Notes under the pieces: model-generated | Told to the model about the DNA's origin: nothing | What the model saw: only the letters and a program-made list of their open reading frames with translations | Databases searched by the model: none | Shown here: piece after piece, positions 1-64,000 of the stretch | Layout: each line of letters opens with the position of its first letter | Numbering within the stretch: position 1 is the stretch's first letter | Position numbers and translations under genes: made by a program | Source of the DNA: Aurantiochytrium sp. KH105 | Lineage: Eukaryota; Sar; Bigyra; Thraustochytrida; Thraustochytriidae | Direction: 5' to 3' | DNA: 64,000 bases | Assembly (NCBI GenBank): GCA_003116975.1 | Contig: BGKB01000034.1 | Span: 1-64,000 of the forward strand

Positions 1-104
1 CCAGCAACGCCTCCGCACCAAACGCCGCCCGCGCACCGCACCGCCGCGCCCGCGCCCACGCACGCGCGGAGAACGACGCAGACGCACGGCCGCCCCGGGC
101 CAAG

Positions 105-1418
105 ATGCCGAGCGTGGACGAGCTCATCAACGACGGCGACCTCGCCGGCGTGCAGCGCGCCGTGCAGAACGACCCCGCCCTGCTCAACGCGACGGTGACG
201 ACTCTGAAGTCTACTCCGCTCATGTGGGCTCTTCACGAAAACTCCGGGGGCCAGCCCGCCATCGCGCAGTGGCTCATCGAGCGCGGCGCAAAGCTTGACC
301 TGCAGAACAACAATGGATGGACCGCGCTCTTGTACGCGTGCCGCTACGACCAGCCCGACACGGCCCAGTTGCTCATCGAGCGCGGCGCAAAGCTCGACCT
401 GCAGGCCAACGAGGGATGGACCGCGCTCATGCTCGCGTGCCGGAACGACCAGCCCGACACGGCCCAGTTGCTCATCGAGCGCGGCGCAAAGCTTGACCTG
501 CAGGAGACCGACGGATGGACCGCGCTCATGCTGGCATGTCAGCAGCCTTTTGAATCGCATCACACCGCGGCGGGTCTCCTGCGCAGCATCAAGCTCTGCT
601 ACGCAGCGGGCGCCGATCTGGATTTGAAAAATAAGAACGGGCGGGACGCGCTGGCGCTGGCCAAGTACTTTGATCGCGGCGACGCCGTGGCGTTCCTGGA
701 GTTCGCGACGGCGTCGGAGGTGGCGGGGCTCCTGCTGGGCGAGCTGCGGCAGCCGCGGAGCCTCGTGGTGGCCTTTTACGAGGAGGACCTGCTCACGAAG
801 AGGGCGTGCTTGGTGCTGCAGGACGTGGACCTCGAGGGGATGGGCGTGACCTCGTCGCTGAAGCGGCGCAGGATTTTGAACGAGCTCAACCCGAACGCTG
901 TCCAGGTGCCGCGCTTGTCGCTGCCCAGGCGCGCGTCGCGGCGGGTGGTGCGCGCGGCGCGGCGCCTTTCGGGCAATTATCAGTACCACGCTTTCCTCAC
1001 GCACGACTGGGGCGAGGATGGTGCGAACCACGAGGTCGTGAGCTCGGTGAACGCGAGGCTCCGGCGCGCGGACAAGGTCACGTGGTTTGATGAGGATCGT
1101 CTCTCTGGCGACATCGTTCTGCAAATCACGCAAGGCATTGAGAACTCGCGCAAAGTGGTGGTCTTCATCACGGAGCGATACATGCGCAAGCTGCAGGCTG
1201 GCGGCAATGACTTTTGCAAGGATGAGTTTATGACGGCTGTTCGCATCCACACCCCAGCGAAGATGATTGCCGTCGTCCTGGAACCGGCGATGCTCGATAC
1301 CTCATTGTGGCGAGGACCGCTGCAGTTCCGTCTCGGTGGCCATCTTTACATCGACTTTACGACGCCAGCCAAGCGTCAGGAGAACTTTTCTGTCCTGCTG
1401 GATCGCATCAATGCTTGA
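105..1418 (+). CDS. Ankyrin-SAM-TIR protein (candidate TIR NADase)
   Basis: 437 codons, ATG after GGCCAAG, single exon. Residues ~36-200 are ankyrin repeats; three consecutive repeats have almost identical DNA with an exact 99 bp period (starts at 273, 372 and 471). Residues ~205-262 look like a SAM domain, ending in the typical LEGMGVTSSLKRRRILNEL helix. Residues ~291-435 are a TIR domain: YHAFLTHDW (strand A), WFDEDRLSGDI (BB loop) and ENSRKVVVFITERY. Glu374 in CKDEF sits where SARM1 has its catalytic glutamate, so NAD-cleaving activity is plausible. SARM1 is ARM-SAM-SAM-TIR; here ankyrin repeats replace ARM. Family knowledge suggests SAM-driven oligomerisation that activates TIR. Domain calls are from motifs; enzyme activity is inference. 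Confidence 0.85.
   Translation: MPSVDELINDGDLAGVQRAVQNDPALLNATVTTLKSTPLMWALHENSGGQPAIAQWLIERGAKLDLQNNNGWTALLYACRYDQPDTAQLLIERGAKLDLQANEGWTALMLACRNDQPDTAQLLIERGAKLDLQETDGWTALMLACQQPFESHHTAAGLLRSIKLCYAAGADLDLKNKNGRDALALAKYFDRGDAVAFLEFATASEVAGLLLGELRQPRSLVVAFYEEDLLTKRACLVLQDVDLEGMGVTSSLKRRRILNELNPNAVQVPRLSLPRRASRRVVRAARRLSGNYQYHAFLTHDWGEDGANHEVVSSVNARLRRADKVTWFDEDRLSGDIVLQITQGIENSRKVVVFITERYMRKLQAGGNDFCKDEFMTAVRIHTPAKMIAVVLEPAMLDTSLWRGPLQFRLGGHLYIDFTTPAKRQENFSVLLDRINA
273..560 (+). repeat. 99 bp in-gene ankyrin-coding tandem repeat
   Basis: The core CTCATCGAGCGCGGCGCAAA recurs at 273, 372 and 471, exactly 99 bp (33 codons) apart. Long stretches on both sides are also nearly identical, including the GATGGACCGCGCTC block. 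This is DNA-level identity beyond what protein constraint needs, which suggests recent unit duplication or conversion. Confidence 0.9.
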
Positions 1419-2787
1419 GCCTGATGTGTTGCGTGGAGGCGAATCTACCTTGATGCAAAGGCTACCGTGAAAATCTAGACCTGGCTTGCAGTTGGCCGCA
1501 ATGAAATGTTATGCTATGTTTGTTCTTTTTTTTTTTTCTCTGGTTGCAACGAGCAAAGGTGAACTAGGCAAGCGACGATTGATACGATATCGTGGAGAAG
1601 TCACAACACTTATCCGCGAAGAGTGGCCTTTTTTCTCGAACGAAGATAGCAACAGCGCCAAAGAGGCCAATGAGCATTGGGGAAAGCGGGTTATTGAGAA
1701 ATGGACTGTGAGATGGATTCTGTTTAACGCTTATTGGCTACGGATGTTTCGGATCTGCTCGTGATGGGACTGCTTTGCCTCGGCGCCAGGTCCGAGACTT
1801 GGATTAGTGATGTGCAGAGGAGATGGTGAGGAGCACGGGACTTTGTCACACTTCCCGGCTAGGAGATGTTCACTGCCGTGACTCTGTAGTCTGCCCTCAC
1901 CTTGTACACTGACCGCTACAAGGGCTTTAGATGAGTCTTCCCATGGGCGAAAGGTTGACGTCATCTTGTCCATGCCGTCCAGTCGTGGTGGCGTCATTGT
2001 CTATCCTCTATACGGGTTCATGAGCAGCAGCTGTGAAACCGAATCAAACGGGCCGAATGCCATCCTGGCTTTAGAAAAGCGTAATTGCAGAGCATCTTGG
2101 CAGGACAAAGTGCGAGTCCCGCTTCTTGTATCATCGTGCTCCGGAACGTCGATCTTGATATTCAGATGATCGATGTCATGCAGATGCGCTTTATTTGCAC
2201 CTCGGATGAACACTTTCTGGTAATGATTTCGGGTCTCGTACTTGAACAACCCTCGGTATCTCTTCCACGCCCATTCTCGGGACGTGGGCATGCATGTTTA
2301 TGAGCACGCGTTTCTCTGTAAGCACTACATTCGATCATACCACGTGGGCAACTCCTCATCTCATTCGCACTGAGCAGAAAAGTCACGTAGGCCCAAGTTA
2401 GTAGTGTGATAGGGGACTGCACGCGAAGTCCCGGTGTTGAATGTTTTCGTTTTTTTTTTCTCTTTTTTGGCTCCGCATTCATTTCATTCGTTCCTTCATT
2501 GTCTTGTTTTGTTTTTTGGGAAGGGGGAGGGAGGTCGTCATGCCGTGAGTGGTGCTCAGATCGGTGTGGGTTCTAGGCCATCAAATCTCTCTCATCAACG
2601 TCCGCCGTATGAGCATGCTACCATCTCGTTCATGGCGACGTCGTCAACGCGCAGTGTTTATCAGAGCTCAAACTCCGTGCCAAGTCCTGGTCTCAGATCC
2701 CAAAAAAATGAAAGGCCACCAGATAATTTGCGACCACTATCGACCAATTTACAGAATCCGCAGATGAAAAGGGCAAAAAAATAACAT
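1419..2787. other. Intergenic, no supported gene
   Basis: Base composition is closer to even than in the flanking genes, with T runs near 1527 and 2450. A 96-codon ATG-started frame on the minus strand (2001-2291) and a 92-codon frame on the plus strand (1486-1764) show no recognisable domain and could be chance. No other signal seen. Confidence 0.4.
2775..2780 (-). terminator. Pol III oligo-T terminator of tRNA-Glu
   Basis: Six A on the plus strand read as six T on the minus strand, 7 nt beyond the tRNA 3' end. Confidence 0.75.
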
Positions 2788-2857
2788 TCCATGTCCGGGA
2801 ATCGAACCCGGGGGTTGACGGTGAGAGCGTCAGATGTTACCATTACACCAACACGGA
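2788..2857 (-). tRNA. tRNA-Glu (anticodon CUC)
   Basis: 70 nt read on the minus strand. Acceptor stem TCCGTGT pairs with ACATGGA (one G-U). D stem GTGT/ACAT has a TGGTGTAATGG A-box. Anticodon stem TGACG/CGTCA is perfect with loop CTCTCAC, so the anticodon is CTC, reading GAG. T arm CCGGG-TTCGATT-CCCGG contains the B-box. A run of six T follows within ten bases on the minus strand (2775-2780 as A on the plus), a good RNA polymerase III terminator. No intron. CCA is not encoded, as expected in eukaryotes. Confidence 0.96.
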
Positions 2858-3810
2858 GGCTAACTTGTGGTCGCCAGCTGAGCCGGTCCCATCTATAGAT
2901 TTGAAACACTCTCACGCTTGCGTCATATGCGCGCGGTAGAGGGCAGACGAGGATGGTGGACGCGATGTCACAGCGGCGAGAGAGCTAGCTCTCCATAGCG
3001 AGCATGACTTTGCGTTCGTCGATGCCCTAAGCCACACTCCAAAGTCAGAAGGTGCGCGGCAATGGCCAGGTAAACGCCGATGAGCGATGGGCGCCAAACT
3101 AGTCAAGTCTCACGCCGCCAAGATCATGACCAAATTCTGCGCGCTCAGAAGTCGGCTTTCGGCAGAGCCGAGTGCGGTACAAGGTCGGGCGAGACTACTT
3201 CTGTAACGAAAACCAGGTTGCCGAATGCGATCGAGCCGGGGACCGGTTCTTGCAACTTGCCGATGCAGAGTGCAAGCGATACAAGCGCTTGTCGCATGAA
3301 TGGGAAAAAACGCACAACGCAAAATCTAAGCTGAGGCTCTCTCCACAACAGTGAGGCTGGATGAACAAACCATCGCGGAGGTGACGGCACATGTTTTTCG
3401 AGGGCGAGAGCGATCTTTGCGTCGAGGAAACTTGAACGCTTGCGCTGGGCGATGGCGAAGATCGCAGTTTCCTTAGCAAGAGGATGTTCCTGCCTGCAGC
3501 GATTGATGCTAAAAGTGGTCTCGATCAAGCGCTGCTCGCGGAGCCCGAACGATTCTGAAGCTTCCTTTGATCTAATCTACTCGCAGACGAGAAGCGCGAT
3601 GCATTTTATCCAGAAGAGTATCAAAAGGGTTGCATGAAGCCCTTGAGAAAGAATTGACGTGGAAGAGAGAAGGGGGCGTGGCATGCCATAGTACATCCTT
3701 GGGCTCACTGACCAATCAATAAGACGGTGTCTTGCACCTTTGAAGAGAGCTGCTCACCGGCGCAGCTTGATGTTCATCAAAGTCAAGATCACTTTCAGAG
3801 CTCATCACCT
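2858..3810. other. Intergenic, no supported gene
   Basis: Short open frames overlap each other on both strands without any domain, signal peptide or codon pattern that I recognise. Nothing else seen. Confidence 0.4.
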
Positions 3811-3900
3811 TGGGTCGGCTTTGGTTGGCTTTGGTTGGCTTTGGTTGGCTTTGGTTGGCTTTGGTTGGCTTTGGTTGGCTTTGGTTGGCTTTGGTTGCCT
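3811..3900 (+). repeat. Decamer minisatellite TTGGTTGGCT
   Basis: Seven perfect copies of TTGGTTGGCT at 3821-3890, flanked by degenerate copies at 3811 and 3891. Every unit carries GGTTGG on the plus strand. Confidence 0.95.
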
Positions 3901-4064
3901 TGCCGCCGCCTTGCCTTGCCGCCATCTTGCCTTGCCGCAGCCTTGCGGCCGCCTTGCCTCGCCGCCACCTTGCCTTGCCGCAGCCTTGCAGCCGCCTTGC
4001 CTTGCCGCAGCCTTGCCGCCGCCTTGCAGCCGCCTTACAGCCGCCTTACAGCCGCCTTGGCAGC
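3898..4064 (+). repeat. Degenerate GCCTTGCCGC-type minisatellite
   Basis: Directly continues the decamer array. Imperfect alternating units such as GCCTTGCCTTGCCGC and GCAGCCTTGC, ending with three copies of ACAGCCGCCTT-like units near 4025-4060. Confidence 0.8.
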
Positions 4065-7061
4065 AGCGCGCGCCCGCCCCCCGCCGCGAGCACTTGTCGC
4101 TAGTTAGCGCGCACTCTCAGACTAACCGTCGCACTCGCCCAACCTAACCACCGACCAATGCACAGACACGTATTGAGGCCTCGGGCTACCACCCTCCCGC
4201 ATCGCGGGGCCATGCCCCCACCGTGCACAGAAAGCTGTCAGCCGTCCTTCACCTTTGAGTCTGTACGCCCACCGCTTCCGTACTGTTTGTCTGTCTACCT
4301 AACGACCGATCATCAGCGCAGAGGGCCATGCAAGAAAGGTAGCCAGCAACAGCCCTGTGCAAAACAGCTCCCACAGAGACCCCACTGTCTCCCCCAGAGC
4401 AGGAAGCGACTCATGCCACTGTGGAAGCTGTGGTAGTTGCTGTGGCACTGAGCCAGAAAGGCAAACTTGAGAGTCCGCTTCAAGCCGGCAGCAATCGCAG
4501 GCAAATAACGATCGATTTAGCAAGCTCAAAACCTATCCTTCACCCTAATGGCACAATAAACGATCTAACGAGTGTCATTGCGCGCCACTCAGTGCACGCA
4601 AACAGCTTGAATCAGCAGTGTAAATTTGGGACCCCCAGACCACGATGAAGCTTGATCTGACTGACCTGCGTTTTTTGCCATCGTCACGTCAGCTATTTTC
4701 TTCGTAAGCCAAGCGGTGACAGTGCATTCATTTACTTGAATTGATCAATCGTTCTCAAAGACTTGTCTTCAAAATATGATACAGAACCAATGGCGAAATT
4801 GACCGTGTGACTTCTCATCGGGGTCACTAGGGGCCAGGCACCTTCGCAATCAAGCCAGTCAAAGCAATAGATGAACATTCTCAACACTTTTACTTACATG
4901 GTTATCACTCCATTCCCGACAGAGAGAGCCCGAGTTCAGATTATAAGCAAGTAGGTGCCATCTTGTGCGAAATCTTCTTTCCGTTGTCTAGCTCGTCAGA
5001 TCTCATTTCATTGACAATCCTCGCGGCGTCCACATCAAAGCGTCAGCACCTAGACGCTTTCATCACATGGAACATGCCGCCACCCCGTTTGTTTCGCTTA
5101 CCTATCGTACGCTCCACATTGGGATGTGTCAGGCAGTGCCTTGACTTCCGCAATGTCCATTTCTTCAAGTTTTCGAATCAAAATGTCATACTGCACAAAG
5201 CTCCTTTCAAATGTGCCAGACGGCCGTCCCCAGGCCACCCCACTTCCTCCAACGTCCCCTGTCCCCGTCCGCTCGCGCTCTTTGGACTCGCCAGGCACTC
5301 AGACGCGGCGAGGAAACTCGCTGCAACAGAAGCAAGCAGAACCAGCCGTGGACGCAGCGAAAATAAAAAAAAAATCGATGAACCCTTTTTTTTTTCCCTT
5401 GCAGGCCACGCGCGGCAAGTGAGCGAGCGAGCGTGCGTGCGAGCGGGTTTAGGTGCAGTCCAGCGCGAGCGTGTATGAGGCGCGCCAGCCATGCATCCTG
5501 CGCGAGCCCAACGCCGTGCCGCTGCGCTTGCGGTGAGCAAAGAAAGAAAGAGCAGATCGTTGCGAGCCACATTCGACTCGGGGCATGTTGGCCAACTTGA
5601 ACCAGAAGCTGCAGTGCCAGGAACCTTCGTCGGAGTTTGACCAGGCGCCGATGCATAGAGACGTAGCAAGCCCAGCGCTCTTTCTGCCAGCCTGCCTACC
5701 GACCGACCAACGCTTCTCCGGCGTCTTGCCTCGATTTGTCGGTGCGGCCAGAGTGGGTTGGCGAGTTGCCCTCGGCAAATGTCGAGCTCCGCCCCGGATA
5801 ACAAGAATAGCATGCTCCCTCGTTTACTTCGCGCAAGACGATGACTGCACCTTTGAGCGTATCTTTCGCATGCCTTCAAGATCAAAGTCTGTACGCATCG
5901 GGGCTTGCTATGGTATCTGCGCTCGTCACCATTTCGGCTTTGTCGATCACTCCGAGCTGGACGAGCTCGCCGTTGCTGTCCTTCTCGCGACCCTAGCCCC
6001 TGGTTACATGTGTTTCTCCTCGTGCAATCTGCTGATTGTAACGTGCAAAGCGAAGAATGAAAAGCAGCAACCGACGCTATGCTCGCAGGTGCACAGAGTC
6101 TCTCCTTAATCTCGCTCAAGATTTTTCAAGATTACCCGAAAGAGGCTCTTCTGCCCTTGGTTCATTCACTGTGTTAGCATTGGAGATAAAAGTTTCTCGA
6201 GACTTGTCGGGACAGCGGCAGAGAATGTAGGGATGAGTTCGGTCATGCTCAGTACCATCAAAGTAAAATTTCCACTTCAACTCCCGTGCCCCTGTTTACA
6301 AGTTGGTGTGTCGCTCGCTACTTCGCTTCCTACCCCGTCGAATCTTAGTCTTTCTTTGTCTTCGTGCGAAGGATGCACAGGCGGCTGGACTCATTGCAGA
6401 CTCAGGGCCAAGGTATGCGTCTTCCTGCTATTTGGGAGACAAATCAAAACGTGGCGTCGGCTTTCTCTGGCACTTTGGGACCGTGCTCAATTCATGATCA
6501 CCATGCAAGATTGCTGCCGTCGAGCTCTTGACGCAGTGGTGACAGATGTGCATCTTCAGGAATACTCCAGCAAAATGAAACATCTAGCAACGTGCTCTTG
6601 GTATGTCGAGGCGACCGAACTTCACCTTTGGAACCCCAGCCAACGGGTGCTCAAGCGTTATTTGGGGCATCTAAAAGACCTTAATATTTGTGTGCAATTG
6701 GGGCGTCCGAGACCCCAATTTGTTTTTAATACGTTCTGTGAGTCTTTTCAAGTGCGAGCTTTTTACCGAATTTTGAATCTGGAAGCAACATTTTGTTGAT
6801 GTCGGCATAGTATCTGCTTCTGGCACAGCTAAGTGGAGATTCAGCAAAGTAATGCTGTGCAGTAGTAGAAGTCTTGGGATTTGAGGAAAGACATGCCACA
6901 TGGGGTTCTTTTCCTTTGCAAGAAAATTTGCAGATTGACCGATCATGCTGCACCAATTCGGTTCCTTGCGGATTAAAGACTACACAAGTACAACCCCCAA
7001 CGTGCTGAGGAAGCTCTAAATGTGGTCTTTCATAAGATTTACCGAGTTTGAGTCACTGTAA
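4065..7061. other. Intergenic, no supported gene
   Basis: About 3 kb without a recognisable gene. The longest frames are on minus (5178-6119, 313 codons) and plus (6233-6799, 188 codons). Their translations are rich in low-complexity Arg/Ser/Ala or show no family match, and they overlap competing frames. A-rich (5366-5374) and T-rich (5388-5396) runs are present. I do not call a gene here. Confidence 0.4.
7054..7061. repeat. Target-site duplication, left (CACTGTAA)
   Basis: Perfect match to 7720-7727 on the other side of the repeat element. Confidence 0.7.
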
Positions 7062-7719
7062 TCGACGATGCCCGTCACGATGAGCTACCCATCACCTTGA
7101 CACCAGGTGGTAAACTGCTATAGCATCCACGCACAAGCAGATCCAAAGTGCACGCCCAGTGTGCGAACCGCAATGGGAACCGCACTCAATCCGTGTGCGA
7201 TCCAAGATCGCACCCACTGCAATGATGCCGCCTTATCGAGGCCCCGCGTATCATTCCGTCAGTAAGCAATGTCGTCCTTGACGAAGGCCCAGCGCATTGC
7301 CGGATAATGTCGCCTTGACGAAGGCCCAGCACATTATTCCATCACCTTAAATGCTGCTTTTACACGAGCCCACGCATTTCATTTCACCATGTTATTCACA
7401 GCATGAATCATAGTCTAAGCTGCACGAAGCCACGCACACGCGCGCTCTCGTCCGCCAGCAGACCCGAATCACCCGAGCACTCGAACCCAGTGCGAGTTCC
7501 GAGTTAACCGCTTCCAGGGTGGCCGTTTGCAAGCGGGCTCTTCCTAATCGTTAGACCCCCTTGCAACCAAGGCAAACAACCACAGTCTCCGAGTAGCTGC
7601 GTGAGACTCCAACTTCTTCCTTCCCATCGCGCTACGCGCGGAGGGGAGATTTCTTTTACGTTTAGACGAATCATCTTTGTTGTTGTTCTTTCTTTTTTAA
7701 TCAGACTTTGCGTCAATAA
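7062..7719 (+). mobile_element. MITE-like dispersed repeat, copy 1
   Basis: A 658 bp element almost identical to the one at 19617-20270 in the same orientation. It is flanked by a perfect 8 bp direct repeat CACTGTAA (7054-7061 and 7720-7727), which looks like a target-site duplication. Ends carry a short inverted repeat (TYGACG at the left, CGTCAA at the right, offset by three bases). It has no long reading frame of its own, so it would be non-autonomous. Inside are three degenerate copies of a CCTTGACGAAGGCCCAGC-like unit (about 7228-7340). An 8 bp duplication is typical of hAT-like transposons, but the ends do not match a known family that I can name. Confidence 0.75.
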
Positions 7720-7727
7720 CACTGTAA
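7720..7727. repeat. Target-site duplication, right (CACTGTAA)
   Basis: Perfect match to 7054-7061. Confidence 0.7.
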
Positions 7728-8094
7728 GGAGCAAGTATTTTCTTCTTCTGTGGCAAGTGAACCCAGAATCGAGCACAACGTTTTGGCCCCAATACCCGAA
7801 GAGGGATGCGAAAAATAGACACGTACGGTGGCCTGGCCTTGAGAGGCACAAGGGCAAGGCCTGACTCGGACTTGGCACGTCTTGTATGCGAAGCCGATCA
7901 CATATCAATTGATTTACGAGTAACCAAAAAGTTATTAGTGACTGGTAGTGAATCGTCGAATAATGTATCGATTTAGCCAATCCACGTAAATGACTCGTTC
8001 TGATCTTCGAGCCCTACAAAACTCAAGAAATCTGTCCTCGACCATACCCATAGAGTAGCCCACACTCGAACGTAAAAGGGATGATCCACTGCCA
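7728..8094. other. Intergenic, 3' side of the ZPR1-like gene
   Basis: No gene recognised. It should hold the 3' end of the minus-strand ZPR1-like transcript. Confidence 0.4.
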
Positions 8095-9333
8095 CTAGTC
8101 CATTTGATCCAGCGCATCCAGGTCTTGGGCAATTTGGGCTTGCGCGTTCATTTGCTTTTTTTGCTGCGTGGAGATGGATCCCTCTTGCGCCTCGACATGG
8201 TCGGCGAACTTGTTCAAGTAGTCGAGCATCTCCATATCGGGAGCAGCTGAGGCCTGGAGGGTAGCCCCTGGCATCTCCAGCAGCTGCTGGCAACCGCACG
8301 AGGGGTCTTCGCAACCGCGAACCTCGTCCAATCCCACGTGCCACCTTCCATCTCCGGGCTCGTCCGCACGCTCCACCCACACAGCCGAGCCATTCACAGA
8401 CACCACTCGACAGTTTGGAATCCACTCCTCGCCATACATGGCCTCCAGCACAACGCCTGGCTCCACATGCGTGAGCCCGCAGAGCACGGCAGGATGTGCC
8501 TCTTCGTCGGCGGCTTCAGAGTCGGAATCGAGCAGGTAGACCTCAAAGGAGACGCGCGAATCGTTCTCCAGAACTTGAATGTGGGAAGCATCATGCTCAT
8601 CTTCCAGAATCAGCTGAAATGTGCTCGTGCCGTTCCGGACGCCGTCCAAGAGGGCCTTGACGCGCGCATCGACAACGTTTGCCATCTTTGTGTTGCCCGT
8701 TGCGCTCGCGCCTTCACCAGGGGCGTCATCGGCTAGGCGCAGGAATCGAAGGCTCGTACCTACATGTTGGAGACAGCCTTCGACCGTGGTCATAGCTCCT
8801 ACACGGGTGGAAACCTCCAGTTCGAGCTCGGGCACACGAAACGTGCAGTCATCCGAGCGTAGCACCTCGCGACTTAGGTCTGATTCGTCCTGCACATTGA
8901 GAATAATCCGTCGCCCGTAACCTGGCTCGAGCGGGGCAACGTCTGCGGTCCGAATCGGGTCCACGGACCGCACCTTGCGGTACGTGTACCCGCACCCTGA
9001 GCAGGAAAAGCTCTGGATCTCCGCGCGCCCAAAGCGCGGGAGATTGAGCTCGGCTCTCTGAAAGTCTGCCGTCGCACCGCACTCAAGGCAGCTAACTGCG
9101 AGCTTGACCACGTCGTCGAGCTCCAGCTGGTTATCCTCGTCCTTGAAGACCTTGAACGCGCCGGCGCCGGAGGCCGCGCTCGCGTCAGCGCCGGCCTGCG
9201 CATTTTCCAGCTCCGCGGCATCAAACTCCACGGCCTCGCCCTGTGCGAGCGCCTCAAGCTGCGCGGGCGTCAGCTGCGCGAGGTCGACCCGTGACGGCGC
9301 CTCCGACCTGTCCACGTCCGGGTGGTCTTCCAT
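8095..9333 (-). CDS. ZPR1: ZPR1-family zinc-finger protein with Tudor-like C-terminal segment
   Basis: 412 residues from the ATG at 9333, chosen over the ATG at 9396 because its context is far better (ACAATGG). Two CxxC pairs about 30 residues apart (CLEC near residue 81, CSGC near residue 111) form the ZPR1 zinc finger. They are followed by the ZPR1 beta domain (GYGRRIILNV, a SREVLRSDDC segment, VPELELEV, TTVEGCL). Only one ZPR1 module is present, whereas canonical eukaryotic ZPR1 has two. Residues ~289-335 (MYGEEWIPNCRVVSVNGSAV) resemble a Tudor fold. ZPR1 proteins bind eEF1A and help its folding or shuttling; that is family knowledge. The single module makes this an atypical member, so orthology is moderate. 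Confidence 0.8.
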   Translation of the reverse strand: MEDHPDVDRSEAPSRVDLAQLTPAQLEALAQGEAVEFDAAELENAQAGADASAASGAGAFKVFKDEDNQLELDDVVKLAVSCLECGATADFQRAELNLPRFGRAEIQSFSCSGCGYTYRKVRSVDPIRTADVAPLEPGYGRRIILNVQDESDLSREVLRSDDCTFRVPELELEVSTRVGAMTTVEGCLQHVGTSLRFLRLADDAPGEGASATGNTKMANVVDARVKALLDGVRNGTSTFQLILEDEHDASHIQVLENDSRVSFEVYLLDSDSEAADEEAHPAVLCGLTHVEPGVVLEAMYGEEWIPNCRVVSVNGSAVWVERADEPGDGRWHVGLDEVRGCEDPSCGCQQLLEMPGATLQASAAPDMEMLDYLNKFADHVEAQEGSISTQQKKQMNAQAQIAQDLDALDQMD

Positions 9334-9895
9334 TGTCTGCTCGCCCGCTTCACGGCCTCCGAGTCGTTGCCGATCTGCTGGTCCGAGACAAAGCATGCGC
9401 GTCTACATTTTCTCTCCCGCTCTCTCTCTCTCTCTCTCCTTGTCAGCGTGCCTCCGAAAGGGCGCACGCAGCGCAGCCCCGCGGGATGGAGGGAGAGAGA
9501 GAGAGAGAGAGATGTCTGCTAAGAGTTCACGCGCTGCAAAAGAACAAAGCTCGCTCGATAAATTTGTGGGAGTTGCAAGCGGGATCGACGAGAGAAGGTC
9601 ATCCGCTCGCCACGCGCACCTCGTCCCTTTCTTCCCAACTCGCGTATGAGGATTTTTGCGATTTGGGTTTTCGCTCCAAAAGGAAAACAGCGACTCGAGA
9701 CTCCACGCCATCGGATGGCAGACATCACGCCTTCGAACAAGCCGAAATGATCTTTTTGATCAAATCCGTGCGCGTGTGGCGGTGGCGCAATTCCTTTATT
9801 TTTGCTGGAATCACGCGGGGAGAAAACGAGCATCGCTCGCATGGCTTCATGCATGAATTGCACATTCATTTTTAACTACAATTTATATATTTTTT
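9334..9895. other. Intergenic between ZPR1-like and kinase genes
   Basis: Holds the 5' region of the ZPR1-like gene and the 3' region of the kinase gene, both minus strand. A (TC)n tract at 9421-9438 and a (GA)n tract at 9493-9512 are complementary. A/T-rich stretch 9878-9898 next to the kinase stop may serve 3' end formation. Confidence 0.5.
9421..9512. repeat. Inverted (TC)n / (GA)n dinucleotide tracts
   Basis: TC repeat at 9421-9438 and GA repeat at 9493-9512, separated by ~54 bases. They could pair into a hairpin in the 5' leader of the minus-strand ZPR1-like transcript. Confidence 0.7.
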
Positions 9896-12800
9896 TTAAG
9901 ACTGAGGGTCAGCCGTCATGAATTCCAAGAGCCCCTTGGGATAATCAAGCTCTGGAAACTTTTCACTCGCAGCAGTAATCACATCGACGGCACCCATATT
10001 CAAAAGATCCTGCTTCACAGCAGGGCTGCTAGCCAGGGTCCAAAGCGTGCCGCAGGCCTTCTTCTGCACCGTGGAAACGTCGCTATGAACGCGCATCGCT
10101 TCAACGAGCTCCTTGGCAAGCCCCGCCTCTTGGCCCAAGATAATCTGGTTGCGAGTATTCTTGAGCGCCAGGTTGCACACTGCCCAGCACACCATTTCCA
10201 CAATTCTGGCATTATCTCGGTGAGCGCGAAGCACCGTCACAAGGTCGTTTCCTACCTTTAGTTCTTGCCCGAAAATGACCTTGTTGCGCCCATTCTCAAA
10301 GGCAAGGCTACCAATGGCGCCACACGCGTACTTGAGAACTTCGACATCTTCCGGGTGCGCACGCATGGCTGCAATGACATCCTTACCGACCCCCACCTCT
10401 TGCACGAGAATTTCCTCGTTGCGCTGGTCAGCAAGGTTGCACAAGGCCCAGCAGGCCATCTCCTGGACCACTGCGTCTGTGGGGTGTCCGCGCATGGCCT
10501 GCGCAATGCTTTGCCCGCAACCAACTTCTTGCACCAAGATCTCCTTGTTGCGATTGTTCCTTGCCAAGCTGCCCAACGCTGCGCAGGCATAGTTCTGGAT
10601 CTCGCCGTCGTCCACGTGCGCCTCCATTGTTGCGACGATCGTCCGGCCTGCGTCGAGCTCTTGGCCCAGAATCACGCGATTGTCCTTGTTTGCGGCAAGA
10701 TTCCACAACAGTCCGCAGGCGTTCTCCTGGATGTCGCCATCGTCGATGTGCGAACGCATCGCCGCCAAGGCTGCGCCGCCGGCCTCGAGCGTCTGGCCCA
10801 GCCTGACTCGGTTCTGCTCATCCAAGGCAAGATTCTGCAGCGCGCCGCAGCCGAATTCTTGCACATCACCATCCTTTTCGTGCGCCCGCATGGCTGTCAA
10901 AATTTCTAGCCCTGCGTTTAGGTCCTGCCCGAGGATCTCCTTGTTACGGTCGTTTAAAGACAGGTTCTGCAATGCCAGACATGCATTCTTTTGCACATCG
11001 GCATCGCCGGGGTGTGCGCGCATGGCTTCCAGCAGCTCCTTGCCCAAGCTCATTTCTTGAACCAGAATACCGCGAATGCGATTTGACGATTGCGCAAAGG
11101 TGCCAACCACGCGGCACGCAGCGCTCTGCAGGCCGGCCTCTTCTGGGTAGACCTGTAGCAGGCCTTGTGCTAGGTCTGCCAGCTGGTACGAATCGACAGC
11201 CGCCTTGCGCGAGGACTCGCCACCGGGGCCTGACAAGGCATAGCGCAATACCCACAGCGCGCTCGTGAGCACCTCAATATCCTGATCACCATCCATGACG
11301 CGCTGTAGTTCCAAAAGCAGGCCTCGTGATCTCACCTCATTGCGGAGCACCTCCGTTTCCTCGTCCGCCTCGAACTCCTGCCTGAGCGCACCGTGCAAGG
11401 ATTCGAGCGTGCGCAATCTCACGTCCGAGTCCTGCTTCAGTGCTTCCACGAGGCTTCGAATCGACTGCACATTGGCCCCCGACGACGGTGCGAAGCCTCG
11501 CGCCTGGATAATCATCTTGCGATTCTTGAGGTCCTCAACAACACTCTTCACATCCCCGTCAGGGCTTGCAGTGTCGCCTCCTCCCGCTCCCGCGATTGTT
11601 GAGACTGCTGCTATTGCCGGCGCAGTTGCGGCTGCAATTGTTGCGGCGAGCGCTGACGTAAATGAGGCTGCCTGAGGCGTTTGCTGCGTCCTTGCTCCCA
11701 TGGATGACCGCGGCGCCGAGGACCTGCGCCTCGACATCGATCTTCGGGCAGATGAGCGGGAAGCGAGAGTGGCCGCCGAGGCGGCTGTGGCTGCCGCGGC
11801 CGCGGCCTCGACATCGACGTCTTCCTTCTTGCCTTTCGCAGTGGCTGCTGCTGTCGCGACTTTTGCTGCAGAGGCAGCTGCAGCAGCAGCAGGTGATGGC
11901 GCCTTTTCTACGGCGCCATCAATAGACGCAGCATCATCGTCGTCGTCATTACTCTTGGAAGAAGATGTAAAAACCGAAACAATACCTCGAATGACACGTT
12001 TCGAGCGTCGCTGGCTCTTGGTACCACGCGTCGAGAAATATTGCAGTACCTCGGAGGCCCTTGGCCTATGCTGCGCATCGTGATCCCAGCATTGTTCAAT
12101 CACGGCGGGCATCCACGGCAGAATGCCCCCACGCTTGCGCGAGACCTTGGGCCTCTCACCGCGCAGAACCTGGTCCTCAAGATCTACAGTAGACTCCGCG
12201 TGAGCGTAAGGTGGCTCCCCATGGTACATTTCCCACATAATCATTGCCAAGGAAAAGATATCAGCGCACGATGTCCATTGTGCCGGCGGCTGCAAGACCT
12301 CCGGAGCCATGTACAGCGATTTGCCGCGTCTCGCATCTTCCACCTCATCATCTGCATCGCCGTACCGTGACATAATTCCATTGTCACGGACGCTTGACTG
12401 CGTCAAGCCAAAGTTGGCTAGCTTGACGAGACCCAAATCGTGGCTCAAGAGTACATTCGTCGGCTTGAGGTCGTGGTGGATGACTGCATTTGCGTGCAAG
12501 TACGCGAGACCCCGCGACACACCGCGCAAAATGGCTTCGCGGTCCTCCGCGCTCAGCTCGTACGACTCGGCGACTTCAGTCTCGTACAGTAGGTCTTCGA
12601 GGGACATGTCGCAAAGATCCATCATCAAGTAAAAGCGCCGGTCCAGGACGCAGGTACCCAACAAACGCACAATGTTCTCATGTCGGAGCCCCTGCCAGCG
12701 CTCGGCCTCCAGGAGCAACGCACGCCTCGCTCGAAGCTTTTGCCGACTTTTCTTCGACGACCCTGGCCGGACTCGTTTCAGTGCGACACGCACTTCCACA

Positions 12801-13615
12801 TGCTCTTCCTCTCCAGACATCCTCGTGCCCATCCCAGAGAGCACCTGCGTGAAGCGCCCTTCGCCAAGCACTTGCTCGGGATCGTCCACAATGAGCATGT
12901 CGGATCGCAAGGTCGCAGCTTCTGCCTCTTGCGCCTCGACGAGGCTCGCCACGATCCGCCGCATGGCGCGACGTTCCTTGCGGGTCCCAAGGTTGCCCTG
13001 CAGCACGGCTCCGGTGTCGATCTTGGGCTGCTCCTCGAGCAGGCCCAAGATGATTTCCAGGCTGCTCTTGCTCACACCTTCCTGCTCACGCAAAAGCCCT
13101 AGGCCCTCTGCGAGCTCGAGGCGGTCATCCTCGGCGTCCTTTTTGGTGTCAGCTTCCCAGTCGTCGAGGACATCGGTCGCGGCGTCTCGAGAGCTCCGTT
13201 GTTTCGACACGCGCCTGCTGGCTTGTTTGGCCTTGCCCGGACTTCGCGCGAGCAGCACATCAGCGTCGAGCTTGCACCTTTCGAGCGCCTCCTTGATGCG
13301 CTGGTGAGCATCGGCGAGCGCGACGCGGCCCGCGCGTGCGTCCACGAGCTGCAGGACGCGCCCTGGCAGGACCGGGGCCCGCCCAAAGTACGGCTGCAAG
13401 ACTGCGATGGCCTCGCGCAGGTTTGCCTCCGCGCTCAAGAGGTGGGCCTGGGCCTCCGCGGGCCTCTCGCTGGCCTCCGCATGGCGCGCGAGCGCCTCCA
13501 GCGCGCGAGCGAGGGTCACCGCTCTCCGCGGCGCGCAGTCCTCGCCATCCTCCTCCACCAGGAGCCCCGCCGCTTCACGGGCGAGCATCGCCACGGCAGA
13601 CCCTCCGCTGGACAT
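9896..13615 (-). CDS. Protein kinase-like protein with armadillo repeats (NFG in place of DFG)
   Basis: 1239 residues from the ATG at 13615. An upstream in-frame ATG at 13789 would add 58 residues of Ala/Gly/Arg-rich sequence that looks like leader. Residues ~10-120 form an alpha-helical MIT/TPR-like segment. The kinase domain (~240-540) has a glycine loop GEGRFTQV, ALK lysine, HHDLKPTN catalytic loop, MAPEVL and a DIFSLAMIMWE helix. The magnesium-binding DFG is replaced by NFG (codons GCC AAC TTT GGC, residue ~400), so catalysis may be weak or lost. An Ala/Ser-rich linker follows. Residues ~770-1235 are about ten armadillo repeats of ~42 residues with the pattern AMRAHPxDxxVQxxACxALxNL, like the repeats in LRRK-type proteins. 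Partner and pathway unknown. Confidence 0.88.
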   Translation of the reverse strand: MSSGGSAVAMLAREAAGLLVEEDGEDCAPRRAVTLARALEALARHAEASERPAEAQAHLLSAEANLREAIAVLQPYFGRAPVLPGRVLQLVDARAGRVALADAHQRIKEALERCKLDADVLLARSPGKAKQASRRVSKQRSSRDAATDVLDDWEADTKKDAEDDRLELAEGLGLLREQEGVSKSSLEIILGLLEEQPKIDTGAVLQGNLGTRKERRAMRRIVASLVEAQEAEAATLRSDMLIVDDPEQVLGEGRFTQVLSGMGTRMSGEEEHVEVRVALKRVRPGSSKKSRQKLRARRALLLEAERWQGLRHENIVRLLGTCVLDRRFYLMMDLCDMSLEDLLYETEVAESYELSAEDREAILRGVSRGLAYLHANAVIHHDLKPTNVLLSHDLGLVKLANFGLTQSSVRDNGIMSRYGDADDEVEDARRGKSLYMAPEVLQPPAQWTSCADIFSLAMIMWEMYHGEPPYAHAESTVDLEDQVLRGERPKVSRKRGGILPWMPAVIEQCWDHDAQHRPRASEVLQYFSTRGTKSQRRSKRVIRGIVSVFTSSSKSNDDDDDAASIDGAVEKAPSPAAAAAASAAKVATAAATAKGKKEDVDVEAAAAAATAASAATLASRSSARRSMSRRRSSAPRSSMGARTQQTPQAASFTSALAATIAAATAPAIAAVSTIAGAGGGDTASPDGDVKSVVEDLKNRKMIIQARGFAPSSGANVQSIRSLVEALKQDSDVRLRTLESLHGALRQEFEADEETEVLRNEVRSRGLLLELQRVMDGDQDIEVLTSALWVLRYALSGPGGESSRKAAVDSYQLADLAQGLLQVYPEEAGLQSAACRVVGTFAQSSNRIRGILVQEMSLGKELLEAMRAHPGDADVQKNACLALQNLSLNDRNKEILGQDLNAGLEILTAMRAHEKDGDVQEFGCGALQNLALDEQNRVRLGQTLEAGGAALAAMRSHIDDGDIQENACGLLWNLAANKDNRVILGQELDAGRTIVATMEAHVDDGEIQNYACAALGSLARNNRNKEILVQEVGCGQSIAQAMRGHPTDAVVQEMACWALCNLADQRNEEILVQEVGVGKDVIAAMRAHPEDVEVLKYACGAIGSLAFENGRNKVIFGQELKVGNDLVTVLRAHRDNARIVEMVCWAVCNLALKNTRNQIILGQEAGLAKELVEAMRVHSDVSTVQKKACGTLWTLASSPAVKQDLLNMGAVDVITAASEKFPELDYPKGLLEFMTADPQS

Positions 13616-14018
13616 CGCGCTCCTCGCTCCTCGCTCCGCGCCACCCCGCCCCGCGCCCGCGCGCCCGCGCGCCGCACCGCGCGCTGCGGCTCCACGGACT
13701 TGGACTTTTGGCGCGTGCAGCAGGAATCGGCGAATCAAGGTGAAGGCACCCGAAGCGAGGCACCCAAAACAGGGCGCCGCGTGATGCACTCATTCGAGCC
13801 GAGCCAGCGTTCGTTTTACTGGAGGTCTACTATCTTTATCTTTCTTCTTTTCTTTTCTGAGAGAAACAAAGGCTTTGCGAGCAGGGTTTGCCCAGCGTGA
13901 TTTGTCGACCCGAGTTCGCCCGAGGCTGAGACTTTTTGACTTTGTCTTCTACCTTAGCTGTCATGAAGGCTTGCCAACGAGCAATCGACTATAGGGCGCT
14001 AGGGTAATAAAGACTTCT
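13616..14018. other. Intergenic / 5' leader of kinase gene
   Basis: The first 174 bases could be translated as an N-terminal extension of the kinase protein (ATG at 13789) but are more likely leader. The rest separates it from the DZIP1 stop codon at 14019. No other gene seen. Confidence 0.5.
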
Positions 14019-17000
14019 TTACTTGTGATCATCGTCAGCATGAGCAGCAGCAGGGGCGGACGCTGAGGGCTGCGACGCGGACGAGGACTCGATGACAAAG
14101 TCCCAGCGCATGGCGGCCAGATCCGAGGCCCCCACCTCGGAGATCGCGACCACCGCTTGTGATGATGCTTGCGCTGCGAATGACTTTCGAGGCAGCGACG
14201 CTAGACTGGCATTGCCTTCGGAATAGATCGTCGGCGAGTCCTTTGCCTCTTCTTGCTCTTGTCCTTGGTGCTCTGCATCATCTGCGCCGCTGCTTATCTC
14301 GGCCAAGCGAGCGCCCTTTCCTGCTGATTGCTGCGCAGAAACCTTCAATCCAGGCCCTTGCTCCTCCGCAAGTGATACTCTTGTCATTTGATCTTCGTCG
14401 TCTTTGGCCTCTTCTCCTCGCACATCGCGGGCGGAGATACGCGCTGGAAGATCATCAGAATTGTTTGCCTGCGATTGCGATGCTTCAAGCGGTAAATCTC
14501 CCTCGCTCAAAAGATGCTTCTCTTCACGAGAAATGAGATTGATGTCTTCCCCGTTCGCGTCCTCGATTTCGTCATGCGTGAGAGTAGTTCCCTTGGCCTG
14601 TACACTGTTGCCTTGGGTTTCATCCTCCACAAGAGATTCATCGCTGCTAAAGTCTTGTTCATGAGCCTCGCTTTCGTCGGCAATGCGCTGGTCTTCCTTG
14701 GCATCGAGGTCGCGCTTTTCCTCCTTCTCGTCGAGTTCTTTATCCTTCTTACCTTCACCGACAGACTCGCCCGTTCCGTCAATAAGAGAGTGAGCCTCCA
14801 CCTCTTCCTCCGCTTCCTCTCCTTTACTTTGCGCTTGCTTTTCGACAGCAAAGCCATCTTTATCCTCTGCGGTATCATTGTTGTCGTCGTCGCGAAAGAC
14901 TATATTCTGAGCACGCGTGGTGGCACTTGCAAAGTCTGCGCTGACAGTCAAGTTATCTCGATCGCTAGCCTGCTGATTGCCGTCCTTGCCCTGATGCATC
15001 ATGACTTTTTCCTCGGATACGATCGAGCGAGACGAGTTTTCAGGCGAGAGGTTAGTCTCTTCTTCTGTAGCGCAAAGCTCTTGACTCGCACCGTTCGTAG
15101 CCGTTTGCTGGGCGTCGCCTGAAACGACGCGCTGGCTTTGAAAGACTTGCTTCTTTGACTCGTTCGCAGTCGAGACCTCGACTTGCCCGAGCTGATCACT
15201 CTCCAAAGGCCGTAGATTTTGCTCGGGCTTGCTCGTCAGATTTCGCGGGCGTGGGGCGCGTGCAGTCTGTGGTTTCGGAGGCAAAGGAAGTGGGGAGGGC
15301 TCGGAGGAATCGGATTCTTCTTCAGCCTGGGTGCTTGTTGTATCAGGCTCAGCACCAAAGTCTCTCGTCGCCTCAAAGTCTCGCGTCGTCCGGACACGAT
15401 TGACATCCCACAAGCCGTCTTCGCCCCCTTGACCCTGCAATGCGTTGTCTTCGCTCCGATCCTGACGGCTCTCGGCAGCCCAAGAGGCAATAGCGCGAGA
15501 TGTCCCTTCGTCCTCGCTTTCGTCCCCGGCTGCTTGTGGTGACGAGGTCTTTGCTTCGTCGCGCAATGATGGTGATGGTGATGGTGATGGTGATGGTGAT
15601 GATGAAATGCTTGCAAAAGGTTGATCAACCTGGAGTTGGAGAAACGAAGGCTGCTGCACGACCGGAGGACGCTCCCGCGGTTGTACTTTGTGCCGTTCAG
15701 AGATGGGAACCATTGCGTCGCGCAAGAGAACGTCACGTGGTTGAGGGAACTCATCTTCGTATGCCTGCAAATCCTCTGCTGCAGGAGGCTTGTAAAAAGC
15801 ATCTGTAAGGTCGCTGGTGAGCTTTTGAACAGCACGTAAGGCCTTTGTGAAACCCTCTTGCGGCTGATTACGTCTCGCCACCTCAATTTGCCGCTGGAGA
15901 TGCACCCGCTGCTCGTCGTCCAAGACGTCCAGCGCTGGCAGCGAAGCGTCGAAACGAGCCATTCGAGTGTATAACTGCCTACGGGCCTCGTCGAGCTGAG
16001 CGTGGATCTCGGTGGCGCTGTGATCCCAGCGAGAACGAACGTGCGGCTTCTCGGGCAGCGGTGCATGATCCATTGCCTGGGCACCGACTTTGAACCGCGA
16101 TGAGAGAATCGCAGCCTTGCCATCTATTACAGTTTCCGCCTCGGCCATGGCATCTCGCTCGGCCTCGGTAATAGTGTCTTCGCGCTGCGCGTGCAAATAC
16201 TGCAGAGCGATCTGCTGCACGAGGGCCTCAGGAATGGGCTTGGCCTCAAGTTCGTCTGGACCCACCATATTGGCGACGTGCCGCGCCACTGCCTGTTTGG
16301 GGGAAGCCGGTGCTTCTTGACTCAATGCCTCTTGCTCGCTGATCGATTGCACAAGATCTCTCTTGGCTTGGAGGAGCGAGGCATCTCTTGCGTGCACGTG
16401 AAGACGAGCAAACGCGCGACCGGACCGTATTTTGTTGTGATTGCGAACCAGACTTGCAAGCGAGCGGCAAAAGTTTGCCACAATCGCCGCCCGAAAGCGT
16501 TGCGTTGCAATATCCGCGTCGTCTTGATGATCGCGATGAGACGTCGACGAGCGGGACGAGCTTGACGAGGATACCACGGATGGAGATGACGAGCGGGAGA
16601 GCGCAGTTGAACCCGAGGCCGAGGCTGCGCGTTCGAGCTGTTGCGCACGATGATGCTGCAGTTCCCTTTCTAGCATGGCAAGTCGATTCTGCTGGTCTTC
16701 TTGAAGCTTGCGTGCCTCCGCCCGTCGTGTGGCGGCCGCCTCGTCCTCTCTTTCCCTAGCAGTCCATTGCAAGGTGCGAAAGACCTCGAGCTTGGCCTCG
16801 AGCCCGGCGATACGCTGCTCGTAGCCGAGTTGCTGCGTCGAGAGACGTGCCTCGTATTGAGCTTCTACGCGCTCTTCGTGGGCGCGACGATCCGCCTTGA
16901 GAGTTTCGAGCTGCTCGATGTGCATTTTGCGTTCAGACGCACGCGTCTCTTCGATGGCCTCCCGCACAGCCGACTCGCGCTCCTTGACTGCGGCAAGTAA

Positions 17001-17813
17001 AGCTTGCTGCATTTTTTCGAGCGCGTCTTCTGTCGAGGCCTCGTTTGCCCTATTCGGTTCGAGATTTTCCGCCTCTTCGGGCATGAAGGTGTGCTTGCGT
17101 CGGGCGCAGTGGCGCCGAAGAAACTCCCGCGAGCTAAAGGTCTTTCCACAAGTGCCACAAACGGAGGCTTCGAGACCCGGGGCATCGAGGCCGGCGCCTG
17201 CGCGCGTCCCCGCAAGCGCCTTTGCCAAAGTTTCCTTCATTGAAGCACCACCGGGGCCATGCACAGTCAGCACGTACTCAAAGGTCGCGAGAGCTTTGCG
17301 CTTTTGGCGAATTTCTTTGCGCAGCCTATCGTTTTCATCCGCAAGGACGCCATTGTCCTCGGCGAGCTGGTTTGCGTCCGCGCTTGCGTCCCGAGCGTCA
17401 GCGCGCGCGGCATCGACCTGCGCAAAAAGAGCGTTTTCCAGATTGAGAAGATACTCGATGATGAGCTGCGCAACGCGAAAGGCTTTGACAATGTTTTGGT
17501 CCGAAAGGCCTTGCAAGTCTCCGACCTTGAGGTTGCAGAAAGCGATATTCTCGAGCATTTCCTGCAGTGCCCCAACGTCTACCTTTTCAACAATTTGCGT
17601 CAGGTCTAGCCGCGCGAGTCGACGCACGTTCAACTTGCCGTGTCTCTGTTGAAAGGTGAACGCTTGCAGCCAGTCTTCCTCGATTTCCTCGTGCTCGAGT
17701 TCACTCGCGACTTCGCGCTCGCCTTCCTCAAGTTGTCGCCTCATTTTGCTGCGCAGTTCATGCAACGCCTCGGCCTCCGCAAAGCCCTCACGCGAGTCCC
17801 CTCTTCGCAGCAT
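14019..17813 (-). CDS. DZIP1: DZIP1/Iguana-like ciliary coiled-coil zinc-finger protein
   Basis: 1264 residues from the ATG at 17813, the first ATG after an in-frame stop at 17859-17861. Residues ~30-130 match the DZIP1 N-terminal domain (AFTFQQRHGKLNVRRLARLD, IVEKVDVGALQEMLENIAFC, VAQLIIEYLLNLE). A single C2H2 finger follows near residue 218 (CGTCGKTFSSREFLRRHC), as in DZIP1. Then come long coiled coils and an acidic, Ser-rich C-terminal half. The Ser-Pro run at 15568-15606 is coded by a GATGGT hexamer repeat. DZIP1 proteins act at the ciliary base in ciliogenesis, so this organism probably builds cilia or flagella at some life stage. The C-terminal half is poorly conserved and could have been missed by similarity searches. 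Confidence 0.85.
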   Translation of the reverse strand: MLRRGDSREGFAEAEALHELRSKMRRQLEEGEREVASELEHEEIEEDWLQAFTFQQRHGKLNVRRLARLDLTQIVEKVDVGALQEMLENIAFCNLKVGDLQGLSDQNIVKAFRVAQLIIEYLLNLENALFAQVDAARADARDASADANQLAEDNGVLADENDRLRKEIRQKRKALATFEYVLTVHGPGGASMKETLAKALAGTRAGAGLDAPGLEASVCGTCGKTFSSREFLRRHCARRKHTFMPEEAENLEPNRANEASTEDALEKMQQALLAAVKERESAVREAIEETRASERKMHIEQLETLKADRRAHEERVEAQYEARLSTQQLGYEQRIAGLEAKLEVFRTLQWTAREREDEAAATRRAEARKLQEDQQNRLAMLERELQHHRAQQLERAASASGSTALSRSSSPSVVSSSSSSRSSTSHRDHQDDADIATQRFRAAIVANFCRSLASLVRNHNKIRSGRAFARLHVHARDASLLQAKRDLVQSISEQEALSQEAPASPKQAVARHVANMVGPDELEAKPIPEALVQQIALQYLHAQREDTITEAERDAMAEAETVIDGKAAILSSRFKVGAQAMDHAPLPEKPHVRSRWDHSATEIHAQLDEARRQLYTRMARFDASLPALDVLDDEQRVHLQRQIEVARRNQPQEGFTKALRAVQKLTSDLTDAFYKPPAAEDLQAYEDEFPQPRDVLLRDAMVPISERHKVQPRERPPVVQQPSFLQLQVDQPFASISSSPSPSPSPSPSLRDEAKTSSPQAAGDESEDEGTSRAIASWAAESRQDRSEDNALQGQGGEDGLWDVNRVRTTRDFEATRDFGAEPDTTSTQAEEESDSSEPSPLPLPPKPQTARAPRPRNLTSKPEQNLRPLESDQLGQVEVSTANESKKQVFQSQRVVSGDAQQTATNGASQELCATEEETNLSPENSSRSIVSEEKVMMHQGKDGNQQASDRDNLTVSADFASATTRAQNIVFRDDDNNDTAEDKDGFAVEKQAQSKGEEAEEEVEAHSLIDGTGESVGEGKKDKELDEKEEKRDLDAKEDQRIADESEAHEQDFSSDESLVEDETQGNSVQAKGTTLTHDEIEDANGEDINLISREEKHLLSEGDLPLEASQSQANNSDDLPARISARDVRGEEAKDDEDQMTRVSLAEEQGPGLKVSAQQSAGKGARLAEISSGADDAEHQGQEQEEAKDSPTIYSEGNASLASLPRKSFAAQASSQAVVAISEVGASDLAAMRWDFVIESSSASQPSASAPAAAHADDDHK
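15568..15606. repeat. GATGGT hexamer microsatellite inside DZIP1
   Basis: About six GATGGT units encoding alternating Ser-Pro on the minus strand. Confidence 0.85.
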
Positions 17814-18753
17814 GTGTCTCTTGTTTATCTCTCTCTTTCTCTCTCTCTCTCTCAATCTCTACGGCGGCAGCGGCAATGACGACGTCGAGAGCGACAACAA
17901 GGAGCTTTAGCTAGCTTTCTTGTCGTGGAGACGCGTATTACTGCAGCGTGGATGTCTTCTGGCCCTGCCGCTCCGGACGGGCTCCGTGCTGTCTCGTGCC
18001 GTTTGGGCCTCTCCTCGTCTAAAAAACCTTGCCCTGCCCCCCTGCTGCGCGCACGAGCGCGCGTGTACGTTGATGTGAGCGCGAGCGTGGACGAGGACGA
18101 GGACGAGGACGTGCGCCAGCCCACGCTGCGCCCGCCACTCGGCAACGGCCGTGCGCGCCGGCGCAGCGGCTCGCTCGATGCGGGTCTGGCCCACCAAGCT
18201 GAGACCACCTTCCTTGCTCACAGTGTTGGGCCGCTCAACGCCCGTGCCGCTCCTCGCCGCCGCCCCTCCGTTCCAGAGGCCGGCCCAGCGGGCTCTTCGA
18301 TAGGCCGCTTTCGCTGCGGCTGCAGGTCGCCTGCGCGCTGCTGCCGCTGATTGTGTCATTGTGCGCGGGGCCGGGCTCGAGGGCTCGGCGATGGGACGCA
18401 AGGCCCAACAACGTCAGTGCAGTGCAGTGCGGTGCAGTGCCAGTGCTGCCGCCTCTCAGTCGGCCCGCGAGGTGAGCTCAACGGAAACATTGCATGGCGC
18501 TCTATGGCGGAAGGCGCGACCAGGTCGGGCGCGACGCCTCGCAGCTAGCCCGCCGCGCCATCGGCAGCGGGCAGACAGCCGCGCCCGGCGCCCTCGCGCA
18601 GCGCAGCGCAGCGCGCGCAGTCGGGCCTCGGGCCTAGCGAGCGAGCGAGCGAGCGAGCGAGATTCTGCTTCCGAGCGTTGACGAAGACTTTTTGGGGGGG
18701 GAAGAAAGGGGACGAAGGGACCGACCGCCGACGTCGAGGGGCGTACTGACGCT
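17814..18753. other. Divergent promoter region between DZIP1 and the GPI-protein gene
   Basis: Roughly 0.94 kb. Contains a (CT)n tract at 17826-17853 just upstream of the DZIP1 ATG, a CAGTG-type repeat at 18415-18445 and a (GAGC)n tract at about 18636-18661. No gene recognised. Confidence 0.5.
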
Positions 18754-19398
18754 ATGAGCGCGAGATTACGCGCGGCGGCGACGCTCGTCGCGCTGGCGTG
18801 CATCGCCAGCGTCGGCGTGCGCGAAGCGGAGGGACTTCGGTGCTACAGAGCCAAGCAGGACTGCTTTCCAAGCTGCACATACGCTCTGGACGCGTGCGAG
18901 TTCGACTGGGGTGAGTCGAGCGGCAGCAGCAGCAGCAGCAGCAGCGATGTTAGCGACACCAACACAAGCACAATGTGCACGGAATCAGACGCAGGGACCC
19001 CAACCTGGGTCTGTGCGAGAAACTTTGAAGCTTGCAACACCACAGCCGAGTGCACGCTCGGGCTTGCACTCCCCACTGCAAATTGCTCAGACGCGGGCGC
19101 TGACCCAGACTTTTGCATCGAGACATGCTCTGGGGAGCAGGATGTTTGTGTCGACGAATTCCGTCATCCGCAAAACTCAAGGTTCGGCAAATCGGCCGTC
19201 TGGGGATTCGAAGAAGTCCACGTGCGAGGGTGTGCCTCCACGTGCGAGGCGCTCAACCAGTCCGCTGACACCGGCATTGGCGTCACGTGCTGCACCGACG
19301 ACCTTTGCAATACGAGCTCGCGCGCGAGCGTTGCACCTGTACTCTTGGTGGCATTGTGCATAATTCATGCCATCGCACTCGCACCTTCAACGCCATAG
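18754..19398 (+). CDS. Secreted, predicted GPI-anchored cysteine-rich protein with Ly6/uPAR-type ending
   Basis: 214 residues, ATG after GACGCT. Residues 1-27 are a signal peptide ending at AEG. About 20 cysteines follow, with several N-glycosylation sequons. Residues ~178-185 read CCTDDLCN, the hallmark C-terminal motif of Ly6/uPAR (three-finger) domains. Next come a small-residue stretch NTSSRAS and a hydrophobic tail (VAPVLLVALCIIHAIALA) with no charged end, typical of a GPI-attachment signal. A Ser run is coded by (AGC)n at 18923-18945. Cell-surface location is inferred. Cysteine number exceeds a single LU domain, so the N-terminal half may be a second or atypical module. Function unknown. 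Confidence 0.75.
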   Translation: MSARLRAAATLVALACIASVGVREAEGLRCYRAKQDCFPSCTYALDACEFDWGESSGSSSSSSSDVSDTNTSTMCTESDAGTPTWVCARNFEACNTTAECTLGLALPTANCSDAGADPDFCIETCSGEQDVCVDEFRHPQNSRFGKSAVWGFEEVHVRGCASTCEALNQSADTGIGVTCCTDDLCNTSSRASVAPVLLVALCIIHAIALAPSTP

Positions 19399-19616
19399 CA
19401 ACGTATATAAAAAAGAAAAAGATGATTAGATGGCTTTGTGAGAGAATGGAAGAACCATCTTCATCCTGACTGATTGTGAGGCCTTTTCGATGTAGGCTTC
19501 TTGCGACTACCAAAATCTATCAAGCAACTGGCCGGCTTTAATGATAACCTTCTATTACCTTACAGAAGGGTATCGGTGAACGAAAACTCGTGTCTCTGTA
19601 ATTCTTTACAGTCTAA
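19399..19616. other. Short intergenic, 3' side of GPI-protein gene
   Basis: A/T-rich (TATATAAAAAAG near 19404) and likely holds 3' end signals. CAGTCTAA at 19609-19616 borders the second MITE-like copy. Confidence 0.4.
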
Positions 19617-20270
19617 TTGACGATGCCCGTCACGATGAGCTACCCATCACCTTGACACCGAGTGGTAAACTGCTATAGCATCCACGCACAAGCAGATCCA
19701 AAGTGCACGCCCAGTGTGCGAACCGCAATGGGAACCGCACTCAATCCGCGTGCGATCCAAGATCGTACCCACTGCAATGATGCCGCCTTAACGAGGCCCC
19801 GCGTATCATTCCGTCAGTGAGTAATGCTGTCCTTGACGAAGGCCCAGCGCATTACTGGATAATGTCGCCTTGACGAAGGCCCAGCACATTATTCCATCAC
19901 CTTTAAATGCCGCTTTTGCACGAGCCCGCGCATTTCCTTTCACCATGCTGTTCACAGCATGAATCATAGTCTAAGCTGCACGAAGCTACGCATACGCGAG
20001 CTCTCGTCCGCCAGCAGACCCGAATCACCCGAGCACTCGAACCCAGTGCGAGTTCCGAGTTAACCGCTACCAGGGTGACCATTTGCAAGCGGGCTCTTCC
20101 TTATCGTTCGACTCCCTTGCAACCAAGGCAAACAACTACAGTTTCCGAGCAGCTGCGCGAGACTCCAACTTCTTCCTCCCCATCGCGCTACGCGCGGAGG
20201 GGAGATTTCTTTTACGTTTACATGAATCATCTTTGTTGCTCTTTCTTTCAATCAGACTTTGCGTCAACAA
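19617..20270 (+). mobile_element. MITE-like dispersed repeat, copy 2
   Basis: A 654 bp near-identical copy of the element at 7062-7719, same orientation, starting TTGACGATGCCCG and ending GCGTCAACAA. The terminal TTGACG/CGTCAA inverted repeat is intact here. Flanks CAGTCTAA (19609-19616) and CAGTCAGT (20271-20278) share only their first five bases, so the duplication is decayed or absent. No coding capacity. Confidence 0.75.
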
Positions 20271-20563
20271 CAGTCAGTTGCTCATAGCTATCCCTGATAC
20301 CGATATTCATGCAGTAACTCAAGGTAAATTCGCAGCTTTGAGGTCCGAAATGGAACAGAATAACGACCGCTTCTTTCTGGAGTCGCTGTAGCATCGCTCA
20401 CACGCACAAGTTCTGGCAACGTTCGATGCCGTCACCGTTATCCAATCTCCCATCGCTTGGAAATGCAGTATAGCATTATCGGACTTCCGCAAAGAAAAAC
20501 GAAGTGAAGGCGCAAGTCTAAAGTCATCATCATTTAACAATCGACAAAATGTACTTTTGAAAA

Positions 20564-22817
20564 TCATGTTGCGACCTTGCCCGCGGGAGCGGCAACGGGT
20601 GGCGCTGGCTGTTGCTTGGGCGCTAATTTAGACGTTTCGCTCGCTCCCCCAACACCGCCGGCCTCATCGTCCTCCTTCATGGTGGTCATGCGGCGCACAG
20701 AGGCCGGCAGGGGCTTGCCCTTGATCACGAGCTGGATGTGCTCTGCAGTGAGACTCTCGTGATCCAAGAGGGCCTTGGCGAGGCGGTGCAGCTCCTTTTT
20801 GTTTGATCCGAGCAACTTGCGCGCGCGGTCATATGAGGCATTCAAGATAGCCTTGACCTCGGCGTCGACACGCTGGCGCGTCTCGTCGCTGATGGGCTGC
20901 CGATCTGTTGGCACAAAGACGACGCCAACCTCGCTGCTACCCATGCCGTAGCGCTCCACCATGGCGCGAGCGATTTGCGAAGCCTTTTGAATATCCGAAG
21001 AAGCGCCGCTTGTGACGTAGTCGGGGCCAAAAATGAGCTCCTCGGCGGCGCGTCCTCCCATGCATACATCGAGCTCCGCCAGCATTTGCCGCTTCGTCCG
21101 CTGCAGCATATCCTGCTCCTCCGGGAGCTGATGCACCATGCCAAGCGCCTGGCCTCGAGGCATGATGGTCGCCTTGTGAATGGGCATTGCGGCTGGTGTC
21201 TTGAGCGCCATGAGCGCGTGTCCGCCCTCGTGGTACGCTGTGACCTCGCGGACCTCCTTGGGAATGATGGCCGATCGCCGCTCGGCGCCCATAAGCACCT
21301 TGTCCTTGGCGTACTCGAGGTCCTCGGTCGTCACGGTCTCGGCGCCGATCTTGGCAGCACGCAGGGCCGCCACGTTCACGATGTTGGACAAGTCGGCGCC
21401 GCTCGCACCGGGCGTGCCGCGCGCAATGTCCAGTGCCTTCACGTTGTCCTCATGCGGGACCTTTTCCAAGTACAGCTTGAGGATCTCGGTTCGGTCATGC
21501 AGGTCGGGGAGCGGGACGACAATGTTGCGGTCAAAGCGACCTGGGCGGACGAGCGCCGGATCGAGAACGTCGGGAAAGTTGGTCGCGCCGATGATGATGA
21601 CGCCCTCCGAGTCGCGAAAACCATCAAGTTCGACGAGAAGCTGATTGAGCGTCATCTTCAGGGCCTGCTGCTCCTTGAGCGCGCGAGTTGACCCGATGGC
21701 GTCGATCTCATCAATAAAGACGATGCACGGACTGGCCTTTTTCGCGGCCTCAAAGAGGTCACGCACGCGACGCGCACCGACGCCCACGTACATTTCCTCA
21801 AAGTCGGAGCCGGCGGCATGGAAGAAGGGCACGCCCGCCTCGCCCGCAATGCACTTTGCCAGCAGGGTTTTGCCCGTTCCGGGAGGGCCGGTCAGCAGGA
21901 CACCCTTGGGCAGTTTGCCTCCAAGACGCGTGAACCGCGTCGGGTCCTTGAGGTACTCGACAATCTCTTGCAGCTCGTCCTTGGCCTCCTGAGCGCCCTT
22001 TACATCCTCAAAGGTCTTGCCAGTCACACCCACAAAGGCCTTGACCTCGCCAGAAAGCCCGCGGGGCATCATTCCCTTGCCGTCCACGAAGTTGTCAAAG
22101 GCGTACCAGACGATGCCCGCGAGTGCCAGGAGACGGGCGATCCGCCAGAACTGCGTCTTCATGTTGCCCTCCACGATTTGCACCTGCACGGGCGCGGCGC
22201 CCTCGCCGGCCTGCCCAGCCTGTTGTGCTGCCAGGAACGGGTTCGCACTCGAGAACATTCCGCCCATGCCGGAGCTAGCGCCGGCCCCGGCGCCAGCGCC
22301 AGGCCCGGCGCCTGCGGCATGCATTTGGTACCCGTGTCCGCCCATGGCGCCGTAGTAGTTGGCGCCTGCCATGCTGCTCCCGCCGTGGCTGCCCGTGGCG
22401 TTGGCGAGCCAGCCTCCGGCGCCGGCGCCGGGCATGGCGGTGCTGGCCGCATGGCCATAGCCGGCGCCTGCGCCTTGCGCGTTTCGCATAATGTCGTCCA
22501 TGGACGTGCGGTCGAGGCGGCCGGTCGCGACGAGCGCCTTGAGATACTCCTTGAAGACGCCCTCGTTGCTCGCAAACCTTCCGGACTCGTAGCGCTGGAG
22601 CACGATTTCCGGCGATATCTTGCCGACCTCGCGCAGGAACTTCTCCTGCACGACGCTGTCCGCCACCCTCATGTTGGCCTCGTCCTCGAGGCGCTCGAGC
22701 CTCCCGCGGCTCCGGGAGGAAATCGTCCGGGCCCTGCTCGCCGCGCAGACGCCTTCCCGAAGCCGAGCCGCCCTGCGCACGAGGCCGCCTCCGCCCGCAC
22801 CAGCGCCGCTGCCGCCA

Positions 22818-22848
<31 letters not shown>

Positions 22849-22891
22849 CGGCGTGCGTCCTGGCCCACGTCCTTCCGCCCGCGGAGAGCAT
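20564..22891 (-). CDS. YME1: Mitochondrial i-AAA protease (YME1-type, FtsH family)
   Basis: 775 residues. The N-terminus is Arg/Ala-rich and lacks acids, fitting a mitochondrial presequence. One membrane helix is seen at ~247-265 ([14 protein letters not shown]), as in i-AAA rather than the two of m-AAA enzymes. The AAA module has Walker A GPPGTGKT (335-342), the pore loop MYVGVGA, Walker B IVFIDEID, and arginine fingers in RPGRFDR. The M41 metalloprotease site is HEGGH (554-558) with [10 protein letters not shown] supplying the third zinc ligand. The enzyme degrades inner-membrane and intermembrane-space proteins. The Ala run near residue 16 is coded by a GCT repeat. Gly/Ala-rich residues ~140-210 are unusual low complexity. 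Confidence 0.95.
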
Positions 22892-24268
22892 CTTCCCCGC
22901 GCCGCTGCTCGTCGCCCTCGCGCTGCTGCTGCTCGAGCTCGCCCTGCTCGCCGGGGCTCTCCGCCACGCGCCTCTCGCGCGGGCGCCGGCGGCTGCGCGG
23001 CGGCTGCTGCGCTCCGCGCGGCTGCTGCGCTCCTCGCGGCGGCGGCTGCTGCGCTCCGCACGCGGCTCGCGCGGGCGTCGCGTCGCGTCGCGGGCGGGCG
23101 GGCCTGGTCTCGCCGAGCGCTCGGGGTCTGTCTACTCCCGCGCGAAAGAAAGAAAGAAAGAAAGAAGAAGGAGAAGGCTCCGGACGCGATGCGCGCCGCA
23201 CAGTCGCGTAACTAGTGCGCACTAGTCGCGCCTGACCCGGCCATGTGGCGGCTGCTTTCTGCGTGGACGCGACAGCGACACTCGGCGCGAGATCGAGGGT
23301 CCGCGGAGGGCCAGGCAGGAGGGCGGACGACACGCGAAGGCGGAGCGGAGCGGGGAGGGAAGAAGTCGGAGCGGCGACCTGGTGCATGTATGTTGTACCA
23401 TTGGGAACGGTAAAAGGTGGATTGCGGTCTCAGGAAATGACGGCGACCATGAGGAATCTTGCAGGCGCGCAGGGAGGGAGACCGAGGTTGCCGCGGGAGA
23501 GATCGATTGTAGTGTACACCGCGAGCGAGGTTCTCTTTTCGCTAAGAAAAATCAAGTTGAAAGAGCAGCGGTGCGGGTGCTCGCTTTCGCGCAAAGGTTC
23601 CCAGCTTTTCGCAAATTGTGGACCTCGCGCTTCGTCCCAGTTTCGTTCCTTTCGCCGAGAAAGGCAAGTCGAGCAGAGCCTAATCGCAGCATGCAAGACG
23701 CCCGCGTCGGCGCGAAGACCATCTCCGGCAACGTCGAGGCCGAGCTCGCTGACGTGCCCTTCTCCGTGTGCTGAGGCTGAGTAAGTGAGCGAGTGAGTGG
23801 AGTGACCTAGGCCTAGCTAGCGAGTGTGGTATACTCCATACCGACGAGAAGAGACCAGGGCGGGCCTGACCCGCTCAGCAGCAGCAGCAGCAGCAGCAGC
23901 AGCCAAGCCGGGAGGAGAGATACCCAGACCCTCAACGATCTTCGCCGCGCTCTGGCGCGGAGAGAGCGCAGCGGCGAGGGCGCCGGCTGCCACTCTCACG
24001 CACGCAAGCAAGCACGCACGCGAGAAAGCAAGCGCGCTCGAGAGCGAGTGCGCTCGCGCAAGTACGTTCGCGGCGTCGGCTCATCTGGCCCGTGCGAGAT
24101 CGGGCGCCGACGCTTCTGAAGCTCGCTCGCGCGCGCGCGGCTTGCCGTGCAGAGTCCTGACGTGTCTCTGCAACGACCGTCGCGAACCGAAGCGAAGAAG
24201 ACGGCATCACTCTGAGCCGAAGCCGAGGAAGAGCAAACAGGACCTTCCGATAGAATACAGCAAAGAAG
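22892..24268. other. Divergent promoter region between YME1 and PIKfyve genes
   Basis: About 1.4 kb. Holds (GAAA)n at 23143-23166, (CAG)n at about 23880-23905 and many GC-rich boxes. Open frames over 22.9-23.8 kb are low-complexity Arg/Ala products on both strands and are not called. Confidence 0.5.
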
Positions 24269-27200
24269 ATGGAGTACCAGAGCTTTGGCGCGCTGCTGAC
24301 CAATGCTGCCGCCGGCGGCAGCGGCGGGAACGGTGCGAGTACGTTTGCCTTGTCAACGCACGACGACCCCTCATTACAAAAGAACACGGCTGGCGCCAAG
24401 GAAAACCTGGTGCGACGGAAATCGCGTCGGTCCCAGCACCCCGCCGAGGAAGGCGCCTGGACCGGAACCCCGCCTCGACAAGAGTCTCCCGAGAGGGGCA
24501 GACGGCACGTCGTGTTTGAGCTCAACGAAGACGGTGAAGAAGGAACAAACAGAACAGAGGGTCTTCGCAACGCAGATGCGCTACATTCAGGGGCCACCGA
24601 CAAATCCGAGCCGGGACACCCAAGCGTCTTTCGAAACAGGAGGAACTCCAAGCTATTTTGGATGGACGATAGCGCTGCCAAAGCCTGCTGCAATTGCGAA
24701 GCTCCCTTCACCATGCTCTTGCGACGTCACCACTGTCGTGCGTGCGGATTTATCTTCTGTGGCAGCTGCACAACAAAACGCCTCGACGGCGCCGATTATG
24801 GACTCACAGGCCAAGTGCGCGTCTGCGATGGATGTTACAACTACGCTCGCCGTGTCAAAGACGGTCTCAGCCGGGACCAGCGACATCACAGTCATCGTCT
24901 ACGAGCCCAGGATTCATCACATCAACAGGGCGACGATGACGACGACGATGACGACGACGAAAGCGCAGGCAAGGCAAGAATACCGACCACGACTGCTGTA
25001 AGCGCCACCGCCTCTCCGTCGAATGACCGCGGCGCAAGTCAATCCACGTCTGCTGCTGGCGAGGACTTTTCGGGCGCGCGAAGAACCGTGGCGAGCAATC
25101 TTGGTCGAGGCCCCGCGCTTCGACCCAGAGTCCATCTCCTTGTTGACGACGACGACGATGACGACAACGACGACGACGACGACGATGACGATGAAAACGG
25201 CGCTGACGATCGTCATCATCGTCATCAACAACAATATCACCGTGATCATGTTGGAGGCAGCGAAGTCAATGCCATACTTAATGGTCGTGGTCGTGCGCGC
25301 GCAGCGACGCAAGGCGGCACAGGCACAGAGCCCCCGGTAAGAGCTCCGTCGACACCTGACGCTGCAGAATCGCGCCGAAATGGACGGCGTCCGTCGCTCG
25401 CAAAGTCTGCGGGCCGTGCATCAAGCCGCCGGCTCCTGGAACCCATGGATCTAGTCGACATTCTTAACATGGACGACGACGGAACCGGAGCAGCCGGCAT
25501 TGCCCGTCTCGGGCCTTCGCGCTTTAGCAAGCGAGCTACGCTGCAACGATCAAACGTGCACGGCCTCCGCGCGAGAAGCAATAGCTGGGATGGCAAGCCA
25601 AGCGAGCGCCACGAAGCCGTCGACGAAAAGATGCGTAGCAACAGCTTCAAGCGCATCGCATCCCGCAATACGCTAGTGGAACCCATGCAGTCTGTCGATA
25701 GTTTGCTCAAAGCTCACGCAGCCAGCGATGCCTTGAACCTCGGCGACAAAGAAGCCGTCGCGCGATACCAGCGAGACATTCTCGGTAGACGTCTCGATAA
25801 GGCCGTGCAAAGGCTCGTGGCTTCGCGCGTGAGTGCTCTGCGAAATAAGCGGCCAAGCATCATCCTCAGCGACGAGGTGGAGACCGAATGGAAACAGACG
25901 CTGACGCGTATTGGCAAGCAATTCTGCAGCGCTGTGCGCCCATACAACATGGACTTTGATGGCTACTGCAAGCTCGTCTCGATTCCCGGGGGCAGCATTG
26001 GCGAGAGCATCCTGCTCAACGGCGTTGTTTGCCAACGACACGTCGTGCACCGTCTCATGCGCCAGCACATTGTGCAACCGCGCATTTTGCTTCTCGAGGG
26101 CGCGATTGAGTTTTCGCGGGAGCGCAGTCGCATCAGCTCTCTCGACACGTTGCGCGAGCAAGAGCAACACTACATGGAGCTTGTGGTGCACAAGATCACC
26201 TCCATGGGCGTGGACCTTCTCGTCGTGGGCAGCAGCGTCTCGCGCATTGCTCAAGAGCTATTGCTCGAGGCCGGTGTCTCCGTTGTGATCAACGTGCAGA
26301 TGCGTCTGCTCGAACGCATCTCGCGTCTGACGGGAGCCTACCTTTTGCCTAATACTGACCTCATGAGCATTCTCCCCAGCAACTCGGACACTCTCGAGGA
26401 TTGGGACCCCCGCGGGACATGCAAGCTCTGGACCATGCGAACCTTTTCAACAAAGCTTACAGAGGCACAAAAGGGCGAACAATTTGAGCAAATCGCGCCA
26501 CGAAACCAGCGAGGACCGCCGCGCAAGACACTCATGTTTTTTGAGGGTTGCCCGCCTCGCCTCGGCGCCTCAGTGTGTCTTCGCGGTGCCAGCCCGACCA
26601 CCTTGCGCCACATGGAGGCTATTCTTACCAGCCTCATTACCACCACGTACACGATCCGGCAGCAGAACCGCCTTTTCCGAGACATTGGCGTCTTTATCGG
26701 GGAGGATCGTCTCACGAAACCCGCCCTCATTACCCAGGAAGATGCCATGCTCGAGGCAGATCACATGCAGGTTTGCAAGGTCTCCATCTGCGAGAAAGAC
26801 CAGATGCATCCAGCCGAGCTCAAGCACCTCAGCTTTGGCACCATTGGCAGCGATCTCACTCTTGGCGACTACTTGCGCTTTCGCTGCTTCAAGTCTGCGC
26901 CCAACGTCCCGCGCCACTCGCAGCGCTCTGGGCCGTCTTCTACGATTGCGGTAAACAATTTGGCCGCCTCGAGTGTCGCCTCGGCAACGCGTGCCGCTGG
27001 CCAGCAAACCACCTCTGACGCGAGCAGTATCGGCCCCTCCGGATCCGCGGGGTATCCTGGCTCGTCGCTCTCGACACCGCCGCTTTACCGGAGCAACAGC
27101 GGCGTTGCTGGTGACAACTTTGCCGGCGGATCGCAAGCTGCAGGTGCTGGCAACCTCGCCTCGGAAGACGATCCGGACGCTCCTCAGAGCACAGACTTTT

Positions 27201-30200
27201 CGGACGGAGGCGAAGATGGTGGACCCTTTGGGGGAACCACTGGCGCTGCCGACGCAGTGTACTGTGTGGGCGAAGGCCGAGTGTACGTGTTCACGGGCTC
27301 TCTCAACAAGAACGATGAGACGCATGCGTCGCTGCGCGATAGTCTCGCCAACATTCGACGAGAGTACGTGGCAAGTGGAATCCGCAGGCTGCAGAATTCT
27401 GAGTCAAATCGTCGATCGCGCGCCCTGCCCATCAAGAACCTGCCAATCCTCACCTGGTCCGAGTGCCTCAAGTGCGACGCGACAACCGAGTACAAGGTTC
27501 TTTCCAAGGATGCGGAAAGTCTTTCCTTTTCGCGGTGGCTACAGCTCAAGCTTTTCTACAAGGCCCGCAATGTCTCGTCTCTGTTCGACTCGACGCAGCT
27601 GCCCCCACCTTGCAAGCACTCTATCTTTCAGGACTACGTTACGTATTATGAGCTGCGTGGCCAAGTTGCGGGCTTCGAGTACGAAAAGCTTGTGCCCTTT
27701 GAGACAAATCTCTATGCCTCGGACCCGGAGAAGCCACGTCCTCTCCCGAGGTACGCGGAGCGTTGGCTCACGGAGACGGTCCGAGGTAAGCATGACGAGC
27801 TTGTCGACACGCTCAGCGTGGTTGAAACTGCATTTCTGGACCAGAAACTTATCCCCTATGTGGATGCTATTGCCGAAGCAGAGTATTCTCTGGCTGGCGC
27901 CGAAAAGCTCATCTCAGAGGTCCGCGACGGCGTAGCAGCGCTTCGTGGCACTCTCAAGGATGAGGAGCACTTGCACGAGCTAAGTGTTTTGGAGCTGTAC
28001 CGCGTGCGTCGGAACATTATCCTTAGCGTGAACAAGTGGAATAAGGCACTGGCGAGTCTGCGCGAGTCTGAGGCGCGGGAGAGCCCTTCCGTGCCATCGC
28101 GCGGCGACCTAAGGCGTCCGCGCACTTTTTCAGACAGCGATTTGAAGGACGATTCTTCCGAGGATGGGGGCGATTCCGCGCCTACGCCGCTGGATCTCAC
28201 GCGCTCCACGAGCGTCCCTCACCACAAACCGAAATCCAGCAGCAGCGGGGCCTTGCCGGTCCCGACACGACTCCGCGTCTTCGACGCGCAAGACTCGCTG
28301 AGCACTACCAGTGACCCCGTGAAGAGCCGATCCATGCGCGAACACCGCGCATCGGCCTCGCTTTTGGATCCGGTGGACCTTCCGTTGGGGTTTTTGCTGC
28401 GCGGACGACCCAATCTCCCAGAAGGCTTTGGAAATCGTATTGTTTTTGTCTACGACGATGAGCCCACGTCATGGATCGCGCATGCTTTGAACTCGATGGA
28501 TCACCGGCAAGGCCTCTTTGCGCTGGCAGAGGAGCGCAATCAAATGGACAACTTCCAGAACGGTAGATGGCCCAAGGTGATGCGAGCGCAGCTCGTTGAT
28601 CCTCGCAGCTCGGCGCTCGCGCTCAACTTTAGCGACACGCATGGGCTGGAGCAGCTCAACTTGCATTTCTCAGTCAAAGTGTACTGCCCGTTGCAGTTTT
28701 TCGCGCTGCGACAGGCGCATCTCAACTGGCGGCGGGCCAAGGGAGGGCGTCTCGATCCGGAGATGACCTTTCTCGAGTCGCTCTCGCGGTGCGACCACTG
28801 GCGGGCCACGGGAGGCAAGTCTCGCTCCGTGTTTCTCAAGTGCCGCGACGGGCGTTTCATCGTCAAGTCAATTTCTTCCGAGGAGCTTGACATGTTTCTC
28901 TCGCTGGCTCCCAGCTACTTTAATCACCTCGCCAATGTCAGCGAGAAGCATCTCCCGAGCGCGCTGCTCAAGATCGTCGGTGTGTACACGGTGACTTCCA
29001 AGGAAGGGCCTTCGAGCGTGGTGCAGCAAATGAGTTCCAAAGTGTCCTCGCGACTAAATCTTGCGGACTTGGACGCTGGATCTGTGCAGGCCTTGTCCCA
29101 AGAGCTGAACATGCGCAAGATCTCCCAAACGCCGCGGCACCAGCATGCGGATCTACCTTCGCCAACGGGTTCTCCGACGCCGCACCCGTTGCTCGGCAAG
29201 CAGCAACAGCAGCAGCAGCAACAGCAAGATGGCTCGGGGCAGAGTCTTTGTCAGGAATCCCGAGCGGAGGAGGCCCTGCGTGTCTTGCAGGCGCCGCCGA
29301 CGCCTCCTCTTGGTCCCGTGAGGGCCTTGCCTCCGGAGCGACGCGTCACTCTCGCCTCGAATGTTGTAGAGGTCCACGAAACGGCTGACCCAAAGAGGGC
29401 CGACCGCGGCGCACCGAGCTCTGAGACATCGCCTCGGGAAGCGACCAAGACCACGGTTAGCTCCTCCAAGCCGGACCCTGTCGTTGACTCTGCACTGGAC
29501 GCGCTGAGCCTGCGACACTCGCGCGACGATGCAGGCGGGACGTTTACTACTACTGCCAGTGCTGCCAATGCTACTACTAGTGCGGGGGACGACGATTCCT
29601 TTTCACAGGCTTTGCCGCGGCTGACGCCGACCGTGGGTGGCCTTGCTAGCACTGAAGGAGCGACGGGGATTTCTGCGAAGCGATCCAAGGGAGAGATTGG
29701 AATTGTACGCCCAGCGACGGCTAGCGTGGCGGCGACGACTTCGGATGGGAAAACCGCAAGCACTCCGCGAAGGGGCTCTGCCAAGTTGGCAACCTCGTCG
29801 TCGTTGGCGGCAGGTCATGATTCTGGTGGGGCGGCCTCTGGCTTGCTCACTCCGAGTGTCAGCGTGGGGAGCAATGCGAGCAGCGTGGATGTTACTGCGA
29901 GCAAAAAGACCGGAGCGAGTGCATCTGGCCCACAGACGAAGGCCAAGCTCGGCGACGATGGCGTCAGCGGGGTCACTGCAGTCATGGCTGCAACCAGGGA
30001 AAGTGGGCCTGGTGCGGCGTCCGTGGCGGCGGATGGGTCGAAAGTGGACTCGGGCGGTCCGGAGGCAGAGATGAATGGGGGGGCGTCTGCGACTGCAACC
30101 CCCCCTCCTCCTCTTCCTCCTCCTCCTCCTCCTCCTCAGGTTTCGCAAGCTCCTTCTCCCCCTCCTCCTCCGCCTCCGAGTGCACCCGAGCGCCAGTCCA

Positions 30201-30817
30201 AGACGCATTACATTGTCATGGAGAACCTTTTCCCCCCGGATGCGGTCTTTGAAGCCAAGTTCGATCTCAAGGGTAACTTTCGGAATCGGCTTGTGGCAGC
30301 GCCCAAGAAAGGTGAGGTTCTTTTGGATCGCAACTTTCGAGCGTACACGAATGGAGTCCCTCTGTCGATGACTCCGAGCGCAAAGCGCGAGCTCCGCGAG
30401 ACCATTGAGCGCGACACGGAGTTCCTCGAGCACGATGAAATTGTAGACTACTCGTTGCTCCTCGGGATCCCGGCGCGTGGTCCCCGCGCGCCGGAAGATC
30501 ACTGGGGAATGGGGCTTGGCGGGGACGACGATGGCAACGAGGGTGTGGAGTCTGGGGCGGAGGAGAGCGCACCGGTGTTGCAGACGGGCATTATTGACTT
30601 TTTGCAGCTTTACAATTATCGCAAGATGATTGAGTCGAATGTGAAGCGTGCCGGCATGATTGCGGGACAGCTCGAGCCGACGGTGATCGAGCCAAGCAAT
30701 TACCGTGCACGCTTGCTGCGTGCTGTGGATCGCAACTTTATCGGGGTGCCTCCGCAGCCTTCCTTTGGAAAGCCTGGGTCGAATGGTGCGTCTGTTAGCA
30801 ATGCAGAAAACAAGTAG
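24269..30817 (+). CDS. PIKFYVE: FYVE-type phosphatidylinositol-3-phosphate 5-kinase (PIKfyve/Fab1)
   Basis: 2182 residues, ATG in AAGATGG. FYVE domain ~131-195 with all signature parts: WMDD, LRRHHCRACG and RVCDGC. Asp-rich runs coded by GAC repeats follow (~225 and ~293). A TCP1/GroEL-like domain lies at ~578-706 (GESILLNGVVC, LLEGAIEFSRER, GVDLLVVGSSVS). Next is the Fab1 Cys-rich region (LTWSECLKCDATTEYKVLSK). The C-terminal PIP kinase has SRSVFLKCRDGRFIVKSIS, ENLFPPDAVFEAKFDLKGNF, DYSLLLGI and GIIDFLQLYNYRK, so it looks active. Between kinase N-lobe (ending near 1575) and C-lobe (from ~1977) sits a ~400-residue low-complexity insert with poly-Gln and poly-Pro. The enzyme makes PI(3,5)P2 on endosomes and controls endolysosome traffic. 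Confidence 0.97.
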   Translation: MEYQSFGALLTNAAAGGSGGNGASTFALSTHDDPSLQKNTAGAKENLVRRKSRRSQHPAEEGAWTGTPPRQESPERGRRHVVFELNEDGEEGTNRTEGLRNADALHSGATDKSEPGHPSVFRNRRNSKLFWMDDSAAKACCNCEAPFTMLLRRHHCRACGFIFCGSCTTKRLDGADYGLTGQVRVCDGCYNYARRVKDGLSRDQRHHSHRLRAQDSSHQQGDDDDDDDDDESAGKARIPTTTAVSATASPSNDRGASQSTSAAGEDFSGARRTVASNLGRGPALRPRVHLLVDDDDDDDNDDDDDDDDENGADDRHHRHQQQYHRDHVGGSEVNAILNGRGRARAATQGGTGTEPPVRAPSTPDAAESRRNGRRPSLAKSAGRASSRRLLEPMDLVDILNMDDDGTGAAGIARLGPSRFSKRATLQRSNVHGLRARSNSWDGKPSERHEAVDEKMRSNSFKRIASRNTLVEPMQSVDSLLKAHAASDALNLGDKEAVARYQRDILGRRLDKAVQRLVASRVSALRNKRPSIILSDEVETEWKQTLTRIGKQFCSAVRPYNMDFDGYCKLVSIPGGSIGESILLNGVVCQRHVVHRLMRQHIVQPRILLLEGAIEFSRERSRISSLDTLREQEQHYMELVVHKITSMGVDLLVVGSSVSRIAQELLLEAGVSVVINVQMRLLERISRLTGAYLLPNTDLMSILPSNSDTLEDWDPRGTCKLWTMRTFSTKLTEAQKGEQFEQIAPRNQRGPPRKTLMFFEGCPPRLGASVCLRGASPTTLRHMEAILTSLITTTYTIRQQNRLFRDIGVFIGEDRLTKPALITQEDAMLEADHMQVCKVSICEKDQMHPAELKHLSFGTIGSDLTLGDYLRFRCFKSAPNVPRHSQRSGPSSTIAVNNLAASSVASATRAAGQQTTSDASSIGPSGSAGYPGSSLSTPPLYRSNSGVAGDNFAGGSQAAGAGNLASEDDPDAPQSTDFSDGGEDGGPFGGTTGAADAVYCVGEGRVYVFTGSLNKNDETHASLRDSLANIRREYVASGIRRLQNSESNRRSRALPIKNLPILTWSECLKCDATTEYKVLSKDAESLSFSRWLQLKLFYKARNVSSLFDSTQLPPPCKHSIFQDYVTYYELRGQVAGFEYEKLVPFETNLYASDPEKPRPLPRYAERWLTETVRGKHDELVDTLSVVETAFLDQKLIPYVDAIAEAEYSLAGAEKLISEVRDGVAALRGTLKDEEHLHELSVLELYRVRRNIILSVNKWNKALASLRESEARESPSVPSRGDLRRPRTFSDSDLKDDSSEDGGDSAPTPLDLTRSTSVPHHKPKSSSSGALPVPTRLRVFDAQDSLSTTSDPVKSRSMREHRASASLLDPVDLPLGFLLRGRPNLPEGFGNRIVFVYDDEPTSWIAHALNSMDHRQGLFALAEERNQMDNFQNGRWPKVMRAQLVDPRSSALALNFSDTHGLEQLNLHFSVKVYCPLQFFALRQAHLNWRRAKGGRLDPEMTFLESLSRCDHWRATGGKSRSVFLKCRDGRFIVKSISSEELDMFLSLAPSYFNHLANVSEKHLPSALLKIVGVYTVTSKEGPSSVVQQMSSKVSSRLNLADLDAGSVQALSQELNMRKISQTPRHQHADLPSPTGSPTPHPLLGKQQQQQQQQQDGSGQSLCQESRAEEALRVLQAPPTPPLGPVRALPPERRVTLASNVVEVHETADPKRADRGAPSSETSPREATKTTVSSSKPDPVVDSALDALSLRHSRDDAGGTFTTTASAANATTSAGDDDSFSQALPRLTPTVGGLASTEGATGISAKRSKGEIGIVRPATASVAATTSDGKTASTPRRGSAKLATSSSLAAGHDSGGAASGLLTPSVSVGSNASSVDVTASKKTGASASGPQTKAKLGDDGVSGVTAVMAATRESGPGAASVAADGSKVDSGGPEAEMNGGASATATPPPPLPPPPPPPQVSQAPSPPPPPPPSAPERQSKTHYIVMENLFPPDAVFEAKFDLKGNFRNRLVAAPKKGEVLLDRNFRAYTNGVPLSMTPSAKRELRETIERDTEFLEHDEIVDYSLLLGIPARGPRAPEDHWGMGLGGDDDGNEGVESGAEESAPVLQTGIIDFLQLYNYRKMIESNVKRAGMIAGQLEPTVIEPSNYRARLLRAVDRNFIGVPPQPSFGKPGSNGASVSNAENK

Positions 30818-31127
30818 GGCGTTCGTTTCTTGTTTTCCCGGCATGAGAGAGGATGGTGCATGCCGGTCAAAGGTTGGCGTGCGCGTGGACAGTGTTTGAT
30901 GTGTACATTAGAACTTTTAGAAAGAAAGGTGAGCGTTTCTTATCTCTTTTTTAGATTTCTAGCTGTTGGTGTGATTCTGTTTTACTTGCGTGCGAGAGAT
31001 GTGTGAGACTTGTGACATGATTGCGCTGCCGATGTTGCTGGTATTGATTGAAGTTGCTGGTGAGAGAGGTGGTGCCACTGTCGATGACGGACCTACGCAC
31101 CAAAACAGCAGTCAGAGCAGCAGTTAA

Positions 31128-31130
<3 letters not shown>

Positions 31131-31176
<46 letters not shown>
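31131..31176. repeat. (CAG)n trinucleotide repeat
   Basis: About 15 uninterrupted CAG units in non-coding sequence. Confidence 0.95.
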
Positions 31177-31178
<2 letters not shown>

Positions 31179-32023
31179 TCAACCGATCAGTCTCAGAACT
31201 GACTGATTTTCGAGAGATAAAAGACGGACATCGGGCCATAAGTCAGGTCACTCCCTCGCCGCCTCGCAAGCTAACGTATAACATAATGAAAGAGGCGAGA
31301 CCACCCAGCCATTGCGGCCCGCCTGGTCCAATTACGCGTTGGGACTGTTAAAGGCTGTTGGAGCGAGCTTTCGCTTGCGCCCCCAGGGTTCAGCCGGTGA
31401 ATGTGTGTGTGCGCGCGCGCGCGCACGAAGTTGATCATTTTTGTTGCCGCAGCATCGATGCAAGCAAGAGCCCAGCCCTTCTTCTCTCTCTCCCCCACTC
31501 TTTCCCCTTTTATTTTGTCGATTGGGTGGGAAGAAGAGGAGCTCGTTTGACGTGCAAGCTAGCTAACTAGCGAGCGACCGAGCGAATGAGCATATCTTTG
31601 CGCCTTCTTCCTTTTCCTTCCTCGATTTCATTTGAAAGCGAAGACCCTTTCTCTTTCTTTCTTCTTTCGTTTTTGATTTGACTCTTTCTATCTCGCGCAC
31701 GCGCGCGTACACAACGTGCCGCTTGGTGCGATGTATCACACGAGGTAGAGTTTCTCTCCGTTTTCTCATTCGACTCTCTCATTTGATGCGGGTCGAACGA
31801 AGCGAGCGCCTATCCATTCGTTCATATTCCCCCTCGTTCCGCAAAAGAAAATGAGCGAGCGAGCGAGCGAACAAGCAAGTGAGATGAGATGTGCGGGCCG
31901 CTGACCGTATGGCATGCAGACACCAGCAGCAGCACCAGCAGCAGCAGCGGCATTAAGCAAAGCAATGAAAAGAAGCGAAGAGAAGAAGCCAGACCGTCGG
32001 CCGAACGAGGCGGGAAAGGAAAG

Positions 32024-32067
32024 GAAGGGAAGGGAAGGGAAGGGAAGGGAAGGGAAGGGAAGGGAAG
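32024..32067. repeat. (AGGGA)n pentanucleotide repeat
   Basis: About eight units in the 3' flank of the minus-strand gene that ends at 32082. Confidence 0.95.
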
Positions 32068-32081
32068 CCCCGGCACTGCGC

Positions 32082-32909
32082 TTAGCGACGAAGGCCGCTC
32101 ATGGACTCGGAGCGCGCGAACTCCTCAAAGAGCTCACTGTCGAAGATCATGTCCGAATCATCGGTGATGAACATCTGCGCGTCTGCGTGGTGGTGCTTGG
32201 GCAGAGCGCTCTGCCAGGAGGCGGTGATGGGCTGGACCTTGACGAGGCGGTCGCCGAGCTTGGCGTCGAGGGTGCCGTTGTCGAGGTCCTCCTTGGTGAA
32301 CCACAAGTGGGCCTCGCGCGCGAGGGCCTCGAGCATGGCGGACTTTTCGCGCTCGACCTCCTTCTGGCGGGCGTTGAGCTTCTCGAGGACCTCCTTGCGG
32401 CGCTCCATCTTCTTCGCGCGGCGCTCCTGCAGGAGGGCCTCGTTGTTCTCCCTGTAGGCCTCGAGCGCGGTGAGTTCGATGGAGGTCCTGTCGGCGAGGG
32501 CCCTGGCCTTGGCCTCCTGGAAGGCGCGCTCCTCCGCGAGCTGCTTTTCGCGGCCCTTGATGACGCGCCTCTCGCGGTCGCGCAGCTTCTCCTGCACGTC
32601 CTTGAGCACCTCCTTCTTCCACTCCTTGCGCAGCGCCTTCATCTCGGCCTTGTACGCCTCGCGCTCGCTCTCGAACCTCTCCAGCTCGGCCTTCTTCTTC
32701 TCCGCGAACAGGCCCTGCGCCTTGGCCTGCAGCTCCGCGGCCAGCCGCGCCTCGCGCGCCTCCTCGGCCTCGCCCTCCTCGCCGCCGCCCGCGCCGCCCT
32801 GCGCCGTCGCCAGCCCGCGCGCCGCCGCCGCGCGCCACGCAGGCCGCGCCCGCCCGCGCGCCGCCGCCGCGCGCGCGCCGCGCATCGCCGTCGCCAGCGC
32901 CGCCTCCAT
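32082..32909 (-). CDS. Probable mitochondrial ribosomal small-subunit protein (mS26-like)
   Basis: 275 residues, ATG in AGCATGG. Residues 1-45 are rich in Arg/Ala and poor in acids (RPAWRAAAARGLATAQ), a mitochondrial presequence. Residues ~55-190 form a continuous charged helix. Then comes HLWFTKEDLDNGTLDAKLGD, which resembles the (F)xTxENL segment closing the helix in mS26 proteins. The tail is acidic. The role would be in the mitochondrial ribosome small subunit. The match is to pattern and layout only; any mitochondrial coiled-coil protein is an alternative. A long plus-strand frame over the same bases (31914-33404) is a GC-rich shadow. Confidence 0.6.
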   Translation of the reverse strand: MEAALATAMRGARAAAARGRARPAWRAAAARGLATAQGGAGGGEEGEAEEAREARLAAELQAKAQGLFAEKKKAELERFESEREAYKAEMKALRKEWKKEVLKDVQEKLRDRERRVIKGREKQLAEERAFQEAKARALADRTSIELTALEAYRENNEALLQERRAKKMERRKEVLEKLNARQKEVEREKSAMLEALAREAHLWFTKEDLDNGTLDAKLGDRLVKVQPITASWQSALPKHHHADAQMFITDDSDMIFDSELFEEFARSESMSGLRR

Positions 32910-33812
32910 GCTGCCGCGCCGCCCGCTCCAACCGCTCCGCCCGCCCGCGCTGCGCTGCTCCGCTCCGCTGCTGCGGCCTCTCTCGCTCGCTCGCTCGCTC
33001 GCTCGCGTCGCGGCTTTGGCTGCGCTGCGGCTCCTCCACCCCTCCCTTCCGCAGCCAGCCGCGGCCTGCTGCCTCAGCCTGCCTGCGCAGGAAGGAGGAG
33101 AGGGGAAAGAAGCAGCGGCGGCGCCGCGGCGTGCACGCCGCGGCCGCTGCGGCGGCGGCGGGCGGGCGAGGGAGGCCGCCCGCGGCCCCGGGCGCGGCCA
33201 GGAGGCGGGGGAGGGAGAGGCGCGGCGGAGGAGGGAGGAGGAGCAGGCAGGGGCCGGCGGGTGGGCGGATGGATGGGTGGCGGGGAGGGGAAGGAAGGAG
33301 GGAGGGAGGGAGGAGGTTGGGGGGTTGAGGAAACGGCGGCGGTTACGGGAAGGAAGGGGGTTGGGAGGAGGTTGGGGAAACGGCGGCGGTTACGGAGTAA
33401 GTAAGAGCGCAGAGCCTCGCGAGGAGGAGAAGCTGCAGCAGCTGGTGCTGCTGGTGCTGCTGATGGCCGGAGAGGACGGCGAGGGGAGCCAGGGCCAGGC
33501 TTTGTGGTCCAAGGGAGAGGCTTTTGACAATGGAGGGAGAAGATGAGGATCGCTCGCTAACTTAGAAGAAGGAAGATCCAGCAAGAGCGAGAAGAGGTGC
33601 GTGGGTTTGGTTTTTTCGTCGTGACAGAGGACGATGGATGACGAAAAGCCTCAAGCGCATCTAAACCCGGAATCGAACCGCGCCGCTTGGCTCGGCCCGG
33701 CTCGGCTTGGCTCGGCCCTCGGATCAGCGCGACGCCTGCTTGCCCCTCCCTCCCTCCCTCGCTCCCTCGCTCCCTCGCTCCCTCCCTCGGCTCGACCCGG
33801 CCCGGCCCGGCC
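32910..33812. other. Divergent promoter region between mS26-like and DUF3754 genes
   Basis: Strongly purine-rich on the plus strand at 33190-33390 (GGGAGG and GGAAGG runs), (CTCG)n at about 32983-33005, and CCCT/CTCG repeats at about 33745-33785 next to the DUF3754 start. No gene recognised. Confidence 0.5.
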
Positions 33813-35912
33813 ATGGCCAGCAAGATGCTCCTCGGGCGGCGGCGCCGCGAGATCGCGACGCGCAAGGAGGTCTTCCTCGACCTGCTCTCCTGGCGGTACG
33901 TGTCCGCGGTGACGCGGCGCACAGAAGAAGGAGAAACAAGGTTCGTGCCCTACGTGCCGCCCGCGCTCCGAGAACGCGCAGAGGCAGACGCCGTCCCCTG
34001 GGTCGGCGGCGACCGCAGGAACGAGTTCAAGACGCTCATGAAGCGCCTCGACGGCAGGCTCGGCAGCAAAATGCTAGGACACACCCACCAACTCAGGGAA
34101 AAATTCGAAAACGGCTTCGAACCCTCGCTCACGTCCAGGGACCCGGACAGAGTCCCCGGCAACGGCAAGGTCGACGAAGACCGCTTCCTCAACTCCTTCG
34201 CAAACATCCTCTGCAGGAGCGGCTACCACCTCGTCTCCCACGCCGAGTGGAGCTACGCCAAGGAAAACTCCTACAGCTTCTCCATCCCCACGCGCGTCAA
34301 GTGGAAGGCCCTCGACAGCAAACTCGTGCAAAACGTCGCAAACAAGCTCTACCAGGACCCGGCCTGGGCCACCAGCGGCAACAACGCAAAAGGCAAGGTG
34401 GAAATGCCCAAAGAGGCCAACTCCGCGCTCGTCTTTCACCGCGGCGTCGGGATGGACCGGACGACGCGACTCTTTTACGGCGAAAAAATGGACGAGGGCA
34501 TCCGCAGGTCCGCGCTCTTCATGTACCAAATCTTCCACCGCCAGTTCACCAAATTTAGCGTCGCGGTGGCGCGAAGGCTACGCGAAATCCAAAAGGCTTC
34601 CATGGAGCGCTCCGCAGACCTGCTCGGGGACTCGAGCTCAAACTTTGTGGCGCAAACCGCACGCGTCGCGCGCGCGCTCCAGCGCGGCACGCTCGGCGTC
34701 CTTGACCGCATGCTGCGCATGCGCATCTCGCAGCTATCGGCGCCAGAGCAAAAGAAAGTCGATGTCGCCGTCCAGCTCCCCTCCGCACCCGTCGACGACC
34801 AGGCCCCGGGCGCCCACGCTGGAGCAGCCGCAAACATTGAAAACGTCCGTGCAAACCATCCGGCTGCCGCCGACCTTAGCGTCGCCGCGAACCCGGTCAC
34901 GAGCATGCAGCGCGCCTCGAGTAGCTCCGACGCGGGCGATCAGTCTGCCTCCGGCCCCAGCGCCGTCAAAGACGCCGCACTCGAGCACGCCATGGCGGCG
35001 CGCATCACCTTGGCTGAAAAAGCTCTCAACCCGTGGAACTTCCTCACCTACATGACCCTCCAAGAGGTCACGTACAAGGACATGGTAGTCATTTACCGCA
35101 TCGCGAGCCCCGCCGAGCCCAAGGTCATCGGCGTCGATACTGCCATGAGCTTTCGGCGCAACCAGCGTGACCTCGTCAACCAGTACGCGAACCGAACAAA
35201 CATTCACATTCGTCAATATCGTGACGTGCCCATGGCGGATATCGAGCTACTCTTTCCGGAAAAGCAAGTCTACATGTCCGTCATGGACCGTCTTCGCTTC
35301 GGCGTCATGTCCGTCATTGGCGTCGCCGTCATGGTACCTGTTCTGGCCGACGATTTTGTCGCTTCTCCTGCATGGATCGCAGGAGTCGTGGCCTCGAGCT
35401 CGTATCTCTTGCGGGTTCTGTCACGCATGTACATGTCATGGGCCTACTACAGCTCGCTGACCAACGCCTTCTTTACGGACAACATCGTGGCCTCGGGATC
35501 GGCCACCATTGGCTATGCGGGACTTGACGCTCTCGATCAAGCCACCAAGGAGGCTTCCGTGGTCTATTTGGCGCTCGTTGAGCTGCATCAGGACGGCTTT
35601 GGGGCGCCTGCGTCAATGGACGCCATCGTGGCCCAGTGCAAGAACGTTTTTGAGCAAAAGTACCCACACAACATGCACATGTTCGATCCGCGACCGGCAC
35701 TCACGGATCTCGAGGACCTTGGACTCGTGAAAACGACGGGACCAGGCTACTTTGTGCTCGTATCGGGCAGTGATGACACGCGTGCGCTCTTGCAGGAAAA
35801 GGCAAGGTCCGATGCGGACACTACTTCGCCCGACTCGCTTGAGTTGCTCGGCCCAGAAAATGTCCCGCCTCGACCTTCTCCGCCGGCACCAATCGCTACG
35901 CGTACCGCATGA
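33813..35912 (+). CDS. DUF3754 / TMEM143-like membrane protein
   Basis: 699 residues from the ATG at 33813 in an ideal context (GCCATGG); the frame runs open upstream but without an ATG. Residues ~205-260 hold FHRGVGMDRTTRLFYGEK, and residues ~420-505 hold YKDMVVIYRI, then RDVPMADIELLFPEKQVYMS and MDRLRFG, the core of the DUF3754 family that includes animal TMEM143. Two hydrophobic segments follow (about 505-528 and 530-555) and then a soluble winged-helix-like C-terminal part (DAIVAQCKNVFEQKYP). TMEM143 is reported as mitochondrial; the biochemical function is unknown. A Ser/Ala-rich linker (~330-395) separates the two conserved parts. Confidence 0.78.
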   Translation: MASKMLLGRRRREIATRKEVFLDLLSWRYVSAVTRRTEEGETRFVPYVPPALRERAEADAVPWVGGDRRNEFKTLMKRLDGRLGSKMLGHTHQLREKFENGFEPSLTSRDPDRVPGNGKVDEDRFLNSFANILCRSGYHLVSHAEWSYAKENSYSFSIPTRVKWKALDSKLVQNVANKLYQDPAWATSGNNAKGKVEMPKEANSALVFHRGVGMDRTTRLFYGEKMDEGIRRSALFMYQIFHRQFTKFSVAVARRLREIQKASMERSADLLGDSSSNFVAQTARVARALQRGTLGVLDRMLRMRISQLSAPEQKKVDVAVQLPSAPVDDQAPGAHAGAAANIENVRANHPAAADLSVAANPVTSMQRASSSSDAGDQSASGPSAVKDAALEHAMAARITLAEKALNPWNFLTYMTLQEVTYKDMVVIYRIASPAEPKVIGVDTAMSFRRNQRDLVNQYANRTNIHIRQYRDVPMADIELLFPEKQVYMSVMDRLRFGVMSVIGVAVMVPVLADDFVASPAWIAGVVASSSYLLRVLSRMYMSWAYYSSLTNAFFTDNIVASGSATIGYAGLDALDQATKEASVVYLALVELHQDGFGAPASMDAIVAQCKNVFEQKYPHNMHMFDPRPALTDLEDLGLVKTTGPGYFVLVSGSDDTRALLQEKARSDADTTSPDSLELLGPENVPPRPSPPAPIATRTA

Positions 35913-36700
35913 GACAGACCTCTCTTTCCCAAGCTTTCACGTTGTTCAACCAAAACATTTATGTACTAGAAAGTCTGCATGATCCAAAGTCAACAGTCAA
36001 GTCAAGCCACGTCCGGGCAATCTGTTTCATCGAGACCACCCATTATGTCAGATCGGGGGAAAACAAGAACTTTCTCAACTTGCGCGCATGGGTGTCGCGC
36101 AGGTTGCGTGTGCTGCGCAGTTCGCAGCGGCGATCGTTATGTCAGGTCGAGGCACAAAGAACTTGCCACTCAATCGGCGCGCATGTGTAATGCGCATCCT
36201 TGTTTCTCGCTCGCACCAAATACCTAGGCCTAACGAGAACAAGCCTTTCCATTATTTTTTTAGTCCCGTCGTGCAACTTTTACGATGCATCAACGCTGTG
36301 CAAAGTACTCGAGACGTGCTATGCCCGCACGCTATTGTCAAGCACACGCTCCTTGATGTGCCAGCCTGAGTTCTCGCTCGGCCTTGCATCGATGAACCTG
36401 TCTGAGAGCGAGACGAGAACTCTCAGCCTGCGTAGAGTAGTAGAAGTAGGCCTGGGCCTAGTTAAAAACTAACCGTCAGTCAGTGTCCATGGGACCTCTT
36501 CATCAAGTTGGGCCAACCTAACGACCACGCTCGCGCTCGAGCAATCAAACGTCCAAGCCTGCCGCTCGCGGCGCGCGGGAGACGCGAGCCAAGAGCGCGC
36601 GAGCGCGAGGGCGAAGGCAGCGCTAGCTGCGGTCTGCGCGCGCCCGATTCGCCCAGCACGCGGTGAGACGGCGGCGGTGAGTCAGGCCGGGTCCACGAGC
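35913..36700. other. Intergenic upstream of Timeless
   Basis: About 0.8 kb between two plus-strand genes. It holds the 3' end of the DUF3754 gene and the promoter of Timeless. No repeat array and no recognisable gene. Confidence 0.5.
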
Positions 36701-39700
36701 ATGAGCACCATGGCGTCGACGTCGGCGACAACTACGACGAAGCCAAGGACGAAAGCACCTCCCGCGACGCGCATGGCAGCTCCAGCCATGCACGGAGAGG
36801 ACAAGGCATACTGTATGAACCTCTGCACGGGCCTTGGCGCCTTCAGGTAAGTTAGTCAGAGGTGTCAGAGACGTTGACAAGATGGAGAAGCAAGCTGACG
36901 ATCGGTCGCATGGGTTCGTCCGTGATACCGCAGCATGGACCCGAAGGGGAGACGCGTCTTTGTGCGCAACGATGAGACCTGCCTCAAGTCGCTTAAACGG
37001 CTGCGCAAGGAGCTCAATGAAGACACGCGCGTCGACAAGAACCACACAGCGCTTCTCCTCGGCGAGCTCCGCATCTTTCGCAATTTCTTGATTCCTCTCG
37101 CCAAGTCTTGCACGCACGAGAGGCACGACAAATTCCTCATTGAGGCCGCCAAGGTGGCCGTGCAGCTGACAATGCCCGTCGGCAGCGCCGATAAAAAGGA
37201 ATCTCGCTCCAAGCGCATTTATCATCTGCAGCAGTTCAAGTACGATCTCATGCGACCCGGTGCGCTGCACGCGTTTTTGCGGCTCGTCGAGCAGCCCATT
37301 GCTAATTCAACACAGACAAACAGCGCACAAAAAAAGGAGGACCGACTCATTGTCGAGCTCATGCTCTGGTTTTTGCGCAACCTCGTTGCCGTGCCGGACA
37401 TGGCGCCCTCGCAGTCCGGCTCCCTTCGGGACGCTCACCTGCTCACTTTGCACGAAGACTTTGTCATTATGCTCCAAAAGGAGTCCGTCATCGACATGGT
37501 TCTTTTTCTTGGCGAGTATGTTGGCATGGAGAACAACCGTGATTGGAACTTTATCCTGCTCGAGATCTTTTACCAAATTTTTCGTGGCGCCGAGGCTGAG
37601 GACCTCATCAATCCCGCCAGCGAGGGTGCCGGCAAAACCCAAACCAGCGTGGCTGCCGATACGGCCGTGTCACCCTCGTCCTCGTCTGCCCTTACGGACG
37701 CTGGCGCCATTTCTGCTGCGTCTGCGGCGAGCGCTGATCGCCTCAAGTCGCTGCACCTGAAAATGCGAGCGAAGCGTGTGCAAGCAAACAAGACCTTGTC
37801 GACGCGACACTCGCGCTTTGGCGGCAACATCAAAGTCACCGGCACGGGCATGGGCCAAGGTGTTGTTAGAAGCGCATTTGGGCTCACGGGCGGCGCGCAC
37901 AGCAGCGCCAGTGGCGCTCTCGGCGCCAAGACGGGCGTCAGGACCAAAACCCAGCGACGCGACAAAGACGCAGCCGACCAACTTGCCAACGACGTCCATG
38001 TGATTGGCAACGATGTGCGCGCCACGACTGCGAGCCGTCGTCTTCGTCGTGTGCAACGCGATCTCTGTACCGAAGTGATCGCGCGATGCTATGGGCCCCT
38101 TTTCCGAGCTCTCAAGCAGGACTTTCGTCGCGAGGACCAACGCGTGTTGCCGACGGATCATTACCAATTTGTGTGGCTTGCTGGGTTTTGCATGGGCTTT
38201 GAGCGCCGCCGTCTCGAAACACAAGGCGGCCTTGAGGACGTTGTATGGCAACAGTCGCCGCTCCTGGCCACGATGGACGCGTGGACATTTCAGTTTCTGA
38301 TTAGCAGCTGCGAGCAGCACGAGTCGAACAAGCGTCCTCGCGAGCTGCAAAATTGCCTCCGCATGCTCAGCGCCATGGTGCAGCTTCTGGAAACGATGCT
38401 TCAAGAACGCGAGGGGGAGGATGGCGAGGCAGGCGAGGACAATGCGGACCGCGCCTTTTGCAAACGTCTGCGCAACAGCGTGTTTTACACCTCGTTTCAG
38501 TGGGAACTCGTCCCGCGATACATGCGGCAGTGGGACCCTTCAACCTCGTCGTGGCTCAACATGGCTCACATGGCCGCCTTGAGCGCTTCGATGCTGCAGA
38601 TCATGTCGCAAATGGACGAAGAGCATGTGGTCGTGCGGAGAAAGCGTCGCGGCGCGCGAGCGCTCGTCCCAGGCGCCGATGGGCAACAGGGTGGCAAGAA
38701 GAAGACCAAGTCGGCAGCTGCACGTCTCATGGGTAAGGCCTGGTCCGCCGAAGAGACGATGGCTCTCGCCGAGGCCGTCAAGGACATCGAGGGCAACGTC
38801 GGCAGCAGTGGCGTCAACGTGGCTGCTTTTCGCAAGACGCTCAAGGACGATGCCCTCGGTCCAATCTTTGGCGCCACACGGACGCCAGCAATGCTCTTGC
38901 ATCGCTGGCGGCACATGGAGGCCGTAATGAAGACACACACGCTTGCAAGCGTGGACGCCTTTCTCGAGCACGAGGAAGCCAATGGAACCGGCGAGGACGA
39001 TGAGGACGAGGACGATGAGGCTGCTGCGCAGGCGCAACGCGACGAGGAAGAGCGCATGCTTGCAGAACATCGCGCTCGGCTTTTGGCCCAGGATAACGAG
39101 CGCGAGATGCAGGTCGACTCGATCGTGCGTCTTTTCAACACAAATGGTATCTTGGAGAATCTCAGTGTGCTCATTGACCCTGCACGCGTGCCAGGGTCGG
39201 CGAGCGAGGCGCAGCTGCATTACTTGCAGGACAAGGTGGTGCCCAAGTTTTTTGGGGAGGCTGCGCGCTTCAACAACTCGCCTGCGCTGTGGCACGTGAC
39301 TCTTTTTAGCGTGTACAGCCGTGCACTCCGTGAGTACAGCGCTTCGCGGCCCAATCTGTGTAAGACTCTTCGCACGATTGTGGCCGAGTTCTTTGCACAC
39401 GCCTCCTCGAACCCTCTCGCCTTCGCGGAGGTTCTCTTTTGGCGGACCAAGGGCGAGAATGAGCAGATGCTTTGGCACTACGAGAACCCAGACGATCGCC
39501 GCGCACGCATTCGCGACGAGCGTCGACGCCTTCGCGAGGAGGAGGAGGACCGCCGTCGCGAGGAGCGTCGGCAGAAGAAACTAGCAAAGGAGAAGCGTCG
39601 CGAGGAAAGGCGTCGCGCGCTTTACAATAGCGACAACGACGACGACGACGACGATGAGGGCGGCTTTGAAAGTTACGAGGAGGACGAAGAGGTTGAAGAG

Positions 39701-40585
39701 GAGGCCTCGACGGACGAAGAGGGCAAGCGTGCTACTCGCAAGGTGACGAAAACGGTTCGCAAGCGGCGGCGAATCAAGTCTGCGGCTCGGCGTAGTCGAA
39801 AGGTTGCCGAGAACGATCTCGAGGCCAGTAGCAGCAGCAGCAGCGAGAGCGAGATGGAGGCGGATCTTGACAATGTTGGCTTTAGTGGCATCGTGAAGCG
39901 ACGCAAGACTGCGCAGAATGAGCGCAATCCTCTTGCGACGACTGCGTGGTCTGCGGAGGAACGCAAGCAGGTCATGGCCAGCTTCGCAGACCTCTCTCGT
40001 GCCTTCCCCGATTCCGTGTACAAGATGCTGGCCTGCGAAGCGGCGCTCCAGCAAGCAGGACGTTCGGAGGACGAGATTGAGGCTCTCGTCCGTCGTCTGC
40101 GGCTTGAAGACGATGAGTTTGAGGCAGCGGTCCGAGGCGAGGAACCAACGGATGAGGAGTCTGTGGCAGCGAGTGCCGGATGGATCGAGGGCTCTGTAAG
40201 GCGTGCCATGCTCGAGGTCGTGACCAAGGGCCAAGAAGCTGCGCTGGCGTGGATCGAGGCCGTGATCGCGGCAGACTCTTGCGTTCTCATTCCTGAGAAG
40301 GCGGAGCATTATGCGTGGATGGAAATGTGCGAGGAGCTTTTACGCAAGCTTGGTTGGCGCCTGCAATGTCACTTTTGGCACATTGCGCCGGCCGAACTGG
40401 CTGTGGTGCGCGAAAAGTTGCCGGCTACGCTTGCTGAGGTCAGGAAGGCGCCGGGAGCCCAGAACTCTTTGATCGAGATTGAAAAGATTTCTTTTGACAG
40501 AGCGATGGCCAAATTCGATATGGAGCAGGTGCGGGCCGCAGCAGCAGAGGCCATGACGTCGGCAACGATGGATCTCTTGCCTTAG
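36701..40585 (+). CDS. TIMELESS: Timeless/Tof1/Swi1 replication-fork protection protein, two exons
   Basis: Exon 1 36701-36846, intron 36847-36933 (87 nt, GTAAGT..CAG), exon 2 36934-40585; the joined frame gives 1265 residues. Exon 1 supplies the start of the Timeless N-domain (YCMNLCTGLGAF), which precedes DETCLKSLKRLRKELNED in exon 2. The N-domain spans ~35-400 as an alpha-helical solenoid (LIVELMLWFLRNLVAVPD, NRDWNFILLEIFYQIFR). Two SANT/Myb-like helices occur at ~650-710 (KAWSAEETMALAEAV) and ~1051 (TAWSAEERKQVMASF), flanked by acidic and Lys/Arg-rich runs. ATG 36710 (ACCATGG) is an alternative start three codons in. With Tipin, Timeless couples helicase and polymerase and supports the S-phase checkpoint. 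Confidence 0.93.
36847..36933 (+). other. Intron of the Timeless gene
   Basis: 87 nt, donor GGCGCCTTCAG|GTAAGT, acceptor TACCGCAG|CATGG. Removing it keeps the frame (codon AG|C). Confidence 0.8.
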
Positions 40586-40989
40586 GCTGGAGAAAGAAAT
40601 AAAGTTGCAGCCCCGGCCGGGTCCCCCCGGTCCCTCTTTTTCCCCTCTTTTTCTTCTCCTCCCTCCCAAGACAAAGAGGAAAAGGGAGAGAAATCATTCA
40701 TTCATTCAATCAATCAATCCCTCCCTCTCTCCCCCTAATTCGTATACAATTAACTTTTTGCTCTCACACCTTGAAAAGTTGTCGCATTCCTTGTCACGAA
40801 TCTGCTCAAGCGCAGCGGAGGCTCAGAGACTTGGAATATTCTCGTTGAGCAGAGAATTTAGCATTCGTTAGATCTTTAGATACTACCTTGGTAGTAGTAC
40901 TACGAAGCAAGACAAGAGAAACTTGCTCGCAGATGATCTAGCCTTGCTGATCAGTTCAGATCCTTTGGGCACGTGCGCGCAGCGGCGAT
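40586..40989. other. Intergenic between convergent genes
   Basis: 404 bases shared by the 3' ends of Timeless and the secreted cysteine-rich gene. An AATAAA at about 40597-40602, 13 bases past the Timeless stop, may be its polyadenylation signal. CATTCATTCA/ATCA repeats near 40696-40718. Confidence 0.5.
40597..40602 (+). promoter_or_regulatory. Possible polyadenylation signal of Timeless (AATAAA)
   Basis: AATAAA lies shortly after the TAG stop at 40583-40585. Position is close to the stop, so its use is uncertain. Confidence 0.35.
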
Positions 40990-41815
40990 TTAGGTGTTGT
41001 GGCAAAGAGGCAGCTCGTAGCCGAGAATGTCGTCCACGATGACCTTGATGTCCTTGATCTCCTTGCGGATGCTCTTGCCGTCGAGCACGGCCTGCGCAAT
41101 GTGCATGGGGAGGTTGACGGTGAGGTTGTAGAGCTCAGAGTGGCAAACCTCGTCGGAGCTGCAGCAGAGGGGTCCGCCCTCGGCCGGGAAGCTGCCCGTG
41201 CACTTGTCCCAGCAGACGGGGCCGATGCCGGCGGCGTCATCGGGACACTTGGGGAAGCAAAAGCCGAGCGAGGACCAGTCTTGGTCCTCGTCCTCGCCGC
41301 ACGAGGGCACGGAGCCGGTGCCGCGGCCGTACGTGTGCTTGATGTGAACAGTCCTGTTCTTCTCGTAGCAGAGGACGCCGGCGTCGTGCTCTCCCTCTTT
41401 GCAGGTCTCCCAGCACATGGGTCCCACGCCGCTGCGATGATGCGGGAGGACATAGATTTTTTGGTTGGGTTGGAGGACCAAAGCGGACCAAGCAAGCGTC
41501 AGTCTTCTCTGGCTGCTCTCACGCGGTTCGTGGGTAGGCTGGCCTTCGATCTTTTCCCTCTCTTTTCTTCTCCAACTCAACTCACCTGTATCCTTCGAGG
41601 CACGCCGGGTAGCACAGCAGGCCGGAGAGCTCGAGGTCCTTGCCGCAGGACTTGGGCACGTGCGCGGGCCCCCGCGTGGACGTGTCCTTCCAGCACGCCA
41701 CGGGCGTCTTGGCGCTGCCCAGGGCCTCGACCTGTCCCGCCCCGACGCGCAGCGTCTCGCGCCCCGCCACCGCCGCCGCCACCACGGCCAGCACCGTCGC
41801 CGCGAGCTTCACCAT
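40990..41815 (-). CDS. Secreted cysteine-rich protein with GxGPxCW repeats, two exons
   Basis: Exon 1 41815-41586, intron 41585-41432 (154 nt, GTGAGT..CAG), exon 2 41431-40990; 223 residues after joining. Residues 1-18 are a signal peptide (VKLAATVLAVVAAAVAG). The mature part has a repeated cysteine unit CYPACLEGYSGVGPMCWETC (formed across the splice junction) and CFPKCPDDAAGIGPVCWDKC, with CWKD near the start and CCSSDEVC near the end. The C-terminal ~40 residues are helical (AQAVLDGKSIRKEIKDIKVI). No membrane anchor is seen, so it is probably secreted. Function unknown. The frame stays open upstream to 42097 through a GATGC repeat, but the signal peptide supports the 41815 start. Confidence 0.78.
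41432..41585 (-). other. Intron of the secreted cysteine-rich gene
   Basis: 154 nt; donor GGATACAG|GTGAGTTG, acceptor ATCATCGCAG|CGGCG. Splicing restores a CxxxCxxGYxGVGPxCW unit that neither exon holds alone. Confidence 0.8.
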
Positions 41816-41945
41816 CGTCGCAGTCGCTCCCGCCCGCCGCGCACGCCCTGCACGCCCTGCCGCCGCTCGCCGTCTGCCGCCGCTCGCTCGTTGCGCCTCT
41901 GCCGCGAGCTCAGCCTCCCGCGCTCGATCGCGGTCTGCCGCGCCT

Positions 41946-42051
41946 CGCATGCATCGCATGCATCGCATGCATCGCATCGCATCGCATCGCATCGCATCGC
42001 ATGCATCGCATCGCATGCATCGCATCGCGTCGCATCGCGCATCGCATCGCA
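41946..42051. repeat. GCATC / GCATCGCAT tandem repeat
   Basis: Alternating CGCAT pentamers and CGCATGCAT nonamers, 130-240 bases upstream of the minus-strand ATG at 41815. On the transcript strand it reads as many ATG-containing GATGC units. Confidence 0.95.
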
Positions 42052-42608
42052 TAGGACAGAGCCGTCCCCGTCCCAGTGCTGCTGTTGAGTCGCACACTCC
42101 TGCGGGCAGACCGCCCTCCCGCAGCTACACAGTGCGCCACAGTGGCGGGTCTTTCGTCGCTGCGGCCTGCGGGAGAAGGGGAGAGGCAGGCGGGAGATCG
42201 AGGAGGCCGCGAAGGCGAGGAGGCGGCGGCGACTCGGCTGCGCGTCAAGAAGCTCAAGCGCGGGCGCGATCTGCGCCGGGCGCGGCAGGGCGGAGCGGCG
42301 GGGCGGGGTCGGAGGTAGCGTCTGCGCCGCAGGGCGCCGAGGAGGTAGAGGGGAGGAGTTCGGGGAGGGGAGGGACGAGCGCGACGATTGCTTGTCTTGT
42401 AGACGAGCGCCCCTGGCGCAGGTTCTGCGCGAGATCTGCGACGCGCGAATTCGCGCGGAGGCGCAGACGTGGCGTCTGTCTCTTTGCTTGTCTGCCGGCC
42501 GGTCGGGCCGGGTTGGCGGGCTGCAGCTGCGAGCGATGCCACTGGCAGCGCCTCGCTGGCGCTTGATCAGTGAGACAGAACTCGCTCTCTAGAAATCTCC
42601 AGAACTCG

Positions 42609-42664
42609 CTCTCGAGACCTCGTTCTCGAGACCTCGCTCTCGAGACCTCGCTCTCGAGACCGCT
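42609..42664. repeat. 14 bp tandem repeat CTCTCGAGACCTCG
   Basis: Four units at 42609, 42623, 42637 and 42651 (the second starts TT, the last ends CCGCT), each with a CTCGAG palindrome. Confidence 0.95.
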
Positions 42665-43409
42665 GCTGGGCTCGCGGACTCGGAGGGACGCGGAGGATCG
42701 CGCGGTTTCGCAGCGGTCGCAATCGCCGGCGCCGGAGGAGGCAAGCAAGACCCTGCCGCTCGCGTCATGTTGTGTCGCGCAAGCTTGCGCTCGAGGCGTG
42801 TACAGGAAGAAGAGGATGTCTTCCCGGGCCGCGATGAGGCGATGGCGGAGGCCGTCGCCACCGCCGACTGCGATCATCGGTCGTCGAGGCTGCTGCGGTA
42901 AGATGCGGTGAGAAGCGGAGGTCGTTTGCGCAGTCCTGCCAGCGACGAAGCCGGCCATTCGACTGGCCAGTCGTCGGTCGGCCAGCAGGCCCGGCCAGCA
43001 CAGCGCAGCGGGTTCTGAACGTGGATGCGTTATCGATTGCGTGGCATACTCTACTACTGCGCAAAAGGGGAAAAGAATAGAAGATGCCGCGTCGAGATGG
43101 CTCGATACTGCAATGTAGAGGCCTGACCTAGAACCTCGTTTGCATCCACAAACTCGTGAATTCGGCCGAAGACATCCTCGAATCAAGACAGATTCAAATG
43201 CCCTCACGCTACTATGTTCACCGGAAATCCTTTTCCAATGACCACACCTGGTGGTGTCTGTTGGCAGTACTCAGAACCCTGCATCGGGACCCAGACGTTC
43301 GTGCTATCCCATCGGCGCTCGCATCCAAGAAACGCATCGATTTCTTTACAATCACGCCCAATCTGACACGGATATACCTGCGCTCCATGACTGCGTCAAC
43401 GACAGGTAC

Positions 43410-43886
43410 ATGCCTGGTATTTTAAAAACATGCGAGGAAGTATCGAGCAGCAAAGATGGTTCAATCGCGCATTTGACCCGACCGCCAGTTGCACCTCCGA
43501 AATTGGATGAAGCCACATTGGTGTCGTCGGTCATCTACGAGCAATTGGATTCCGATTCAAACTTGGGAAATGGTATCCAGTGGGCCATCAAATTGACGAC
43601 GACTGACGATGCCATTTCGCAGAATTGTACAGCGGAATTCTTCCATTGGCACTACTTCACGCGGGAGCGGCTCAAGACTGATGCGGCTCTCTGCGATGCC
43701 CTGCGCGCCAAAGCCGCGGACGAAACGAGTCAACGCGAACATATCCAAGCGATTCGCAGAGAGTACAATACTCTCTGCCGTGCGATCAAGTCCATCACAG
43801 AAGATATTGTGAGCGAAAACATCCATTCGTATCGTTATGAGGCAAAACATGAGACTCTGGCGAGCTTGTTCAGACCATCGTACTGA
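43410..43886 (+). CDS. Hypothetical protein, possibly a remnant
   Basis: 158 codons from the first ATG; the same frame is open back to 43251 without another ATG. The sequence is not low complexity (FFHWHYFTRERLKTDAALCD, EYNTLCRAIKSITEDIVSEN) and looks like a folded helical protein. The start context is weak and the local base composition is less GC-rich than neighbouring genes. I recognise no family. It could be a decayed gene or part of a larger spliced gene. Confidence 0.3.
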   Translation: MPGILKTCEEVSSSKDGSIAHLTRPPVAPPKLDEATLVSSVIYEQLDSDSNLGNGIQWAIKLTTTDDAISQNCTAEFFHWHYFTRERLKTDAALCDALRAKAADETSQREHIQAIRREYNTLCRAIKSITEDIVSENIHSYRYEAKHETLASLFRPSY

Positions 43887-44166
43887 CGTTTCCTGCGTTT
43901 CGTCCTTCTGAGCTGTCTGCGGTACCCGTATGCAAATAGCCAGATCGCCTCCGTCAAGAAGACTTTGGCACACTTCTCGCTCATCCTCTTAACTTCACGA
44001 AATGCCGCCAGATGCGCTTTGACGCGGCTGACGATAAAATGGATGCAACTTGTGAGTCGATTGAAAGGGAGGCGCGTGGGAACTCTTCTAATCGATTTCC
44101 TTGCAAATCCAGCCGCGGCCATGGCCATGGTGGATGGATGGATTGATTGGGTTATCCTCGCTTACC

Positions 44167-45083
44167 CTAGGCTACAAGAAGTTCTTCGTCTTGTCGTTCT
44201 GGCGCGGCAGCGGCGTCTGCGCGGCGGAAGACCCAGACCGAGATGTCCTCGCGCTCGAAGTCCGCGTGCAGCAGGCGCGGCGGGACGCGGCGCTCGAGCA
44301 CGAAGGCGGCGTCCGCCGCGAGGCCGTCCAAGAAGACGCGCTCCTCGGCGCAGCGCGGCTTCTGCGCCAGGATGAGCGCGCCGCCGGGGCGCGTGAGCGC
44401 CAGCAGCGTCTCGCGCAGCGCGGGGAAGTGCTCGCGGTAGGGCCTGGCCACGATGTCGCTGCCCAGCACGACGTCGAAGCCGCCCAGCGCGCGGTGCGCG
44501 TCCGCATCGCCCCAGCGCAGCCGCCGACAGGCCACGGCGACGCCGTTGCGCGCGCAGTTCTCGCGCGCGAGCCGCAGCGAGACGGCGTCGCCGTCGCTGG
44601 CGACCACCTCGCGCGCGCCCAGCTTGGCCGCGGCCACGGCCACGAGCCCGACGCCCGCGCCCAGCTCCAGCACGCGCCGGCCGCGGACCGCGCCGTCGCG
44701 GCGCAGCCAGTCCGCGAGCACCACGGCGGCCTCGTACACGGCGGCGCCGAAGCCCAGCTCGGTGCCGCCCTTGCCGTCGGGCAGCCAGCCCTGCTTCACG
44801 CGCACCTCGAAGTCGCCGAAGTCGAAGAAGCGCTCCTCGAGCGCCTTCGGGTTGTGGTACGGGCTCGCGGCGCTGCTCCGTGCGCGCGGGGAGCAAGCAC
44901 GTCAGGGACAAGCACGTCATGGACGCGCACGGGCATGGCGCACGGGCACGGCGATGAGCGGCAGCGGCGGCGGGGTTAGCTCGGGCAGAGGGCGCGCGGC
45001 GCGGGCGGACGAACTCACGAGAAGGGCACGAGCGCGAGCGAGACTTCGCCAGCCTCGGCCTCCGACGCCGCCGTGTGGGCCAT
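44167..45083 (-). CDS. METTL21-type (Methyltransf_16) protein methyltransferase, two exons
   Basis: Exon 1 45083-45019; intron from 45018 (GTGAGT) to an acceptor at 44876 or 44873; exon 2 to 44167. With the second acceptor the protein has 256 residues. The exon 2 frame meets stops upstream of 44902, which forces an intron. Exon 2 begins SPYHNPKALEERFFDFGDFE. Motif I is LELGAGVGL, the acidic loop is ASDGD, and DVVLGSDIVARPY plus GGALILAQKPR are typical of the family. Family members methylate lysines in proteins such as chaperones and elongation factors using S-adenosylmethionine; the substrate here is not predictable. Alternatives are METTL22/23 or EEF2KMT-like enzymes. Confidence 0.8.
44876..45018 (-). 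other. Intron of the methyltransferase gene (tandem acceptor)
   Basis: Donor CCCTTCTC|GTGAGTTC; a CTAAC branch-like motif inside; acceptor sequence GGAGCAG offers two AGs three bases apart, both in frame, changing the protein by one Ser. Confidence 0.7.
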
Positions 45084-45960
45084 CGGTGGCCACGAGCAGG
45101 TCGATTCGGGTTTGTTTGTTTGTTTGTTTGGGTGGCCGGTCGGTCGGTCGGTTGGCGGTCGGTCGGTCGATCGACGAATGAATGAGCCATGAAGGAATGC
45201 ATTTATGAGGGAAGGAATGCATTTATGAGGGAAGGAATGAATGGGAGCAATGGTGGTTGCTCTTGAGAGCAGAGCAGGATGGCTGCTCTCGAGAGCAGAG
45301 CAGGATGGCTTCTCTCGAGAGCAGAGCAGGATGGCTTATCTCGAGAGCAAAGCAGGATGGTTGCTCTTGAGAGCAGAGCAGGATGGTTGCCCTTGAGAGC
45401 AGAGCAGGATGGCGGGATGGCTGCTCCCGAGAGCAGAGCAGGATGGCTGCTCTTGGCAGCTAGGCTCGTTCGTCGTCCGTCGCGGTGAAGTGGAGGGAGG
45501 ACTTCGTTCTTGCCCGAGAAGACAAAAGACATGTAAGACGAAGAAGAGGAAATGCGGATCTGTTTTTGGCCAGGATCTTGCTTCGAAACGCTACTTGTGG
45601 TCAGCCAGCAAACACTCGTCTCCAAGTAATCAGTTTGCTTTCTTTGGCCTTTTTCGGACGTATGTGTGTTTAATTTTTTTTTGTAAAAGTCTTTCGGGCA
45701 CAAGCCCATCCAGTCTCGCTCCAGCGCAACCTCTCCATCAATACTCAACCCACAACTTCGAAGAAGCACCGACTGCAACCCGCAAATTGAACCTTGCTTT
45801 GCTAGCTCTGCCCCGTGCGTATTCACAGATACGAGCGCTTTATTAATCTTAACTGTCCCGTGCTACAAACGCACTTCATGTCGCGGGGCCTTTAGCCCCC
45901 GTATGAGGTGTAATAACGAAAGCAGAGCAAAGATGAACACAAGACGACAGATATTGATAG
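45084..45960. other. Intergenic with 26 bp tandem repeat
   Basis: Contains (GTTT)n at about 45112-45130, (GGTC)n at about 45135-45170 and the 26 bp array at 45265-45460. A 207-codon minus-strand frame (45203-45826) runs through the repeat and has no domain; not called. Confidence 0.5.
45265..45460. repeat. 26 bp tandem repeat with GCTCTCGAGAGC palindrome
   Basis: Units start at 45265, 45291, 45317, 45343, 45369 and 45395 (period exactly 26) and again at 45429 after an 8 bp insertion. Core GAGAGCAGAGCAGGATGG. Junctions create CTCGAGAG-type inverted repeats. Confidence 0.95.
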
Positions 45961-48348
45961 TTACAAAGCGACCCCGGCCCTAACACCGTGCGACGAGTGC
46001 TCGCTGCTGCCAACCATAGAGCCGCCGACGAGGGAGCTGGTGTCCATAATCTTGTCCGTGGGCAGGTTGCGGTACGCGGCGTAAACACGCGTGCCAACGA
46101 CGAGAAGCGCACAAGAGACGGTGCAAAAGAAAACACAGACGGAGACGAAGAGGCTCTTGAGCGTCGGCGAGATTCCGTCGGTGAAGACGACAAAGAGACA
46201 AAAGGCCGTGAGGATGGCCACGTTGTAGTTGGAAAAGAGCATGAACTTTGCCTCACGGAAAATGAGACCCTTGAAGTTGCGCGTCTGATTGGCAAGGAGG
46301 CAGCTGATGACGACGGTGATATAGCAAAGGGCAATAATGAGCATGAGCAGAGGGGTGTTGGTGGGGCAAACGTACTCTTCAACATCGACCGAAGTAGAGG
46401 CTTGCTCCGCGACGGGGTCAAAGCCAACAACAAAGGTCCAGATGATGAGCCAGAGGCCGCAAAAGAGAAAAGCGGAGACGAGCTCGTAACGCAGGAAAAA
46501 GGTAGCCTGCTGCGTCTGGCGGTTGTCCATGATGTACTTGCTGTTCATGAGAGACACAATGGTAAACTGCTTGACGAGAAGAGTTCCGACAAAGTTGAAG
46601 AAGCCAAAGAGCATAAAGGAGAAGCGGAGGCCGCACTTGTACGAAGTGGGCACGCCGATCTCGAAGATACCCGCAATATTGAGCAGAGAGCCGCCAACAA
46701 GCATGATGATGAGCGTCTTTTGGCGCGCGGTGCGCACCGCGGCATGGTTACGGAAGATAAAGGCGCCGAGCATGCAGAGAATGTTGATGCCAACGGCGGC
46801 ACCGGCAAGCGCGATGATGACGCTGCGCTCCACGCTGGCCTCGGGAACGTAGGCGCAGTCGATGACTTCGTATACTTCCGTGGGCAGCTCGCGCGTCGTC
46901 CAGCGCGTGCGGTAGGTGCTGTAGCTGCGTTCCGACGTGCACGGGCTCGGGTCGACGTCGATGGTGACGTAGCCGTCGTCAATGTATTCCGAGGTGCTGT
47001 AGATCTCGACGACGTCGCGCGTAGCATCGGCATTGCAAGGGCAGGCGACGTAGGTAGGCTCGAGATCCTCGTCCTTCCAGGTCTGGTTGGCAAACTGGGT
47101 CTCTACAGCGCTCGTCCAGGTCTCCCAGGTGGACGTGTAGGTCTTGACCCAATCGCAGGTGACGTTGAGGAGCGAGGGCGGGGAATCTCCCATGAGGGCT
47201 GCGAGCATAATTTCTTGCTGCGTGTTGTTCTCGTACTGCATGGCAGTAATGAACTGCGCGGCATCAGGCTTGGATTCCTCAAAGGCCGTCGAGTACGCCT
47301 TGGCAAGCAGATCTGTGGGGTAGCCGCAATCTGCGTTGCCACTTGCCTCTGCCGCGACGCACTCGGGGGTGCTGATGGGCAGCAGAACGTATGTGTAGTT
47401 GGCCATTTGGAAAAGGCCATGCGGTGCCCAAAAGTACATGAGCAGGGGCGTCTCATTCTCGTCGGCGTCCAGAGCGGCCTGGACTGAGTTCTCCTCGGAT
47501 CCGGAGAATTGGATCGAGAAGTCGAGGCCAAGATTTTTGATGATTTGGTCGTCGTGCTGCGAGTAGTCCTCGACGGCGGCGAGGAAGCGGGGCTTGGGGT
47601 TCACGGTGACGCTCTGGGTGGTTGGGTCGGTACACTCCTCGGAGGTGGCGACGTTGCCATTGGCGAGGGAGGGGCCGCCGTACTCGACTGAGGCCATGCA
47701 GGGCAGGAGGCTTTCGTCCTGGTCTTCGATGTCCTTCATGCAGCAGGGGCGCGTAGTTGCGGAGTCGTCGAAGAGGGCAGACTGGGCACCGAGTTCACGC
47801 CAGTATTCGAGGGACGGGTCTGCGTCGAGCATGTAAGAGGGGATGTACCATCCGATGCGGCCCTCGAGGCCGTTCTGTCCCGCTGCGACGGCGACGCCTT
47901 GGTCGATGACGTATTCCTGGATGTTGGCCTGGTGTCCGGAGGGCCAGTACTCAAGGTTGGCGTCGATTTCGCCCGAAGCCATGAGTTCCCATACGCCCGG
48001 GGTGGTGTTCGTGCTCTGCTCGGCGACGGTACCGGAGAAGTCAGTAAAGTTGGCTGTGATTTCGACGGGGTAGCCAAGGAACTCCTCGATGAAGATCTTG
48101 GCCAGGTAGACGTTGACGAAGCTGCCTGCCCACGCGCTGATGGAGATTTTAATGGAGCATGGGTAAGTGCCGTCTTCGTCGGGCTCGCACCTGAAGGCGG
48201 CCTTTTTCTCCCAGTCGGCGTCGAAGCAGCAGTTGGCCTCATCCTTGGCGCACGAGTACATGAGCGGATCTGCCAACTGCGCCGTCGCGCTCGCGATCAG
48301 CATGACCACCAGCAGCGCCGCCGCTGCCGCCGCCGCTGCTGCCCTCAT
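45961..48348 (-). CDS. OpuAC-like ectodomain fused to class C 7TM receptor (diverged paralogue)
   Basis: 795 residues from the ATG at 48348 (ACCATGA). It starts a clean signal peptide (LLVVMLIASATAQ); the open frame continues upstream but is low complexity. The extracellular part (~25-505) starts with a Cys-rich segment (CAKDEANCCF) and resembles OpuAC/ProX substrate-binding proteins: IFIEEFLGYPVEITA, LEYWPSGH (~131) and YFWAPHGLF (~309). The 7TM core (~506-757) fits the class C/GABA-B type: TM3 CGLRFSFMLFGFFNFVGTLL, an ECL2 cysteine (YVCPTN), and FREAKFMLFSNYNVAILTAF in TM6. The cytoplasmic tail is short, with Ser/Gly. Likely a plasma-membrane receptor signalling through G proteins; the ligand is inferred from the ectodomain only. 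Confidence 0.88.
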   Translation of the reverse strand: MRAAAAAAAAALLVVMLIASATAQLADPLMYSCAKDEANCCFDADWEKKAAFRCEPDEDGTYPCSIKISISAWAGSFVNVYLAKIFIEEFLGYPVEITANFTDFSGTVAEQSTNTTPGVWELMASGEIDANLEYWPSGHQANIQEYVIDQGVAVAAGQNGLEGRIGWYIPSYMLDADPSLEYWRELGAQSALFDDSATTRPCCMKDIEDQDESLLPCMASVEYGGPSLANGNVATSEECTDPTTQSVTVNPKPRFLAAVEDYSQHDDQIIKNLGLDFSIQFSGSEENSVQAALDADENETPLLMYFWAPHGLFQMANYTYVLLPISTPECVAAEASGNADCGYPTDLLAKAYSTAFEESKPDAAQFITAMQYENNTQQEIMLAALMGDSPPSLLNVTCDWVKTYTSTWETWTSAVETQFANQTWKDEDLEPTYVACPCNADATRDVVEIYSTSEYIDDGYVTIDVDPSPCTSERSYSTYRTRWTTRELPTEVYEVIDCAYVPEASVERSVIIALAGAAVGINILCMLGAFIFRNHAAVRTARQKTLIIMLVGGSLLNIAGIFEIGVPTSYKCGLRFSFMLFGFFNFVGTLLVKQFTIVSLMNSKYIMDNRQTQQATFFLRYELVSAFLFCGLWLIIWTFVVGFDPVAEQASTSVDVEEYVCPTNTPLLMLIIALCYITVVISCLLANQTRNFKGLIFREAKFMLFSNYNVAILTAFCLFVVFTDGISPTLKSLFVSVCVFFCTVSCALLVVGTRVYAAYRNLPTDKIMDTSSLVGGSMVGSSEHSSHGVRAGVAL

Positions 48349-51300
48349 GGTGCGCGTCGCCTCGCGTCGCGTTGCCTCGCGTCGCCCGCTTTCTCTCGCT
48401 CGCCCAGGGCTCCGACGCAACAGCGCAGCGCAGCGAGAGAAAGGAAGCGGTTTTGCTACGAGTGCGCGAGCGACCGAGGGAGAGAGAGGGCGAGCAAGCA
48501 AGCTTTCTCTGCTCGCTCGCGTCGCCTCCGGATCGCCACTGCACGTGCTGTGCTCTTCCGCCGGCGTCCGGTCGCTCCGCGTGCACGCGCCGTCGCGGCA
48601 GGAAGAAAAGGCGGCTGCGGGGCGGTCGAACCGGGAAAAGAAAAAAAGAAAAGAAAAAACACGGAAGCAGGAACCGGAAGAGCAGTGGCAGCAGCAGCTT
48701 TTTAGTCTGGAATAGAACGCCAAGCCAAGCCAAGGAAAGCAATGAAGGGGAAGGAAAGGCAAGCAGCTTGAAGGGAAAGAAGGCGAGGCGAGCGCTCCTG
48801 GCTCTCCCGCGCTGCTGCGAGACTGCACAGCCTCGCTCGCTCTCGATCTCGCTCTCTCGATCTCTCGCGCTCTCGCGCGCGCTCGGACGCCCACGGCCGG
48901 ACGTGCGAACAGCCGCACGAATGGACGGAGGATGGACGTGCTGCGTGCGTCTGCACTGCGCAGGCAGATGAAATGGACGGATGGTGTGGATGGAGGAATG
49001 GACGGGATGGACGGGATGGATAGATGGATGGATGGACGGAGAGGACTGGACTGCCGCCTCCCGAAGATCGCGATCGCCACACAGGTGTATCCTACATCGA
49101 GAAAAAAAAAGTAAAAAAAAAGTGGTGGTAGTAAGGCAAGGCCAGCCAGGTCATCTAGAAACCCTGACGAACCCAACTAGCCTGCTCCGCCCGCATATAC
49201 CTCGACGCACCTTCTACGCGTTGTCCGCCAAGCGGCTCGCATCGGCCGACCGCTCGCTCACCGGCCAGCGCCGCTTGCTGCAGCTGCAGCGGCATGTCCG
49301 AGCGGCCTCGGACCGATTTTTTACGGTCGATCATCGATCGATTGATCGATCTATCTGCGCTTTCCTCCCACGCCTCCCTCTCCTCTCCTTTTCTTTTTCC
49401 CCCTTTTCTTTTCCAGCCGCCTCCCCCTACGGACCCCACACCTGCGCCCTCCGCAGCTTTTCTTTCCTCCCCCCTATTCTTACCTCCTTTCTTCCCTTTC
49501 CTCCCTCCTGCCACCTTCACGCAGAACGCCTCCACTGGGACGTACGCGATATGTCTAATCTAGGTTGCTACCCACAGTAGCGGGGATTCATGCCCACATG
49601 GGGCCCGCAGCGAAGCCAGACCGGACCGGTCTCGGGGGTGAGAAAACTCGGTGTAGGTGGCGACGGCATCTAACTCTAAAAGTAACCTACCACCGCGGAC
49701 GGCGCCGCAACCAACACAACTTGAAGCAAGCAAGCAAGCTCCGAAAGCACACGACGCGAGGCGACGCGACGCCTCGCCTCGCCGCCACTCGCTGACGTCG
49801 CGCCCTCCCTCCCGCCGTCGGAGCACCGCGCGGCACCTGCACACAGCGCAGCGCAGCGCAGCAAGGCAAGGCAAGGCAGGGCAAGGCAGGGCAAGGCAAG
49901 GCTCGCAGGAACGGCACGGCTGCGGCGCGGGCCAGAACCGGCCGGGACGCGAGGTCACTCACTGGGGGCGGCCGCCTCGCGACTCCGGCTTTGGTTGTTT
50001 CAACTAGAACCCGCCCGGCCGGCGCACGCGTGCGTGCATGCGTGCGTGCCCGCGTGGAGTGCGATGGCGTGCGCGGATGCGCGTGCGAGCGAGCGAGCGA
50101 GCGAGCGTGCATGCAGGAGCGAGCGACGCAAGGCGCAGTCGCAGTGTCGCTTTCGCAGTTCGTCGCGTGCCGCAAGTGTATAGAGGAAAGCGCATCACAA
50201 GAAGCGCCAGCCACCATAGAACGAGCTGCTGCTGCTTCGAACCGGATCGAACGGCACGCAAGGACACGAGCAGTTTCCGTCGTCATACATTATTATATTA
50301 TGATTATCCATCTCTGCTCGCAGTTCGGTCAGAACGGCGGCTTCTCGCGCGCGCTCGCGCTTGACCGAACGACCGCCGGCGAACGACCGAACGAACAACC
50401 TGCACTGCACTCGCTGCTCGCGCGTACGAACAGACCGATGAACGAACGATCGAACGAACGATCGAACGATTGATGAACGCGACGCAGGCCTGCCGGCGGC
50501 CTCAGCTCGCGGCCATCGCGCGCGTCCTGTGGTTCTGCTCGCGCGCGGGGGCAGCACGAAGAGGAACGGCTCTGGTCCGGCCGGAACCGGAACCGCGACC
50601 TGGAAGCGGCGGGCGCGCACTTTCTCTTTCTCTCTGCGCTGCTGCTGCGTGCTGTGCTGCTCTTGCTCCTGCTCCTGCTCGCTCAGTCTCGGACCGCGCG
50701 AGCTCGGATCGCGCGAGCTTGGGCGGCCTCGAAGCCGCGGCCAGGGTCGACGCGGGGCTGGCCCCGGGGGCGGCCACTCCGCGCGCGGTGGCCAGTGGCG
50801 GCCAGCCAGGTCGCGAGCAGCGCGGGTGCTTCCAGGGCCTGGCGACGAGCTCGCCATCGAGATCTCACCACACACACATATCGTGAACGAAAAAAAAACA
50901 GTTATAGGCCTGTAGCACAGGCCTACCAATGGCTACTGTCAATCAATCAGTAAACACACACGCGCGCGCGCACACACACGGACATACGCACGCAGAACCT
51001 CGCTTCCTTGACGAGTTATTGTTATTACGGCGCTGCCAATGGTAGCTGCTTCTGGCAGAGGCCGCAGCCATCGCTCAAGCTTGCATGCGTGCACCTGGCT
51101 CGCCGCCAGGCTCAGGCCGCGCGCGTGCGCTTGCTCGCTCGCTCGCTCGCTCGCTCGCTCTTGCTCGCGCTCTTGCTCTCGGCCGTGGCGGCGTCCTTCT
51201 TCCTTGACACCCTGGCTGATCGAAAGGACGAACGAACGGACGCACGCACGCATGAACGAACGAAGAAAATGCAAACTTGAACTCGAAGCCAGATTAGCCT

Positions 51301-52462
51301 AAATTAGATTGGCAAGACCGTCCGCATGCCGTGAAACCCGGTCCCTCCCTCCGCCAGCCGGACCCGACCGGGAAAAAAACGCGCGGCCCGGCCCTAGGGG
51401 AGAGGCCAAGGCCAGCGCGCAAGCGAGGCTCCCGAGCACTGCACGCATGCGCGCGCATGTGCGGGCGGGCAGGCGGGCGGGCGCCGTCGGCCAGCTGGGT
51501 CTCGTCTCGTCTCGTCCCGTCTTGTCCCGTCGCGTCTCGTCTCGTCCCGTCGCGTCTCGTCTCGTCGCGTCTTGTCCCGTCGCGTCTCGTCTCGTCTCGT
51601 CTCGCGCGGCATCTCCATCATTCGCCATCTTTTCTCGGCCTCGGCGACCTCGAGTGGTCAGAAACCCGGCTCGGCGGGCGGCTCGAGAGAGGCGCGGCGT
51701 CGCTCCGCATCGCTCCGCATCGCTTCGCATCGCTTCGCATCGCTGTCGCCGCTCGAGGCCGTGCGCTGCGCAAGAGAGCTCGAGAGAGAGAAAGAAAGTA
51801 CGTCCAACCCATGATCCAACACGCATACGAAAGCCCTTCCGTACTTGTCCATGCAGAGGTCGCACGCACGCATCACTCGCTCGCTCGCGCCGCGCCGTGC
51901 ATGCACGCCGGCCCGCCTTGAAGTTCGTTCGTTCCTCTGGCCGCCTGGCATGCCATGAACTCTGCGCTGCAGGCGGCAGCGGAGGGAGGATCGACGACGG
52001 CCGGCCGCTCGCGTTTCTTGCGTTTCTCGCGGTTCTTGTCTCCGAGCAGCCAGAGCACTTCACGCGCGCGCTGCGGGGCTGGAGAGGGACGTTCACCCTC
52101 TAACGTGCGGCCGCTTGACTTCACCGTTCGCCCGGGGCAGTGCCGGTCTTTCGAGTCTCCTCGTTTCCCTTCAAGTTGGCCTCCTCGCTCGACTGCGAGC
52201 GGATTCGGGTTGGTGCTGGGCAAAGTAAAGGACAGGTGTTATTTATAATCAGGGAAGGGATTGACGAGGACGCTGTGCGGAAGAGGGCGAGCGGGGTTGG
52301 TTGGAACGCTGCTGCCGTGAGCTTCCGATTGGCACGGGCCGCGTTGCGCCTTGCTTGGGTCATCCGGCACATCGCAGAACGGAATCGACGCCAGGCCGGC
52401 AACGAATGCTGTGAACGTGTATACAGAGAGGATCTGAAAACAAAATGAACACATGGACCAAT
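48349..52462. other. Long intergenic region, repeat-rich, no supported gene
   Basis: About 4.1 kb. Holds the 5' region of the 45961-48348 gene, GGAT-type repeats (about 48975-49038), GGCAA repeats (about 49860-49903), (GAGC)n (50090-50106), GAACGATC repeats (50440-50472), (GCTC)n (51130-51162) and a CGTCT pentamer array (51501-51605). Open frames of up to 265 codons are Arg/Ala-rich shadows of these repeats. No domain seen. Confidence 0.5.
51501..51605. repeat. CGTCT-type pentanucleotide repeat
   Basis: About 21 imperfect units (CTCGT, CCCGT, CGCGT, CTTGT) in phase. Confidence 0.95.
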
Positions 52463-54922
52463 CTATGTAGGCGATATTGCAGAGCTCGAAGCAAGGCCAG
52501 GCTTGGGTTTTATTGGAGTGCTGGGGATTTCCCTTGATCTTCTCGTCGTCGCAGCGGCAAACATGTCATGGTCAAGGTTCAAGCTCGCAGCGTACACGCG
52601 CGAGCCGACCACGAGAAGCGCGCACGACATCGTGCTAAAGAGAATGCAAAATGAAACGAACAGGCTCTTCAGCGAGGCGTCCATGCCCGGGGAAAGCGTC
52701 ACAAACAGCGAGAGACCCGTCAACACAGCCACATTGTAGTTCGAAAACAACATGAACTTGCCCTCGTTGAACACCAGCCCCGAAAGGCCTCGCGTCTGGC
52801 TCGCGAGCACGCAGCTCACAACAATCAACAGGTAGCACACGGCAATGATGAGCATCAGCAGCGTCGAGTCCGTCGGACACACGAGCTCGTCGACGTCCAA
52901 GAGCACGTCTGCGACCACCGCTTCGGGCTCAAAGCCCACGACTGCGTACCAAATGACGAAAAGAGCAAGAGCCACGAGCGTGCAGATCGTAAACTCAAAC
53001 TTCATGAACAACTGCCCACGTGAGCCTTTCCGGCGGTCATAACGCGTACGCCGCAATACCATGGTGATTATATACTGCTTGATGAGAAGCGAGCCCACAA
53101 AGTACATGAAGCCAAAGAGCAGCAGCGAAAAGCGCATCGCACACTTGACACGGGTTGGCTCGCCAATTTGAAACGTCTCTGCTCCGTTCATCAGCGCTGC
53201 GCCAAACAAAAGAATCATGAGCGTACGGATGCGAGCGCTCTTCAATGCCTTGTGCTTGCGATACGCCACGGCGAACACCAGGCAAATCAAGAGCACGAGC
53301 CATGCGATGGAAGCCAGCGTCAGAATGATGATCTCACCAGAGCTCCCAAGTGGGACATGAGCGCACTGGATCTCCTTGAGCACCTCGGTCTCCAGAAGCA
53401 TCGTGCTCCAGCGGGTCTTGTATAGCGACACATTCCGCGCCTCCGAGCACGGGTTCGGATCCACATCGATAATCACAGAGCCGTCCTCTGCATATGCAGA
53501 AGTATCGTATACGGCCACGACATCACGCAGACCGTCAGGTTTGCAATCGCAAGCCATGACCGTTGGCTCGAGAATCTCGTCTTGCCAAGTTTGACCTTCA
53601 TAACGATTCTCTACACTTTCTGTCCAGTCCGACCAGGTCTGTTCGTTGATCTTGACCCACTCACAAGCCGCTTCGTTCAGCGTCCGCGAGCTGTTGACCA
53701 AGAGCTCGTAGTGGATCTCTTCTTGCTGCACAGTCGAGTTGAACACCATCGACTCGACAAAGTGTGCCACGTCCGGCTTGCTTTCTTCCAGTGATACCGA
53801 GTATGCCTTGGCGAGCAGCTCGATCGGGTATCCGCACTTGGCGTCGCCAGACGTCTGCGCCGATCGACATTCCGCGCTGCTAAGCGGCAGCAGAAAGTCG
53901 TCGAGATCATACATGCGAAAGGCGCCGTGCGGCTTCCAAAAGTAGAACAAGAGCGGCGTTCTCGATTCATGTGCTGTCTTGATCTCCTCCATGATCTTGC
54001 TCTCCGACACTGCCAAGACGAGAGTGAGAGTCAGATTCAGGTTCCGAATAATCTGGTCGTCATGGGTCGTCCAGGTCGGCTTCCCGCCCAGAAAGCGCCC
54101 GCCCGTGGTCGGAATCTTGTGCCACGACGTGTCGGAGAAGACGTCGCATTCTGCTGTTGCGTTGGCCATGCCTCCATCCGTCACTTTCGTGCCGCCCAGA
54201 GCCTCTGTTGGAACACAAGGAGCGTTGGCGCCTTGGTCCATATCGGAACGACAGCAAGGCGCGCTCGTCGTCGAATGAGGAAAGAGACTCGCTTTGGCCG
54301 GGTCGGTGAGCGTTCGCCAGTAGTCGAGAGCCGGGTCATTCTCTTCGCCCACAAATGAGGGCATAAACCATCCGATTCGGCCCTCGATTCCATTCTCGCC
54401 GGCCAATTTAATGGTGGACTTCTCGACCACGAACTCGCGAATGTTATCTCGATGTCCCGAGGGCCAGTATTCGAGGATGACGTCGATCTCTCCGCTGCTC
54501 ATGCGGCGCATACCGCTCGGCTCAATCAGTGTGCCATTCGAAGCGTACGTATCTGACTCCTTGACAGTCCCCGTATAGTCGCTGGAATCGGCCGTGATCT
54601 CCACGGGGTACCCGAGGAACTCCTCGATGAAGATCTTGGCAACGTAGACGTTGATAAAGCTCCCAATCCAGTCGCTGACAGCGAGTCTGACGCTGCATGG
54701 GTAGCTCCCATCCTCGTCTGGTTCGCAACGAAAGCGCGATTCCATGGATGGCTTTGGCCATTTGGACTCCGCGAAGCAGCAGTTCGCCTCATCTCGAGCG
54801 CACGAGTCGACGAATGGGTCTACGCGCAGAGCTGTCGCAGGCGTCGCGGCGAGCAGCAACGCTAGGACTACGAAGGCCACGCCGCCACCGCGGCGCCTCG
54901 CTTGAGCCAGGCGTTGCTGCAT
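52463..54922 (-). CDS. OpuAC-like ectodomain fused to class C 7TM receptor (array copy A)
   Basis: 819 residues from the ATG at 54922; the longer frame begins with GTG. Signal peptide VAFVVLALLLAATPATA. Ectodomain ~34-528 has CARDEANCCF, IFIEEFLGYPVEITA, VILEYWPSGH (~150) and FYFWKPHGAFRMY (~327), the two aromatic-rich OpuAC/ProX segments. 7TM ~529-775: TM3 CAMRFSLLLFGFMYFVGSLL, ELVCPTD in ECL2, NEGKFMLFSNYNVAVLTGL. Its second intracellular loop (RRTRYDRRKGSRGQ) and tail (SLNLDHDMFAAATTRRSREI) differ from the other two array copies, while the rest of the membrane core is almost identical in DNA. Probable G-protein-coupled receptor for an OpuAC-type ligand (inference). Confidence 0.9.
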   Translation of the reverse strand: MQQRLAQARRRGGGVAFVVLALLLAATPATALRVDPFVDSCARDEANCCFAESKWPKPSMESRFRCEPDEDGSYPCSVRLAVSDWIGSFINVYVAKIFIEEFLGYPVEITADSSDYTGTVKESDTYASNGTLIEPSGMRRMSSGEIDVILEYWPSGHRDNIREFVVEKSTIKLAGENGIEGRIGWFMPSFVGEENDPALDYWRTLTDPAKASLFPHSTTSAPCCRSDMDQGANAPCVPTEALGGTKVTDGGMANATAECDVFSDTSWHKIPTTGGRFLGGKPTWTTHDDQIIRNLNLTLTLVLAVSESKIMEEIKTAHESRTPLLFYFWKPHGAFRMYDLDDFLLPLSSAECRSAQTSGDAKCGYPIELLAKAYSVSLEESKPDVAHFVESMVFNSTVQQEEIHYELLVNSSRTLNEAACEWVKINEQTWSDWTESVENRYEGQTWQDEILEPTVMACDCKPDGLRDVVAVYDTSAYAEDGSVIIDVDPNPCSEARNVSLYKTRWSTMLLETEVLKEIQCAHVPLGSSGEIIILTLASIAWLVLLICLVFAVAYRKHKALKSARIRTLMILLFGAALMNGAETFQIGEPTRVKCAMRFSLLLFGFMYFVGSLLIKQYIITMVLRRTRYDRRKGSRGQLFMKFEFTICTLVALALFVIWYAVVGFEPEAVVADVLLDVDELVCPTDSTLLMLIIAVCYLLIVVSCVLASQTRGLSGLVFNEGKFMLFSNYNVAVLTGLSLFVTLSPGMDASLKSLFVSFCILFSTMSCALLVVGSRVYAASLNLDHDMFAAATTRRSREIPSTPIKPKPGLASSSAISPT

Positions 54923-56160
54923 GCTCGCCTCGCGCAATAGACTTTTGCAAAGCAGGAGAAGACCCACGCTGTCCCAACTTGGCTACCTTCCAACCTCTGC
55001 ATCGTCACCCGTACAAGCGGGCCGTTAAATGTTACATTTGATGGGCCGGGGCCGCGCGCGCCCACGCCTGGCAATCAATTCATCAATCGATGCACGGCTC
55101 GCGACTGTGGCACGCTTTATTCCGTCAAGGCAGCGAACGTGGCCAAAGCGCAGGACAACCGAGCGCATCGCGCAATGCAAACTCTGGGGTCTTCCGTGGT
55201 CGATCGCGCGCGCCACGCCACTTGCGTGCGCCGGACCGCGCGCCGAAGCAGCAAGCGGACCAACGTGGTTGCGAACAGCACGCCGAGTTGCATCCAACCT
55301 CCCGAAGCGTTTATCCAAAACAAACAGACAGAGACACAGAAAGACAGACAATGAGGCCGTTACAATTCGGAAAAACCGTGGCGGCCACAAGGAAGAACGG
55401 GCCTACGGCGCACGTCCTTGCAACACTAATGCTCAATACGATGGAGCCATTCGGCCGCAGCCATTCGGCCGCAGCCATTTGGACAGGACAGCGATGCCTG
55501 TTCCGGTTCACAGTCAGACCCAGGCTCCAGCGGGCCCTGCAGCAGACAGCAGAAGAATTTATCAAAAGGAGTCGCCAGCCGTGCCGGGAGCAGAAAATCA
55601 CGTCCCAACTAGCGTATACCTACGAATGGGACCTCTGTATGATTCCATGTCTTCTCCCCGTTCAGGCGAGCACAAAGAAAGGCCATGCATGCGAGCAACA
55701 ACCATTCTAGCCTTGCACGTTCGTCAATCGGATCCCGATGGCCAGGCCGCCGCTTGGCCCCTTGAGCAGCTGCGCAGGACACGCCGCGCAGTGCGATAAC
55801 GGAGCGAGGTGATCTCGTGCAAGCTCGTTCGATGGTAGACCATGGCATACAGAGATCAGCAAAGTCGGGCACCATGAAACGGTCGGAACGTCGCATAACC
55901 GAGATGGAAGGAAAAATGACCGCCCAAGTTCCAGAGCCGAAAGCCTGGTCCGAGCAATTCGAGCCCTTGGCCAGATTGCGCTCCGGAGCGCCAGGAGCAT
56001 AGGTGCCTCCCAGGTGTAAACAATCCTTTGCTGTCTACCAATCGGGCCCACACATTTAACGGGGCAACACGGGCTGGAAACAAATAAAGGACGTTCTTTT
56101 GAAATGATTACGAATTGGAACGCAAGAAGAATGTTCAGGCCCATTCAAATGGTGTAAGGC
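54923..56160. other. Intergenic between array copies A and B
   Basis: 1.24 kb holding the 5' region of copy A and the 3' region of copy B. A short CATTCGGCCGCAGC repeat at about 55447-55480. Open frames (for example 55029-55799 plus) have no domain. I see no clear shared upstream motif with the other copies. Confidence 0.5.
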
Positions 56161-58614
56161 TTACTTGACTTTTGAGCTTCTCGCAACAGATGTGCGAGCT
56201 ACTGAGAGTGAGCTTTGGTCGCTCATTGATGCGGTGACAACCGTCTTGGCGAGAAGCGTCGCGTTGATATTGAAGCCAGCTGCATACACGCGCGAGCCAA
56301 CCACCAAAAGCGCGCATGACACCGTGCTAAAGAGAATGCAAAATGAAACGAACAGGCTCTTCAGCGAGGCGTCCATGCCCGGGGAAAGCGTCACAAACAG
56401 CGAGAGACCCGTCAACACAGCCACATTGTAGTTTGAAAACAACATGAACTTGCCCTCGTTGAACACCAGCCCCGAAAGGCCTCGCGTCTGGCTCGCGAGC
56501 ACGCAGCTCACAACAATCAACAGGTAGCACACGGCAATGATGAGCATCAGCAGCGTCGAGTCCGTCGGACACACGAGCTCGTCGACGTCCAAGAGCACGT
56601 CTGCGACCACCGCTTCGGGCTCAAAGCCCACGACTGCGTACCAGATGGCGAGAAGAGCAAGAGCCACGAGCGTGCAAATCGTAAACTCAAACTTCATGAA
56701 CAGCTGGCCACCCCTTTGCTTTCGCCGATTCAACTTTTGTGCGCGCTTCATGACAGAAGCAATGACGAATTGCTTGATGAGAAGCGAGCCCACAAAGTAC
56801 ATGAAGCCAAAGAGCAGCAGCGAGAAGCGCATCGCACACTTGACATGCGTTGGCTCGCCAATTTGAAACGTCTCTGCTCCGTTCATCAGCGCTGCGCCAA
56901 ACAAGAGAATCATGAGCGTACGGATGCGAGCGCTCTTCACCGCCTTGTGGCTGCGATACGCCACGACAAACACCAGGCAAATCAAGAGCACAAGCCATGC
57001 GATGGAAGCCAGCGTCAGAATGATGATCTCACCAGAGCTCCCAAGTGGGACATGAGCGCACTGGATCTCCTTGAGCACCTCGGTCTCCAGCAGCATCGTG
57101 CTCCAGCGGGTCTTGTACAGCGACACATTCCGCGCCTCTGAGCACGGGTTCGGATCCACCTCGATGATCACAGAGCCGTCCTCTGCATACGCAGAAGTAT
57201 CGTACACGGCCACGACATCACGCAGCCCATCAGGTTTGCAGTCGCAAGCCATGACCGTTGGCTCGAGGACCTCATTCTGCCACATTTCGCCTTCGTACTG
57301 ATTTTCCACGCTTTCTGTCCAGTCCGTCCAGGTCTGCTCGTTGATCTTGACCCACTCACAAGCCGCTTCGTTCAGCGTCCGCGAGCTGTTGACCAAGAGC
57401 TCGTAGTGGATCTCTTCTTGCTGCACAGTCGAGTTGAACACCATCGACTCGACAAAGTGTGCCACGTCCGGCTTGCTTTCTTCCAGTGATACCGCATATG
57501 CCTTGGCGAGCAGCTCGATCGGGTATCCGCACTTGGCGTCGCCAGACGTCTGCGCCGATCGACATTCCGCGCTGCTAAGCGGCAGCAGAAAGTCGTCGAG
57601 CTCGTACATGCGAAAGGCGCCGTGCGGCTTCCAGAAGTAGAACAAGAGCGGCGTTTTCGATGCATGTGCTGTCTTGATCTCCTCCATGATCTTGCTCTCC
57701 GACACTGCCAAGACGAGAGTGAGAGTCAGATTCAGGTTCCGAATAATCTGGTCGTCATGGGTCGTCCAGGTCGGCTTCCCGCCCAGAAAGCGCCCGCCCG
57801 TGGTCGGAATCTCGTGCCACGCCGTGTCGGAGAAGGCGTCGCATTCTGCTGTTGCGTTGGACATGCCTCCATCCGTCACTTTCGTGCCGCCCAGAGCCTC
57901 TGTTGGAACACAAGGAGCGTTGGCGCCTTGGTTCATATCGGAACGACAGCAAGGCGTGGTTTTCGCCGAATGAGGAAAGAGACTCGCTTTGGCCGGGTCG
58001 GTGAGCGTTCGCCAGTAGTCGAGAGCCGGGTCATTCTCTTCGCCCACAAATGAGGGCATAAACCATCCGATTCGGCCCTCGATTCCATTCTCGCCGGCCA
58101 ATTTAATGGTGGACTTCTCGACCACGAACTCGCGAATGTTATCTCGATGTCCCGAGGGCCAGTATTCGAGGATGACGTCGATCTCTCCGCTGCTCATGCG
58201 GCGCATACCGCTCGGCTCAATCAGTGTGCCATTCGAAGCGTACGTATCTGACTCCTTGACAGTCCCCGTGTAGTCGCTGGAATCGGCCGTGATCTCCACG
58301 GGGTACCCGAGGAACTCCTCGATGAAGATCTTGGCAACGTAGACGTTGATAAAGCTCCCAATCCAGTCGCTGACAGCGAGTCTGACGCTGCAAGGGTAGC
58401 TCCCATCCTCGTCTGGTTCGCAACGAAAGCGCGATTCCATGGATGGCTTTGGCCATTTGGACTCCGCGAAGCAGCAGTTCGCCTCATCTCGAGCGCACGA
58501 GTCGACGAATGGGTCTACGCGCAGAGCTGTCGCAGGCGTCGCGGCGAGCAGCAACGCCAGGGCTACGAAGGCTACGCCAACGCGCCGAGTCACCAAGCTC
58601 GATCGGTGTAGCAT
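56161..58614 (-). CDS. OpuAC-like ectodomain fused to class C 7TM receptor (array copy B, mosaic)
   Basis: 817 residues from the ATG at 58614 (GACATGC); the longer frame begins with TTG. Same architecture as copy A: signal peptide, OpuAC-like ectodomain (~34-527, LEYWPSGH ~150), 7TM (~528-778). The first ~440 residues match copy A closely (shared SGMRRMSSGEID, TSGDAKCG, HFVESM). From TWTDWTE onward, including TM1-TM3, the second loop (KRAQKLNRRKQRGGQ) and GFNINATLLA at the tail, it matches copy C instead. This looks like a recombination or gene-conversion product. The tail end (TASMSDQSSLSVARTSVARS) is its own and Ser-rich, possibly phosphorylated. Confidence 0.9.
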   Translation of the reverse strand: MLHRSSLVTRRVGVAFVALALLLAATPATALRVDPFVDSCARDEANCCFAESKWPKPSMESRFRCEPDEDGSYPCSVRLAVSDWIGSFINVYVAKIFIEEFLGYPVEITADSSDYTGTVKESDTYASNGTLIEPSGMRRMSSGEIDVILEYWPSGHRDNIREFVVEKSTIKLAGENGIEGRIGWFMPSFVGEENDPALDYWRTLTDPAKASLFPHSAKTTPCCRSDMNQGANAPCVPTEALGGTKVTDGGMSNATAECDAFSDTAWHEIPTTGGRFLGGKPTWTTHDDQIIRNLNLTLTLVLAVSESKIMEEIKTAHASKTPLLFYFWKPHGAFRMYELDDFLLPLSSAECRSAQTSGDAKCGYPIELLAKAYAVSLEESKPDVAHFVESMVFNSTVQQEEIHYELLVNSSRTLNEAACEWVKINEQTWTDWTESVENQYEGEMWQNEVLEPTVMACDCKPDGLRDVVAVYDTSAYAEDGSVIIEVDPNPCSEARNVSLYKTRWSTMLLETEVLKEIQCAHVPLGSSGEIIILTLASIAWLVLLICLVFVVAYRSHKAVKSARIRTLMILLFGAALMNGAETFQIGEPTHVKCAMRFSLLLFGFMYFVGSLLIKQFVIASVMKRAQKLNRRKQRGGQLFMKFEFTICTLVALALLAIWYAVVGFEPEAVVADVLLDVDELVCPTDSTLLMLIIAVCYLLIVVSCVLASQTRGLSGLVFNEGKFMLFSNYNVAVLTGLSLFVTLSPGMDASLKSLFVSFCILFSTVSCALLVVGSRVYAAGFNINATLLAKTVVTASMSDQSSLSVARTSVARSSKVK

Positions 58615-59828
58615 GTCGATGTTCTTGTTCAACAATCAACTGTGGCAATCAATGCGTCCAGCACGATTTGGGTTTGGACTCTCAAACATTTCTGCCTCGA
58701 TCTGTTCCGCTATGGCTTTGCGGGCCGTTGACGCACATTCGCAGCATTGGTTCTCATTGCATTGCAAAAAGAACGAAGGCAAAGGCCTTTCTTCTTCCGA
58801 AGCAACTTCCGGCCGAGCCATTGTTGCTGACGCCTCGCAGCCTGAAGGTAGCACGAGCAAGTCGAACTAGATCCCTCTTCCCAATTTCTAGCAAATCCGT
58901 TCGCGCTGCATATAGAATCTACTGTCATCTTATCGCCTGCGCAGAACCAGGCTAAAGAGGATTTGTCAGGCATGCTCGCGGCCGGCCCACTTGTCCATTG
59001 CACGGACGGCCCATGAGCCAGCTTCTTGCAGGCTCGTAAAAGCGCTCGCTCTCCGGGCCACTCTGCCGAGCGAGTCGAATGGATGGGGAGTGGCTGGTTC
59101 ATCCTCGTTCGACATTGTTCGTCGACGCGCGTCGATATACCACAGCTGGGCCGTACCGAGCTTGTTTGGAAACGTCCAGAACGTAACGGTGCCGACTTGG
59201 AAGCATCTCCTACCGGTCAACTTCCATAAAAGCAAACGAAGCTGCTTCGGTCGGAAAAGTTGCGACATTCAGGTCTACAAACAGGAGAGCAACTTCCAGG
59301 ACGCAAACAACGCCACATCGACCCACCTAGGGTTAAACAAAATTTAGGGGCGAGAGAATACAATCTCAAATTCGCACAGAAACAGAAAAGAAAAATGTAT
59401 AAAGTTATGAAATCAGACGGATTGCTAGTATGCATAACAGTACGCTAGGAATGCCTGGGGAATTTCGCTCCTGCTGAGACGAATTTGTCTGGTGGTGATG
59501 ATCGATGTTTTTCGTCTTGAGGATGTAGTGAAGGGCCTGATGATCACAAATGTTTGGCCGTGCTAGGCTTAGTTCGTGCTCTGAGCGATTTTAGCCGTGC
59601 CTCAATGTCGCACGAACTAGTGGCTGCTGAGATTGGATGGTTGCTGGCACAGCAAGTCTACAATAGACTTCCCATGGGTGCCAAGTTGACTTCGCCCCTT
59701 CTGTGGCGCTGCTGTCTGCTCACGTCATTGCCATTTTCCAAAGCAAAGAGAGAAAAAATGCGTTTTCTTTGTATACGTGCTGCAAAGCGACTACGTGAAA
59801 TCATTTAGGGTCGTACGGATTAAAGGTT
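58615..59828. other. Intergenic between array copies B and C
   Basis: 1.2 kb. Small frames on both strands (for example 58966-59268 minus, 100 codons) are unrecognised. A/T-richer stretch 59340-59420. No promoter motif that I can assign. Confidence 0.45.
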
Positions 59829-62249
59829 CTATTTTGCAACTGTCGTCCCAACCACTGAACTTGCAGCGGCCGAGCCACGCTGGGTGACTGGCGCAGTAGT
59901 GGTGGCTGTAGCGAGAAGCGTTGCGTTAATATTGAAGCCAGCTGCATACACGCGCGAGCCAACCACCAAAAGCGCGCATGACACCGTGCTAAAGAGAATG
60001 CAAAATGAAACGAACAGGCTCTTCAGCGAGGCGTCCATGCCCGGGGAAAGCGTCACAAACAGCGAGAGACCCGTCAACACAGCCACATTGTAGTTCGAAA
60101 ACAACATGAACTTGCCCTCGTTGAACACCAGCCCCGAAAGACCTCGCGTCTGGCTCGCGAGCACGCAGCTCACAACAATCAACAAGTAGCACACGGCAAT
60201 GATGAGCATCAGCAGCGTCGAGTCCGTCGGACACACGAGCTCGTCGACGTCCAGCAGCACGTCTGCGACCACCGCTTCGGGCTCAAAGCCCACGACTGCG
60301 TACCAGATGGCGAGAAGAGCAAGAGCCACGAGCGTGCAGATCGTAAACTCAAACTTCATGAACACCTGACCGCCCTTCTTCTTGCGCCGATCCAACTTTT
60401 GTGCGCGCTTCATGACAGAAGCAATGACGAATTGCTTGATGAGAAGCGAGCCCACAAAGTAAATGAAGCCAAAGAGCAGCAGCGAGAAGCGCATCGCACA
60501 CTTGACATGCGTTGGCTCGCCAATTTGAAACGTCTCTGCTCCATTCATCAGCGCTGCGCCAAACAAGAGAATCATGAGCGTACGGATGCGAGCGCTCTTC
60601 ACCGCCTTGTGGCTGCGATACGCCACGACAAACACCAGGCAAATCAAGAGCACGAGCCATGCGATGGAAGCCAAAGCTAGAATGATGATCTCACCAGAGC
60701 TCCCAAGTGGGACATGAGCGCACTGGATCTCCTTGAGCACCTCGGTCTCCAGCAGCATCGTGCTCCAACGGGTCTTGTATAGCGACACATTCCGCGCCTC
60801 CGAGCACGGGTTCGGATCCACCTCGATAATCACAGAGCCGTCCTCTGCATACGCAGAAGTATCGTACACGGCCACGACATCACGCAGCCCATCGGGTTTG
60901 CAGTCGCAAGCCATGACCGTTGGCTCGAGAACCTCATCTTGCCACATTTCACCTTCGTACTGGCGCACAACGCTCTCTGTCCAGTCCGTCCAGGTCTGCT
61001 CGTTGATCTTGACCCACTCACAAGCCGCTTCATTCAGCGTCCGCGAGCTGTTGACCAAGAGCTCGTAGTGGATCTCTTCTTGTTGCACAGTAGAGTTGAA
61101 TACCATGGCGCCAACAAAGTGTGCCACGTCTGGCTTGCTTTGCTCCAATGATACCGAGTATGCCTTGGCAAGCAGCTCAATTGGGTATCCGCAGTCGGCG
61201 TCACCACTTTCCTGCGCCGATCGACATTCCGCGCTGCTGAGCGGCAGCAGAAAGTCGTCAAAGTCGTACATGCGAAAGGCGCCATGCGGCTTCCAAAAAT
61301 AGAACAAGAGTGGTGTTCTTGATGTGTGGGCAGTCTCAATTTCCTCCATGATCTTCTCCTCGGAGCCCGCAAAGACAAGAGTGAGAGACAGATTCAGGTT
61401 CCGAATAATCTGGTCGTCATGGGTCGTCCAGGTCGGCTGTCCGCCCAGAAAGCGCCCGCCCGTGGTCGGAATCTCGTGCCACGCCGTGACCGACACGGCG
61501 TCACACTCGTCCATTGCATTGGCCATGCCTCCATCCGCCACTTTCGTGCCGCCCAGAGCCTCTGTTGGAACACAAGGAGCGTTGGCGCCTTGGTCCATAT
61601 CGGAACGACAGCAAGGCGCGCTCGTCGTCGAATGAGGAAAGAGACTCGCTTTGGCCGGGTCGGTGAGCGTTCGCCAGTAGTCGAGAGCCGGGTCATTGTC
61701 TTCGCCTACGAACGAGGGCATGAACCATCCGATTCGGCCCTCGATTCCATTCTCGCCGGCCGTCTTCACGGTCCCGCGTTCCACGACGAACTCGCGAATG
61801 TTATCTCGATGTCCCGAAGGCCAGTATTCGAGAATGACGTCGACGTCTCCGCTCTCAAGGAGTCTCCATCCGCTCGGCTCGACCAACGTCCCGTTTTCCG
61901 CGTAAACATCTGACTCCCTAACAGTCCCCGTGTAGTCGCTGGAATCGGCCGTGATCTCCACGGGGTACCCGAGGAACTCCTCGATGAAGATCTTGGCAAC
62001 GTAGACGTTGATAAAGCTCCCTATCCAGTCGCTGACAGCGAGTCTGACGCTGCATGGGTAGCTCCCGTCTTCGTCTGGTTCGCAGCGAAAGCGCGACTCC
62101 ATGGTTGGTTTTGGCCATTTCGACTCCGCGAAGCAGCAGTTCGCCTCATTTCGAGCGCACGAATCGACGAGCGGGTCCGCCCGCAGAGCTGTCGCAGGCG
62201 TCGCGGCGAGCAGAAGCGCGAAAGCTACAGCGAACGAACGTGACCGCAT
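59829..62249 (-). CDS. OpuAC-like ectodomain fused to class C 7TM receptor (array copy C)
   Basis: 806 residues, ATG at 62249 in AGGATGC, directly starting the signal peptide (FAVAFALLLAATPATA). Ectodomain ~24-519 with VILEYWPSGH (~140) and FYFWKPHGAFRMY; 7TM ~520-770. It differs from copies A and B in a cluster of ectodomain positions near the first ligand segment (VYAENGTLVEPSGWRLLESG against TYASNGTLIEPSGMRRMSSG), so ligand preference may differ. Loop 2 is KRAQKLDRRKKKGGQ; the tail ends TTAPVTQRGSAAASSVVGTT. Lies at the upstream end of the visible array. Confidence 0.9.
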   Translation of the reverse strand: MRSRSFAVAFALLLAATPATALRADPLVDSCARNEANCCFAESKWPKPTMESRFRCEPDEDGSYPCSVRLAVSDWIGSFINVYVAKIFIEEFLGYPVEITADSSDYTGTVRESDVYAENGTLVEPSGWRLLESGDVDVILEYWPSGHRDNIREFVVERGTVKTAGENGIEGRIGWFMPSFVGEDNDPALDYWRTLTDPAKASLFPHSTTSAPCCRSDMDQGANAPCVPTEALGGTKVADGGMANAMDECDAVSVTAWHEIPTTGGRFLGGQPTWTTHDDQIIRNLNLSLTLVFAGSEEKIMEEIETAHTSRTPLLFYFWKPHGAFRMYDFDDFLLPLSSAECRSAQESGDADCGYPIELLAKAYSVSLEQSKPDVAHFVGAMVFNSTVQQEEIHYELLVNSSRTLNEAACEWVKINEQTWTDWTESVVRQYEGEMWQDEVLEPTVMACDCKPDGLRDVVAVYDTSAYAEDGSVIIEVDPNPCSEARNVSLYKTRWSTMLLETEVLKEIQCAHVPLGSSGEIIILALASIAWLVLLICLVFVVAYRSHKAVKSARIRTLMILLFGAALMNGAETFQIGEPTHVKCAMRFSLLLFGFIYFVGSLLIKQFVIASVMKRAQKLDRRKKKGGQVFMKFEFTICTLVALALLAIWYAVVGFEPEAVVADVLLDVDELVCPTDSTLLMLIIAVCYLLIVVSCVLASQTRGLSGLVFNEGKFMLFSNYNVAVLTGLSLFVTLSPGMDASLKSLFVSFCILFSTVSCALLVVGSRVYAAGFNINATLLATATTTAPVTQRGSAAASSVVGTTVAK

Positions 62250-64000
62250 CCTCTTCTCACAGACTGCTGAAATACCTTGTTGCTCTGTCTTGACGCTGAG
62301 CCGACTGGCCTGCCGGCTTTCGCAGTTTGCTTTCGTGAGTCAAAAGACTCGGGGATTGCATTACGTTCACCTCGATGACGGCCAACGAATAAGTGCCGGT
62401 CGAAAATTATCCATCATTCAAAGGTAGCCTTGGTCTTCACTGTTTAGTTCCCGTCGACAGCCTTTTGTTCCAAGTGCAATGAGGCGGAACCGGAAAGGAC
62501 ACAGGCCTGGGCGCGGCTCCCCTTGGTCCGCAGGTAGAACGCACCGCGCGCCGGATTGTTTCCACCGTAACGGCCCCGCAGGGTAGGATAAGCCTTACTG
62601 TTAGTCTAGGTACGACTTTATAATTCAGCCTATTGTTGCCTAGGTGCATCGGCCGACGGCCTGGTCGCGGGCAGGCGCTATGAATCCCTACGGCAAGATG
62701 AGCATGGGCCACAACTTGCGACACGAAGAAAATGTTCTTTTGAGTCCTTGATGAATCAAAGCCCTGCGTTTGCCGATCGCAGTTCCAACCGACACAGTTT
62801 CCCTCATTTTGCACGCTCGAGAGGTATCACTGCCCGCGAGAGAAGCCCGTTGTTTGAATGAGGCCGGCTCGCGGATCTGTCTGAACGGAACCATCAAGCA
62901 TGGTGCTGGCCGGCTGCATTCTTACCGCTTCCATCTTCGAAGCGTACGTTGCTCCCAAGGAAGCTCTGCGGCCGAGATTTATGACTATAAAATACACGGA
63001 ATGCGTGAGTTAATGGCCTGCGACTCGCTGGAACCGTCGCCAGAACCAGCGTCAATTTCCCGCAAGCGGAGTCAGACGCAAATCCGGCTCCGCTCGTTCC
63101 GCCCGAAAGGTCTACCAAGAGGGAAGCTCGGATGCCTTATCCTCCAGGCATGGACGCTGCTCTGCGCTGCACTGCCGCCCTGCATTTGCGCCGTGACTCA
63201 AGGCCTGGCCGGGCCAACGGATTTATTTCAGAAACGCCATCCCTCTCTCCCTGACCCTGCAGTGGGTGTGGGCGGAACACTGTGGATTGCAAATTGAACT
63301 ATAACACTCTAAGTAGGGCCACGTCGTCGCGACAAGAGATTGGAAGATTCCGCGCCTCGGGCCTTGCGGAGGAACGTCTGGCACAACTTTTCTGAACTTT
63401 GCGGTTGTCAGCGAGCCGTCGATGAAGTTCTGAGTTCGTGCATGCACGCGTCGATCGTGTGAGCGGCGGTGAGGTCGTCTGGAAAAAACGCTCCGGCCGC
63501 TGGGAGCAACGAATAGCCGCTACAGCTCGCAGACGCGTCTATGGAGCAAGTTCGGGTTGGAAGTAAGAGAGTCTGCACATCCATGAAACGCAGTCTTCAC
63601 TGTCAACTCGTCCAATACAGGTAGCACCTTCACCACACTTCATGTTGCCCAGGGGGGAGACTTCCGAGTCTTGGCTTGACTGGTAGCGTCTTTGCCCTGG
63701 AGACAAGCATCGATGCTCGTGAAGAAAATCAAAAGAGTAGAGAAGGGACAGTCTTGGTCGCGCATTCTCCGTTGCGTCTTTTCTTTTATTGATCTTCTGT
63801 AAATTTCTTTTTGCAGCGACTCTACAGGCAGAGGACTCGCCCGGAACCAGAGTTTGATGAGCCTTTGTATCTTTTCGCGAGAGGGATTGTGATGAGATGT
63901 AAATGCTATGGTCAAGCATTTACTGGCACACGCTCTCTTGATGCTCTTGATCCGATTTTGCAAGAGCAGAATTGACAACGCAGCAGTAGAACGATCGTCT
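62250..64000. other. Window end, no supported gene
   Basis: Contains the 5' region of array copy C. A 175-codon plus frame (62770-63297) and a 126-codon minus frame (63539-63919) show no domain or signal peptide. No further receptor copy begins here. Confidence 0.45.

Follow-up and report, generated by a model that had tools for sequence, protein, structure and literature searches.

Class C G-protein-coupled receptors (GPCRs) of metazoans, such as GABA-B, mGlu, GPR158/mGlyR and CaSR, share the class C seven-helix core, and in the published material available their ectodomains are of the ANF type or Cache, not OpuAC. Dictyostelium class C receptors with a BMP ectodomain, as far as the available sources describe them, are alike in setting a bacterial-type binding protein on a protist class C core; their BMP domain, however, belongs to Pfam clan Periplas_BP (CL0144), whereas OpuAC belongs to clan PBP (CL0177). 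The same fusion as the one described below has been found in Allomyces, an aquatic zoosporic eukaryote. In the accessible sections of Krishnan et al. 2012 (PMC3251606), OpuAC (PF04069) is assigned to the ectodomain of six Allomyces macrogynus class C (Glutamate family) receptors, and SBP_bac_1, LysR_substrate and PBP_like_2 domains are assigned to fungal class C receptors. The OpuAC-class C architecture is already published, from a fungus, and the first-pass annotation of the present locus, which took a fold other than the LIV-binding type on a class C core to be new, was mistaken on this point. OpuAC is absent from the main text of a 2025 survey of choanoflagellate and related receptors (PMC12716839), and no further report of an OpuAC-class C fusion appeared in the titles and abstract openings searched, a literature in which subscription papers and preprints were mostly outside the range.

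TmoX (4xz6), DmpX (7yle) and ChoX (2reg) are soluble ABC-transporter proteins of the OpuAC family that, according to the published parts available, hold quaternary ammonium or sulfonium compounds in an aromatic box. Here we describe four genes, P1 to P4, of the thraustochytrid Aurantiochytrium sp. KH105. Judged from their sequences, they rather probably encode cell-surface osmolyte receptors of the class C GPCR type with a bacterial-type OpuAC outer domain. The Allomyces receptors differ in coming from a fungus, not a stramenopile, and the accessible sections of PMC3251606 contain no analysis of pocket, subfamily or ligand. What is new, within the reach of our searches, is the lineage, the subfamily of bacterial proteins involved and the fact that the aromatic cage has been kept.

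Four fused receptor genes and their copies

The window is the whole 64-kb stretch of DNA analysed (64,000 nt). As shown by ORF and Pfam analysis, the four genes lie in it on the minus strand as uninterrupted, intronless ORFs of 795-819 residues. P1 (795 aa), the most divergent copy, occupies positions 45961..48348, with its SBP (OpuAC) ectodomain at 47074..48153 and its class C 7TM core (7tm_3, PF00003) at 46102..46824. The corresponding positions are 52463..54922, 53582..54691 and 52607..53335 for P2 (819 aa), 56161..58614, 57277..58386 and 56299..57030 for P3 (817 aa), and 59829..62249, 60939..62048 and 59961..60692 for P4 (806 aa); the ectodomain limits, drawn from PF04069 and alignments, are approximate in all four. 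The putative starts are the first in-frame ATG codons (48348, 54922, 58614 and 62249), and each is followed by a hydrophobic N-terminal segment that is likely to be a signal peptide. This segment is followed in each protein by the OpuAC domain, a Cys-rich linker and the class C seven-helix core.

The first-pass annotation had proposed a cluster of four genes between 45961 and 62249 that join an OpuAC ectodomain to a class C core, and the profile searches bear this out for every one of the four intact ORFs. OpuAC (PF04069) was found at 61-67 bits (E 1.5e-16 to 3e-18) and 7tm_3 (PF00003) at 67-105 bits (E 2.8e-18 to 5.9e-30), against curated cut-offs of 21.2 and 33.5 bits, respectively. The PF04069 match falls into two stretches per protein that cover both halves of the domain, which in P1 are profile positions 31-113 and 114-241 of 257. 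The SBP region of P1 extends over approximately residues 66-425 and includes a Cys-containing insert of 50-60 residues. The motifs and cysteines quoted in the same annotation were also recovered. LEYWPSGH is present in all eight receptors (the four window proteins and their likely alleles), YFWxPHG likewise (YFWAPHG in two, YFWKPHG in six), and the TM3 and ECL2 cysteines are invariant. NEGKFMLFSNYN precedes TM6 in six of the eight, and P1 and its allele read REAKFMLFSNYN instead.

The local expansion proposed earlier is seen in the identities, which are 85-91% among P2, P3 and P4 over aligned stretches and 47-49% between each of them and P1. No fifth copy was found in the window by tblastn of the four proteins (E <= 1e-3). 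A search of the assembly (76.0 Mb, 367 contigs), conducted exon by exon at E <= 1e-3, gave ten OpuAC matches in eight genes, every one of which is a receptor with a 7TM core. The four additional genes are likely alleles of P1 to P4; three of them sit on contig C258, in the same relative order, and one on C204. P1 and its likely allele L008 are 98% identical. Contigs are apparently paired in this way, which suggests that two haplotypes are represented in the assembly. Although the mitochondrial cox1 locus is 37.6% G+C, TTA is absent from the first 531 codons of its open frame, and TTA TTA then follows near the end; in NCBI table 23, the Thraustochytrium mitochondrial code, TTA is a stop, and this codon usage points to a thraustochytrid (Labyrinthulomycetes, stramenopiles). 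The window also contains an ORF of 2182 aa at 24269-30817 that resembles, by eye, a PIKfyve/Fab1-type lipid kinase with a FYVE finger.

Selection between the presumed alleles is, by our estimates, purifying, with dN/dS in the four pairs of 0.10-0.19 for the SBP, 0.01-0.20 for the 7TM core and a looser 0.30-0.87 for the Cys-containing insert. At the level of the DNA the four window genes are confirmed as real, intact and under selection. Between P2 and P3, dS was 0.025 in the SBP, 0.368 in the linker and 0.197 in the 7TM core, and the SBP rows of their alleles (L003 and L004) were identical in the tree. Silent sites are nearly identical in the SBP and differ in the linker and core, a pattern that points to gene conversion by which the sensors are kept alike and the cores are left to differ. 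This conversion (window 52463-58614; L003/L004) likely ends near the SBP-linker junction, and the tails have diverged too. The P2/P3 differences in the SBP comprise 14 amino-acid-changing and six silent ones (dN/dS 0.68), and those in the insert eight and one (dN/dS 2.64). The SBP differences do not fit simple constraint and are too few to be read as positive selection.

Bacterial relatives and the predicted ligand pocket of the ectodomain

Among 30 plasmid records with a tblastn match, the best relative of the ectodomain was a Nonomuraea protein (25.8% identity, E 4e-22). A pattern scan of bacterial genome contigs, with recruiting patterns taken from a two-sequence alignment, gave 225 matches, of which 75 were confirmed, at 73 loci. 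The top loci were two from Chloroflexota, L072 (31%, E 2e-50) and L073 (33%, E 2e-46), values that refer to the best segment, with E relative to the candidates only. They were followed mostly by Actinomycetota and by one Myxococcota protein, L085. L072, L073 and L085 represent a Chloroflexota/Myxococcota OpuAC subfamily with the WPSGH motif and a pocket Ile replacing the usual Glu. Viral contigs scanned with the four-receptor alignment gave 21 pattern matches, none of which was confirmed.

In a tree of 36 rows, comprising the eight receptors and 28 of the 79 aligned bacterial rows, the receptors formed a single clade (support 100/100), and a branch with support 100/99 separated the receptors and 23 bacteria from five alphaproteobacterial plasmid proteins. 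By its sequence relationships the ectodomain groups with binding proteins of Chloroflexota, Myxococcota and Actinomycetota. The nearest bacterial branch is an open fork and the receptor stem is long (1.26), with a long-branch warning, and we therefore name no donor. The surroundings of four bacterial loci were scanned: a binding-protein-dependent permease was found near three (L072, L073 and L114), and none among the two neighbouring ORFs scanned at L085. The L072 permease, the sole one checked, passed the NCBIfam cut-offs for a choline ABC permease and for ProW. Judged by these neighbours, the bacterial subfamily would seem to supply a component of ABC importers for quaternary amines.

The receptors differ from TmoX, DmpX and ChoX in their added cysteines, the insert and the 7TM core. 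The P1 ectodomain contains 16 cysteines. Cys 330 and Cys 341 are common to all 79 bacterial rows, and the last four fall outside the bacterial domain, in the linker that leads to TM1. Nine of the ten further cysteines tested have no bacterial counterpart; the tenth, C33, aligns with a Cys in 68 of the 79 rows, probably a chance alignment with the lipoprotein cysteine.

A profile of the eight receptors matched TmoX (4xz6, E 8.3e-14) and DmpX (7yle, E 2.8e-4) over the ectodomain, among the best 60 of 72 matches to solved structures. The contacts reported in the available portions of the respective papers are W55, W102, F106, E131, W177, F220 and W222 for trimethylamine N-oxide (TMAO) in TmoX (PMC8918994) and W35, T64, W84, E113, W152, A153, Y200 and W202 for DMSP in DmpX (PMC10030565). 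These positions were mapped by phmmer alignments to 4xz6 and 7yle together with the family alignment. The aromatic cage suggested by the first-pass annotation is borne out by this mapping, with all four box positions aromatic in all eight receptors: W55, W102 and W222 of TmoX correspond to W in 8/8, and W177 to W in six and Y in two. The position of TmoX F220 and DmpX Y200 is Y in all eight, a Tyr as in DmpX. In contrast to TmoX and DmpX, the pocket glutamate (E131 and E113, respectively) is gone and replaced by I in 8/8, and the F106 position is H in 8/8. As aligned, the receptors keep the aromatic box and lose the acidic contact. TMAO itself is unlikely as a ligand because E131 is replaced by Ile and F106 by His in every receptor, and it was disfavoured as a candidate. 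NCBIfam choline-binding TIGR03414 gave 25-28 bits in P1 and P4, the two proteins scanned, against a cut-off of 379.

The same columns were read in the 73 bacterial loci. The W55 and W102 columns are W in all 73, the W177 column is F in 49, Y in 21 and W in three, the W222 column is Y in 57 and W in 16, and the F220 column is Y in 72 and Q in one. The F106 column is H in 73 and the E131 column I in 72 and L in one, a conservation that is inflated because both columns sit in the recruiting patterns. P4 and L072 are identical at 7/7 pocket positions against 105/281 over the domain (hypergeometric 0.0009), and P1 and L072 at 6/7 against 106/281 (hypergeometric 0.013), two of the seven positions falling inside the recruiting patterns in both comparisons. 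P1 and P4 agree at 6/7 against 164/358, mildly above background (hypergeometric 0.04).

The seven-helix core and class C receptors of the genome

Seven non-overlapping hydropathy peaks, obtained after overlapping windows had been merged by hand, cover the 7tm_3 region in each of the four proteins. Among the best 60 of 72 structure matches, the core of the eight-receptor profile matched GABA-B2 (E 2.5e-8), mGlu4 (1e-5), mGlu1 (5.4e-5) and GPR158 (6e-4). The Cys of TM3 and ECL2, the TM3 Lys and the TM6 Glu (C572, C661, K593 and E699 of P1) are invariant in 8/8 and are the same letters in mGlu1; we take them to be the TM3-ECL2 cysteine pair and the cytoplasmic lock formed by Lys and Glu. In TM6, P1 has T714 where mGlu1 has its Trp, and neither this Trp nor the TM7 Pro-Lys pair is kept, the receptors reading GSRVY or GTRVY in TM7. 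Both are motifs of animal mGlu receptors. GABA-B receptors likewise do without the TM6 Trp, and for this reason it was not treated as family-defining.

The assembly gave 69 matches to the class C core, all over the 7tm_3 cut-off. Of 46 G-alpha matches 27 were over the cut-off, two of them with one in-frame TGA; this amounts to about 14 G-alpha genes per haplotype if pairs are alleles. Two contigs (C143:217621-240713 and C77:218069-240790) each carry three consecutive loci that match BCCT (betaine/choline/carnitine) transporters, and two contigs carry two SNF loci each. In the available part of a 2018 thraustochytrid paper (PMC6050695), class C domains (IPR017978, presumably the class C core) and G-protein domains are reported as enriched in thraustochytrids; IPR007210 is absent from its main text.

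For a census, 30 of the 69 class C matches were taken as loci, the other 39 including the eight OpuAC receptors. Twenty of the 30 were extended with longer flanks and ten of these were scanned with Pfam. The ten ectodomains were assigned to ANF (three), PstS-like PBP_like_2 (two) and the Cache type (three, one above the cut-off and two weak), with two left without assignment. On the class C core, sCache_2 reached E 6.2e-6 in L041, just above the cut-off, and was weaker in L042 and L044. L045 and L052 carry a PBP_like_2 ectodomain (E 2.1e-21 and 4.2e-16) on a class C core, and L054, L057 and L058 were placed with them by likeness. They add a second SBP type to those found on class C cores in this genome and may sense phosphate or an anion. 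Among the 24 cores of a tree in which rows outside the Pfam scan were labelled by visible likeness, the OpuAC, Cache and PstS-like sets each formed one group and the ANF set did not. From this grouping, the OpuAC, Cache and PstS-like sensors each seem to have been joined once in the lineage.

Alternative readings and biological meaning

The fusion of unrelated genes by an assembly artefact or bacterial contamination has next to no probability and was rejected. The domain family is of bacterial origin, as such a reading would expect, but the same fusion recurs in a total of eight intact ORFs, including four likely alleles, spread over three contigs, and 7tm_3 was detected in none of 14 control genomes. 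A transporter fed by its binding domain is nearly as improbable. Bacterial single chains do join an OpuAC-type domain to a permease (PDB 7ahc and 3l6g, by title), but here the core matches 7tm_3 in 4/4 proteins, the Pfam scan at E <= 10 listed no family of permeases, and the eight-receptor profile matches class C structures among the best 60 of 72 matches; this reading was also rejected. The proteins might instead be non-signalling or ligand-independent at the surface, the ectodomain serving adhesion, decoy binding or dimerisation and the core lacking G-protein coupling. The missing TM6 and TM7 hallmarks of animal class C cores and the mostly amino-acid-changing P2/P3 ectodomain differences would agree with this. 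We consider it improbable, given the low dN/dS of SBP and 7TM in all four allele pairs, the invariant TM3 Lys, TM6 Glu and TM3/ECL2 Cys and a genome rich in G-alpha genes.

A weightier alternative, which we still think unlikely, keeps the receptor mechanism and places the ligand outside the osmolyte class, as the OpuAC family binds other amines and specificity may have shifted. It is favoured by the lost glutamate contact, the histidine at the F106 position, and the insert and receptor-specific cysteines of the ectodomain. Histidine-binding HisX is counted among OpuAC-domain proteins in a published figure legend, and an ergothioneine ABC transporter is reported in an abstract. Against it stand the four aromatic box positions in all eight receptors and the identity of P4 and L072 at every pocket position. 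Taken together, the retained cage, the lineage and the subfamily make a quaternary-ammonium or sulfonium ligand a testable prediction.

For the osmolyte-receptor reading of P1 to P4 that we prefer, we infer fold closure, ligand, coupling and biological role as follows. The ectodomain, whose two-lobe fold is predicted from homology, would close around a small osmolyte of the quaternary-ammonium or sulfonium type (glycine betaine, choline, carnitine, DMSP or a related compound) seated in its aromatic box. The Cys-rich linker would relay the closure of the lobes to the seven helices of the core, and these would then switch on a heterotrimeric G protein. The protist, perhaps as swimming zoospores, would thereby detect osmolytes, and the BCCT-type transporters may import the same ones. 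Zoospore chemotaxis of thraustochytrids is on record, in a title cited in PMC12221091. More tentatively, and with some doubt, the genes could be GPCRs for marine methylated osmolytes (of the glycine betaine, choline or DMSP type), derived from a captured OpuAC of the Chloroflexota/Actinomycetota type and guiding zoospores or tuning uptake. Betaine- and DMSP-type compounds are abundant in the sea, and to our knowledge no GPCR is known for them.

The fused receptor, with its aromatic cage retained, would allow the ligand of a protist GPCR to be predicted concretely. It would also serve as a natural experiment on whether a class C core can be driven by a binding protein from another Pfam clan. 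With OpuAC, ANF, PstS-like and Cache-type sensors within one genome, class C cores appear to take bacterial-type sensors freely.
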